Part shown: positions 1-47,901 of the stretch, piece by piece
How positions within the stretch are numbered: position 1 is the stretch's first letter
Layout: each line of letters starts with the position of its first letter
The notes under the pieces: generated by a model
The model's input: the letters and a program-made list of their open reading frames with translations, nothing else
What the model was told of the DNA's origin: nothing
Databases searched by the model: none
Source of the DNA: Spirochaetota bacterium
GTDB lineage: Bacteria > Spirochaetota > Spirochaetia > Sphaerochaetales > Sphaerochaetaceae
DNA: 47,901 bases
NCBI GenBank assembly: GCA_918298275.1
Contig: CAKJZO010000021.1
Span: 1-47,901 of the forward strand
Direction: 5' to 3'
Translations under genes and position numbers: made by a program

Positions 1-156
1 TAATATATATTATTTAGTAAGAAGACTCAATTAGTACGGACAAAAAAATAACGCATAAACATGCATCCGGAACTGTCAAAGAACCCTTGAAAACGCTCAC
101 CTTCCAAGTTAATATTATCTTCACCACCGAACAAAGACGGAAGCCGGAGGATCATC

Positions 157-1566
157 ATGATGGAAGAACTATGGAAAACCACAATATCACAGATAAAGGA
201 TTCGCTGCCCGAAAGCGATTTCTCATCATGGTTCACCCGTCTGGTCTTCGGTGGAGAAGAGGATGGAAAAGTCACCCTCTACGTGCCTTCCGCATTCTTC
301 AAGGACAAATTCGAAGCCTCCTTCAAGGAGCTCATAGAGAACACGATGAGCGAGCTTGGAGGACAAAATTATTCGATAATACTCGAAGTTAAAAAAGATG
401 CTCAGAAGTTACATTCTGATAAAAAATCAGATGAAAAGTCTAAAACTGAGCCATCGTTTTCTCCTTCATCAAGCAGTCAGCCGACAGCTGCAGATCAAAG
501 GAACAAAGCATCGAAGCCATCCGTCGATGACATGATGTTCAATCCTTCATATACCTTTGAATCCTTTGTTCCCGGAGACAACAGCAACTTTGCATACAGT
601 GCTTGCATGGCCATAGCAAAGAACCCCGGATCTGCCTACAATCCCTGTCTTCTGTACGGAGGAGTAGGACTCGGAAAGACCCACCTTATCCAGAGCATAG
701 GAAACTACATAAAGAAGAATACCAAGCAGAAAGTCGTATATGTTACGGCCGAGAATTTCACGAATGAATACATCCAGTCAGTCGGAGAAAAGAAGACTCA
801 GCAGTTCAAGAACAAGTACAGAAAGGTTTCCATACTTCTCATGGATGATATCCAGTTCCTGCAGAAGAAAGCCGAGACCCAGAATGAGCTTTTCAATACT
901 TTCAATGATCTCTATGACACGGGAAGACAGATAGTATTCACCTGTGATAGACCGGTCGAGGAACTCAAGGATATAACCGACAGACTGAGATCAAGGTTTG
1001 AAAGAGGTCTCAATATAGACCTGCTTCCTCCCAACTACGAGACAAGAGTTGCAATTCTGAGAAAGAAATGTCAGGAAAAAGGTGTGATCTTCAGTGATGA
1101 GGTCCTGGATTACATTGCATCCAACATCTCAAGCAATGTAAGAGCTTTGGAATCATGCCTTACAAAGTTGATTGCCTACTGCCAGTTGCTCAACAAGGAC
1201 ATTTCACTTGAGACTGCAAAAGAGCAGCTCAAGCACATCATCAGTTCAAACAACGATACAAGCGGAATCTCGATTGATCTGATAATAAGGGTAGTGGCGA
1301 ATTACTTCAACGTTTCAGTTTCTGACATAAAGGGTAAGAACAAGAACCAGTCTGTAGTACTTCCCAGACAGATTGCAATGTACCTCTGCAGAAAGCTTAC
1401 TGATTACTCAACGACCGAAATCGGTAACGAGTTCGACGGAAAGAATCATACCACGGTCATGTACAATGTCCAGAAGATGGAAGCCCGCCTGAAATCAAGC
1501 GAGAAGGAAATCAACGGAGTAATCGACAAGCTCGAGACACAGATCAAACTCGAATCAAGGAAGTAA
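157..1566 (+). CDS. dnaA: Chromosomal replication initiator protein DnaA
   Basis: Walker A GGVGLGKTHL, Walker B LLMDDIQFL, C-terminal DnaA-box-binding signature GNEFDGKNHTTVMYN; GGAGG upstream of ATG. Confidence 0.99.
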   Translation: MMEELWKTTISQIKDSLPESDFSSWFTRLVFGGEEDGKVTLYVPSAFFKDKFEASFKELIENTMSELGGQNYSIILEVKKDAQKLHSDKKSDEKSKTEPSFSPSSSSQPTAADQRNKASKPSVDDMMFNPSYTFESFVPGDNSNFAYSACMAIAKNPGSAYNPCLLYGGVGLGKTHLIQSIGNYIKKNTKQKVVYVTAENFTNEYIQSVGEKKTQQFKNKYRKVSILLMDDIQFLQKKAETQNELFNTFNDLYDTGRQIVFTCDRPVEELKDITDRLRSRFERGLNIDLLPPNYETRVAILRKKCQEKGVIFSDEVLDYIASNISSNVRALESCLTKLIAYCQLLNKDISLETAKEQLKHIISSNNDTSGISIDLIIRVVANYFNVSVSDIKGKNKNQSVVLPRQIAMYLCRKLTDYSTTEIGNEFDGKNHTTVMYNVQKMEARLKSSEKEINGVIDKLETQIKLESRK

Positions 1567-1776
1567 TCCTGTTCATAAGCTGTGCATACGTCACTGACAG
1601 GTAATATCATTCAACATCTGTTGACAGGTTATGAACAGCTTGTTTGAAGAAAAACAATCATATATAACGCACTGTGGTAAAGAATTGCTATGTTTTGTAC
1701 ATTTTCTGTGCTATTATTATGATGATTAGGTAGATTCTTAATTAATATATAATCAGCTGGAGAGGAGTCTGAAAAA
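1567..1776. promoter_or_regulatory. dnaA-dnaN intergenic region with near-consensus DnaA boxes
   Basis: TGTTCATAA (1570-1578) and TTATGAACA (1629-1637) form an inverted pair; TGTGCATAC (1581-1589). Each is 8/9 to TTATNCACA or its complement; none is perfect. TATAAT at 1748-1753 ahead of dnaN. Confidence 0.4.
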
Positions 1777-2880
1777 ATGAAATTCGTATGTCAGAAGAAC
1801 GCTATACTCAAGGAACTGTCCAACGCACTTGACTTCACATCCCAGAGAAACACAATGGCAGTCTATGCCAACGTATGCCTTGTCCTGGAAGGCAACAACC
1901 TCACTCTCAAGGCAACAGACCAGAAGATGAGCTATGTCTCTGAAATGGCAGTAGAGGGAATAGACAACGGAAGCACGACTGTTGTATGTGACAAATTCCT
2001 GAACATCATAAAGAATCTTCCTGAATCAAATATCGTATTCGAGGATGATGACGACAAGATCAAGATTTCACCGGAAGGAACATCAATTGAATTCAAGCTC
2101 AGGACTATCGAAGCCTCTGCATTCCCGAGTCTTGATTTTGCCGATGAAGAAGGTTATTTCAAGGTTTCCCAGAAAGACTTCACCGACATGATCAACCAGG
2201 TCATCTTCGCAGTCAGCGACGATGAATCCAAATACGCAATGAACGGTGCACTTCTCGAGAAAGACGGAAGCGGACTTGTAATGGTCGGAACCGACGGAAG
2301 AAGACTTTCATACATCAACAGGAAAATCGAAAGCGAGATTCCCGATTTCCCGAAAGCAACCATTCCCAGCAAGTTCCTCAATCTCATCAGGAAGCTTGCA
2401 GTCGGAGAAGGTGATTTTGAGATCAACGTCAGTGCAAATTCAATTTCCCTGAAGTTCGGAAGCTGCACCATATCATCCTCTCTCATCAAGAATGATTTTC
2501 CTGCATACAAGAGAGTCATTCCCGAGCATCAGAGCCGCTTCTGCATTGTCAATATCTCGCTTCTGAGCGATGCCCTCAAGAGAGTTTCACTCATGGTAGA
2601 GAACAAGTACAAGAAGGTAATTCTTGAATTCGACGAGAACAAGCTGACTGTATATTGCAATGAAAGCGACGTAGGTGCCGGAAAGGAAGTCATCGACTGC
2701 AAGTACGAAGGCGAGCCCCAGCGCTGCGCAATGAACTACACATACCTTCTCAGCCCGCTCAAGGTCATGGACGGAGTAGATGCCAGGATCGAGTTCAGCG
2801 AACCAGGCCGCCCCTTCACGGTCAAGGCTGACTCCGAGAGGGATTATTTGCATGTCATCATGCCGATGAACCTCAACTGA
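1777..2880 (+). CDS. dnaN: DNA polymerase III beta clamp
   Basis: 367 aa, position after dnaA, C-terminal YLHVIMPMNLN typical of DnaN; SD GGAGAGGAG. Confidence 0.97.
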   Translation: MKFVCQKNAILKELSNALDFTSQRNTMAVYANVCLVLEGNNLTLKATDQKMSYVSEMAVEGIDNGSTTVVCDKFLNIIKNLPESNIVFEDDDDKIKISPEGTSIEFKLRTIEASAFPSLDFADEEGYFKVSQKDFTDMINQVIFAVSDDESKYAMNGALLEKDGSGLVMVGTDGRRLSYINRKIESEIPDFPKATIPSKFLNLIRKLAVGEGDFEINVSANSISLKFGSCTISSSLIKNDFPAYKRVIPEHQSRFCIVNISLLSDALKRVSLMVENKYKKVILEFDENKLTVYCNESDVGAGKEVIDCKYEGEPQRCAMNYTYLLSPLKVMDGVDARIEFSEPGRPFTVKADSERDYLHVIMPMNLN

Positions 2881-2892
2881 AATTGACGGAAA

Positions 2893-3987
2893 ATGATTAT
2901 AAAGAAGCTGGTTCTGGATGGTTTCCGCAATATCCGGGACCGCGAGATAGATACCTCGGCAAAACAGATAATCCTCACTGGTGAGAACGGTCAGGGAAAG
3001 ACCAATCTTCTTGAAGCCCTGTACATCCTCTGCTACGGAAACTCCTTCAGAACCCAGAACCTGAAGGAAGCCGTCACACACGGAAGAGAGGGATTCAGGC
3101 TATGCTCAGTATTCGAAGACTCCCAGGGTCTGGAAAGGAAAGCCGAGATATCCTTTCAGGAAGGAAAGAAGATCATAAGGCTGGACAATAAGGAAATCAG
3201 GGACAGAAAGGAACTTATATACTGTCTTCCTTGTATCGTGTTCTCACATGACGACATTGAATTCGTACGGGGCGAACCTGAGAACAGGAGAAGATTCTTC
3301 GACCAGACAATGACCATGTATGATCCTGTTTTCTTCGATGACCTCAGGCGATACAAGCTGATTCTCAAGCAGAGAAATGCTGCGATAAAGGATCAGAGAC
3401 TTTCGCTGTTGGATATCTACGACCAGAAGCTGGCTTCATATGGCATCCAGATAATGAAAGCCAGAAAATCCGTCTGTTCATCCTTTTCCTCAATTTTCCC
3501 GGATATTTACAATGCCGTGTCTCTCGAAGACAGGGGAATAGAAATACAGTACCGTCCTTCCTGGGGGGAAGGCGATTCCGTCGAGGAGATAACGGAAAGA
3601 CTGTTCAACCAGAGGGAAACGGACCTGAAGATGAATACCACCACAAGCGGACCGCACAGGGACCGTTTCCTCATCACCGACAGAAACGGACAGTTCATAA
3701 GCACAGCATCCACCGGACAGATGAGGCTGGCCTCACTGGTATTCAGATCGGCCCAGGCTGCATTCTTCAGACAGAAGACAGGCTTATATCCTATTTTCTT
3801 AATAGATGATGTCCTATTGGAATTGGATGCGCAGAAAAGATCACGTTATCTTTCATATCTAGGACATTATAATCAGGCATTTTTCACTTTTCTTCCGGAG
3901 GAGAAGTATTTCGGCTCTTTCTTTGATTTAAATGGTCCCGATACAAAGAAATACAAAGTTGAAGACGGGAGATTTGAAAATGGCTGA
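2893..3987 (+). CDS. recF: DNA replication/repair protein RecF
   Basis: N-terminal Walker A TGENGQGKTNLLEA, C-terminal FLIDDVLLELD; synteny. Confidence 0.97.
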   Translation: MIIKKLVLDGFRNIRDREIDTSAKQIILTGENGQGKTNLLEALYILCYGNSFRTQNLKEAVTHGREGFRLCSVFEDSQGLERKAEISFQEGKKIIRLDNKEIRDRKELIYCLPCIVFSHDDIEFVRGEPENRRRFFDQTMTMYDPVFFDDLRRYKLILKQRNAAIKDQRLSLLDIYDQKLASYGIQIMKARKSVCSSFSSIFPDIYNAVSLEDRGIEIQYRPSWGEGDSVEEITERLFNQRETDLKMNTTTSGPHRDRFLITDRNGQFISTASTGQMRLASLVFRSAQAAFFRQKTGLYPIFLIDDVLLELDAQKRSRYLSYLGHYNQAFFTFLPEEKYFGSFFDLNGPDTKKYKVEDGRFENG

Positions 3988-4336
3988 AAAAAAGAGTGTT
4001 CCAAGGTATAAGAAAGACAACTACAAGCCTCTTGCCAATGAAGATCCGACCTCGAGCGATGTATTCTTCGATCAGGTTCTTGACCGTTTCCACATCGATC
4101 TCGATGATGTCTCAAGCCAGATAGTCGTGCACTGGAAGACCCTTGTGGAACCTGCGGTGGCAGATCATTCGAAGTGCGAGAAAATCAAGGACGGAGTTCT
4201 CTATCTCACATGTGATCACCCGTCCAGAGCTTCGTACATAAGGCTCAACTCCAGGGAGATAATCAAGTCGATACGTTCTGTTTTTCCTGAAATTGAATTG
4301 AAGAAAATAATTACGAGAGTAAAGAACGCCACTTGA
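3980..4336 (+). CDS. DUF721 / DciA-like protein
   Basis: Start reset to the ATG overlapping the recF stop; VVHWKTLVEPAVADHSKCEKIKDGVLYLTCDHPSRASYIRLN is DUF721-like; synteny after recF. Confidence 0.8.
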   Translation: MAEKKSVPRYKKDNYKPLANEDPTSSDVFFDQVLDRFHIDLDDVSSQIVVHWKTLVEPAVADHSKCEKIKDGVLYLTCDHPSRASYIRLNSREIIKSIRSVFPEIELKKIITRVKNAT

Positions 4337-4440
4337 CGAACATTTTCATTAAATCTATACTCAATTGCTCAGGTATGGGTTTGTCCCTATTACTTGATAT
4401 ATAGAAAATCCCGCGTTAAGCGATAAAATGGAGTAAAACC

Positions 4441-4608
4441 ATGAGTTACAAAGGCAAAAGAACCTATCAGCCCAGTAAGATCAAGAGAAACAGGAAGTTT
4501 GGATTCAGAGCTCGCATGGCAACAAAGGGCGGTCGTCTGGTATTGGCAAGAAGAAGAGCAAAAGGCAGACACAGCCTTACAGTCTCTGATGAGAAGAAGC
4601 CTTACTAA
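4441..4608 (+). CDS. rpmH: 50S ribosomal protein L34 (absent from supplied ORF track, <60 aa)
   Basis: Translation [55 protein letters not shown] is canonical L34. Confidence 0.98.
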
Positions 4609-4975
4609 GAACAGAATAATCAGACTTAAAGCAGATATTGACAATGTCTTCAAAGCAGGAAAAAGGTACTCTCTTTCCTGCTTTAAGTTGTTTGTGGCAA
4701 GCAATGATCTTGCATACAGCAGAATCATAGTCATACCTGCAAGACATTACGGAAATTCAGTTCAGAGAAATCTTATCCGCAGACAGATCAAGGAAATCTG
4801 GAGAACGAATCAGGATAAGTTTGCCGAAGGACTGGATTTCGCCGTAATTGTTTACCCGATGCACGACAGAACCCTTTCGTATGAAGAAAAAAAGGCAATG
4901 ATTCTTGAACTCTTCGGAAAAGGCGGCTGCATCAAGCAACAAGACGGTGCATCGGACGACAGAATCAGGAGCTGA
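4589..4975 (+). CDS. rnpA: Ribonuclease P protein component
   Basis: [28 protein letters not shown]...[17 protein letters not shown]; RnpA family motif; start inferred inside ORF 4499, overlapping rpmH. Confidence 0.93.
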
Positions 4976-4977
4976 TA

Positions 4978-6834
4978 ATGGACAAAAAAACCATTCTGGC
5001 TATTGTCCTCGTCGTGCTGGTCATTACGATCAGCATGATGATACAGACCAATCTGTTCAGCAATCAGGCTGCGGCTGCTCAGACTACAGCTGAGACTCAG
5101 AGCCAGGAAACCGCCGTACAGACTGAACAGAAGGCCGTCGAAGAAGAGAAGAGTACTGCAATTGTCTCTTCCGCTGCCAAGAACACCTCGTCAGAGAAGT
5201 TCATGTTCGAAACGGATCTCTATGAGATTGAATTCGACCCTGTCGGAGCCAGCATCTCCTCTCTTATGCTCAGAGAGCATGCAGATGCCGACGGAGAACG
5301 CGTAGATATCGTCTTCAAGGGTGAAAACGGGCACAATGCCTTCCTCCTCTACTGGGGCGATGACTTCTCCAACCCGGTAATGGACACATTCGCATATACC
5401 GTTGACGGACAGAAGGTGATTTTCACCAATGACTATACCGATTCCAACGGTCATAAGTTCACTGTCGTGAAGACCTATGAGTTCAAGGACGGCGAGTATC
5501 TGTTCGCAGTGACAGTCGACCTTGTCGGAGGTTCGGATTTCAAGGGAATCGGCAACCTGAACGGATATGCCTATACACTTGCCTTCGAGCCTCAGGTAGG
5601 ACCTGCCTTCAAGCAGATGAAGAACAACAACTACGACTACAGGCGTGTCTATATCGACGGATACAACAACAAGGGCAAGCTCAAGAAGAGCATGGTCAAG
5701 TTCTCCAACGGTTCATACTACACGACAGGCCAGCTGCAGTGGCTCAGCGTCACCAGCAAATACTTCACGGTCGTAGGACTTCCCAAGGACAACACACTTG
5801 CATACAAGTATTCCGCACTCCAGACAACAGGCGGAGAGATTGCCCAGACCGACAGTCTGTTCTTCTCGAGGCCCGAGACGTTCGATTCCTCAAGCGATAC
5901 CATCTACTTCTATGCAGGACCTCAGCTGAAGAAGTACCTGAACTCCTACTACAGCGGAATGGACAACGCATGGGGACTCAGAAGCACCAACCTCGATGCC
6001 GCAATGGAAAGCGGATCGATGTTCGGATGGCTTGAGAACATCCTCAAATGGATGCTCACGATGCTCTATAAGGTCATTCCCAACTACGGTGTCGGAATCA
6101 TCCTGCTGACCATCATCATCAAGATCATCCTCTGGCCGCTTTCGAGAAAGAGTGCCGCTTCAACGGCAAAGATGACAGCTCTTCAGCCCAAGATGAAGGA
6201 GCTTCAGACAAAGTACAAGGACAATCCGCAGAAGCTGAACCAGGAGACAGCAGCCCTCTACAAGGAAGAGGGAGTAAGTCCGCTCGGAGGATGTCTCCCG
6301 ATGCTCCTGCAGTTCCCGATCCTGATTGCCATGTACGGACTGCTGAACAAGCACTTCGAGCTTCGCGGCGCACTGTTCATCCCCGGCTGGATTCCGGATC
6401 TTTCGGTACCTGAGACAATCGCAACCCTCGGTTTCAATATCCCGCTTCTCGGAAACGAGATCCACCTGCTGCCGATTCTCTATACAGCCAGCATGATCTT
6501 CTCCATGAAGATTACACAGGGTCAGAACAGTACGGCCGGTCAGGGTAAGGGAATGCAGTTCTTCATGATGTACGGAATGCCGATTCTGTTCTTCTTCATC
6601 CTCTACAGCGCTCCGTCCGGACTGCTTCTCTACTGGATGGCGCAGAACATTCTGTCCATGGGACAGCAGTTCTATACCAACGCCAAGCTGAAGAAGAATC
6701 CGAAGGCCTTTGACAAGAAGGGCGCTTCCGGAGAAAAGGTCCCGGAGGCCGTGAAGAGATATCAGGAAAGGCTGAAGAAGCTTGAGGAAGCAAAGGCTGC
6801 CGCAGCAAAGTCCAATAAGAACAAAAAGAAATAA
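4978..6834 (+). CDS. yidC: Membrane protein insertase YidC
   Basis: Periplasmic domain plus YGVGIILLTIIIKIILWPLSRKSAASTAKM and GGCLPMLLQFPILIAMYGLL; synteny. Confidence 0.98.
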   Translation: MDKKTILAIVLVVLVITISMMIQTNLFSNQAAAAQTTAETQSQETAVQTEQKAVEEEKSTAIVSSAAKNTSSEKFMFETDLYEIEFDPVGASISSLMLREHADADGERVDIVFKGENGHNAFLLYWGDDFSNPVMDTFAYTVDGQKVIFTNDYTDSNGHKFTVVKTYEFKDGEYLFAVTVDLVGGSDFKGIGNLNGYAYTLAFEPQVGPAFKQMKNNNYDYRRVYIDGYNNKGKLKKSMVKFSNGSYYTTGQLQWLSVTSKYFTVVGLPKDNTLAYKYSALQTTGGEIAQTDSLFFSRPETFDSSSDTIYFYAGPQLKKYLNSYYSGMDNAWGLRSTNLDAAMESGSMFGWLENILKWMLTMLYKVIPNYGVGIILLTIIIKIILWPLSRKSAASTAKMTALQPKMKELQTKYKDNPQKLNQETAALYKEEGVSPLGGCLPMLLQFPILIAMYGLLNKHFELRGALFIPGWIPDLSVPETIATLGFNIPLLGNEIHLLPILYTASMIFSMKITQGQNSTAGQGKGMQFFMMYGMPILFFFILYSAPSGLLLYWMAQNILSMGQQFYTNAKLKKNPKAFDKKGASGEKVPEAVKRYQERLKKLEEAKAAAAKSNKNKKK

Positions 6835-6857
6835 GAGCGATAGCTCAGAGGATATAT

Positions 6858-7598
6858 ATGACAAGAGAATTTGAAGGAAAAACCGAGCAGGATGCCATCA
6901 ACCAGGCAATAGAAGCTCTTCATATCGAAAGAGAGGATTTCGATGTCGAGATTATCGACAACGGCAGAAGAGGCCTCTTCAAGAAGGCAAACGTAAAGAT
7001 CCGCGTTCATATCGATTCCATGCAGGATGAGGATAACGACAAGCCTTTCATTCCCGAGGATGAGGAAGAGGAAAAAGCCGGATATGCCGAGGATTCCGAA
7101 GCCGAAGAGGATGAGGACGAGGAGGATCTGGAGCCCAACGAGGAGCTCGAGAGCCAGGTCTGTGCATTCATCGACGAGATGATCGGACATATGGGATACG
7201 AGTCAAAGACCACCGTTTCATCCAGAAAGGGAAAGAAAGTCAACCTCGATATCGCCAGCGAGTTCTCAAACATCATTATCGGACGCAAGGGAAAGAACCT
7301 CGATGCAATCCAGGTTCTGGCCAATGTGTTTTCAGGAAAGATCGACAGCGAGCGCAAGATCATCGTTGATTCCGAAGGCTACAGGATCCGTCATGAAGAG
7401 CAGATCATCAAGGAAGCCTACAGAACTGCCATGCAGGTCAGAAAGTCCGGAAGAAGCCGCCTCCTCGAGCCGATGAATCCGTACGAGAGACGCCTTGTGC
7501 ATACTGCACTCAACGACGTTACCGGCATTGAGACAAAGAGCGAGGGCGAGGGCCTCTACAAGCAGGTCCGCGTCATCTGCAAGCGCAAGAGATATTAA
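6858..7598 (+). CDS. jag: Jag/SpoIIIJ-associated RNA-binding protein (Jag_N + KH + R3H)
   Basis: N-terminal TEQDAINQAIEALHIEREDFDVEII, KH core IIGRKGKNLDAIQVL, R3H-like PYERRLVHTAL; acidic linker. Confidence 0.93.
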   Translation: MTREFEGKTEQDAINQAIEALHIEREDFDVEIIDNGRRGLFKKANVKIRVHIDSMQDEDNDKPFIPEDEEEEKAGYAEDSEAEEDEDEEDLEPNEELESQVCAFIDEMIGHMGYESKTTVSSRKGKKVNLDIASEFSNIIIGRKGKNLDAIQVLANVFSGKIDSERKIIVDSEGYRIRHEEQIIKEAYRTAMQVRKSGRSRLLEPMNPYERRLVHTALNDVTGIETKSEGEGLYKQVRVICKRKRY

Positions 7599-8603
7599 TC
7601 AGATAGAAGAAATTCGTCTTTTCAGGTCGGGAATCTTCTCTTCGGAGAATTGAGCCCCGACCTGTTTTATTATCTGGCCTGCAAGTTCGGAAGCAACGTT
7701 TCCGCTGCGGACAACGTCCATGCCGTTGCAGAGGCCGTAAAGGAAGCCGGCTGCATATGTGTCGCCTGCACCTGTGGTGTCTACCGGAGTTTCCGGTCCC
7801 TGTACCGGTATTTCATATACAGTTCTTCTGTAGCTGATGAAAGAGCCCTTCTTGCCGTTCTTCACTATGGCGGTCTCGCAGAGCTTGCCCATAGTCTTGC
7901 AGCACTCGTAGGGATCGTAGTTGTCGAACAGCATGCGGGCCTCTTCCTTGTTTGCGAAGACGATGTCACAGTGGTTTTCTATCAGCTCCAGGAAGGCATC
8001 GTGGTATCGGCCTACGGCAAAGGGATCGGCAATGTCGAACGAGACCTTCACGTCGTTGCGTGCGGCGATTTCAAGGGCCTTGCGGATGGCTTCCATCTGG
8101 TTCTTTGTGTCCCACATGTAGCCCGTGAAGTGGAAGAAATCGGATCTTGCGACCTCCTCTTCGATGACATCCTCCGGGCAGAAGTCCCGGTTTGCCCCAA
8201 GATAGGTGTTCATGGTACGTTCCGAGTCCGGGGTTATGAGTATGATCGAAGAGCCCGTCACGTTGGCATCTGAGACTGCAAGGTTGTCATGCACGCCCAG
8301 GGCCCTGAGCCTTTCGCGGTAGATCGTGCCGTACTCGTCGGTTCCGATCTTACCTGCAAGGGTCGACTCTATTCCTAGGGCGGAGAGGGTTATCACGGTG
8401 TTCGGACAGCTTCCGCCGCAGGAGAAGGCCGGATGCTTGGTCTTGATGAATTCGGTCAGCTCCAGCCTTTTCTCGAGCGAGATCAGGTTCATGGTGCCCT
8501 TGTAGAGCCCCATGGTCTTGAGTTCCTCGTCCGATACGTTGACTATGACATCTATGAGCGGATTTCCTATTCCGTAGACGATTCCCTTGCTGTTCTTCAT
8601 CAT
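7599..8603 (-). CDS. PfkB-family carbohydrate/adenosine kinase
   Basis: GNPLIDVIVNV...CGGSCPNTV and DTTGAGDTYAAGFLYG PfkB signatures. Confidence 0.92.
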   Translation of the reverse strand: MMKNSKGIVYGIGNPLIDVIVNVSDEELKTMGLYKGTMNLISLEKRLELTEFIKTKHPAFSCGGSCPNTVITLSALGIESTLAGKIGTDEYGTIYRERLRALGVHDNLAVSDANVTGSSIILITPDSERTMNTYLGANRDFCPEDVIEEEVARSDFFHFTGYMWDTKNQMEAIRKALEIAARNDVKVSFDIADPFAVGRYHDAFLELIENHCDIVFANKEEARMLFDNYDPYECCKTMGKLCETAIVKNGKKGSFISYRRTVYEIPVQGPETPVDTTGAGDTYAAGFLYGLCNGMDVVRSGNVASELAGQIIKQVGAQFSEEKIPDLKRRISSI

Positions 8604-8616
8604 CTTCCCCCTGAAC

Positions 8617-10374
8617 TCAAAGGGGCTCCGTAGCCTGGATCAGATAATCCCTGGAACTATCCTCGACCATCGGCAGAAGCATGTCGCGCACCCAGCGGTG
8701 ATATTCGTTGACCATGTCCACTTCCTGATCGGTGAGCATCTCCTTGACTATCAGCTCCCGCTCGTACGGGCAGCAGGTCAGGACCTCGAAGGTATAGAAT
8801 TTGCCGAATTCCGTCTCCATTGCCTCCGTTACGGCAACAAGGTTCTCTATCCTGATGCCGTGTCGGCCTTCCTTGTAGAGACCCGGCTCGTCGCTGAGGA
8901 CCATTCCAGGCTCAAGCGCAACCGGTTCGCCGGTGCCCTGTTTTGAAGAGACTCTCTGCGGTCCTTCGTGCACTGAGAGACGGTGTCCGACTCCGTGGCC
9001 TGTGCCGTGGAAATAATCCATGCCCCTCTGCCAGAGGAACTGGTGGGCAAGGGCATCAAGCTGATGGCCGGTGGTTCCCTTCGGGAAAATCTGCGAGGAA
9101 AGGGCAAGATGGCCCTTGAGGACAAGGGTGTAGTCTTCCTTCTGTTCCTGAGTTGCCTCTCCGAAGAGCAGGGTTCTGGTTATATCGGTCGTTCCGCAGG
9201 TGTACTGTCCGCCCGAATCAAGGACAAGAAGTCCGTTTCCGCAGATCGGGATGTCCGTTTCCTCGGTTGCGCTGTAGTGGACGACCGCTCCGTGGGCTCC
9301 GAATCCTGCTATGGTGCCGAATGAAGGTCCGAGGTATTCCTCTTCCATCTCACGCTCGTCGGAGAGCGCCTTGGCTATGGAAAGCTCCGTGAAGTCGAAC
9401 TCATCGCGCTTTACAAGGGCAAGGAAATTGACAAGCGCAACGCCGTCCAGGATGTGGGCGACCCTCATGCCGTCAAGCTCGGTCTCGTTCTTGACTGCCT
9501 TCATATCGGTGGAGTACTCGCGGCCTTTCGAGATCCTTACTCCCTCGGCCCTGTCCAGAGCATTCTTCATCTTCATGTTTATTCGCTCAGGATTGAGGCG
9601 CACCGTTACGTTCTTCAACGCAGACAGTTCATCCGCAACGGCATCGTAGGGGAGAACTTCATAGCCTTCAGGCCTTGTATTACCAAAGCGTGCAATCGGA
9701 GTAAAGAGCTTCACGCTGTCCGGACCTATCAGCAGATGGGCAAGGAACACGGGGGTATCGCAGATGTCGCTTCCCCTGAGGTTCAATATCCATGCAATAT
9801 CGTCCAGACTGGAAATGAGCTGGTAGTCTTCCTTGTTCTGATGGCCTTTATTGCGAAGATTGGCTATTTTTTGCTGCACACTCATGCCTGTCAGGCTATC
9901 ATCAAGGCTGACAACCGGATTCTCCGGCATTGCAGGACGATCAGTCCAGATTACATCCAGGAGATCATCCGTCGCAACGACATCAAGGCCCTTGCCTTTG
10001 TATCTTTCCATCGCGGCAATCATCAGAGTCTCTGCGGAGATTCCGATCTTCTGCCCGCCGGAGAAGTTCTCCGTCAGGAAATCGATGGGCCTGGTGGCTT
10101 CGGGACCGTCGATCTTTCTCATCTCGAACACGGTTCCCCTGATCTGGTCCGCACACTGGACGAAATATCTGGAATCGACCCAGATGAGTGCCTTGTCCAT
10201 TGTCACGATCACGGTTCCCGCGCTGCCTGAGAAGCCGCTGATCCAGTGTCTGGAAGACCATCTCGGGCATACATATTCGCTCTGATGGGGATCCGTTCCG
10301 TTGATGATCCAGGCAGAGAGACCCGCCTTTGCCATTTCACGCCTTAAGGCATCAACCTTTTCGTTTATTTGCAT
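8617..10374 (-). CDS. pepP: Xaa-Pro aminopeptidase (M24 family, extended ~585 aa form)
   Basis: LVLDSGGQYTCGTTDITRT, FHGTGHGVGHRLSVHEGPQ, metal ligands typical of M24B. Confidence 0.93.
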   Translation of the reverse strand: MQINEKVDALRREMAKAGLSAWIINGTDPHQSEYVCPRWSSRHWISGFSGSAGTVIVTMDKALIWVDSRYFVQCADQIRGTVFEMRKIDGPEATRPIDFLTENFSGGQKIGISAETLMIAAMERYKGKGLDVVATDDLLDVIWTDRPAMPENPVVSLDDSLTGMSVQQKIANLRNKGHQNKEDYQLISSLDDIAWILNLRGSDICDTPVFLAHLLIGPDSVKLFTPIARFGNTRPEGYEVLPYDAVADELSALKNVTVRLNPERINMKMKNALDRAEGVRISKGREYSTDMKAVKNETELDGMRVAHILDGVALVNFLALVKRDEFDFTELSIAKALSDEREMEEEYLGPSFGTIAGFGAHGAVVHYSATEETDIPICGNGLLVLDSGGQYTCGTTDITRTLLFGEATQEQKEDYTLVLKGHLALSSQIFPKGTTGHQLDALAHQFLWQRGMDYFHGTGHGVGHRLSVHEGPQRVSSKQGTGEPVALEPGMVLSDEPGLYKEGRHGIRIENLVAVTEAMETEFGKFYTFEVLTCCPYERELIVKEMLTDQEVDMVNEYHRWVRDMLLPMVEDSSRDYLIQATEPL

Positions 10375-11365
10375 TCTTGTTCCCTTTTCCCTTTGATTTC
10401 GGGTATGTGACAGGTTTTCCCTTGAATGAGTAGATTATCATTGCCGCTCCGGCAACTATCATCAGAAAGCACAGTATCTGCCCCATGGAAATGTTCAGGG
10501 CGGACTTGAAGAGGGCGGTAGGTTCCGTTTCCTTTCCCAGGGCGATGACAAAGCCGATCTGGCTGTCCGGCTCGCGGAAATACTCGATGATAAAGCGTGC
10601 GAGGCCGTATCCGATGAAATAGCTTCCGGTAAGAAGCCCCGGACCTTTCTTTCCATGCAGGCGCTTGGCGATCGGTCTGATGATAAACCAAAGGACAAGC
10701 CAGAGCACGATGCCCTCGAACAGGGCTTCGTAAAGCTGCGACGGATGCCTGGGAAGGTTGACCATGGCTCCGGGAGTGTAGCTCATGCCGATTTTATCCG
10801 CCACCTCACGGACCCACTCGATCGAAGTCGAGAAAGAAGGTGCATCCGGGAATACCATGCCGACGGAACTTGCGGTGACCCTGCCCCAGAGTTCTCCGTT
10901 GATGAAGTTTCCGAGGCGCCCGAAGGTATATCCCAGTGGGATTGCCGCGGTAAGATGGTCCGCCATGTCGAAGAACCGGTAGCCGTGCTTTCTGCAGAAA
11001 AGCCAGACACCGAATACGCAGCCGATTACTCCTCCGTGATAGCTCATTCCCGGAAGGCCTACGAAGCGTCCGTTCTGGAAAGGCCAGAAAATCATCCACG
11101 GATGGGTCCAGTAATACCACGTTCCGTCATATAGAAGGGTTGAGAAAACCCTCGCTCCGAGGATAAGGAATCCGACACCGTAGCAGAAGAGGGTGATGGT
11201 ATCATCCGCATTCATGCCGTTGAGTTCTCCGTGTCTGCATTCGTGGCGGATCAGCACATATGTGATGGAGAATGCCACGAGGTACATCAGCGCATACCAT
11301 CTGACGGGCAGAAACGGAACCACGAACGGGGAAATCCAGCTTGGGAAATCGACGTAAATCTGCAT
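10352..11365 (-). CDS. lgt: Prolipoprotein diacylglyceryl transferase
   Basis: RWYALMYLVAF, GRLGNFINGELWGR, RHPSQLYEA are Lgt signatures; start set at MQIYVDF. Confidence 0.96.
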   Translation of the reverse strand: MQIYVDFPSWISPFVVPFLPVRWYALMYLVAFSITYVLIRHECRHGELNGMNADDTITLFCYGVGFLILGARVFSTLLYDGTWYYWTHPWMIFWPFQNGRFVGLPGMSYHGGVIGCVFGVWLFCRKHGYRFFDMADHLTAAIPLGYTFGRLGNFINGELWGRVTASSVGMVFPDAPSFSTSIEWVREVADKIGMSYTPGAMVNLPRHPSQLYEALFEGIVLWLVLWFIIRPIAKRLHGKKGPGLLTGSYFIGYGLARFIIEYFREPDSQIGFVIALGKETEPTALFKSALNISMGQILCFLMIVAGAAMIIYSFKGKPVTYPKSKGKGNKNANKRKG

Positions 11366-11467
11366 ACTGTGATGATAGCACAGATGCATATTCCATATAA
11401 ATGTGTTTTTTGCGTGTTGTTCCCATAATTGAAAGACGCACAGCCCAAAAAGGTGTATATTTCAATC

Positions 11468-12991
11468 ATGAAAAAAACAGCAATGGTTTTGATTGTTCTG
11501 GCACTTCTGGCCGGAACTCTATTTGCAAACGGGTCTCCCGAAGAGCAGATGTTCTTCAACAACCTCATGAACAACTCTCAGGGCGCCACCTATTCCTCGG
11601 GGACAACCACGAGCAGAACCTCCACAAAGGGATCCGAGATTATTTCCCGCGATATGGCCACTCTCGAGAGGCTTTACCAGTATGTCGACAGGAACTTCCT
11701 GTATGAAATCGACTATGATGCCGTCTATGAGGCCATGGCCACCGCTCTTTTCGATGCCTTGAAAGACAAGTACACGTACTATGTCAAGGCAGAGGAATCC
11801 GGAGACTATGAGGAAGAGGTTTCAGGAGTCTACGGCGGACTTGGAATCTATTTTTCAAAGACGTACGTCGATTATCAGGACGTCGAAGATGAAAGCACCC
11901 TCTATGCGATAATCACTCAGGTATTCCCGAACACACCCAGCGCCAAGGCAGGGCTGAAGGCCGGGGACTACATCCTCGAGATAGGCGGAGAGTCCGTAGT
12001 TGAGATGGAAGCCACAGAGTGTGCAAAGCGCATGAAGGGCGAGCCGGGAACCTCCGTTGATCTGACAATCAGGAGGGGGGACAGCACATTCACAATCCCC
12101 ATCACCAGGGCTATAATCGTCGTCCCGACGGTTGAATATGAAATGATAGAGGGTACGCACACTGCATATCTGAGGATTCTGGAATTCTCGACAAGCACCT
12201 ATAGGGCGATTGCCGAAGCCCTTACGGATCTCTCCAATTCAGGAATGGAGAAACTGATCATCGACCTCAGGGACAACCCCGGAGGTGATGTCGATGTTAC
12301 CCTGGCTATTGCGGACATGTTCATCAGCGATTCCAAGCTTCTTTCCATTTCCTATAAGGACCCGTCAAAGAACATTACCTATGCTGCAACGGATTCCGTG
12401 ACAGTCTCTCCGTCTACGGAAGTTGCAATCCTGGTCAACGGAGGAACTGCAAGTTCCGCCGAGATCTTCTCAAGCGCAATGAAGGACAACGGAAGGGCTG
12501 TTCTGTTCGGTTCAACCACCTACGGCAAGGGCGTGATGCAGGTGATTTCCTCCTTCGGCGACGGCTATACCTCAATCACAACGGCAAGCTTCGTCGGGCC
12601 TGCAGGAAAGACAATCCACGGAGAGGGTGTGGAACCGGATGTTGTCATCGATGAGATTGTCGTAGAGGAAGAGGAAATAGAGGCATACACGGAGCTTCTG
12701 AACAGCAAGGCAGCAGAGAAATTCGTTGACCAGAATCCGGATTTCACGGACGAGAACGTACGGAAATTCGCACAGGAGCATGCAGATTCGGGACTTAGGG
12801 AAATCGTTCTTCTTCTGGTTGCCCGCAACGAGTATCTCTCGAGAATGGACTATGACGACAGACCTCTTGCGGATATCGTCTACGACAACTGCTGCAAGGC
12901 AGCTTTCGAGTATCTTCAGAGCTATGAGATCGACTACGACGCAAACTACAAGCCGACTTCCGACACGTCGGTGAGAGTAGTGAATTTCTAG
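11468..12991 (+). CDS. Secreted S41 C-terminal processing peptidase
   Basis: Signal peptide MKKTAMVLIVLALLAGTLFA, PDZ domain GLKAGDYILEIGGESV, catalytic NGGTASSAEIF and TYGKGVMQ. Confidence 0.94.
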   Translation: MKKTAMVLIVLALLAGTLFANGSPEEQMFFNNLMNNSQGATYSSGTTTSRTSTKGSEIISRDMATLERLYQYVDRNFLYEIDYDAVYEAMATALFDALKDKYTYYVKAEESGDYEEEVSGVYGGLGIYFSKTYVDYQDVEDESTLYAIITQVFPNTPSAKAGLKAGDYILEIGGESVVEMEATECAKRMKGEPGTSVDLTIRRGDSTFTIPITRAIIVVPTVEYEMIEGTHTAYLRILEFSTSTYRAIAEALTDLSNSGMEKLIIDLRDNPGGDVDVTLAIADMFISDSKLLSISYKDPSKNITYAATDSVTVSPSTEVAILVNGGTASSAEIFSSAMKDNGRAVLFGSTTYGKGVMQVISSFGDGYTSITTASFVGPAGKTIHGEGVEPDVVIDEIVVEEEEIEAYTELLNSKAAEKFVDQNPDFTDENVRKFAQEHADSGLREIVLLLVARNEYLSRMDYDDRPLADIVYDNCCKAAFEYLQSYEIDYDANYKPTSDTSVRVVNF

Positions 12992-13339
12992 TTTATCTAC
13001 CCGTTTTTCTAGTGTGGAACCTGCCTTCGGGCAGGTTCTTCCGTTATAAGAAAATAAGGGGTCGGGAAAGGGTGTGTGGGTATTTTTTACACACACTATT
13101 GCACAAGTTATGCACAACCCTTGTGCAAGGTAGTATTTATATTGACAGAAACGGCTTGGATGTAAGCTTCCTAGTTTGGTACTAATCATTTGAATAGTAG
13201 AATGTAATTTCTTTATATAAAATAACTTAGATAAATTTGTATTTTTTTGTACCTGTTAAAAAGTTATATAAGAATTATTGCTGTTGTGCAGTTTCGGAGA
13301 TATTAAAAAAAACTAAAATTACAGGAAGTTATGCACAAG
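12992..13339. other. AT-rich gap between convergent genes with clustered DnaA boxes (candidate oriC/DnaA-binding locus)
   Basis: Perfect TTATGCACA at 13108-13116 and 13329-13337; TGCACAA/TTGTGCA heptamers at 13100-13106, 13111-13117, 13121-13127, 13284-13290, 13332-13338; ~150 bp of AT-rich DNA between. Confidence 0.6.
13017..13038. terminator. Stem-loop with UUCG loop after S41 peptidase
   Basis: GAACCTGCC-TTCG-GGCAGGTTC perfect 9-bp stem. Confidence 0.75.
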
Positions 13340-14122
13340 TTATTGACAGCATGATTCAAGGATTGTCTGAACGGCTCCGATTGCGTAAATCGATGCAGTT
13401 TCGCATCTTAGAATGTTTGTCTTGAGCGTTACGGCCTTGAATCCGCAATTGAGAAGAAGAGCGCATTCCTCCTCTTCCAAACCACCTTCCGGACCCACTA
13501 TGATGGCGGTGATTCCGTCGAAGCCCCTGAGGCAGGAAAACAGGTCGCTTTGGTTCTCGGAAAGCCTGACCTGGTGCAGGACTATCCCGAGGTGTGCAAG
13601 ACCTTCAGAGCGCTTTGAAAAGTCTGCCGGAATATCCTTGAACGGTAGAACTCCGTGTACTTTTGTGGGTACCACGGATCCGCTCTGCTGGATAGCTTCC
13701 GTAACGATGGCATCATAGCGCTCAAGGCGGGCGGTTTCCTTTCCTTCAAGGTCTGCCACACAGTTTCTGCTTTTCACCAGAACGATATCCTGAACGCCAG
13801 CCTCGGTGGCTTTTTTTATTATTTCATCTGCCTTACGGCCCTTGGGAAGGCACTGATAAAGGACTATGGGCTTAAGGGGGCGCATCTGCGGAAGCGCATC
13901 TGTTTTCTCTTCCAGCTTCTCCGAGGGAGAGACCGAGAGGAGGCAGCTTGCCTTTTCGATTTTCTCGATTCTGAGATTCCACAGTCCGCCTTCACGGTCT
14001 CGACCCATCAGCTCCTGACCCTCCTTGAGCCTGAGGGCCTTGATCAGGTAGTTGAAATCCTTTCCTGTCAGCCGAAGGGTCGAACTTCTGTCAAAAGTGG
14101 CGGGAAGTAGAAAAAGTCTCAT
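13340..14122 (-). CDS. rsmE: 16S rRNA m3U1498 methyltransferase RsmE
   Basis: MRLFLLPATFD...LTGKDFNYLIKALRLKEGQEL, IVGPEGGLEEEE, LKTNILRCETASIYAIG. Confidence 0.95.
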   Translation of the reverse strand: MRLFLLPATFDRSSTLRLTGKDFNYLIKALRLKEGQELMGRDREGGLWNLRIEKIEKASCLLSVSPSEKLEEKTDALPQMRPLKPIVLYQCLPKGRKADEIIKKATEAGVQDIVLVKSRNCVADLEGKETARLERYDAIVTEAIQQSGSVVPTKVHGVLPFKDIPADFSKRSEGLAHLGIVLHQVRLSENQSDLFSCLRGFDGITAIIVGPEGGLEEEECALLLNCGFKAVTLKTNILRCETASIYAIGAVQTILESCCQ

Positions 14123-14163
14123 GACAAGAGTATGAACCATATCGTATTGTTAAGTAAAGAGAG

Positions 14164-15837
14164 GTGTTTACCGTGCAGATTCCGCTTTCAGAATATCCCA
14201 GACCGCAGATGGTGAGAGACAGCTATCTGTGTCTGAACGGAATATGGAACCTCAGGTTCCTCAGCGACGGCGATAAAGCCGTGAATCAGAGCATTGTGGT
14301 TCCTTATTCCCCCGAGTCGGAATACAGCGGAGTGGGCCGTACCCTGCAGGAATACGAGACCATGCTGTACAGCAGGCATGTGGAGTTTCCCGATGTGGAT
14401 TTCTCACAGGAAAGACTGCTGCTTCATTTCGGTGCGGTGGACTATCGTGCAATCGTGTTCATAGACAAGGAACAGGTTGCCGAGCATATAGGAGGATACC
14501 TTCCTTTCTCGGTGGAAGTCGAAAAAGCCTCCTTCGACCTTGATGTAAGCGTACAGGATCCCGGGGATAGCCGTGAGATTTCCCGTGGGAAGCAGAGTTC
14601 CTCTCCCGGAGGAATCTGGTACCCCAAGACAAGCGGAATCTGGCAGACGGTCTGGATGGAGAAGGTTCCCGGAACCTATATCCGGGAACTGAAGATCCTT
14701 CCGGATCTGCAGGGCTTCTGGATCACCGTCTGCATGAACGATGATTCTGTAGGAAAGGCAGTGCTTTCCATCGGCGGAAACAAGCATGAGATAAAGACGA
14801 ACGAGAAACAATATATAAAGATAGACAATCCGAGGCTGTGGACCCCGGACGATCCTTACTTATATAACTTCGATATAAGCGCAGGATCCGATACAGTACA
14901 TTCATACGTCGGGCTGAGGACCTTTGGAATAGGTCTTGATAACAAAGGCCATAATGTCCTGCTTTTAAATGATAAGCCATTTTTCCATCATGGTCTTTTG
15001 GATCAGGGCTATTATAAGGGAGGATACTACACTCCGCAGGATGACAGGGATTTCATAGATGACATCAGCAGGATGAAGGAAATGGGCTTCAATACGCTTA
15101 GAAAGCATATCAAGGTCGAGCCCCTTCGATGGTACTACCACTGCGACCGTCTGGGCATGCTGGTCTGGCAGGATATGGTTTCCGGCGGAGGACGCTACAG
15201 GCTCTCCGTGATAAGTGCGCCGCTTGTGATGGGATCGTTTCTGAAAGACGACAGGTATGACAAATTCGCACGTGAGGATGCACACGAGAGAGATATCTGG
15301 GAAGAGGAGGCCTACGGGACGGTCAGAAACCTCTACAACTGCACATGCGTTGCAATGTGGGTTCCTTTCAACGAGGGCTGGGGACAGTTCGATTCCAAGC
15401 GTATTACGGACAATATAAGAAAGATCGATGAAAGCCGCACCATCGACCATGCCTCAGGCTGGCATGATCAGAAGATAGGGGATTTCAGGAGCCTTCATGT
15501 CTACTTCAGACCTTATCGCTTCAAGCCCGACAAACTCGGAAGGCCGGTGATTCTCTCGGAGTTCGGCGGCTACGGCATGGAGATCGGACTGACGGAGAAG
15601 AGGGCTTTCACCTACAGGAAATACAGAAGTAGGGAAGACCTGACTGCTGCGATAGTGAAGCTCTATGAAACACAGATAATCCCGGCAAAGCAGAAAGGCC
15701 TTGCCGCAAGCATCTATACGCAGGTGTCTGATGTGGAACAGGAGGTCAACGGACTTCTGAGCTATGACAGAAAGACCGTGAAGGTCAATGCCGGGGATAT
15801 TGCACGGATGTCAGAAAGGCTTCTGAAGAGCGAGTAA
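14164..15837 (+). CDS. Glycoside hydrolase family 2 protein (beta-galactosidase/glucuronidase-like)
   Basis: Sugar-binding N-domain, MGFNTLRKHIKVEPLRWYYHCDRLGMLVWQDM, VPFNEGWGQFD acid/base, ILSEFGGYG nucleophile region; GTG start. Confidence 0.92.
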   Translation: MFTVQIPLSEYPRPQMVRDSYLCLNGIWNLRFLSDGDKAVNQSIVVPYSPESEYSGVGRTLQEYETMLYSRHVEFPDVDFSQERLLLHFGAVDYRAIVFIDKEQVAEHIGGYLPFSVEVEKASFDLDVSVQDPGDSREISRGKQSSSPGGIWYPKTSGIWQTVWMEKVPGTYIRELKILPDLQGFWITVCMNDDSVGKAVLSIGGNKHEIKTNEKQYIKIDNPRLWTPDDPYLYNFDISAGSDTVHSYVGLRTFGIGLDNKGHNVLLLNDKPFFHHGLLDQGYYKGGYYTPQDDRDFIDDISRMKEMGFNTLRKHIKVEPLRWYYHCDRLGMLVWQDMVSGGGRYRLSVISAPLVMGSFLKDDRYDKFAREDAHERDIWEEEAYGTVRNLYNCTCVAMWVPFNEGWGQFDSKRITDNIRKIDESRTIDHASGWHDQKIGDFRSLHVYFRPYRFKPDKLGRPVILSEFGGYGMEIGLTEKRAFTYRKYRSREDLTAAIVKLYETQIIPAKQKGLAASIYTQVSDVEQEVNGLLSYDRKTVKVNAGDIARMSERLLKSE

Positions 15838-17016
15838 TCAGAGACTCTTTCTGTACTTGAGGTTGTTGCTCTCTATAAGTGCCTGATATCGGCCAAGAAT
15901 GGTGTCCATCAGCGGTCCGTCCCAAGGAATCGGTATGGTCTCATAGGCCCTGTCTCCCATGGCCTTGCGCTTCTCCAGAGGAAGCGAGAGGAACTCTGCA
16001 ATGGCCTGCGCAACCGCAGGACTCTCATCCTTGCTGATAATTCCGTTGTCGTCGGCAGTGATGACTTCCGCAGTACAGGAGCCTTCTGCTGCCAGGGTAG
16101 GTGTTCTCTGGGCTGCAGCTTCACGAACGACCATCGGGGCGTTGTCATAGATGGACGGGAACACGAAGAGATCTGCAATGGAATAGATGGCGTCGAGGCT
16201 TTCGGTATCAGTCAGATGACCCGTGAAGACAGAAACATCCTCTATGTCCAGTTTTGATACCCTCTCCCTTATTGCCTGTTCGTCAGGACCGCGGCCTGCC
16301 ATCACCAGCTGGAATGCGGTACCCTGCTTCTTGAGTATGGAGCAGGCTTCCAGAACTCTACCCAGGTTCTTCTTCCAGCTTATCTGCCCGACGAATAGAA
16401 GTACGGGGACATCGCTTCTGATGCCGTACTTCTGCCTTACCTCGGGCACTCTGGCAATATTGAGGACCCTTCTGTTCGAACCGTTGGGCATTACGATAAT
16501 CTCGCCCTTGTAGCCGTACTCGCGCAGGGTTTCCCCCGTGCCTTCGGATACTGCCCAGACCTCGTCGCATTTGGAGAAGAAGTCCGCCACGGCCTGTGAA
16601 CCGACCTTTGCTATGGTCTTCACGCCGGTGAACTGAAGGATATCGTCATAGAATTTCGTGTGGAACGATCCTACGATGGGCAGATGCCTTTTCTTTGCCA
16701 GGTTCAGGCCTGCGTTTCCGGCAAAGACCGGACCGTGGACATGGATGATATCAAGGTCTATCTGCTTCATCCTTGCAATGAAGTGCGGGTCGAAACTGTC
16801 CAGACCGATGCGCCAGGGAATCTTCTTCGAGAGTTCCACGGAGTTGAAATCAACTATCTCGTAGGGCAGGCCTCCCCGATATCCGGTGTCGTACATCGGG
16901 GTAATGACATAAACTTCCTCTCCGCGCTTTGCCATTGTTTCCGCATAGGCTTTCATGACGCGGCCGACCCCGTCGAAGACGGGAATGAAGGATTCGCCGA
17001 ATTGTCCGATTTTCAT
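15838..17016 (-). CDS. Glycosyltransferase family 4
   Basis: MKIGQFGESFIPVFDGVGRVM, VGSFHTKFYD, PVLLFVGQISWKKNLGRVLEAC, PSIYDNAPMVVREAAA. Confidence 0.93.
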   Translation of the reverse strand: MKIGQFGESFIPVFDGVGRVMKAYAETMAKRGEEVYVITPMYDTGYRGGLPYEIVDFNSVELSKKIPWRIGLDSFDPHFIARMKQIDLDIIHVHGPVFAGNAGLNLAKKRHLPIVGSFHTKFYDDILQFTGVKTIAKVGSQAVADFFSKCDEVWAVSEGTGETLREYGYKGEIIVMPNGSNRRVLNIARVPEVRQKYGIRSDVPVLLFVGQISWKKNLGRVLEACSILKKQGTAFQLVMAGRGPDEQAIRERVSKLDIEDVSVFTGHLTDTESLDAIYSIADLFVFPSIYDNAPMVVREAAAQRTPTLAAEGSCTAEVITADDNGIISKDESPAVAQAIAEFLSLPLEKRKAMGDRAYETIPIPWDGPLMDTILGRYQALIESNNLKYRKSL

Positions 17017-17028
17017 GTAAATGCCTCG

Positions 17029-17769
17029 TTAGAGTATTACTGAATTCCTGAGGGTCACTATCATGGCAATGAAACCACCTATGAAGAAAAGGGTGGAACC
17101 CATGATGGTGAAGGTCAAAGTGTTCAATATGAATGAAAGGCTGTTGCCTACAATCATCAGCAGGATTGCATAGTTTCTGAGTTTGCCTATGGCAGTAGGT
17201 TCCGAGAATGACAGGATCAGCTGCGTAATCAGGGCAACGCTGGAAAGAATGCAGAGCAGCATGAACGGCGCCGTCATCCGCCACACTCCGTCAATGTCCT
17301 GGGTCGTGGGCACCAGGATGGAGATGAACAGCACGGAAGCCGTTCCGAGCAGCAGAAAACGCGTTATGGTGCTGTGCTCGTTGTTCTGGTAATGGATTGC
17401 ATATCCGATCAGCAGGAACATCAGCATGTACTGCGAGAACATCTGGAGCCTTACGCTTACCCGGGGCGGCAGGATGCTGAAGCCTGTCAGTTGCGTGAAG
17501 TAGGAAAGGACCCGCAGTTCAGTGACAGTCAGGAAAAACAGCGCCAGGATTATGAATGCGTTTCCGGGGTTTATGTTGGACACGCTTGATTTGTAATAAG
17601 CTACGGTAACCAGAAGGATCACCACCAGTCTTACGACCGCAGCGATGTACGGATAGCTGTTGTCGACTTCCTCTATGATGACGATTCCGTATACACATAC
17701 CCCTATACTGACCGCAAAGCACAGTATCTGAAGAAGGAGTACAAAGACACGGAAGGCTTTGCTGTTCAT
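17029..17769 (-). CDS. Polytopic membrane protein of unknown function (~7-8 TM)
   Basis: 246 aa almost entirely hydrophobic helices; start overlaps symporter stop by 1 nt; no motif recognised. Confidence 0.8.
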   Translation of the reverse strand: MNSKAFRVFVLLLQILCFAVSIGVCVYGIVIIEEVDNSYPYIAAVVRLVVILLVTVAYYKSSVSNINPGNAFIILALFFLTVTELRVLSYFTQLTGFSILPPRVSVRLQMFSQYMLMFLLIGYAIHYQNNEHSTITRFLLLGTASVLFISILVPTTQDIDGVWRMTAPFMLLCILSSVALITQLILSFSEPTAIGKLRNYAILLMIVGNSLSFILNTLTFTIMGSTLFFIGGFIAMIVTLRNSVIL

Positions 17770-19034
17770 CAGATGGTGTCCTTATCCCTGATGTAGCAGT
17801 CTGCTTTAAGCTGGTATGCAGTGAAGCTGGTACCAAGACCGGAAAGAAGAACGTCGAATGCAATTGCAAGTCCGTTGAGAAGCGGCAGCAGGCCGAGGAT
17901 GGCAAAAGCTTCACCCGAGACTTTGATGTTCAGGATCTCGAGGGCGAAGGCCGTAGCAAACAGGACTTCATATCCGGCATGCAGGCAGCTGAGGAAACTC
18001 ACCAGTGTGCAGGCAAAAGCAACCGTGATTGTCTGACCCAAAGTTGGTAGTGCACCGCCTGATGCATAGATGAATGAACAGGTGCACAGAGTGGAGACCA
18101 GAGCGGTTCCGCCCTTTGTGATTATGCTGTGGATCGGAAGAGCAGTGGAAACGATGTTTTTCTGGATTCCGAGGTTGATTCTGCAGTCGGTATAGAGCGT
18201 TGGCTGGCTGAACAGGTAGTTGACCGAGAAGAATGCCGCGACACCGGAAGAGAACAGCCTTCCGAGCTGTCTGTAGGGATTTCTCCTGAAGCCTGTGCAG
18301 ATTCCGTAGATCAACGGGAGCACCAGGAAGATGCCGCCGAAACCCGCAATGCAGAGCAGGACAATGAACTTCCAGGAAACGAAAACCGTTCCGTCTGTCC
18401 AGAGTCTGTCGAACCATGTACCTGCAATGAAGAAGATTCCGATCCACATGAACTGTGCAACCTTCTTTGCGACTCTGAACATGGCTTCGCTGAGGGAGTT
18501 GAGGACAATGTAAGCCGGCCTTATTACCTCTGTGGTGGGCCTGATGGCATAGCCGAAGATCAGGGCAACCAGGATGATGGGAAGAAGACAGTCGCTGGAT
18601 TTGATGAAATTCAAAAAAGCATTGATCGACAGCGGATTGGCTGCATAGATCTTGTCCAGTGTGGAGTTTGCCAGTGCGTTGTACAGGGCGCTTGCCTGCT
18701 CAGCGGAAGCCGGCGTTGTCTTTGTTACCGGGAATGCCGCAGGGAAGATCCTGAAGAATACGGCAGCGACAACCGCCATGGCTGCAGCGGTGAAGATTGC
18801 CCAGAAAAAGGTTGAGAGAAGCATGAAGCTGCCTTGTCCCTTCTTTCTTGAAAGGGAGGCGGTTCCTGATGTCATCGAGAAGAACGCAAGGGGGAATACA
18901 AGGAAGATTCCGAGATTGAGAACCACGTTCGAGAGGATGGTCATGCAGGATATGAATGCGGCACTGTTCCTGAGAGTCAGTTCAAAGGCAAGTCCCATTG
19001 CGGCAGCAGCCAGATAAGTCAACCATGTTTTCAT
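17769..19034 (-). CDS. Dicarboxylate:cation symporter (SDF/DAACS) family, divergent
   Basis: Multi-TM protein with IITKGGTALVSTLCTCSFIYASGGALPTLGQTITVAFACT resembling the HP1/serine-rich region of SDF transporters. Confidence 0.75.
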   Translation of the reverse strand: MKTWLTYLAAAAMGLAFELTLRNSAAFISCMTILSNVVLNLGIFLVFPLAFFSMTSGTASLSRKKGQGSFMLLSTFFWAIFTAAAMAVVAAVFFRIFPAAFPVTKTTPASAEQASALYNALANSTLDKIYAANPLSINAFLNFIKSSDCLLPIILVALIFGYAIRPTTEVIRPAYIVLNSLSEAMFRVAKKVAQFMWIGIFFIAGTWFDRLWTDGTVFVSWKFIVLLCIAGFGGIFLVLPLIYGICTGFRRNPYRQLGRLFSSGVAAFFSVNYLFSQPTLYTDCRINLGIQKNIVSTALPIHSIITKGGTALVSTLCTCSFIYASGGALPTLGQTITVAFACTLVSFLSCLHAGYEVLFATAFALEILNIKVSGEAFAILGLLPLLNGLAIAFDVLLSGLGTSFTAYQLKADCYIRDKDTI

Positions 19035-19075
19035 GGCGTAAATTATATTACTACCGAGAGTATATGTCTAGTAAT
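19035..19075 (-). promoter_or_regulatory. Promoter and inverted-repeat operator of the symporter operon
   Basis: On minus strand: TAGACA (19065-19070)-N17-TATAAT (19042-19047)-N7-ATG; inverted repeat ATTACTA (19047-19053)/TAGTAAT (19069-19075). Confidence 0.75.
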
Positions 19076-19079
19076 GGTT

Positions 19080-22000
19080 TTAGCAAATCAGGCCGTCAAC
19101 CTTATAGTGGGCCTCGGCTCCCTTGCGCAGCCATCTGTCGATTTCCTTACGGTATTCCAGCTCGTCTTCGGCTGTAAGATCTGCCTTGCTTCCGAGGGCT
19201 TTTGCAAAGCATGCAAGGTACATGCACTCCTGGAAGGCCTCGCCGCGGAACCAGCGGATTCCCTGGTATTCGTTTCTTCCGATGAGATCCAGGAAGGTCT
19301 TGTCGTCCAGGAGGACCCTGATATCCAGATCCTGCTTTGCCGTGAGGATGGCACACCTTGCCAGGATGGAGGCGTCTGTCTCGAAGAAGCGGTCAAGCTG
19401 CAGGTGCTGCACGACCTTAACTCCCTCTTCCAGTGTGGCATTGGCCGACAGGAACGGCATTGTCAGGAATGCGGAAGCGAAAATCTTCGGAAGGTCATAG
19501 CCGATTATCATGTTTGCATTTGCAAAGACCGGGAATCTGCATACATCCTCGAGCTTGTTGAGGACCTCCAGGATCATCTGCGGTTTCATGATGTGCAGGT
19601 TCAGGCCGATCTTGGAGAACAGGGAATCGAATTCTTCCATGTAGGTGTAGCAGGAGCCCAGGGTCTGCATCACATTGCGTCTGTTCAGGGCAGTACCCTT
19701 GCCTTCGAGGATGGCCTTGAGATCCTTGTAGAACTTCTGGCCTTTTACGGGTTCCACTGCCTCGAAGAAGGGTCCGAGATACAGTACGCTGATCTCGTGG
19801 GCAAGGTCCTGGATGCCGTGGCCCTGATACTTTTCATAGAGCCTCTCATAGACGCCATCGATGTCCTCAACCTCATAGATGTTGGTGAAAACTTTGGTCT
19901 CATAGCCGTTGAAGGATACTCTCAGACCTTCTTCGAAGAGCTTTGAAGAGGGATAGAGATAGGTCTTTCCATTGTTGAAGTTCCTGTAGACCAGGAAGCG
20001 TCTGACGCCTCTGCGGAGCCTCAGGCTCTCTGCCAGGGAGACGGTCTCCAGATGTCTTTCTCCTCCGTCCTTGACCAGCTTGGGCGCCGAGTGGTTGATC
20101 CAACCTTCCACGCGTTCGTACTGGTTGTTGTAGAGCACCATGGTCATCTGATTGTCGTCGCCGTTGGTGTAGGCGAACACGGACTCAAGGACGTTGCCGT
20201 AGCCGTCGTAGGCATCGAAGAGCTGGAAGTATCTTGATTCGGAGAAGAGCCAGCGCATTTTGAGCAGCGGGAAGATTCTTCTCTTGTGTTCCTCGATCAG
20301 GCCCTCGTTTGGATGCTCGTCCCAATATGCCCTCTGATACTCCATTCCGTACTTTTCCCTGAAGCCTTCGATCTGTCCGTGGCCGAACATCGGAAGACCG
20401 GGCAGCGTTGCAAGAAGGGTACATACTCCGAAGTACTTGTCCCCGTCTCCGAACTGGGCGATTGCAGTTTCCTCGTCCGGGTTGTTCATGAAATTGACAT
20501 AGCGCTTGAGAATGTCCGGATCGTACTCCAGGGTTGCCTTGATCATATCGCGGTACTTCTTGTTGTCCTGGTTCTTGAGCATATGCATGAATGCGCTGTT
20601 GTAGACACGGTGCATTCCGAGTGTGCGGACGAAATAGCTTTCCATCATCCAGAAAGCCTCTGCCAGCAGCAGGGTGTCGGGAAGTTCGCTCTGGATCCTG
20701 TCGACGACCTCGCGCCAGAATTCATTGGGGATGCGTCGGTTGAACTCTTCCACGCTCATTCCGCAGGAGGTTCTGCCCGCAATGTCTCCGCCTGTTCCGG
20801 GCTTGGGGTACCAGAGCCTCTGGATATGTCTCTTGGCAAGGGTCATTGCAGCGTCGAAGCGGATTACTGGGAAGTTCCTGGCTACGGCAAGAATCTGCTG
20901 AATGACAGCCTCTCTTGTCTGCGGGTTGAGAAAATCGAGCTGAGCAGTATCGTTCCAGGGCATCGTTGTACCGTCGTTGCCATGGAAGATATAGGTGGTT
21001 GCACCGGTTCTGGTATCTACACGGCGGAAGGTTACGGCGGCATCGGTCCTGTTGTAGTAGTGGTCCTCGATGCGGATGTCGATGTCCGGATCATCGGAAA
21101 GATTCGGGCCGTTGTAGGTGTAGGACGGGAACGGCGGATAGCTCTGCTGGATGAAGTATTCGCTGTGGTATTTCATCCAGTCGCTGTCCAGGCCGGTATG
21201 GTTCGGAACCATGTCGCTGGCAAGGCGGATGCCGCGGGACCACAGGCGTCCCTTGAGGTTGAACAGGGCTTCCCATCCGCCGATGCGGCTTGAAATCTCA
21301 TAGCCCTTGAGGGAGTATGCAGAGGATTCCGCATCCGGGTTTCCGCAGAGGTTCTTGATTTTCTTGGAGGCAGGGCTGCGCTCCCAAAGACCGATGAGCC
21401 AAAGGGCGGTGAAGCCTGAATCGCGCAGATAGTCCAGCTCTTCGTCCGGGATCTGGTCCAGACGATGGATGTCACGCTGGTACTTCTTGGACAGCTGGTC
21501 CAGCCAGACGAGGGTGCTCTTTGCCATCATTATGACGTTTGGCATCCAGTTGCGGTCTGGAGTGAAGGATTCGATGTCATCGTCGCCGAGGCTTGCATAA
21601 TCGGGAATCTCCATCGGACCGGGGCCGCCCTGGAAGTGCGGCTTGTCTTCTTCCTGCATGTAGTCGATGCTGCGCAGAAGCAGTGTTGCAAAGCCTTCAG
21701 GAAGCAGGGTGTCCCAGTGCTCAATTATGTATGCGATCTGCTTGGAAAGCGAATCCGGATAGAGGCGCGCGGGAAGTGTGAGGAAGGAGAACAGGTCTTC
21801 TTCCGTCGACTCTGCAAACGAAGTGCCCTTGAGATAGCTTCCCATGATTGCCGTCAGGGCCTGTGTACCGTTGGGGAACTTTAGCTTCTTCTGATCCAGC
21901 ATGTCGCCCGTGGCGGCTAGGAGGGCGGGGTTGGCCTGAAGGACCTGGTGCACGAAGAATGCGCGCACCGTCTCCACTCCGTGGATGAAGTGCAGGTTAT

Positions 22001-22331
22001 CCAGGCGGGTAGGGAACATCCTGTCATAGAAGGACAGCACCTGTTCGGTGTCCTTGTTCTTCTCGGCAAGGACCGAGATTCTTGAGAAGGGGTCGCTGTC
22101 GGTTCCCCTGAGGAAAGCGGAGATCACGCTCTGGTAAACAAGATGCAGGACAGCCGAAGTGTATACGCGTCCGGCGGTTATGGGATGCTCGTGGCTGTTG
22201 TTGTAGACCTGAGCTACTTCCTGGGCCTGCCGGTACATCTGCGAGGCGTTCTCATCCGTCTCGAACATGGGCTTTTCATAAGTCATCTCCAGACGGCTGG
22301 TCTCTGAAATCCTGAAATCTCTGTTTTTCAT
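19080..22331 (-). CDS. Large GH13 alpha-amylase-family protein (~1083 aa)
   Basis: GIRLASDMVPNHTGLDSDW, FPVIRFDAAMTLAKRH, TLLLAEAFW, FMNNPDEE GH13-like motifs flanked by long helical N- and C-terminal extensions; SD GGAGAAAGGA before MKNRDF. Confidence 0.9.
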   Translation of the reverse strand: MKNRDFRISETSRLEMTYEKPMFETDENASQMYRQAQEVAQVYNNSHEHPITAGRVYTSAVLHLVYQSVISAFLRGTDSDPFSRISVLAEKNKDTEQVLSFYDRMFPTRLDNLHFIHGVETVRAFFVHQVLQANPALLAATGDMLDQKKLKFPNGTQALTAIMGSYLKGTSFAESTEEDLFSFLTLPARLYPDSLSKQIAYIIEHWDTLLPEGFATLLLRSIDYMQEEDKPHFQGGPGPMEIPDYASLGDDDIESFTPDRNWMPNVIMMAKSTLVWLDQLSKKYQRDIHRLDQIPDEELDYLRDSGFTALWLIGLWERSPASKKIKNLCGNPDAESSAYSLKGYEISSRIGGWEALFNLKGRLWSRGIRLASDMVPNHTGLDSDWMKYHSEYFIQQSYPPFPSYTYNGPNLSDDPDIDIRIEDHYYNRTDAAVTFRRVDTRTGATTYIFHGNDGTTMPWNDTAQLDFLNPQTREAVIQQILAVARNFPVIRFDAAMTLAKRHIQRLWYPKPGTGGDIAGRTSCGMSVEEFNRRIPNEFWREVVDRIQSELPDTLLLAEAFWMMESYFVRTLGMHRVYNSAFMHMLKNQDNKKYRDMIKATLEYDPDILKRYVNFMNNPDEETAIAQFGDGDKYFGVCTLLATLPGLPMFGHGQIEGFREKYGMEYQRAYWDEHPNEGLIEEHKRRIFPLLKMRWLFSESRYFQLFDAYDGYGNVLESVFAYTNGDDNQMTMVLYNNQYERVEGWINHSAPKLVKDGGERHLETVSLAESLRLRRGVRRFLVYRNFNNGKTYLYPSSKLFEEGLRVSFNGYETKVFTNIYEVEDIDGVYERLYEKYQGHGIQDLAHEISVLYLGPFFEAVEPVKGQKFYKDLKAILEGKGTALNRRNVMQTLGSCYTYMEEFDSLFSKIGLNLHIMKPQMILEVLNKLEDVCRFPVFANANMIIGYDLPKIFASAFLTMPFLSANATLEEGVKVVQHLQLDRFFETDASILARCAILTAKQDLDIRVLLDDKTFLDLIGRNEYQGIRWFRGEAFQECMYLACFAKALGSKADLTAEDELEYRKEIDRWLRKGAEAHYKVDGLIC

Positions 22332-22351
22332 TCCTTTCTCCCGAAAACAAA

Positions 22352-22873
22352 TCAAGCGCCAAAATATTGTAACGCATCTTGCGCTGCGCTTTCCAGTGTA
22401 ATCTCAAGCTGTTTCTCCTCCAAAGGAGAAAAACGAGCAAGAACATAGTCCGCAACCTGCATCCCGCCCGAAGGCCTTCCGACTCCGATTCTCAGACGGC
22501 AGAAAGCCTCGGTTCCCAGGTGCTGGCGCACCGACCTCAGCCCGTTGTGTCCGCCCATGCCTCCGCCCAGCTGTCTGCGCACCTCCCCGAACGGAAGCTC
22601 AATGTCATCGTGGACCACCAGAATGTCCGCCGGAGCAATACCGAAGAACTTCGAGGCCTCCTGGACGGAGACTCCGCTCTCGTTCATGAAGGTCTGGGGT
22701 TTGAGAAGCACACAGGGGCCGTGTTTTAAGAACAGTGCATGGAATTTTGTCTGCCAGGAAGAGCTTTCACCCATCAGCTTCAGGACCTTGTCACAGGCCA
22801 TGAAACCTACGTTGTGCCGGGTCAGCCTGTACTGGATGCCCGGATTTCCCAGAAAGACAATCATCTTGGCCAT
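22352..22873 (-). CDS. pth: Peptidyl-tRNA hydrolase
   Basis: FLGNPGIQYRLTRHNVGF and LVVHDDIELPFGEVRRQLGGGMGGHNGLRS. Confidence 0.97.
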   Translation of the reverse strand: MAKMIVFLGNPGIQYRLTRHNVGFMACDKVLKLMGESSSWQTKFHALFLKHGPCVLLKPQTFMNESGVSVQEASKFFGIAPADILVVHDDIELPFGEVRRQLGGGMGGHNGLRSVRQHLGTEAFCRLRIGVGRPSGGMQVADYVLARFSPLEEKQLEITLESAAQDALQYFGA

Positions 22874-22949
22874 ACTTCAATAATAAAACCCAAAGCCCTT
22901 CTTCGCAAGGAAAGTTGACAAGCTCGCCCCCGAAGAGGACAATCTAGAC
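22874..22949. promoter_or_regulatory. Divergent promoter pair for pth (-) and DUF4416 gene (+)
   Basis: Minus: TTGCGA (22903-22908)-N17-TATTAT (22880-22885)-N6-ATG. Plus: TTGACA (22915-22920)-N17-GACAAT (22938-22943)-N6-ATG. Confidence 0.65.
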
Positions 22950-23492
22950 ATGGCAAAAGCAAGGGACTTCCAGAAATGCGCACTGGTCATCGGCATCCTC
23001 TCCACATCCGAAGACAGAAAAGAGCAGATAATCTCGATGCTCGAGACCGATTTCGGTCCGATAGAAGCCCAAAGCCCGGTCATGGACTTCCCCTACACGG
23101 ATTACTACGACAGCGAGATGGGCAGCCGTCCCGTACGCTACCTGCTGCTGATGAAAAATCTCATAGATCCGTCCACGCTAGCCGACATCAAGACAAGGAC
23201 CAACGAGCTTGAGAAACAGTTTTCCGACGAGAGCGGCAACAGAAAGCTCAATCTGGATCCCGGGATTCTCTCTCTGTCCAACTTCATTCTTGCCACCTGC
23301 AAGGACCGCTCCCACCGCATTCCCCTCAGGGACGGCATCTACGCTGAGACGACCCTCATCTATCAGGACCACGGTTTTCAGACCCTCCCGTGGACCTATG
23401 CCGACTACCGTTCCGACGATATCCGTGCAATCCTCAGGTCTTTCAGGGACCGATACCGCCTGGCCCTGAAAAACAACGAGCAAAAAAACTGA
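22950..23492 (+). CDS. DUF4416 family protein
   Basis: 180 aa, FSDESGNRKLNLDPGILSLSNFILATCKDRSHRIPLRDGIYAETTLIYQ resembles the DUF4416 family. Confidence 0.8.
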   Translation: MAKARDFQKCALVIGILSTSEDRKEQIISMLETDFGPIEAQSPVMDFPYTDYYDSEMGSRPVRYLLLMKNLIDPSTLADIKTRTNELEKQFSDESGNRKLNLDPGILSLSNFILATCKDRSHRIPLRDGIYAETTLIYQDHGFQTLPWTYADYRSDDIRAILRSFRDRYRLALKNNEQKN

Positions 23493-23555
23493 AAAAGATT
23501 CGGAAAACCCCCTGAAATTTCTAATGAAATCGACAGTTTTTCTGTTATAGGGGGT

Positions 23556-24299
23556 ATGAAGAGAAAAACATACCCCAAAACCGTCCTGCTGCTTGTCGTT
23601 TCGGCAATCCTTCTTGCCGTTTCATGTTCGCTTGTACGTCCGGAAAGGACTCTGGAAGTGCAGATACCCAAACATCCCTGGGAAACAGTGCAGACAAAGA
23701 ATCTCTGGTACACCCTCAGATGGACGAGCGGCACTGAAATCCGCAGTGCCTACATCGGTCCTGACGAGAGGTTTGTCAGTCTCCACATACCAATCGGAGA
23801 GACCGTTCTGATTGCTGCCTATCCGCTTGGCGAGATGGCCCCTTTCGGAGCGATAATCACTCCCTTGGACGACGGAATCCAGGTATCCCTGAACCAGAAT
23901 GACGGGGTGGTTGTCAACGAACTTATTGACCTTGACCGCGTTGTTACACAAAGGCTGAACTATGGCCCGATTCGCGAGAGTATGATGAAAAAAACCGCTG
24001 ACTTACGCAGAATAGAGAAGGTTTCCCTTTTGCGTGATCTGCAGAACGGAGAGCTCTCGCAGACATCTTTCAAGGCCGTTTCGCTCTTCGGTGTGGACCC
24101 GTTCGTTCTGCCGAACGGACTATGGACAAGCGAGTACCTGTGCGACCCGAGCCTCTATATTTCGGACAACCTCAGCCCCCAGCTGCAGCTGCCTGAAGGA
24201 GTGTTCCGCTATCTCAATGCAGACATGAACCGAGTCCTGGTTCTCATAGTCGATTCCTCCGGAAACAGCTACAGCTATCTCAAGCAGAGCCTGATCTAA
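23556..24299 (+). CDS. Putative lipoprotein, unknown function
   Basis: N-terminal hydrophobic segment with lipobox-like LLAVSC; no recognised domain. Confidence 0.8.
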   Translation: MKRKTYPKTVLLLVVSAILLAVSCSLVRPERTLEVQIPKHPWETVQTKNLWYTLRWTSGTEIRSAYIGPDERFVSLHIPIGETVLIAAYPLGEMAPFGAIITPLDDGIQVSLNQNDGVVVNELIDLDRVVTQRLNYGPIRESMMKKTADLRRIEKVSLLRDLQNGELSQTSFKAVSLFGVDPFVLPNGLWTSEYLCDPSLYISDNLSPQLQLPEGVFRYLNADMNRVLVLIVDSSGNSYSYLKQSLI

Positions 24300-24323
24300 A
24301 TGTACACTAAAGGAGGTTAGCCC

Positions 24324-24417
24324 ATGACATTCGAGTGGGATGAGCGAAAGAATCATTCCAGCACGATGTGCCACCGAGAAGGAAGCAAATGAGTACAAAG
24401 AAAAGAATAACTCTTGA
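24324..24417 (+). pseudogene. brnT: BrnT toxin remnant, internally deleted and frame-broken
   Basis: AGGAGG SD then MTFEWDERKN (BrnT N-terminus), followed in another frame by ARCATEKEANEYKEKNNS* (BrnT C-terminal ARxAT-KE); the middle of the protein is missing. Confidence 0.8.
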
Positions 24418-24711
24418 AGAATTGCAATCGAAAGAAATGCCGGAGGAGGCGAAGATAAGGATCCGAAGTGCGGTTTCTGTTTATGACGAAGATAATCCGC
24501 CGATGACGAAAGAAGAGCTGGAAACCCTTCGTCCTGTAGCACCAGACATCCGGAATGGTTCAAACCCAGAAAGGCAGATGTCCACCTCAAGATCGATATC
24601 GATGTCCTGGAAGCCTTCAAAGCCCAGGGAAAGGGCTATCGGACTCGTATAAACGAGGTTCTGCGCAACTATATTTTCAATCAAAACCAACTCCAAAAAC
24701 AGGAAATGTGA
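24389..24711 (+). pseudogene. brnA: BrnA antitoxin, frameshifted
   Basis: Frame 1: MSTKKRITLEELQSKEMPEEAKIRIRSAVSVYDEDNPPMTKEELETLRPVAPDI. Frame 2: HPEWFKPRKADVHLKIDIDVLEAFKAQGKGYRTRINEVLRNYIFNQNQLQKQEM* (BrnA C-terminal DNA-binding domain). Confidence 0.85.
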
Positions 24712-24775
24712 CAAGTGTGTAAATGATTTTTTAAAACATTTCGTAAAAAATTAAAAAAGATTTTTAAAAAAATTG

Positions 24776-24804
24776 TTGACAAAATGGTTGCATTTATATA
24801 TATT
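24776..24804 (+). promoter_or_regulatory. Sigma70-type promoter of module copy 1
   Basis: TTGACA (24776-24781)-N17-TATATT (24799-24804), preceded by A/T tracts 24727-24771. Confidence 0.8.
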
Positions 24805-24859
24805 GAAAATACGGACGCGTATGTGTCCTCGATTCTTTATCTGCAAGGGGCTTTTGAAC

Positions 24860-25405
24860 ATGAAAAAAGCAATGATGACAATTCTGCTTTTCTCTGTGTT
24901 TTCGGTATGCCTTTTTGCAGATTCCTTCCGTTTCAGCATTGTCTGGGACAAGGTGGTTGAATCGGAAACAACCCTTTCTGTTGTGAATCTTGATAACGAC
25001 AGTGAAGTCGAGAATCACAGCAAGGATTTGGAGATTGTCAGTACTGTGCAGGATGTAGCCAGAATCAAGTATGCCTCAAACGAAGGTGGAATACATGTTC
25101 TCTCATATAAGGCAACACCGCTGATGAACAACAGCGACCAGTCCGGTCATTCCTTCAACCTTTTCTTCAGTTATACAGAAAACGATTCAACAGATGTTCA
25201 GGAAATCCAGGTAGGAACAAATAAGTCTCTTACCTATCCCAATGGATCTGTTAAGGCTGAAACATCAATAAATATGGGGCAGGGTGGTGTTCTGACCCCC
25301 AGATATGTTCTCATTCAGGTTGAGCTTCCCGATGTCTCCGTTGACACCATGCAGACTAATGTCAAATACACTTCGACAATCACAATAGAGAGGACGTCGC
25401 CATGA
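24860..25405 (+). CDS. Secreted protein, module family A copy 1
   Basis: Signal peptide MKKAMMTILLFSVFSVCLFA|D; C-terminus VKYTSTITIERTSP; AAGGGG SD; ATGA overlap with next gene. Confidence 0.9.
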   Translation: MKKAMMTILLFSVFSVCLFADSFRFSIVWDKVVESETTLSVVNLDNDSEVENHSKDLEIVSTVQDVARIKYASNEGGIHVLSYKATPLMNNSDQSGHSFNLFFSYTENDSTDVQEIQVGTNKSLTYPNGSVKAETSINMGQGGVLTPRYVLIQVELPDVSVDTMQTNVKYTSTITIERTSP

Positions 25406-26106
25406 AGAAATGCATTGTCCTCGCTACTATGCTGATAGTCTCAATGGTATTTGCCTTTGCCGATACCCACCTTGGAAGAACCGAAAACACTGTCACAGAC
25501 AGTTCCTTCGTTGTTCAGGGGTATTACAAAGGAGAGAAGGAAAATACTTCTGTTACTCTGGCATTCAAGGATATTGATAATCAGACAATCGTTCATTCTG
25601 GTCAGTCAACAACCGGAACTAAAGTCAACGTGTCTGACCGACACCTTGGATCGAATACAGGTACGATTTTCACTTGGTCGATGACTGGCACTACAACCTC
25701 AACAACCACGTTGAAATTTACCTTTTCTACTCTTCAGGCGGAAATGAACGATGTTTTCTATCGTCCTACATATACTTTGAAAATGACAATTAACGAAACT
25801 CGTAATAGAAATAGTGGCGGTAGTACATTGACAGACACCTTCTATTCCAATGTCACAAATAAAACACAGGTAGTTGGCGGCGGCACAACAACCGGAACAA
25901 AGGCTACTCAGAGTTCTGAATTTACCGGTGCTTCAACAATTACATATACAGGTAAGACCAGTAGTAGCGGTTATGGTTATGGTTACAGTTCCACAACATG
26001 GTACAGATCGGGAACCTGTACTTTGAATATTGCAGATTACGAACAGACAATCCCCGGCAGTTATCATTATGTCTGCTGGGTTATCGCGGAGTACTCGGTA
26101 CAATGA
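25402..26106 (+). CDS. Secreted protein, module family B copy 1
   Basis: Signal peptide MKKCIVLATMLIVSMVFAFA|D; similar to B copy 2 (FxWxx[ST]G...TLxF[TS]F, WxRSGT). Confidence 0.9.
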   Translation: MKKCIVLATMLIVSMVFAFADTHLGRTENTVTDSSFVVQGYYKGEKENTSVTLAFKDIDNQTIVHSGQSTTGTKVNVSDRHLGSNTGTIFTWSMTGTTTSTTTLKFTFSTLQAEMNDVFYRPTYTLKMTINETRNRNSGGSTLTDTFYSNVTNKTQVVGGGTTTGTKATQSSEFTGASTITYTGKTSSSGYGYGYSSTTWYRSGTCTLNIADYEQTIPGSYHYVCWVIAEYSVQ

Positions 26107-26723
26107 AGAAAATAATCGTTTCACTATTTCTAATTGTCTCTTTGTTCTCTGTCTTTGGGGCTACAATCGACCCGTTTAAGGTTCAGACCATATCTGGATT
26201 TATTGATGACATATCTTATCTTTATGTAAGTCCTTTTACCTTTGACTATATCGGTACCGTAGGCTATGCAGGTATTAATTTGGATTATGAAGATACAACA
26301 GCTAGCTATCGCAATCTTGTTAAGCCCTCAAGTACTCCATTGTCGATGCTTGGTGTCCAGATTGGATCTTTTTCTGTTTTGGTTACATATACACAGTCTA
26401 CAACAATCTCAGGTGCAAAACTGACTATTACCCACGAGAAGCTGATTCATACCACTGATTCAAGCGCTCAACTTGAATATGAGTTGGGAGTTCTTTATGC
26501 AATAAGCAATGGGACAACTACCGGAACAGAAACTTCTGCAATTTGTCTCAGTACGGAAGCTACGGGTAACAATCCTAAAAAGATTGAAATCACCCTTTCT
26601 CAACAGTCAAAGATTGCAGCTATTCAGAATGCATATCTATATTTCCGTCTCGCAAATGGCCAGAAAGCTTCGGTGACTGGGCAGTATGAATCAGTTGTTA
26701 CTTTTACGATGGAGGCAATATGA
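26103..26723 (+). CDS. Secreted protein, module family C copy 1
   Basis: Start at MKKIIVSLFLIVSLFSVFG inside ORF 25998; motifs shared with C copy 2 (IGSFSVLV, THEKLIHTTDSS, GQYESVVTFTM). Confidence 0.9.
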   Translation: MKKIIVSLFLIVSLFSVFGATIDPFKVQTISGFIDDISYLYVSPFTFDYIGTVGYAGINLDYEDTTASYRNLVKPSSTPLSMLGVQIGSFSVLVTYTQSTTISGAKLTITHEKLIHTTDSSAQLEYELGVLYAISNGTTTGTETSAICLSTEATGNNPKKIEITLSQQSKIAAIQNAYLYFRLANGQKASVTGQYESVVTFTMEAI

Positions 26724-28066
26724 AGAAACTAATTCTCATACTCTCCATTCTATTCTTGTTCTCCGTATCTGTTTTTGCTGTTGAATCTTTCTGGTGCCTT
26801 AATGCAACTGCTAACGTATCAAGCAGTGGAGATCACTATCGATTCAATTACAGTACAGTATTTGACTTGTCGACCTATTTCTCCGGAACACCCAAATTCA
26901 GCGATTATGCAGGCCAAAGCAATCCCAACGGAAAGCTGAATGAATCAAGAGCAATCGGAACTGTTGGTGTTGGCGGTTGTGATCATGCCATTGAATATAC
27001 AATAAGCACGAATGGCGGAAAGTTTGTTTCTCAGTCAGACCCCTCCAAGTATCGAGAATTCTATGTTGTTAATGTTCCTGACTACTCTGAGTCCAACAGT
27101 TCGGGCAGAAGCTATCTTTGTTATAATTACAACGGTACTGGTGCAACAGCACATAGTACGCTAGGTAGCAATTCAATGACATTCACTGCGCCTGTAACAA
27201 ATGGAAATACGAGTACAACGATTTACAATAGCAATGGCAGAACTACAAACGTAAAATGTGCCTCTGTCGGACTTGACCTGTTCCTTTGTATGGCCCAATT
27301 GTCAAATTCAGATTTGGAGCACTTGGCAGAAAATGATGACTATATAGCAACCATTACCGTTTCTTGGCATTGTACCAATGCGGGTTGCAATCAAAATCAT
27401 TCAGGTACGTTTGATATGGTTGTAAGAGGATACTATGGAAGCAACTCCGGACAGGCTAGAGATTCATTCCTTCTCATCGTCAATCCTGCTGCAGATGTCA
27501 ATACTCTCGATCTTAAGAAGATGATGAAGGAAGACCAGACAAAGACAATCGCCAGCATGACAATTGCAACCACTACAAAAGAAGGAACCAGTGGCAATGC
27601 ATATGCCTGGCGTGATCATATCTATGCATTCCTTTCTGCCAGTGCGGACTATAATACAGCCGATCATTCCGGTTTTGTCCTCACAAAAATGACAAACCGT
27701 TCGATTACGATTCCGTATACTCTGACTGTTTATAACACAACTTCCGGATCCTCAATGCAAGGACAGGTTTATGATGGGACAGACTACTTCATCGAGCATG
27801 ATCAGTCTTATTGCATTGATCTTAAGGACTATTCTAAACCAAGTACGAATTACTATGCTATGTCGTATGATAGATATGGCACATACTACTATGCAATAAA
27901 CTATAGTGGAAGGGTTGAAATAAACCTGACAAATTTTACAATACCAGGTACCACGGTTGATCTTCGGACAGTTATGAATGATCCTGTTACATATTACGAC
28001 GAGTACACCAGATATATTGGTAAATACGAATCCAACATTTATTACCATATAGTTTTTGTGGATTAA
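26720..28066 (+). CDS. Secreted two-domain protein, module family D copy 1
   Basis: Signal peptide MKKLILILSILFLFSVSVFA; internal DDYIATITVSW and terminal GKYESNIYYHIVF strand motifs; Cys-containing HCTNAGCNQNH. Confidence 0.9.
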   Translation: MKKLILILSILFLFSVSVFAVESFWCLNATANVSSSGDHYRFNYSTVFDLSTYFSGTPKFSDYAGQSNPNGKLNESRAIGTVGVGGCDHAIEYTISTNGGKFVSQSDPSKYREFYVVNVPDYSESNSSGRSYLCYNYNGTGATAHSTLGSNSMTFTAPVTNGNTSTTIYNSNGRTTNVKCASVGLDLFLCMAQLSNSDLEHLAENDDYIATITVSWHCTNAGCNQNHSGTFDMVVRGYYGSNSGQARDSFLLIVNPAADVNTLDLKKMMKEDQTKTIASMTIATTTKEGTSGNAYAWRDHIYAFLSASADYNTADHSGFVLTKMTNRSITIPYTLTVYNTTSGSSMQGQVYDGTDYFIEHDQSYCIDLKDYSKPSTNYYAMSYDRYGTYYYAINYSGRVEINLTNFTIPGTTVDLRTVMNDPVTYYDEYTRYIGKYESNIYYHIVFVD

Positions 28067-28150
28067 TGACTTGTATGTGTTGCAAAATTAGCAGTTTTGT
28101 AAAAAATTTTAAAAAAACCTGACAAAATTTGAAAAAAATTATAAAAAAAC

Positions 28151-28180
28151 TTGACTTCTCCCTATGCCTATACCTATTAT
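28151..28180 (+). promoter_or_regulatory. Promoter of module copy 2
   Basis: TTGACT (28151-28156)-N18-TATTAT (28175-28180); upstream A-tracts 28095-28149; spacer carries CCTATG-CCTATA-CCTATT. Confidence 0.7.
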
Positions 28181-28261
28181 ACGTATACCAAGGGTGCGTG
28201 TATTGGGTTAAAACTGCCAAGGATTGTTTTTCCTTGTTTGGTCGATAGAAAAGGGGAAGAA

Positions 28262-28810
28262 ATGAAGAAGATACTTGGTTTTGTTTTAATAAGCCTTTTA
28301 TTCCTTCCCGGATTATTATGTGCTGCGCCTTCTCTGCCTGCACAAAGAAACTTCAACCTTGTTCATACTCTTACATCAAATGCTACCTATCATTTTGTTT
28401 TCCAGAATATGGCAGATACTCCCGTTGAAATCACCAGTGCAGATGTCAGCAATGGTGGGAAATTTGCAAGGGTTGTTATTAATTTCAACGATGATGTACT
28501 TTATAGTTTCAATCTGAAATTCAGTCCCCTTGAGCATGTTTCTCTTGCAAATACATTCTGTGAATATACAATGGAAGTTCTCAGACCCAATTCAAATGAG
28601 ACACTCGTGCCAGTGGTTCCGAATCAGAGCGAGGGACATAGTGCCTGCAGTGCAACATTGAACGGAAGGGTGGATTACCAATTATCTGGAACTTGGCAGA
28701 ATGAATACCTTGCAGAGCTCAAGATCACACTGGATACAGATTCTGCACTTGCCGGAATCTATGCCGGTACAATTATTATCGAACAGATTACAGACGGAGG
28801 CGGCCAATGA
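28262..28810 (+). CDS. Secreted protein, module family A copy 2
   Basis: Signal peptide MKKILGFVLISLLFLPGLLCA; C-terminus AGIYAGTIIIEQ; AAGGGG-like SD; ATGA overlap. Confidence 0.9.
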   Translation: MKKILGFVLISLLFLPGLLCAAPSLPAQRNFNLVHTLTSNATYHFVFQNMADTPVEITSADVSNGGKFARVVINFNDDVLYSFNLKFSPLEHVSLANTFCEYTMEVLRPNSNETLVPVVPNQSEGHSACSATLNGRVDYQLSGTWQNEYLAELKITLDTDSALAGIYAGTIIIEQITDGGGQ

Positions 28811-29634
28811 AGAAATTGATATTGGTGACTCTCGTCTTGTGTCTTGCTGCTCAGTTTTGGCTCTTTGCTGATGGTGAATCATATACCCAGGTAGATGGGG
28901 CTTCTAGGATAATAACGGCATATAAGAACCAAAAAACAGGTGAATTGCCGGATCTGTCAATGGCAATCAGATTACTTGATTCCTCTGATACCGAATTTGT
29001 TGAAGACGGGAAGGATATTAATCTTCCTGTTGATGCAAGAGGTTCGTATTATAAAGCTTTCAGTTGGGTTTTCTCTGGGAATGCCTTCGGGGCAGTTACC
29101 CTGACTTTCTCATTTGCCAGAATGAGTCTGAATGGTGCTAATACCAATAACCAAACTGAATATATTCCATACAAAGTAAAAATGGTCTACAGTCCATCAA
29201 AAGTCGGTAATTCGACTATTCAGATGAACACAGCTTCAACAGCACAGGCATATATGACCAATAGCTTTACCGGAACTACATATAGGATGTATTATGCAGA
29301 TTCTATATCCAATGGAGCTGTTTCCTCAGTTGAGACAAGTGGAGGAGAGTCCCCTGCCAGTAATTATGGAAATGCTTTCAGTGTTGCCTTATCCTATAAT
29401 ATGAGTTCGAACACCAAAGTTCAGGATGCCGATGCTCAGGACAAAAAGCAGGAATATATAAATAAAGTAACTCAGAACAACCATGCCAATGTCTGTGATT
29501 ATTGGAACAGGTCCGGCACTGCCTATGTGCAATTGTTGATCAACAATGATCGAACATGGAGTACAAACTCAAGCATAAAAGCAAAAGTTGGAGAGTATCG
29601 TGCAAATGTAACAGTGGGGGTAACTGTGCAATGA
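28807..29634 (+). CDS. Secreted protein, module family B copy 2
   Basis: Signal peptide MKKLILVTLVLCLAAQFWLFA|D; FSWVFSGNAFGAVTLTFSF, YWNRSGTAYV; C-terminus VGEYRANVTVGVTVQ. Confidence 0.9.
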   Translation: MKKLILVTLVLCLAAQFWLFADGESYTQVDGASRIITAYKNQKTGELPDLSMAIRLLDSSDTEFVEDGKDINLPVDARGSYYKAFSWVFSGNAFGAVTLTFSFARMSLNGANTNNQTEYIPYKVKMVYSPSKVGNSTIQMNTASTAQAYMTNSFTGTTYRMYYADSISNGAVSSVETSGGESPASNYGNAFSVALSYNMSSNTKVQDADAQDKKQEYINKVTQNNHANVCDYWNRSGTAYVQLLINNDRTWSTNSSIKAKVGEYRANVTVGVTVQ

Positions 29635-30203
29635 AAAAACTATTTATTGTTCTTTCTAACATACTTTTCTCCCTCTTTGTTTTAGCGGCTGCGGAACCAA
29701 GCAAGTATGATTTTGCAATTTCCGGAGTTGTCCGTTCGAGTATTGTTTTTCAGGTTACTATTTTTGAAGACGCAATACCGTTTGATCTGGATGGTTCCCT
29801 TGTAACTTATAATCCTTCCTATGCTTCTATGGTAACAGGAATCAGAATCGGGCAATATACACTTGTAAGTAGAACGCCAAGTATAAAACTATGCGTCTCC
29901 CATACGCCTCTTGTGCATTCTGACTCGTCTTTGACAGAGAATAATCAGATCAACTACAGATTGTATCTGATTACAGGTGATGGGGCACAGAATTTTGTGT
30001 CTACAAGGGGAGAGCAACTTGACATACTTGGTCCTTCCATAAGCACAACGGTCAATGATACGGAAGTAATTTCTCTTATCGACGAATATATGTATGTAAC
30101 ACTTGATGAAGGGAGTGATGCTGCGACTGAAGCAGTTTGCTCGGAGCTTGAATCGGGGATTTATCAATCCACCATTACGTTTTCGGTATGGGTGCAAACA
30201 TGA
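29631..30203 (+). CDS. Secreted protein, module family C copy 2
   Basis: Start MKKLFIVLSNILFSLFVLAAA inside ORF 29556; IGQYTLVSRTPSIKLCVSHTPLVHSDSS; C-terminus SGIYQSTITFSVWVQT. Confidence 0.9.
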   Translation: MKKLFIVLSNILFSLFVLAAAEPSKYDFAISGVVRSSIVFQVTIFEDAIPFDLDGSLVTYNPSYASMVTGIRIGQYTLVSRTPSIKLCVSHTPLVHSDSSLTENNQINYRLYLITGDGAQNFVSTRGEQLDILGPSISTTVNDTEVISLIDEYMYVTLDEGSDAATEAVCSELESGIYQSTITFSVWVQT

Positions 30204-31519
30204 TTAAAAAAAACAAATTAGTGATTGCATTCCTATTGGTCTTGGCAACTTCTCTGTTTAGCCTATTTGCAGGAGCAGACTGGGAGAATGTCTTGCTTTG
30301 CCAACCGACGAATGTAATCAACAATCAGAGCGTGATGATTGAAATGTCCCAGGCGAAAACCATTAATCATGATTCAGCATTCGGCTCCGTTGTTTATACC
30401 ACTCCGTATAAACCCAAGTATGAGGATCAAGGAGATATTGTTCTAATGGCCTTGATTGATACTCTGGATTCGAGTAAGAATGGTTCTTCCGTTACATTCA
30501 CCATCGAAAGCGAGGATCCTGCCGGCTTCTTTTTTGTAAAGGATGGAAACGAAACAAACAAAGTAGGATATGAATTAGAGGCTTGCTTTTTGGAATTTGA
30601 GAAAAAGGTTAATATTGGTTTTCTTAGTGTTTCGGTGGATTATCCAAAGACAAATAACGGGAAAAAAATGCGTTTGGGCATTGAAGAAAGCTGTGGAGAA
30701 AGTAAGAAAACAAAGTTTGAATATAACGGAACTAACAAATATACACTTTCAATTCCAACGACTTCTTATTCTTCGATACTTGGCTGGGGTTGGCTGGGTG
30801 CCTATCCACAACATCTGCGATTCTACTATATTTGTGTCCATGTGTTAGGCGGACAGAACCTTGAGGAGGGCTCATATTCTTCTTCTTTCTATGTTCGTAG
30901 TAGCGATAGTAGTATTCCTAGTACTAAGTACACAATCAAGGGCTATGTGGGAGAAAAGCCGGTAGCGGATTCAACCGAATTCAGTTTCTTCATAGGTCCG
31001 GGAGCAGATTCTTATTTCACTGATCTGGTAGTTGCGAATAATACAACTTCACCATCAAAAGATATTGCAAGTCTTCAGTTTTATTTTACCAGAAAAGGAA
31101 CATATTCCAGCGAACCGAGTGCGAACACATATAAGAAGAAATTTACAATCTATATTTCTCCTACTAATGACTATGCAGCAAACGCCAGATTCGTTTTCAA
31201 AAAAACCGGAACGGAAAACCAGGCAGATAGCTTTGCCAACCGAATCTATTATGAAATAGATACAACAAATACTACCGGGCTTACGAAGTACAGTAATAAT
31301 ACAAACAATTATTCGTACTATTTCTATCCGGACTATTCTTCTCAATTACTCAGTAGTTCTGGAAGCAATAAAAACTATCAGGAATTCTGGAAGCTGGAAG
31401 GAAAGCATATTTATATCAAGGTGTCAGAAGATTCAAAAGAAACTAACGACAACATGCACTCGTCAGGTACTTATTCCTCGACCGTCTGGTTCATAATTGT
31501 TCCCAACGATAGCCTTTGA
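30200..31519 (+). CDS. Secreted two-domain protein, module family D copy 2
   Basis: Start MIKKNKLVIAFLLVLATSLFSLFA (ATGA overlap with C copy 2); internal EEGSYSSSFYV and terminal SGTYSSTVWFIIV strand motifs; GYVGEKPVADSTEFSFFIGPGAD aligns to D copy 1. Confidence 0.9.
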   Translation: MIKKNKLVIAFLLVLATSLFSLFAGADWENVLLCQPTNVINNQSVMIEMSQAKTINHDSAFGSVVYTTPYKPKYEDQGDIVLMALIDTLDSSKNGSSVTFTIESEDPAGFFFVKDGNETNKVGYELEACFLEFEKKVNIGFLSVSVDYPKTNNGKKMRLGIEESCGESKKTKFEYNGTNKYTLSIPTTSYSSILGWGWLGAYPQHLRFYYICVHVLGGQNLEEGSYSSSFYVRSSDSSIPSTKYTIKGYVGEKPVADSTEFSFFIGPGADSYFTDLVVANNTTSPSKDIASLQFYFTRKGTYSSEPSANTYKKKFTIYISPTNDYAANARFVFKKTGTENQADSFANRIYYEIDTTNTTGLTKYSNNTNNYSYYFYPDYSSQLLSSSGSNKNYQEFWKLEGKHIYIKVSEDSKETNDNMHSSGTYSSTVWFIIVPNDSL

Positions 31520-31543
31520 TAACCAAGATTCAGGCTGATAAGA

Positions 31544-31573
31544 AAAAAGGCCTCCGTCGGAGGCCTTTGTTGT
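31544..31573. terminator. Bidirectional terminator shared by module copy 2 and leuS
   Basis: AAAAAAGGCCTCCGTCGGAGGCCTTTGTTGT; near-perfect palindrome with A-tract on left and T-rich right. Confidence 0.85.
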
Positions 31574-31588
31574 GTTTGTTTGCAGTGC

Positions 31589-34117
31589 TTACTTGACCAC
31601 GAAGCTCACCAGCTTGCCGGGAACGACGATTTCCTTGACGATGGTTGCACCGTCGAGGTACTTCTTTACATTCTCGTTCTCCTTGGCTGCTGCGATGATC
31701 TGGTCCTTTGTGGCATCCTTTGAGAGCATGATTTTGGCTCTGACCTTGCCGTTGATCTGGCAGACGATCTGGATCTCCTCGTCGATTGTCAGGGCTTCGT
31801 TGTACTGGGGCCAGCTGACGTTGGCAACCGAGGGCTGGTGTCCTGCACGTGCCCAGAGCTCTTCTGCAAGATGCGGTGCGTACGGGGCAATCATCAGAAT
31901 CAGCGGCTCCCAGGCTTCTCTGGGAAGGGTGGGGAGCTTGGAGAGGTCGTTGATGTAGACCATCATCTGGCTGATGGCTGTGTTGAAGTTCAGCGTTGCA
32001 GTGTCATCCGTGACCTTCTTGATGGTCTTGTGCAGGCTCTTGAGGATCTCTGCCGGGGCTTTGTCCTCAGTGATTGCCTTCTCTTCTCCCAGACGCCAGA
32101 TGCGGTCAATGAAGCGCCAGACGCCGGCGATGCCGGTCGTGGACCAGGGCTTGGAAACCTGAAGCGGACCCATGAACATCTCGTACATGCGCATTGTATC
32201 TGCACCGTACTGGGCGATTACCTCGTCCGGGTTGATGACGTTCTTGAGGCTCTTTGACATCTTGGCGATTACGCGCTCGAGCTTCTCTCCGGTCTCCTTG
32301 TCCGTAAAGGTTCCGTCCTCGTTTTCGATGACCTGATCTGCCGGTACCAGTGATTTATTCGGTCTTTGATAAGCAAATGAGGTTATCATTCCCTGGTTGA
32401 CCAGTCTTGCAAACGGCTCGGGTGTGGAAACCAGTCCGAGGTCGAAGAGGACCTTGTGCCAGAACCTTGCATAGAGCAGGTGCAGCACCGCGTGCTCGGT
32501 TCCTCCGATGTAGAGGTTGACAGGCATCCAGTACTTTTCCTTCTCTGCATCGACGAAGGCCTTGGGGTTCTTCGGGTCGATGTAGCGCAGGTAGTACCAG
32601 CAGGATCCTCCCCACTGGGGCATGGTGTTGGTCTCTCTCTTTGCAGGGCCGCCGCACTTGGGGCACTTGCAGTTTACCCAGCTGTCGATGTTTGCCAGCG
32701 GGCTCTCTCCTGTACCGGAGGGCTGGTAGCTCTGGACTTCGGGCAGTGTGAGCGGAAGCTCGTCTTCGGGAACCAGGACGGTGCCGCAGTGAGGGCAGTG
32801 GATGAGAGGGATCGGCTCTCCCCAGTATCTCTGGCGGCTGAAGATCCAGTCACGGAGCTTGAAGTTGATCATCTTGTGACCGATCTTGCGTTCCTCGAGG
32901 AATTTTATCATGGCCTCGATGGCATCGGCCTTGTTGAGTCCGTCCAGGAAACCGCTGTTGACGTGGATTCCGTCTTCGGTCCAGGCCTGGGTCTGCACAT
33001 CGACTTCGGACTTGAGGACCTCTATGATGGGCAGGTTGAACTTCTTTGCAAACTCCCAGTCACGGGTATCGTGGGCCGGAACTGCCATGATGGCACCGGT
33101 GCCGTAGGAGATGAGTACGTAGTCAGCGATCCAGATCGGGATTTCCTTGCCGTTGACGGGGTTGATGGCATAGCTTCCGGAGAAGACGCCGGTTTTCTCC
33201 TTTGCAAGGTCCGTGCGGTCGAGGTCGCTCTTCTTGGCTGCCTGCTCGATGTAGGCCTTTACGGCTTTCTCGTTATCCTTGGTGGTGAGCTTGCCCACAA
33301 GCGGATGCTCGGGGGAGATTACCATGTAGGTTGCGCCGAAGAGGGTATCGCATCTGGTGGTGAAGACCTCCAGCTTGCCGTCGGGATCGTTCTCGAGGCC
33401 CTTGACCTGGAAGAGTACGGATGCGCCTTCGGACTTTCCGATCCAGTTGCGCTGCATGAGCTTGACGCTCTCGGGCCAGTCGACCAGATCCAGGTCGTCC
33501 AGAAGTCTCTGGGCGTAGGCTGTGATCTTGAGGACCCACTGACGGATGTTCTTCTTCTCTACCTGGCTGCCGCAGCGCTCGCATTTGCCTTCCTTGACCT
33601 CTTCGTTGGCAAGGCCGGTCTTGCAGTGGGGGCACCAGTTGATGGGAGCCTGACTCTCGTAGGCCAGTCCCTTCTCGTAGAGCTTCTCGAAGATCCACTG
33701 TGTCCAGTGGTAGTAATCCGGGTCGCAGGTCGAGATCTCGCGGTCCCAGTCGTAGCAGAAACCCAGGCTCTTGATCTGACGGCGGAAGGTGTTGATGTTC
33801 TTCTCCGTGGTGATGGCCGGGTGTGTGCCTGTCTGGATGGCGTAGTTTTCCGCCGGCAGTCCGAAGGAGTCGAATCCCATCGGATGCAGGACGTTGTAAC
33901 CGTTCATCCTGAGATAGCGGCAGTAGATGTCCGTGGCCGTGTAGCCCTCGGGGTGTCCGACATGAAGGCCTGCTCCCGAAGGATAGGGGAACATGTCGAG
34001 GACGTAGGCCCTCTTCTCCTTGGGGAAGGATGGGTCTTCGGCGACGGCAAAGGTCTTGTTCTCTGCCCAGTACTTCTGCCATTTAGGCTCTGTTTCTGCA
34101 AATGGATAACTGCTCAT
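31589..34117 (-). CDS. leuS: Leucyl-tRNA synthetase
   Basis: [22 protein letters not shown] (HIGH region), [29 protein letters not shown] (KMSKS). Confidence 0.99.
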
Positions 34118-34154
34118 GGTTGAGTATTCTATTTATATTGTCATTTTGCGTCAA
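34118..34154 (-). promoter_or_regulatory. leuS promoter
   Basis: On minus strand: TTGACG (34149-34154)-N17-TAGAAT (34126-34131)-N8-ATG. Confidence 0.75.
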
Positions 34155-34198
34155 TTGAAGGGTGGAATTTGGCACAAGAAGCGTTTATTCTTTATGTC

Positions 34199-34882
34199 AT
34201 GAAACAGATTTTCGCTCTGGTTCTGTACGGTCTTGTCATCATTGTCTGCCTCTTTGCCATCAAGAAAAAGTCATCGCGCATCTATGCTGCTTCCAAACCG
34301 TTTCTGATGCCGCTTCTTCTTGTTGTGTACATCTGCTTCCTTCCTGAAGGCGCAAGGGGACTGAATTATCAGAAATTCGTAGCTTTTGCCCTGCTGTTCG
34401 ACACCCTCGGAGATGTGTTTCTGCTGTTTCCCAGAACAAAGAGCAGGCACATGTTCTACCTGGGTATGCTGAGCTTCTTTACAGGCCACATCTTCTACTG
34501 CCTGTGGTTTGCAAACGTGCCTATCCCGCACTCGAAACAATGTGCCATAGTGGCATTCATGATGTGTTTTTTAATCGAATACCTATTATTTAGGCAATTG
34601 ATTCTGGGGCCAAGAAAATATGCTCCGCTGCTTATGCCGTACTCGTTCGGACTGTGTGCGGTGGCGGTCGCAATCGCCTCCACAATGGGTCAGGGAGGAC
34701 CGCTGTTTGCCTCGGTCCTGAGCTTCCTGGGTATTGGGTTGTTCTTCTTCTCCGACTTCTGCATCATGCGCCGTATGGTACGTCTGCCGCTGTTCGGGCA
34801 GATGATGGTAATGAGCACCTATATTGCCGGACAGAGCCTGATAGTACTGGGCATGCTGCTGATGCAGGCTCAGTTGGTGTAA
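34199..34882 (+). CDS. YhhN/TMEM86 family membrane protein (lysoplasmalogenase-like)
   Basis: AASKPFLMPLLL, LLFDTLGDVFLLFP, YLGMLSFFTGHIFYCLWF, FFSDFCIM. Confidence 0.85.
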   Translation: MKQIFALVLYGLVIIVCLFAIKKKSSRIYAASKPFLMPLLLVVYICFLPEGARGLNYQKFVAFALLFDTLGDVFLLFPRTKSRHMFYLGMLSFFTGHIFYCLWFANVPIPHSKQCAIVAFMMCFLIEYLLFRQLILGPRKYAPLLMPYSFGLCAVAVAIASTMGQGGPLFASVLSFLGIGLFFFSDFCIMRRMVRLPLFGQMMVMSTYIAGQSLIVLGMLLMQAQLV

Positions 34883-34976
34883 CAGAAAATCAAAAACAGC
34901 TTCTCAATGTCAAGAAAAACGCTAAATCTGTGGTAGGATTGGAAATAAAGATACTACACATAGTTCAAGTTATTTT

Positions 34977-34984
34977 GTTATAAT
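34977..34984 (+). promoter_or_regulatory. Extended -10 promoter (TGTTATAAT, 34976-34984) of parE
   Basis: TGnTATAAT 9 nt before the parE ATG; no convincing -35. Confidence 0.65.
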
Positions 34985-34993
34985 AGTACTGTT

Positions 34994-36805
34994 ATGGCTG
35001 AGAAAAAACCTATCTATGACGAAAATGCGATAAAGACGATGTCCCCGCTGGAGCATATCAGGCTGCGTCCCGGTATGTATATCGGCCGTCTCGGAAACGG
35101 CACCCACGTGGACGACGGAATATATGTTCTCATGAAGGAAGTCATCGATAACAGCATCGATGAATTCATCATGGGAGCCGGCAACAGGATCACCATCAGG
35201 CTCGAGGACAAGAAAGTCAGCGTCCGTGACCACGGAAGAGGAATCCCCCTCGGAAAGGTCATCGACTGCGTGTCAGAGATCAACACAGGCGCCAAGTACA
35301 ACGACGACGTGTTCCAGTTCAGCGTCGGACTGAACGGAGTAGGTACCAAGGCAGTCAATGCCCTGAGTTCCTGGTTCCACGTAAAGTCCCACCGTGACGG
35401 GCGCTTCTTCGAAGCATTTTTCAAACAGGGAATCCTCACATCGAAGAACGAGGGAAAGACGGACGAGCCCAACGGAACGCTTACCGAGTTCATCCCCGAC
35501 GAGGAGATCTTCGGAGCCTATGCCTTCAACGAAGAGTTCATAGTCCAGAGACTCAACAACTACTGCTATCTGAACACCGGCCTGACGCTGGACTACAACA
35601 AGCGGATCTTCAAGAGCCAGCACGGACTGCTGGATCTGCTTGAGAAGGAAGTCCAGGACAACGGAATCTACGACATAATCCACTATCGCGGCAAGATGAT
35701 AGAATTCGCCTTCACCCACACCCGTGAGTTCAGCGGCGAGACCTATTTCTCCTACGTCAACGGCCAGTACACGAGCGACGGCGGAACCCACCAGGCCGCC
35801 TTCAAGGAAGGAATCCTCGCTGGAGTGAAGGAGTTCTTCAAGAAGTCCACCTGGGCACCGCAGGATGTGAGAGAGGGCATTGTCGGAGCCATAGCAATCA
35901 AGGTCCAGACCCCGGTCTTCGAGAGCCAGACCAAGAACAAGTTGGGCAACACCGAAGTGCGCATGCCGATAATCAACGAGGTCAAGGAAGCCATAATCGA
36001 TTATCTGCACAAGAACCCCGAGTCGGCACAGCTGCTGAACCAGAAGATCCTGACCAACGAGAACATCCGAAAGAAGCTCTCCGAGGTCAAGAAGATTGCC
36101 AAAGAGAATGCCAAGAAGATATCGATCAACATCCCCAAGCTCAAGGACTGCAAGTTCCACCTCGGGCAGACAGGCCCGCACGCAGATATGGGAGAGAGGT
36201 CTATGATCTTCCTCACTGAGGGAGATTCCGCTTCAGGTACGCTCAACACCGCCCGTGATGTCATGACTCAGGCTGTCTTCAGCCTCCGCGGAAAGCCGCT
36301 TAACACCAACGGCATGGCCATGACGGACATGTACAAGAACGCCGAGCTCTACAATGTCATGGCAGCCTTGGGAATCGAGAACGGAATCGACGGACTTCGC
36401 TATTCCAAGGTCATCTTTGCAACTGATGCCGATATCGACGGCTTCCATATCAGAATCCTGCTTCTGACATACTTCCTCAGCTATTTCGAGGATTTGATCC
36501 ACGCCGGCCGCGTCTGGATTCTGGACACACCGCTCTTCAGGGTGCGCAACAAGAGCGTGACCACCTACTGCTACTCCGAAGAGGAGCGTGACAACATGAT
36601 GAAGCAGATCAAGGGATCTGAGGTCACGCGCTTCAAAGGACTGGGAGAAATATCGGCCAAGGAATTCGGACAGTTCATAGGCGAGGACATGAGGCTCATT
36701 CCCGTGACCATCGACAGCCTTGCGGATGCACGTAGGGCAATGAATTTCTACATGGGAAACAACACGCCCGAAAGGCGCGATTTCATCATGGAAAATCTGG
36801 TGTGA
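34994..36805 (+). CDS. parE: DNA topoisomerase IV subunit B
   Basis: GHKL ATPase VIDNSIDEF, RDHGRGIPLG, TOPRIM LTEGDSASGT and DADIDGFHIR; ~603 aa. Confidence 0.93.
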   Translation: MAEKKPIYDENAIKTMSPLEHIRLRPGMYIGRLGNGTHVDDGIYVLMKEVIDNSIDEFIMGAGNRITIRLEDKKVSVRDHGRGIPLGKVIDCVSEINTGAKYNDDVFQFSVGLNGVGTKAVNALSSWFHVKSHRDGRFFEAFFKQGILTSKNEGKTDEPNGTLTEFIPDEEIFGAYAFNEEFIVQRLNNYCYLNTGLTLDYNKRIFKSQHGLLDLLEKEVQDNGIYDIIHYRGKMIEFAFTHTREFSGETYFSYVNGQYTSDGGTHQAAFKEGILAGVKEFFKKSTWAPQDVREGIVGAIAIKVQTPVFESQTKNKLGNTEVRMPIINEVKEAIIDYLHKNPESAQLLNQKILTNENIRKKLSEVKKIAKENAKKISINIPKLKDCKFHLGQTGPHADMGERSMIFLTEGDSASGTLNTARDVMTQAVFSLRGKPLNTNGMAMTDMYKNAELYNVMAALGIENGIDGLRYSKVIFATDADIDGFHIRILLLTYFLSYFEDLIHAGRVWILDTPLFRVRNKSVTTYCYSEEERDNMMKQIKGSEVTRFKGLGEISAKEFGQFIGEDMRLIPVTIDSLADARRAMNFYMGNNTPERRDFIMENLV

Positions 36806-36815
36806 GGAGGCAGAC

Positions 36816-38903
36816 ATGGCAAACGCAAAAGACCTTTTCCGTCAGAACTTCATCGAATATGCATCATATGTCATAAAGGACAGGGCCATCCCCGATATCG
36901 AGGACGGTCTCAAGCCCGTACAAAGAAGAATCCTGCACACTATGATTGAGATGGACGACGGGCGCTTCAACAAGGTAGCCAACGTCGTCGGTTCGACCAT
37001 GCACTACCATCCGCACGGTGATGCTTCAATTTACACGGCTCTCGTCAATCTGGCCAACTGCGACCTCTTCATAGACAAGCAGGGTAACTACGGAAACTTC
37101 ATGACAGGTGACGGGCCTGCCGCCGCCAGATACATCGAGTGCCGCCTGCTTCCGTTTGCAAAGAAGGTCCTCTACAACCCCGAGATCACCGAGTACGTCG
37201 AGTCCTACGACGGCAGAAGCAAGGAACCCGTGGTCTTCCCGGCAAAGATCCCCGTAGTCCTCATCCAGGGCACCGAGGGTATTGCCGTCGGTATGTCCAC
37301 CAAGATCCTGCCGCACAACGCACACGAGGTCATCGATGCCCAGATAGCCGCCATCAAGGGGGAGGACTTTGAGCTCTATCCCGATTTCCCGGGCGGCGGA
37401 ATCATGGACGTCTCGGACTATCAGGACGGTCTGGGCTCCGTAGCCGTCAGGGCCAAGCTCGATACCTCCAATGCCAAGAAGATTATCATCGAGGAGCTTC
37501 CGTACGGCGTTGACAGCGAGAAGATGATTAAATCCATCGAGGATGCCATCAAGAAGGGAAGGCTCAAGATCCAGAGCGTCAGCGACTTCACGGCAGACTC
37601 TGTCAACATCGAGATCTCCCTGGCCAAGGGAACCTATACAAAGGACGTCGTCGATGCCCTCTACGCCTACACGCTCTGCGAGCAGAAGATTTCGGTCAAC
37701 TGCCTTGTCATCCGCGACAAGCTCCCGCATGTCTGTACCGTCAGCGATGTAATCCGATACCATGCAGACCACATCCTCGAGGTTTCCAAAAAGGAGCTGG
37801 AGGTCCAGCGCGGACATCTGTTCGACAGACTGCACACCAGGACCTTGGAGCGCATCTTCATCGAGGAACGCATCTACAAGCGTATCGAGCAGAAGAGGAC
37901 CCAGGAGGCCGTTGTGCAGGCAATCCGCACAGGTTTCGAGCCCTATGCCGACCAGCTGGTACGCGAGATTACCGACGATGACATCGACCACCTGCTCAAG
38001 ATCCCAATCCGCAGGATATCGCTCTTCGACATCGAGAAGAACCATCAGGAAATCGACCAGATCAATGCCGATATCAAGCAGGTCGACTACGACCTTTCGC
38101 ATCTGGATGAGTATTCCATCAAGACGCTGAACAACATCAAGGCCGACCTTGATGCCGAGACCCACAGGCGCAAGACCGTGATTGCAGACTTCAACATGGT
38201 CGATGTGCGCGATGTGGCAAAGCGCGACCTCGATCTCAGATATGACGGTTCAACCGGTTATCTGGGCACCAACGTCAAGACAGGCACTCCGCTCTTCAAG
38301 GTCTCCGAGTTCGACAAGATCCTCATAGTGCAGAAGAACGGAACCTACTACTGTTCCAACGTGCCGGACAAGCTGTTCGTGGGCAAGGACATCACATACT
38401 GCGGTCTTGCGGACAAGGAAGTTCTGGAAGACATAGTGTTTACCGTCATCTATCTGGACAAGAAGACCAAGGTCACTTACATCAAGCGCTGCAAGCTCAG
38501 CGGATTCATCATGAACAAGCCCTACGAGCTTCTGCCCGATCCGGACAACAACTCGCTCAAGAAGCTTTCGGTTCTCCCGAACGCCGAGGTTACCGTCACA
38601 TACAAGGGACCGAGCCGCATAAAGGAATCGACCTTCCTGTTCTCGGACTATCTGGTAAAGGGTGCAAAGGCCGGCGGCGTAACCATCACCAAGAAGGAGA
38701 TAGCCTCAATCCGCATCAAGGCATGCAAACTGGTGGAGTCAGCTCCCAAGCAGAACATCGATAGCGAAGTTGATGAAGAAGAGCCCGAGGATGAGGAAGT
38801 TGAAGTGAAGGAAGAGCCCAAGGTGAAGGCTGTTTCCGAGCCCAAGAGCTCCAAGAAATCTTCCGACGATGATATGCCGGGGTTGTTCGACGATGTTGAC
38901 TAG
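36816..38903 (+). CDS. parC: DNA topoisomerase IV subunit A, with acidic C-terminal tail
   Basis: YASYVIKDRAIPDIEDGLKPVQRRILH, DGPAAARYIECRL; short C-terminal region, no QRRGGKG GyrA box. Confidence 0.92.
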   Translation: MANAKDLFRQNFIEYASYVIKDRAIPDIEDGLKPVQRRILHTMIEMDDGRFNKVANVVGSTMHYHPHGDASIYTALVNLANCDLFIDKQGNYGNFMTGDGPAAARYIECRLLPFAKKVLYNPEITEYVESYDGRSKEPVVFPAKIPVVLIQGTEGIAVGMSTKILPHNAHEVIDAQIAAIKGEDFELYPDFPGGGIMDVSDYQDGLGSVAVRAKLDTSNAKKIIIEELPYGVDSEKMIKSIEDAIKKGRLKIQSVSDFTADSVNIEISLAKGTYTKDVVDALYAYTLCEQKISVNCLVIRDKLPHVCTVSDVIRYHADHILEVSKKELEVQRGHLFDRLHTRTLERIFIEERIYKRIEQKRTQEAVVQAIRTGFEPYADQLVREITDDDIDHLLKIPIRRISLFDIEKNHQEIDQINADIKQVDYDLSHLDEYSIKTLNNIKADLDAETHRRKTVIADFNMVDVRDVAKRDLDLRYDGSTGYLGTNVKTGTPLFKVSEFDKILIVQKNGTYYCSNVPDKLFVGKDITYCGLADKEVLEDIVFTVIYLDKKTKVTYIKRCKLSGFIMNKPYELLPDPDNNSLKKLSVLPNAEVTVTYKGPSRIKESTFLFSDYLVKGAKAGGVTITKKEIASIRIKACKLVESAPKQNIDSEVDEEEPEDEEVEVKEEPKVKAVSEPKSSKKSSDDDMPGLFDDVD

Positions 38904-39618
38904 TCTTTCCGAAAGGATCCTGTACGAAGACAACCATCTGATTCTCATCAACAAGCTGCCCGGCGAGATAGTGCAGGCCGACAAGACAGGAGACATCACC
39001 CTTGCGGATGATGTGAAGCACTATCTCAAGGTCAGGTACAACAAGCCGGGCAATGTGTTTCTGGGACTTCCGCACAGGCTGGACAGGCCCACCAGCGGAA
39101 TAGTGATCTTTGCAAGGACGGACAAGGCCCTGAGCCGTCTGTCCGAGATGTTCCGCTCCGGAAAGATCGAGAAGCATTACTGGGCAATAACGGACAAGCA
39201 GCTGCCTGCCGAGAGCGGGGAGCTCTGTCATTATCTTTATAGAGACGCGCAGAAGAACAAGAGCTTTGCATACAGTCCGGCTCCGGACGGAGGCAAGCCC
39301 ACACTGCGCGGGGTGCGTCCTGATGATCTGCAGCTTGCCCGCCTGCAGTACAGGCAGATAGGGCAGTCGGAGCGATATGAGCTTTATGACATCAATCTGC
39401 TGACAGGGCGCCATCACCAGATCAGGGCCCAGCTTGCCGCCTGCGGGGTGCATATCAAGGGAGACCTCAAGTACGGTTTCCCGCGCTCCAATGCCGACGG
39501 CGGCATCTGCCTGCATTCCCATGAAATCATGTTCTCGCATCCGGTAGGGGGAACTCCGGTGCATGTGATTGCCCCTCCGCCCGAGGATCCGATCTGGTCA
39601 TATTTCGGAATCCAGTAA
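38893..39618 (+). CDS. RluA-family pseudouridine synthase
   Basis: PHRLDRPTSGIVIFARTDKALS and TGRHHQIRAQLA. Confidence 0.95.
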   Translation: MLTSLSERILYEDNHLILINKLPGEIVQADKTGDITLADDVKHYLKVRYNKPGNVFLGLPHRLDRPTSGIVIFARTDKALSRLSEMFRSGKIEKHYWAITDKQLPAESGELCHYLYRDAQKNKSFAYSPAPDGGKPTLRGVRPDDLQLARLQYRQIGQSERYELYDINLLTGRHHQIRAQLAACGVHIKGDLKYGFPRSNADGGICLHSHEIMFSHPVGGTPVHVIAPPPEDPIWSYFGIQ

Positions 39619-39699
39619 TTCAAACATCTGATATTTAGCTATCTCTCAATGTCCGCCATTGCAGTTTGACTCAATCAAAATAATAGAACCAACTGAAAG

Positions 39700-39727
39700 T
39701 TGACATCTGCCGAAACGGGTTTATACT
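39700..39727 (+). promoter_or_regulatory. gdhA promoter
   Basis: TTGACA (39700-39705)-N16-TATACT (39722-39727); ~60 nt leader and GGAGG SD. Confidence 0.75.
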
Positions 39728-39794
39728 GATTGTGCTGAAGGGCAGGATGCCGATGCGCCCTGCAATCAACAGTCAGCACCGCTTGGAGGAAAAA

Positions 39795-41132
39795 ATGTAC
39801 AAACTTGACGAGTTCATGGCTGAACTTGAGAGAAAGAACCCCGCACAGCCTGAGTTCATACAGGCAGCAAGAGAGGTCATCGCATCCGTTATCGATGTGG
39901 TCAACGCAAACCCGCTTTATCTGAAGAACAAGATCCTCGACAGGATCGTCGAGCCGGAAAGAATCATCCAGTTCAGAGTCGAGTGGGAAGATGACAATCA
40001 CGAGATCCAGGTCAACCGTGGATGGAGAGTCCAGTATAACAGCGCAATCGGACCCTACAAGGGAGGTCTGCGCTTCCATGCCAACGTTACCCTCGGAACC
40101 CTCAAGTTCCTCGGCTTCGAGCAGATCTTCAAGAACTCCCTCACAACACTGCCGATGGGCGGCGGAAAGGGCGGTTCGGACTTCTCGCCCAAGGGCAAGT
40201 CGGATGCTGAGATCATGCGCTTCTGCCGTGCTTTCATGACGGAGCTCGAGAAGTACATCGGTCCCGATACGGATGTTCCTGCAGGAGATCTTGGAGTAGG
40301 CGGACGCGAGATCGGCTATCTCTACGGCACATACCGCAAGATCCGCAACGAGAACACCGGCGTGCTCACAGGCAAAGGCTGGGGCTGGGGCGGTTCTCTG
40401 GTCAGACCTGAAGCCACAGGCTACGGCACAATGTATTTTGCAAACGAGATGCTCAAGGAGCACAACGATAAATTCGAAGGAAAGCGTGTTGCAATCTCCG
40501 GTTTCGGCAACGTCGCATGGGGCGCCGTCACGAAGGCCACACAGCTGGGCGCAAAGGTCGTGACCCTCTCCGGTCCTGACGGATACATCTACGACGAGAA
40601 CGGAGTAAACACTCCGGAGAAGATCGCATACATGCTCGAGCTCAGAGCTTCCAACATGGATGTCATCGAGCCGTACGCAAAGAAGTTCGGTGCCAAGTTC
40701 ATCAAGGGCAAGAAGCCTTGGGAAGTTCCCGTAGACATGGCTTTCCCGTGCGCTCTTCAGAACGAGCTCAACGGTGAGGATGCAAAGCAGCTGATCGCCA
40801 ACGGCGTGAAGTATGTGGTCGAGACATCCAACATGGGATGCACGCCTGAGGCCATCGAAGCCTTCCAGACTGCACGCATTCCGTTTGCACCGGGCAAGGC
40901 TGCCAACGCAGGCGGAGTCGCCGTCTCCGGTCTTGAGATGAGCCAGAACGCAGAACACTACTTCTGGTCAGCCGAGGAAGTCGATGAGAAGCTTCACAGA
41001 ATCATGCAGGGAATCCACGAGGCATGTGCCCGCGAAGGCAAGTGTGCAGACGGCTACATCGACTACGTCAAGGGTGCAAACATCGCCGGCTTCAAGAAAG
41101 TCGCCGATGCAATGTGCCAGCAGGGTTTCTGA
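39795..41132 (+). CDS. gdhA: Hexameric glutamate dehydrogenase (NADP-type)
   Basis: RVQYNSAIGPYKGGLRFH, LPMGGGKGGSDFSPKGKSDAEIMRFC, GFGNVAWGA. Confidence 0.98.
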   Translation: MYKLDEFMAELERKNPAQPEFIQAAREVIASVIDVVNANPLYLKNKILDRIVEPERIIQFRVEWEDDNHEIQVNRGWRVQYNSAIGPYKGGLRFHANVTLGTLKFLGFEQIFKNSLTTLPMGGGKGGSDFSPKGKSDAEIMRFCRAFMTELEKYIGPDTDVPAGDLGVGGREIGYLYGTYRKIRNENTGVLTGKGWGWGGSLVRPEATGYGTMYFANEMLKEHNDKFEGKRVAISGFGNVAWGAVTKATQLGAKVVTLSGPDGYIYDENGVNTPEKIAYMLELRASNMDVIEPYAKKFGAKFIKGKKPWEVPVDMAFPCALQNELNGEDAKQLIANGVKYVVETSNMGCTPEAIEAFQTARIPFAPGKAANAGGVAVSGLEMSQNAEHYFWSAEEVDEKLHRIMQGIHEACAREGKCADGYIDYVKGANIAGFKKVADAMCQQGF

Positions 41133-41150
41133 TAAACCCCTTGATCATTC

Positions 41151-41185
41151 AAAGCCCGAGAGGAAAACCTCCCGGGCTTTTTGTT
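41151..41185 (+). terminator. Rho-independent terminator after gdhA
   Basis: AAAGCCCGAGAGG-AAAA-CCTCCCGGGCTTT-TTGTT. Confidence 0.85.
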
Positions 41186-41276
41186 AGTAAGAACGGCAGG
41201 AAAATGCAGATTCGTACTAACTTTTTATATTTTCACTTTTCAAATTATGGTATTGTAGGTGCAACGGAGGCTTTGT

Positions 41277-44192
41277 ATGCACTACGAGCTCGATGAAACC
41301 TGGATGCCGTTCTCCTCTCTGATGCTTAAGCACATATACAACGTGCTTCTCATCTGCTCGGAGTATGACCGCTTCATGCTGGAGGAAGACGGAAGGGTTG
41401 AAGAAGAGCTCTACAAGGAGTATACGTCGCTCGGACTTTCCAACCCTCCCAAGATCACCCATGTAAGCAGTGAAGAGAAAGCCCTTGAACTGCTGAAGGA
41501 GTTGGATTTCGATCTGGTGATCTCCATGCTGGATCTCGGCTCCGGCAGGGTCGAGGCGCTTGCCCAGCAGGTCAAGGAGCTGTACCCTGAGCTTCCGTTC
41601 ATAGCTCTTTCGCCGTCGCCTGACCACAGGAAGGCAAAGGTCCTCAAGGGTGAGGACTGTCCGTACATAGACTTCATGTTCTACTGGCTGGGAGATCCGT
41701 CGGTGTTCCTGGCCATGGTAAAGCTCATGGAGGACCGCATGAACGTGGACCACGACACCGAGGAAGCCGATGTCGAGGTCATAATCTTCGTAGAAGACTC
41801 CGTGAAGTTCATATCCTCCTACCTGCCTCAGATGTACAAGCTTCTGATCGAGCAGAACAGAGCTTCCATCAGGGAAGCCCTGAACGAGTGGGGAACCAAG
41901 CTCCGCATGCGTGGGAGACCGAAGATTCTTCTGGGAAGAACCTACGACGAGGCCATGGAGATGTATAACAAGTACCGCCAGAATGTACTCGGAGTGATTA
42001 CGGACCTTACGTTCGATTCCCCGTGGGGCCGCGATTATGCCGGCGAACATCTGTTGAAGGCCATCAGGGCGGACAACCCCGAAATGCCGTTTCTGCTTCA
42101 GTCCACCAACAGGGAAGAGGCCAAGCGCATCGCCGACGAAAACGAGGCACAGTTTGTCTGGAAGCTTTCCCCTGATCACCACATGGAGCTTGCCGAGCAC
42201 TTCACCAAGTACTACGGCTTCGGGCCGTTCCTGTTCAAGAATCCGGAAACCGGAGAGGTGATTGCCAGCGTCTACAGGATGAAGGAGCTGCAGGAGCAGA
42301 TCCGCGTCATCCCGATTGAATCCTTTATCTATCACGTAAGGCGCAACGATCTTTCCCGTTGGCTCAGGGCCCAGTCCCTGTACAAGCTCGCCTCCAGGAT
42401 CAAACCGATTACGCTCAAGAAAGATGCCTCCAATGCCGAGGAGATGAGGCAGTTCATCTATACCACAATCAAGGAGTACCGCAAGGAAAGAACCCGCGGA
42501 ACGATAGCCCAGTTTTCAAGAGAGACCTATGATGAGACCCTGTTCTTCTCGAGAATCGGTGACGGATCCCTCGGCGGAAAGGGAAGGGGTCTTGCGTTCA
42601 TAGCCCTTGAGATGAAGGCGGCGCAGATCCGCAGCAAGTATGAAGGAATCTATGTCTCGATACCAAGGACCGTCGTAATCTCCACCGAGATCTTCGACCA
42701 GTTCATCTCCTGCAATGGCTTCAGGCCCGGCGATTTCATAGAGAAGTCAGATAACGAGATTCTGAGGATGTTCCTTGACGGGAGCATGCCTGCCGGTTTT
42801 GAGGATGACCTTGTGAGGATTCTGGAAGTCAATGACGTTCCATTGTCTGTGCGCTCTTCATCCCTGTTGGAAGACAGCCATTTCCAGCCTTTTGCAGGAG
42901 TCTACCAGACTTCCATGATTTCGAACTCAGGCAGTTTCGAGAAGAGGCTTTCGGATCTTGAAAAGGCGGTCAAGACAGTCTGGGCTTCGACTTACTTCAA
43001 GGGTGCCCGCGAGTACCTCAAGAGAACCGGCCATGCGGTCGAGGACGAGAAGATGGCCGTAATCATACAGCACATAACCGGAAGCGACCACGACGGCTAC
43101 TGGTTCCCCAATATCTCCGGGGTGGCGCGTTCCCTGGATTATTATCCTGCAGGAAGCAGGACTGCGGAGGATGGCATAGGGATGCTGGCATTCGGAATGG
43201 GCAAGACCATCGTGGACGAAGGCGAGAGCTTCCGTTTCTGTCCCGCAAAACCCAAGGTGCCGGTCAATTCCCTCAACGGGGGAGGCTCCTCGCAGAGAAT
43301 GTTCTATGCTCTGGACAGGAGCAGGGACTTCGATCCGTTCAGCGACATAGACAATCTGGTTCATCTGGATATGGAGAAGGCCTACGGCTGGAGCAATGCA
43401 GTCAAGGGCATAGTCTCGGTCATGACACCGTACGGATTCCTTTCTGAGAACTCGACGGACCAGGGTTTCAGGAGCCTGACGTTCAACGGAATAATAAAGT
43501 ACGACATGATTCCTCTGGCAAAGATCGTGGACGATGTGCTCAAACTGGGCTCGCGCACAATGAGCGAACCCGTGGAGATCGAGTTCGCGGTCAATCTGGA
43601 GCATCAGGACTGGATAGATTTCTCCATCCTGCAGATAAGGCCCATCTCCGGAACCGACCGTTTCGAGGATGTGGACATCACGGACAAGGAGACCGAAAGT
43701 GCCGTGATTGCCGCCAACAAGGTCATGGGCAACGGCAAGATCGAAGGACTGCACGATATAATCTGCGTAAAACCCGAAGCCTTCAAGCGCTCTGAGATGG
43801 TTGAGATGGCCGTGGAGCTTGAAAAGCTCAACGATGAGAACGAGGATCAGTACGTGCTGGTCGTTGCCGGCCGTCTGGGTTCATCGGACAACTGGCTCGG
43901 AATCCCGTGCTCATGGCCTCAGATCTCCAAGGCTCACGTGATAGTGGAGACCGGTCTGAAGGAGATACAGGCCGAACCCAGCGAAGGCACCCACTTCTTC
44001 CAGAACGTGACCTCACTGGGATGCATCTACATCTCCAACAATCCCGCATCGGGAGACGGGAAGGTGGACTTCGAATCCATTATGAAACTGCCGCTTGTCA
44101 GACAGACGAAACACTTCGTGCATGTCCGCTCCGAGAAGGATCTGATTGTCAAAGCCGATGGTCTAAATGGGAAAGCCGTAGTGATTTTCTGA
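41277..44192 (+). CDS. Two receiver-like domains fused to PEP synthase/PPDK-type ATP-binding domain
   Basis: Receiver 2: IIFVEDS, VLGVITDLTF, FVWKLSPD. PPDK_N: GDGSLGGKGRGLAFI, LSVRSSSLLEDSHFQPFAGVYQTS. SD GGAGG before ATG 41277. Confidence 0.8.
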   Translation: MHYELDETWMPFSSLMLKHIYNVLLICSEYDRFMLEEDGRVEEELYKEYTSLGLSNPPKITHVSSEEKALELLKELDFDLVISMLDLGSGRVEALAQQVKELYPELPFIALSPSPDHRKAKVLKGEDCPYIDFMFYWLGDPSVFLAMVKLMEDRMNVDHDTEEADVEVIIFVEDSVKFISSYLPQMYKLLIEQNRASIREALNEWGTKLRMRGRPKILLGRTYDEAMEMYNKYRQNVLGVITDLTFDSPWGRDYAGEHLLKAIRADNPEMPFLLQSTNREEAKRIADENEAQFVWKLSPDHHMELAEHFTKYYGFGPFLFKNPETGEVIASVYRMKELQEQIRVIPIESFIYHVRRNDLSRWLRAQSLYKLASRIKPITLKKDASNAEEMRQFIYTTIKEYRKERTRGTIAQFSRETYDETLFFSRIGDGSLGGKGRGLAFIALEMKAAQIRSKYEGIYVSIPRTVVISTEIFDQFISCNGFRPGDFIEKSDNEILRMFLDGSMPAGFEDDLVRILEVNDVPLSVRSSSLLEDSHFQPFAGVYQTSMISNSGSFEKRLSDLEKAVKTVWASTYFKGAREYLKRTGHAVEDEKMAVIIQHITGSDHDGYWFPNISGVARSLDYYPAGSRTAEDGIGMLAFGMGKTIVDEGESFRFCPAKPKVPVNSLNGGGSSQRMFYALDRSRDFDPFSDIDNLVHLDMEKAYGWSNAVKGIVSVMTPYGFLSENSTDQGFRSLTFNGIIKYDMIPLAKIVDDVLKLGSRTMSEPVEIEFAVNLEHQDWIDFSILQIRPISGTDRFEDVDITDKETESAVIAANKVMGNGKIEGLHDIICVKPEAFKRSEMVEMAVELEKLNDENEDQYVLVVAGRLGSSDNWLGIPCSWPQISKAHVIVETGLKEIQAEPSEGTHFFQNVTSLGCIYISNNPASGDGKVDFESIMKLPLVRQTKHFVHVRSEKDLIVKADGLNGKAVVIF

Positions 44193-44202
44193 TAAATAAA
44201 AG

Positions 44203-44235
44203 ACCGCAGAGGACATTGTTTTCCGCTGCGGTCAT
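44203..44235. terminator. Stem-loop between convergent genes
   Basis: GACCGCAG...CTGCGGTC inverted repeat. Confidence 0.6.
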
Positions 44236-44257
44236 ATTGTCTTGATTTGTTTGTCTA

Positions 44258-45214
44258 TTACTTCTTGAATCCCTGAACAAGCTTCTGAAGTGCGGTGATC
44301 TCATAGCTTGCGAGATCGGTTAAGCTCTCAAGTTTCTTGCCCTTGAAATCGAACTTGCCGTTTGTCACATATTCATTCAATGTTCCCCAGTCCATGTACT
44401 GGACGGCATACATTGCAGTTTCGAAATCTTCTGCCTGTGATTCCGTCAGACCGAAATACTGTCCGAGGGCGTAATAGTTCGGGCTGTAGTCTGTATCGTC
44501 GTCCCACCAGCTGTCGGTACTGTCATATGTCCAGCCGTCGCCTGTGTAGCTGTCCCAGTTGTCCCAGCTGGAAGATGAACTGTCGGAATACCAGCTGCTG
44601 TAGTCATCATCGCCCAATCCGCTGAAGAGGCTGGCAAGATCGGACATGTCGATTACATCATAGCCCTGGGGAACGGCGAACTTGGAGGCATCGGCCTTCT
44701 GGGTGACGGATTCGATGTAGATGATGGAGTCCACGCTCTGGATTGCGTAGAGGTCGTTGCCGTTGTACCAGTAGGTGCTGATTATGCCGTCGGCGTCCTT
44801 TGAGTTCTCGTAGTAATAGCTCTTGCCGTCGAGCTTGCCGTTGCCGCTGCCCAGGACCTCATAGGAGGAGGGGAAGGTCATGATGTCGTCGTCGCCTTCT
44901 TCGTAGGCCATGGAGATGACTGATTTGTCGCTGTCGCTGATGAGATAGTATTTGCCGTCCATGATCAGGATCCTCATGGACTCTCCCTCTGCGGAGACCT
45001 CCATGTAGTAGGAGCCTGCATGCTCGGATACATAGACGGGGCTTCCTGTTCCGGTCTTGGAGCCGTTGGAGCCCATTTCGTAGCTGGTTCCCTTGAGTGT
45101 GTACTCGCCGGATTTGAAGATGTTTCCGTATTTGGTGAATTTCGTTGATGTGGCGGCGAAAGCGCATGAAGCGACAAGAACAGCCACCAGAATTATTGCA
45201 AGAGTCCTTTTCAT
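44258..45214 (-). CDS. Secreted protein with Ser/Asp/Trp/Tyr-rich low-complexity region
   Basis: Signal peptide MKRTLAIILVAVLVASCAFA; DDDYSSWYSDSSSSSWDNWDSYTGDGWTYDSTDSWWDDDTDYS; SD AAAGGAG. Confidence 0.85.
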   Translation of the reverse strand: MKRTLAIILVAVLVASCAFAATSTKFTKYGNIFKSGEYTLKGTSYEMGSNGSKTGTGSPVYVSEHAGSYYMEVSAEGESMRILIMDGKYYLISDSDKSVISMAYEEGDDDIMTFPSSYEVLGSGNGKLDGKSYYYENSKDADGIISTYWYNGNDLYAIQSVDSIIYIESVTQKADASKFAVPQGYDVIDMSDLASLFSGLGDDDYSSWYSDSSSSSWDNWDSYTGDGWTYDSTDSWWDDDTDYSPNYYALGQYFGLTESQAEDFETAMYAVQYMDWGTLNEYVTNGKFDFKGKKLESLTDLASYEITALQKLVQGFKK

Positions 45215-45387
45215 GATAATCTCCTTTCAAGTTTAACGTATATTCCAAGAATAAGTCCTGATACTCTTCTTGTAAATATAAACAATTCAGTTTAGACTAG
45301 AAATGACGCGCGTTTTCGGGCGTCGGAATAATCTTTCAAATCATTGATTGCCGCTCTTTGCGGCCAATTAGATCAAGGAGGCTCTTC

Positions 45388-47901
45388 ATGGTGAGAAAAA
45401 AGAAATCCATGGACGGCAACAATGCTGCTGCGCACGTAAGCTATGCATTCTCTGAAGTTGCCGCTATCTACCCCATCACACCATCAAGCCCAATGGCAGA
45501 CTTCGTCGACCAGTGGAGCGCAAATGGTCTGAAGAACATCTTCGGCACCAAGGTCAAGGTCGTCGAGATGCAGTCTGAGGCTGGTGCTGCAGGCGCTGTT
45601 CACGGATCTCTCGGTTCGGGCGCACTCACAACAACCTATACGGCATCCCAGGGACTTCTCCTGATGATCCCGAACATGTACAAGATCGCAGCCGAGCAGC
45701 TGCCGAGCGTCTTCCACGTCAGCGCACGTACCGTTTCAACTCAGGCTCTGAACATCTTCGGAGACCACAGTGACGTCATGGCATGCCGCCAGACCGGTTT
45801 TGCAATGCTCTGCGAAGGCAACGTTCAGGAAGTCATGGATCTCTCACCTGTAGCACATCTGGCAGCTCTCACCGGCAAGGTTCCTTTCATCAACTTCTTC
45901 GATGGTTTCAGAACCAGCCACGAGATCCAGAAGATCGAGGTCTGGGATTACGATGACCTCAAGGACATGTGCGACATGAAGGCTGTCGAGGAGTTCAGAA
46001 AGCACGCTCTGAATCCCGAACATCCCCACATGAGAGGAAGCCACGAGAACGGAGACATCTTCTTCCAGCACAGGGAAGCTTGCAACAAGTACTATGACGA
46101 GCTTCCTGCAGTCGTCGAGTCCTACATGGACAAGATCAACGCCAAGCTCGGTACCAACTACAAGCTCTTCAACTACTACGGAGCTCCCGATGCAGACCGC
46201 GTCCTGATTGCCATGGGTTCCATCTGTGACGTTGCAGACGAGGTCATCGACTACCTCAACGCCCACGGAGAGAAGGTCGGTATTATCAAGGTCAGGCTCT
46301 ACAGGCCGTTCGCAGCAGACAGACTCATCGCAGCTCTGCCCAAGACAGCCAAGAAGGTCGCTGTCCTCGACAGAACCAAGGAGCCCGGCGCACAGGGTGA
46401 GCCGCTCTACCTGGATGTCGTGACCGCATTCGCAAACGCAGGTCTTGATAACGTCAAGGTCATCGGCGGACGCTATGGTCTCGGATCAAAGGATACTCCT
46501 CCCGCATCTGTCTTCGCAGTATTCAACGAGCTCAAGAAAGATGCTCCGAAGCGCCAGTTCACAATCGGCATCGTCGATGATGTCACCAACCTCAGCCTCG
46601 AAGAGGACAAGAACTGCCCGAACACGGCAGCTCCGGGAACCATCGAGTGCAAGTTCTGGGGTCTCGGCGGAGACGGAACGGTCGGAGCCAACAAGAACTC
46701 CATCAAGATCATCGGAGACTACACGGACAAGTACGTTCAGGCTTACTTCCAGTATGACTCCAAGAAGACCGGCGGTGTAACGATCAGCCACCTCAGATTC
46801 GGCGATCACCCGATCAAGAGCCCGTACTACATCAACAAGGCCGACTTCGTTGCATGTCATAACCCCAGCTACGTCACAAAGGGCTTCAAGATGGTCCAGG
46901 ACGTCAAGCCGAACGGAGTTTACATGATCAACTGCCAGTGGTCGGATGAAGAGCTCAGCCACCACGTCGATGCAGCTTCCAAGCGCTACATCGCAAAGAA
47001 CAACATCCAGGTCTACACAATCGATGCCATCGACCTCGCACAGAAGATCGGAATGGGCAAGAGGACAAACACAATCCTCCAGAGCGCATTCTTCACACTG
47101 GCAAAGGTCATGCCTCAGGAAGAGGCCATCGCCCACATGAAGGAGAAGGCAACACAGTCCTATCTCAAGAAGGGTCAGGACGTTGTCGACATGAACCACA
47201 AGGCCATCGACCTCGGAGCCACAGCCTTCAAGAAGTTCAACGTTCCCGCCGACTGGGCAAATGCAAAGGACGATGCTCCTGCAGCAGCCAAAGAGGGAAG
47301 ACCCGAGCTGGTCAAGATGGTCAAGAACATCCTTGATCCCGTTGACAAGATGGACGGCGACAGCCTCCCGGTTTCCGCCTTCATGGATCACGTGGACGGT
47401 CAGTTCGAGCTCGGTGCAGCAGCATACGAGAAGAGAGGCGTTGCAGTGGCAGTTCCCAGATGGGAAGCTTCCAAGTGTATCCAGTGCAACAACTGTTCCT
47501 ATGTCTGCCCGCATGCAACGATCAGACCTTATGCTCTTACAGCAGAAGAGGCAGCTGCAATTCCCGCTGCAGCACAGGTCATGGATGTCAAGGCCGGAAA
47601 GGGCAAGGGTGTCTACAAGTTCACACTCGCCATCTCTCCGCTTGATTGTATGGGTTGTGGAGTCTGTGTCGGCGCATGTCCGGTCGGAGCTCTCACAATG
47701 GTTCCTCAGGAAGAAGAGCTTGCTCAGCAGCCGGTCTTCGACTACTGCGTGGCAAAGGTTTCCGAGAAGAAGGATATGCAGGACAACACAGTCAAGGGCA
47801 GCCAGTTCCGCCAGCCGATGCTGGAGTTCTCCGGCTCCTGCGCAGGATGTGCAGAGACTTCATATGCTCGCCTCGTGACACAGCTCTTCGGCGACAGGAT
47901 G
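45388..47901 (+). CDS. nifJ: Pyruvate:ferredoxin (flavodoxin) oxidoreductase, truncated by window end; missing from supplied ORF track
   Basis: MVRKKKSMDGNNAAAHVSYAFSEVAAIYPITPSSPMADFVDQW; 4Fe-4S motifs CIQCNNCSYVCPH and CMGCGVCVGACPV; no stop before window end. Confidence 0.97.
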   Translation, partial: MVRKKKSMDGNNAAAHVSYAFSEVAAIYPITPSSPMADFVDQWSANGLKNIFGTKVKVVEMQSEAGAAGAVHGSLGSGALTTTYTASQGLLLMIPNMYKIAAEQLPSVFHVSARTVSTQALNIFGDHSDVMACRQTGFAMLCEGNVQEVMDLSPVAHLAALTGKVPFINFFDGFRTSHEIQKIEVWDYDDLKDMCDMKAVEEFRKHALNPEHPHMRGSHENGDIFFQHREACNKYYDELPAVVESYMDKINAKLGTNYKLFNYYGAPDADRVLIAMGSICDVADEVIDYLNAHGEKVGIIKVRLYRPFAADRLIAALPKTAKKVAVLDRTKEPGAQGEPLYLDVVTAFANAGLDNVKVIGGRYGLGSKDTPPASVFAVFNELKKDAPKRQFTIGIVDDVTNLSLEEDKNCPNTAAPGTIECKFWGLGGDGTVGANKNSIKIIGDYTDKYVQAYFQYDSKKTGGVTISHLRFGDHPIKSPYYINKADFVACHNPSYVTKGFKMVQDVKPNGVYMINCQWSDEELSHHVDAASKRYIAKNNIQVYTIDAIDLAQKIGMGKRTNTILQSAFFTLAKVMPQEEAIAHMKEKATQSYLKKGQDVVDMNHKAIDLGATAFKKFNVPADWANAKDDAPAAAKEGRPELVKMVKNILDPVDKMDGDSLPVSAFMDHVDGQFELGAAAYEKRGVAVAVPRWEASKCIQCNNCSYVCPHATIRPYALTAEEAAAIPAAAQVMDVKAGKGKGVYKFTLAISPLDCMGCGVCVGACPVGALTMVPQEEELAQQPVFDYCVAKVSEKKDMQDNTVKGSQFRQPMLEFSGSCAGCAETSYARLVTQLFGDRM

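Follow-up and report, generated by a model that had tools for sequence, protein, structure and literature searches.

How replication initiation is controlled has been worked out in detail in few bacteria, and what is known of DnaA control elements away from oriC comes mostly from E. coli, B. subtilis and Streptomyces. In the latter two, DnaA-box clusters near oriC restrain initiation (PMC4585315). The hallmark of datA and of such clusters is a limit on initiation, imposed through IHF-dependent ATP hydrolysis or through titration. DARS1 and DARS2 of E. coli are intergenic sites with at least three DnaA boxes that control the state of DnaA. The bipartite origins of H. pylori and B. subtilis have two DnaA-box regions, one of them with a DnaA-trio/DUE beside dnaA (PMC8235120), and a DnaA box beside an in-frame DnaA-trio run constitutes the BUS, which defines the unwinding module (PMC10721633, PMC6669920). 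For Brachyspira pilosicoli, a putative oriC upstream of dnaA has been described, together with noted differences in origins between spirochetes (PMC2897892); in the literature searched, no description was found of the Sphaerochaeta oriC or of the element presented here.

The element, at 13097-13348 of the analyzed window, consists of two tandem DnaA-box pairs, one on either side of ~220 bp of AT-rich DNA. Like datA and the clusters of B. subtilis and Streptomyces, it is non-coding, has a conserved chromosomal place and is apparently distinct from oriC (PMC4585315). It differs from them in having two tandem pairs ~220 bp apart, a very AT-rich core and a fixed TTATATA; datA requires an IHF site, and the likeness of the element to datA is one of positional features. 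Two DnaA-box regions, one with a trio beside dnaA, are also a feature shared with bipartite origins. However, the element lacks the bipartite layout of two clusters flanking dnaA at short distance, as the two sites are 9-30 kb apart in the family and farther apart in other orders, and the second region, the element, is itself DUE-like. It is intergenic like DARS1 and DARS2, but core boxes I and II of DARS face each other, whereas the conserved boxes of the element are co-oriented. A co-oriented DnaA-box pair is reminiscent of BUS boxes 6 and 7 (PMC10721633), but the pair in the element has no adjacent DnaA-trio, the trio being located in the dnaA-dnaN gap.

Location and parts of the element

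The window is the entire 47,901-bp contig C21 from the 1.83 Mb genome of a rumen spirochaete, whose closest named relative by RsmE is the roe-deer rumen MAG 'Spirochaetales bacterium' RGIG4911 (98% identity). The family used in our comparisons is probably Sphaerochaetaceae. Profile matches place dnaA, dnaN, recF and yidC at 157-6834. The convergent S41 (+) and rsmE (-) genes leave a 348-bp gap (12992-13339) between their 3' ends. An earlier, sequence-only reading of the window had pointed out that other convergent pairs abut, and two further nearby pairs (7598/7599 and 15837/15838) indeed have zero gap. The GC content of the stretch 24000-31000 is 0.39-0.43 compared with ~0.52 in the surroundings, and this stretch is possibly acquired DNA. 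The features referred to below are as follows.

157..1566, + strand: dnaA (TIGR00362, 512 bits)
1567..1776, + strand: dnaA-dnaN intergenic region, the probable main origin; its boxes are weak (box, trio and stability scans)
1693..1701, + strand: degenerate DnaA box, TTTTGTACA, beside the trio; a perfect or near-perfect box is found here in several other genera
1711..1728, + strand: DnaA-trio run, CTA TTA TTA TGA TGA TTA; a CTA/TTA run at the same place in 28/28 genomes
11429..12991, + strand: S41 C-terminal processing peptidase gene (TIGR00225)
13017..13038, + strand: GC-rich hairpin, probable S41 terminator (fold -18.3 kcal/mol, z -4.2)
13097..13105, + strand: left tandem DnaA box A, TATTGCACA, 7/9; identical in 11/11 genus members, position kept in the family
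13108..13116, + strand: left tandem DnaA box B, TTATGCACA, exact (pattern search; genus and family alignments)
13117..13328, no strand: AT-rich core, with the window's least stable 60- and 100-bp stretches inside
13120..13128, - strand: extra inverted box-like copy, TTGCACAAG, not kept in the genus
13264..13272, + strand: TTATATAAG motif (TTATATA), 65 bp 5' of the right box (family alignment)
13329..13337, + strand: right tandem DnaA box A, TTATGCACA, exact (pattern search; genus and family alignments)
13340..13348, + strand: right tandem DnaA box B, TTATTGACA; overlaps the stop codon of rsmE
13340..14140, - strand: rsmE, 16S rRNA methyltransferase gene (TIGR00046)

The spacing inside each tandem pair is 2 bp, and in an alignment of 32 family genomes the conserved boxes are all co-oriented. 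In the window, the element lies ~11.5 kb from the dnaA-dnaN gap, both sites being on the dnaN side. The outer tandem partners (13097-13105 and 13340-13348), the TTATATA motif, the S41 hairpin and the DnaA-trio in dnaA-dnaN were absent from the sequence-only reading. The two exact TTATGCACA boxes that it reported (13108-13116 and 13329-13337) were recovered as the only TTATNCACA sites in the window; the genome contains 31 such sites, and the gap is the sole place with two inside 1 kb. We likewise found the five copies of TGCACAA/TTGTGCA (13100, 13111, 13121(-), 13284(-) and 13332) described as far above chance, and the density is indeed so: 0.03-0.05 copies of TGCACAA are expected in 348 bp, and none of the Markov simulations attained five TGCACAA or two TTATNCACA. 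The corresponding Poisson P values at the genome's own rates, ~2e-10 for five TGCACAA and ~2e-5 for two TTATNCACA in 348 bp, are optimistic because the 7-mer was picked post hoc, a point made moot by conservation. The AT-rich stretch noted at 13131-13283 has an AT content of 76%. No Rfam matches or tRNA genes were found, and a promoter scan gave promoter-like sites no more often than in shuffles. The S41 hairpin carries a UUCG loop, and its stem is kept in 10 of the 11 genus members.

Conservation in the genus, family and class

Across the 11 genus members, the left tandem pair does not vary, the right pair is nearly identical and the intervening sequence is partly free, with box pairs and spacing retained despite an RsmE identity of only 64-98%. 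The 7-mers fared unevenly in the conservation check that the sequence-only reading had proposed: three of the five are kept in all or nearly all members, but those at 13121 and 13284 are not. The TAGTAG tract that it had pointed to is present at 13195-13200, but its conservation ends at the genus; as a candidate DnaA-trio of the element it was rejected, being confined to the genus and without a long run. In wider relatives the same check was positive, and the element could be aligned in 32 family genomes, in every case near rsmE/pfkB and 10-30 kb from dnaA. The left-pair pattern is found close to rsmE in many other genera. TTATATA is located 64-66 bp before the right box in most of the 32 genomes and is absent or displaced in a few; a distance of 75-76 bp results when the second box of the right pair is the one scored. 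A few family elements failed the extraction rule for this alignment though single boxes stood at the right distance. A strict geometry pattern matched 40 of 139 family genomes, almost always once in each, and 87 of 392 class genomes, with 0 matches for the reversed-pattern controls in either set; some of the class matches are the ordinary oriC box cluster beside dnaA.

The gene order found in most genera is dnaA-dnaN-recF-g4499-yidC-jag-pfkB-element-rsmE-S41-lgt, where g4499 is a conserved ORF. In the genus of the window, S41-lgt-pepP stands between pfkB and the element, which keeps its rsmE neighbour and its orientation. This block (window 7599-13339) is rearranged and is located past rsmE in most other genera. 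The box pattern was found again in other orders of the class, where homology of the distant elements is assumed from architecture only. The element lies just beyond jag or at most 15 kb from dnaA in three other class families, and 97-860 kb away from dnaA in further class members. Its flanking genes vary by lineage, including EPSP synthase and a GGDEF protein, a winged-helix regulator, polyprenyl synthase and a STAS protein, and the glycine-cleavage T protein, and the element is therefore not the promoter of one gene. In three class families (loci L220, L221, L222 and L219), the gene adjoining the element encodes an OmpR/PhoB-type winged-helix protein, and a functional link between this neighbour and the DnaA-box element is possible. 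Conservation strongly supports a functional element here that is predicted to bind DnaA.

The dnaA-dnaN gap and DNA stability

The main origin is most likely the dnaA-dnaN gap. As the sequence-only reading had stated, its boxes are 8/9 at best (TTATGAACA at 1570-1578 and 1629-1637), and in the genus of the window the best DnaA boxes are found at the element, not in dnaA-dnaN. A CTA/TTA run just 5' of dnaN was present in 28/28 genomes (the window and 27 relatives), with a length of 2-7 versus a mean of 1.3 under the null. In the same comparison no DnaA-trio was found at the element, where the longest CTA/TTA run was 1-2, equal to the null. The trio-side DnaA box is decayed in 11/11 genus members (TTTTGTACA and similar; window 1693-1728, L124-L129), with the trio retained. 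One genome (G022) has, besides its main dnaA, a second, divergent dnaA-like match with 43% identity (C34:372-1409), which may represent a paralogue or contaminating DNA.

Across the 47.9 kb, stability is lowest within the element core for both 60- and 100-bp windows (centres 13218 and 13229), and the trio region of dnaA-dnaN ranks third and fourth. In 11 of the 14 genomes compared, stability is lower at the element than in dnaA-dnaN, and the element ranks high in the other family genomes. A low-stability region flanked by DnaA boxes, which is an oriC feature, is thus present at the element, and the low stability of the core leaves room for an auxiliary-origin role.

Strand asymmetry between dnaA and the element

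Raw cumulative GC skew had its minima within or between the two sites, typically ~5 kb past dnaA-dnaN, and elsewhere in one family genome (G093); in the family the switch of asymmetry falls nearer dnaA or between the sites. Because raw GC skew is confounded by gene strand, fourfold-degenerate sites were used, in an analysis that accounts for gene strand and codon family on a scale from 0 (left of the origin) to 1 (right of the origin). The dnaA-element interval gave a mean of 0.75 in eight family genomes, with flanking nulls of 0.04 and 1.01, and 0.55 in the genus of the window; on the window's own contig it leans left (w 0.34). In most family genomes w is well above the left null, a changepoint was located near dnaA in G094 and G101, and replication of the interval solely from the element was rejected in most genomes tested. 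The interval looks replicated mainly from the dnaA side, yet intermediate, and the deviation from 1 is only suggestive because the genomes are related and the interval genes are shared.

At the class level, the strand switch was located from the positions and strands of the 8-mer GGTTGTTG among the matches listed, in complete-looking parts only. In four class genomes where the element is at least 97 kb from dnaA, the polarity of the 8-mer among these matches flips at dnaA, not at the element, with ln likelihood ratios of 2.9, 1.8, 4.4 and 4.4 in favour of a switch at dnaA over one at the distant element.

Possible roles of the element

The reading we favour, and to which we give an even chance, is that the element is a conserved DnaA-binding control site, distinct from the main origin in dnaA-dnaN; given the fixed layout kept in relatives, it probably controls or assists replication and is not itself the main origin. 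DnaA would probably occupy both tandem box pairs across the easily melted 220-bp core. A separation of 2-3 bp between DnaA boxes favours their head-to-tail occupation by DnaA (PMC8682772), and the 2-bp spacing may lead to such assembly here. The element, 11.5 kb from the weak-box origin, could then set the supply of active DnaA there, by titrating DnaA, by altering its nucleotide state or by feeding it to the origin. The sequence, its geometry and conservation, the low stability, the unlinked flanking genes, the location of the trio module outside the element and, where the two sites can be told apart, the strand switch at dnaA are observed, whereas we infer DnaA binding as well as the direction and route of regulation; titration, which had been proposed from the sequence, is viable, as is regulation. 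Observations that count against a control site are the origin-like instability of the core, which is superfluous for titration, the intermediate asymmetry of the interval, which is unpredicted for a purely regulatory site, and the location of this genus's best boxes at the element instead of dnaA-dnaN.

The same observations lend themselves to an auxiliary or split origin, the main rival and a possible but distinctly less probable reading, in which the element serves as an additional DnaA-dependent unwinding site firing in some cells, or its high-affinity boxes loop to dnaA-dnaN to give a bipartite origin over 11.5 kb. Tandem boxes around the least stable DNA of the window form an origin-like layout, the interval asymmetry is intermediate, and strong boxes were lost from dnaA-dnaN in this genus and retained at the element. 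However, the element has no conserved DnaA-trio, known bipartite origins flank one gene (PMC8235120), and the 97-860 kb that separate the element from dnaA in other orders are more than a fixed split origin could span; the signal of the interval may also stem from a gene set common to related, non-independent genomes. It seems unlikely that the element is a class-wide second DnaA-dependent unwinding site of fixed architecture, whose partial firing or remote action would give the intermediate asymmetry. The proposal of the sequence-only reading that the element is the true oriC, here taken as the sole one with dnaA-dnaN merely autoregulatory, could draw on the perfect boxes, the AT-rich core, the deep conservation and the leftward lean of the interval on the window's contig. 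Against it stand the conserved trio module in dnaA-dnaN, the rejection of element-only replication in most genomes tested, the interval w of most family genomes, which far exceeds the left null, the changepoints near dnaA in G094 and G101 and the switch at dnaA in four class relatives, and we regard it as improbable.

A DARS-like site that reactivates DnaA as in E. coli would also appear as a non-coding DnaA-box cluster in a conserved place, independent of its flanking genes, but the DARS core requires opposed boxes I and II (PMC8682772) where those of the element are co-oriented, which makes this very improbable. We give least credence to a DnaA-regulated promoter or small-RNA locus, for which TTATATA could conceivably serve as a -10-like sequence. 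The site is located between two 3' ends, its promoter-like sites are at shuffle level, an Rfam match is absent and the neighbouring genes change between lineages.

That the probable origin of this genus is not where its best boxes lie is a caution against calling oriC from box density alone. As a single-copy element of fixed geometry across a spirochaete family, and probably more widely, the predicted control site offers a defined target for studying initiation control in the phylum.

Follow-up and report, generated by a model that had tools for sequence, protein, structure and literature searches.

The two adjacent four-gene units in the window (the whole 47,901-nucleotide stretch of DNA analysed) are probably subunit cassettes, with tips that are likely exchangeable, of a dispersed chaperone-usher pilus. 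Eight consecutive plus-strand genes form the units A-B-C-D and A'-B'-C'-D' (Table 1). Each encodes an N-terminal signal peptide, recognized by eye, and neighbouring genes inside each unit overlap by four bases. This layout of secreted proteins of alternating sizes had been described in the earlier note, and the gene sizes agree with the re-called open reading frames. Promoter-like sites across the whole region were not above shuffled expectation in the promoter scan, and the promoters of both units are therefore assigned from position and strength alone.

Table 1 Features of the two four-gene units, with positions in the window.
Feature	Position	Strand	Basis
Putative sigma-70-like promoter of unit 1 (TTGACA-17-TATATT), with A/T tracts upstream of it	24776..24804	+	Consensus match only
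A, predicted single-domain pilin-like subunit, 181 aa including the signal peptide	24860..25405	+	Profile comparison, conserved order
B, predicted single-domain pilin-like subunit, 234 aa	25402..26106	+	Profile comparison; C-terminal G-x-Y motif
C, predicted single-domain pilin-like subunit, 206 aa	26103..26723	+	Profile comparison; AlphaFold model and PDB fold matches
D, predicted two-domain tip-adhesin-like protein, 448 aa	26720..28066	+	AlphaFold model and PDB fold matches
Putative sigma-70-like promoter of unit 2 (TTGACT-18-TATTAT)	28151..28180	+	Consensus match only
A', cognate of A, 182 aa	28262..28810	+	Profile comparison
B', cognate of B, 275 aa	28807..29634	+	Profile comparison
C', cognate of C, 190 aa	29631..30203	+	Profile comparison
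D', cognate of D, 439 aa	30200..31519	+	Profile comparison; D' grouping across two genera
Intrinsic terminator, 10-pair stem, bidirectional, between D' and leuS	31546..31568	+	

Fold searches covered C and D, whose AlphaFold models (pLDDT 82 and 78.5, respectively) were compared to the PDB using Foldseek. The best matches of C are CfaB (1.5e-3) and FimG (4.4e-3), and the six top matches are all chaperone-usher pilins, with marginal E-values. The top three matches of D are a CfaB-CfaB fusion (6e-7), a CfaB trimer (1e-6), and the CFA/I tip-adhesin complex (3e-5). The next ten include SafDAA, FaeG, PsaA, and CooA; complexes of EcpA and Csu rank lower. The TM-scores of the matches of both proteins are low, about 0.2-0.5. 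The models support a predicted pilin Ig-like fold for C and D, nearest to that of chaperone-usher pilins. At the sequence level, Pfam and NCBIfam scans of all eight proteins gave no acceptable match and no pilin family, the SCPU domain (PF05229) was absent from all eight in the Pfam scan, and searches of PDB sequences with the C and D profiles found no pilin. Subunits of chaperone-usher pili have a C-terminal motif in which a glycine about 14 residues from the end is followed by an aromatic residue. A G-x-[YF] motif near the C-terminus is present in 40 of 47 subunits and in 12 of 200 background open reading frames, with related proteins counted as independent; the A protein of the window lacks the glycine. 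Type IV pilins have a type III signal peptide, and their hydrophobic N-terminal helix stays in the mature protein. In contrast, all eight proteins have ordinary signal peptides, as judged by eye, and the models of C and D are β-structured after the signal helix.

The two units are paralogous in order. Profiles of the eight proteins, with signal peptides removed, were compared in all pairs using hhalign. The cognate pairs scored 77% (A-A', 2.4e-6), 97.4% (B-B', 4e-11), 98.5% (C-C', 3e-14), and 96.7% (D-D', 5e-10), whereas no non-cognate pair exceeded 19%, which places the ordered paralogy well beyond chance. A search with the single sequence of C' recovers a C homolog with an E-value of 2e-5. 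The weak similarity of A to B and C suggests a common fold. The D' protein clusters with D' proteins from two sibling species and a second genus (100/100), and D clusters with a cassette from another locus of a sibling species. The two types of D separated before the divergence of the two genera, which makes the units an ancient pair. The description of a tandemly duplicated operon in the earlier note thus holds for the adjacent paralogous units with the same gene order, which was its claim of paralogy, but not for a recent event. The adjacency and identical order could point to a recent duplication for gene dosage or for antigen variation by recombination between the copies. However, most cognate pairs are so diverged that only profiles detect them, and the D' clade spans two genera, which together rule out such a duplication; in addition, unit 2 is present without unit 1 at the syntenic position in genome G005. 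We give this explanation practically no probability.

A PapD-like chaperone is encoded outside the window in the same genome, on contig C5 (C5:12949-13632; its PF00345 match, at 7.6e-10, scores 39 bits, above the cut-off of 23). Its only convincing relative in the PDB is EcpB (0.0014). Arg89 of EcpB, which is the arginine that anchors the subunit in non-classical chaperones (PMC4654587), aligns with the near-invariant arginine of the VRVQY motif in the chaperone family. The gene adjoining that of the chaperone encodes an usher (C5:13861-16767). Three of 14 members of the usher family match PF00577, with a best E-value of 1.1e-5, and the C5 usher is not among them. The family aligns with canonical-length spirochaetal ushers at 99% over about 700 columns. 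The resemblance of single sequences to FimD and EcpC is weak, at about 2e-3, compared to 0.4-0.9 for unrelated controls, and the alignment to FimD extends over about 120 columns. The ushers have an unusual N-terminal membrane segment and a long linker. The N-terminal tether could alternatively be a signal sequence, either a long signal peptide or that of a lipoprotein with the conserved Thr-Cys at its end.

Subunit, chaperone, and usher genes usually form one cluster, which is a matter of layout and not part of the mechanism. In the window's genome, the subunit genes are not clustered with those of the chaperone and usher, and the partnership therefore rests on homology with genus g16 of the same family. 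Three g16 genomes (G088, G085, and G103) encode together, in this order, a chaperone, an usher, a B-like or unassigned protein, C, D, and additional small secreted proteins, and the g16 chaperone exceeds the gathering score of PF00345. Several genera share the four-gene order, which the earlier note had proposed to check; it recurs in 12 type-1 units from three genera. An usher was detected in 37 of 40 genomes bearing D and in 68 of 99 others (p 0.0023, in a test that ignores shared ancestry). Both usher and chaperone were not detected in three D-bearing genomes (G001, G003, and G157), one of which is 92% complete. Conversely, a cultured Sphaerochaeta has a two-gene locus of chaperone and usher, and the D profile detected no tip cassettes in it. 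The folds of C and D together with the g16 linkage support the multi-subunit extracytoplasmic filament or adhesin proposed in the earlier note, and its likeness to chaperone-usher and Csu sets with a two-domain tip adhesin is supported by the fold matches. The note further suggested that the duplicated set may diversify ligand specificity. Among the checks made, with folds compared for C and D, no result contradicted the proposed filament or adhesin.

The window's genome contains at least five dispersed four-gene cassettes and one detected usher. Single-domain major-pilin-like genes are located beside htpG on contigs C9 and C64. In closed g3 genomes, most matches to the profile of the major-pilin-like family were short and did not extend beyond the signal peptide, and one possible pilin was found, in G012. 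The weak match of this family to geopilin in the PDB search (0.022) covers the N-terminal part only and was read as signal-peptide resemblance.

We hypothesize that D, with its two domains, is the tip adhesin and that A, B, and C serve as adaptors, each with one pilin-like domain. The Sec pathway would export the four proteins, and the PapD-like chaperone would hold them in the periplasm. The C5-encoded usher may act in trans and thread the subunits, probably starting with D, followed by A-C and then by the major-pilin-like products of the htpG-adjacent genes, which would form the shaft. Subunits would be joined by donor-strand exchange. Since one usher is accompanied by five tip cassettes, the cell probably swaps tips to alter its binding, with plant fibre or mucus of the rumen or hindgut as possible targets. 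More tentatively, we propose a dispersed system specific to Sphaerochaetaceae, a possibility that we hold with less than even confidence. Its single usher would be anchored by N-terminal helices to the inner membrane, and a long TonB-like linker, often rich in Pro/Glu, would connect them to the barrel in the outer membrane. This one usher would serve an array of major pilins as well as several four-gene tip cassettes, each with its own promoter, making pili with exchangeable tips.

The absence of pilin matches at the sequence level, the separation of chaperone and usher from the units in the window's genome, and the three genomes that have D but no detected usher would also fit a surface coat, an S-layer-like layer, or a soluble complex of Ig-like adhesins that uses another export route and resembles pilins through a shared β-sandwich. 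We consider this unlikely, as the top fold matches are specifically chaperone-usher pilins and not general Ig domains, homologs in g16 are directly linked to the chaperone and usher genes, and the subunits carry the C-terminal motif. It is also conceivable, with still lower probability, that the C5 chaperone and usher build only the major-pilin-like proteins, and that A-D are old derivatives recruited to another function, for example as envelope proteins or secreted decoys. The cassettes are indeed distant from the machinery, have their own promoter-like sites, and far outnumber ushers. However, the four-gene order with a two-domain protein encoded last is kept in several genera, and C and D are linked to the machinery in g16, both of which suggest a retained role in the pilus.

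Proteobacteria, Cyanobacteria, and Deinococcus-Thermus are the listed holders of archaic chaperone-usher systems (PMC4654587), and our literature search found no account of chaperone-usher pili in Sphaerochaetaceae. If the pilus reading is correct, an adhesion system in a spirochaete family common in the rumen and hindgut has gone unrecognised, in about three quarters of its examined genomes. It would combine an unlinked layout of one machine and many tips with an unexpectedly tethered usher. Sphaerochaetaceae are not known to have flagella. The assembly of alternative tips by one usher, and the way in which spirochaetes without flagella hold fibre or mucus, would become directly testable.

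The proposed pilus shares features with several known systems. FimG of the classical type 1/P pili is among the best fold matches of C, and the usher weakly aligns to FimD, but the chaperone profile did not match FimC. The archaic (sigma) Csu/spore-coat-U operons likewise contain several pilin-like genes with a tip adhesin last; in contrast, A-D lack the SCPU domain, and the chaperone and usher of the window's genus are encoded outside the subunit operon. Archaic-like compact operons that encode a related usher and chaperone occur in other Spirochaetia families; the canonical-length spirochaetal ushers lie in such operons with an SCPU-domain tip, and two of the three also have a related chaperone. 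The folds nearest to C and D come from the alternative CFA/I-type pili of Escherichia coli (CfaB, the CFA/I tip complex, and CooA), and EcpB of the E. coli ECP pili shares the subunit-anchoring arginine with the spirochaete chaperone (PMC4654587). A two-domain tip protein is common to both of these pili and to the units described here. The present system differs from both in having almost no sequence identity to them, subunits spread over several loci, a longer usher (about 1050-1280 aa, compared to about 840-880 aa) that has a linker in addition to its N-terminal membrane segment, and four-gene tip cassettes in multiple copies.

The eight genes form two units, A-B-C-D and A'-B'-C'-D', with four-base overlaps between adjacent genes inside each unit. 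A gap of ~195 bases carrying a promoter-like site sets the units apart. Each of the eight proteins starts with a signal peptide, as judged by eye. The earlier note described eight consecutive forward-strand genes in two units paralogous in order, and profile comparison bears this out. Using profiles built from relatives with signal peptides removed, hhalign pairs A with A' at 77% (2.4e-6), B with B' at 97.4% (4e-11), C with C' at 98.5% (3e-14), and D with D' at 96.7% (5e-10), whereas non-cognate pairs within the eight reach at most 19%. The G+C content is 0.39-0.45 over the eight genes (about 24000-31000), compared with mostly 0.50-0.58 in the flanks.

Positions of the two four-gene units and their bounding genes
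Feature	Position	Strand	Description
Conserved lipoprotein gene	23556-24299		precedes the eight-gene run
A	24860-25405	+	unit 1, gene 1
B	25402-26106	+	unit 1, gene 2
C	26103-26723	+	unit 1, gene 3
D	26720-28066	+	unit 1, gene 4
A'	28262-28810	+	unit 2, gene 1
B'	28807-29634	+	unit 2, gene 2
C'	29631-30203	+	unit 2, gene 3
D'	30200-31519	+	unit 2, gene 4
leuS	31589-34117	-	bounds the run on the far side

The lipoprotein gene, which matched no Pfam family, is kept before the units in three species, even where unit 1 is absent. Remnants resembling a BrnT/BrnA toxin-antitoxin pair were recognized by eye directly upstream of unit 1 (24322-24720); the BrnT-like start is truncated (MTFEWDERKNHSS), and the BrnA-like reading frame is interrupted by a frameshift.

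None of the eight subunits has an acceptable match in Pfam or NCBIfam, and sequence searches of the PDB with the C and D profiles found no pilin. The earlier note likened the units to chaperone-usher operons, and in Foldseek comparisons of AlphaFold models with the PDB, made for C (pLDDT 82, alignment of 12 sequences) and D (pLDDT 78.5, 10 sequences), chaperone-usher pilins come first. The six best matches of C are to CfaB (1.5e-3 and 2.2e-3) and then FimG (4.4e-3 to 8.9e-3). The first three of D are a CfaB-CfaB fusion (6e-7), a CfaB trimer (1e-6), and the CFA/I chaperone-tip adhesin complex (3e-5), and the next ten include SafDAA, FaeG, PsaA, and CooA. The matches to the CfaB-CfaB fusion fit two consecutive pilin-like domains in D. 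The E-values of C are marginal and the TM-scores low; the fold evidence carries weight because C and D agree with each other and with the gene context. The last strand of chaperone-usher pilins typically bears a C-terminal G-x-Tyr/Phe motif. The motif lies 7-15 residues from the C-terminal end in 40 of 47 subunits and in 12 of 200 background ORFs, a difference whose p value is indicative only, since the subunits are related to one another.

A chaperone and an usher-like protein are linked to a D relative in genus g16 (genomes G088, G085, and G103). The operon is led by a ~243-residue protein, followed by one of ~1180-1280 residues; a gene that is either B-like or unassigned comes next, then C, D, and several small secreted proteins. 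Matches to PF00345 of up to 1.2e-6 identify the first protein as a PapD-like chaperone. At the g16 loci L080 (53-6402), L081 (2218-6313), and L083 (7227-10803), C and D are followed by some five to eleven genes for small secreted proteins, mostly without a match to the A-D profiles. Searches with the g16 profiles identified an adjoining pair in the genome of the window, a chaperone (C5:12949-13632) and an usher-like protein (C5:13861-16767), each present in 105 of 139 family genomes. The C5 chaperone scores 39 bits against PF00345 (cut-off 23). In the PDB, the chaperone profile matches EcpB (0.0014), whose Arg89 aligns to a near-invariant arginine; in archaic and alternative chaperones, the EcpB-type arginine anchors the subunit C-terminus (PMC4654587).

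The ~1180-1280-residue protein and its C5 homologue are usher-like by sequence. PF00577 is detected in 3 of 14 family members (best 1.1e-5), and ~700 columns align at 99% with ~800-830-residue ushers of other Spirochaetia. FimD and EcpC taken singly match weakly (2e-3), yet better than unrelated controls do (0.4-0.9). Other Spirochaetia families have compact usher operons (L102, L103, and L104; usher of 801-828 residues). Two of these three loci, L102 and L104, contain an SCPU-domain tip and a chaperone matched by the A7 profile; L103 gave no chaperone match. An usher is present in 37 of 40 D-bearing genomes and in 68 of 99 others, in a count that ignores ancestry. The D profile probably misses subunits in many usher-bearing genomes.

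Ordinary ushers start soon after a cleaved signal peptide. Here, 13 of the 14 ushers open with one or more long hydrophobic segments (three to five in g16), and the start of the one exception, L088, may be misplaced. The linker before the usher N-terminal domain is about 83-160 residues long (about 290-380 in g16), with a high Pro and Glu content in the genus of the window and a lower one elsewhere. Most ushers outside g16 have a conserved Thr-Cys past the first hydrophobic segment. One reading of the N-terminus is an inner-membrane tether; it is also possible that it forms a long signal peptide or a lipoprotein signal.

At the 12 usher loci inspected outside g16, including that of the window's genome, chaperone and usher lie together and recognizable subunit genes are absent. 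Beside htpG lie genes for a third group: secreted proteins with a single domain, rich in Ala and Thr, that share the C-terminal motif of the A-D subunits. Eight such genes lie in a row in G005, a sibling species, and two on contig C64 of the window's genome, where two more end contig C9 and are probably part of the same array. These proteins match no pilin family; their array, size, and motif make them the best shaft candidates. A possible single pilin-like gene (186 residues; L109, 8806-9366) is the one candidate shaft or tip subunit recognized in the closed genome G012 of genus g3.

The system probably works like a chaperone-usher pilus, with the chaperone and usher as members; for the window proteins, membership is suggested by the fold, the C-terminal motif, and the linkage seen in a related genus. 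We hypothesize that each cassette most likely encodes a pilus tip, in which D would pass the usher first, A-C would be adaptors, and the htpG-linked proteins would build the shaft. What the analysis shows is the gene order, the paralogy, the similarity in fold of C and D to pilins, and a chaperone and usher that are present and linked; we infer assembly in trans by the C5 pair, strand exchange, exchange of tips, and binding of a ligand. Promoter-like sites separately precede both window units and several other cassettes, an arrangement that suggests independent expression of the cassettes, by which a single machine could present different tips. Archaic systems are listed for Proteobacteria, Cyanobacteria, and Deinococcus-Thermus, and classical and alternate systems are given as restricted to beta- and gamma-proteobacteria (PMC4654587). 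A literature search that was thin on subscription journals yielded no study of chaperone-usher pili from Sphaerochaetaceae.

The four-gene order, sought in relatives, recurs in seven more type-1 units of genus g1, of which C49 lies in the window's genome, and, within genera g9 and g19, in G018, G157, G077 (with a partial A), and G035. A third cassette type, A-like/X3/C3/D3, is present at C24 and C105 of the window's genome, its first gene called A mostly from position. The genome, 86% complete, thus has five four-gene cassettes. A relative of D is present in 40 of 139 Sphaerochaetaceae genomes and 7 of 22 genera; the named relatives are MAGs, with rumen as the source of several and horse faeces of one.

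A recent duplication of the units is ruled out. When 20 D proteins were placed in a tree, the four from unit 2, including that of G035 from a second genus, formed a single branch (100/100), and therefore the two unit types predate the separation of the two genera. Unit-1 D groups with that of G001 (100/100); because branches are long and many forks unresolved, these two groupings are the sole ones used. Since the G001 cassette lies beside a butyrate-kinase-like gene, which also adjoins cassettes of G007 and G005, related cassettes occupy different chromosomal places. In G035, both unit types are adjacent in opposite orientations, upstream of a leuS homologue called from protein ends. The syntenic place holds both units in the sibling species G003 and unit 2 only in G005, preceded in each, as in the window, by DUF4416 and lipoprotein genes. 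In G003, a 269-residue gene is inserted after the lipoprotein gene and ahead of the units (L009, 8956-9765), which makes this intergenic stretch a possible insertion spot.
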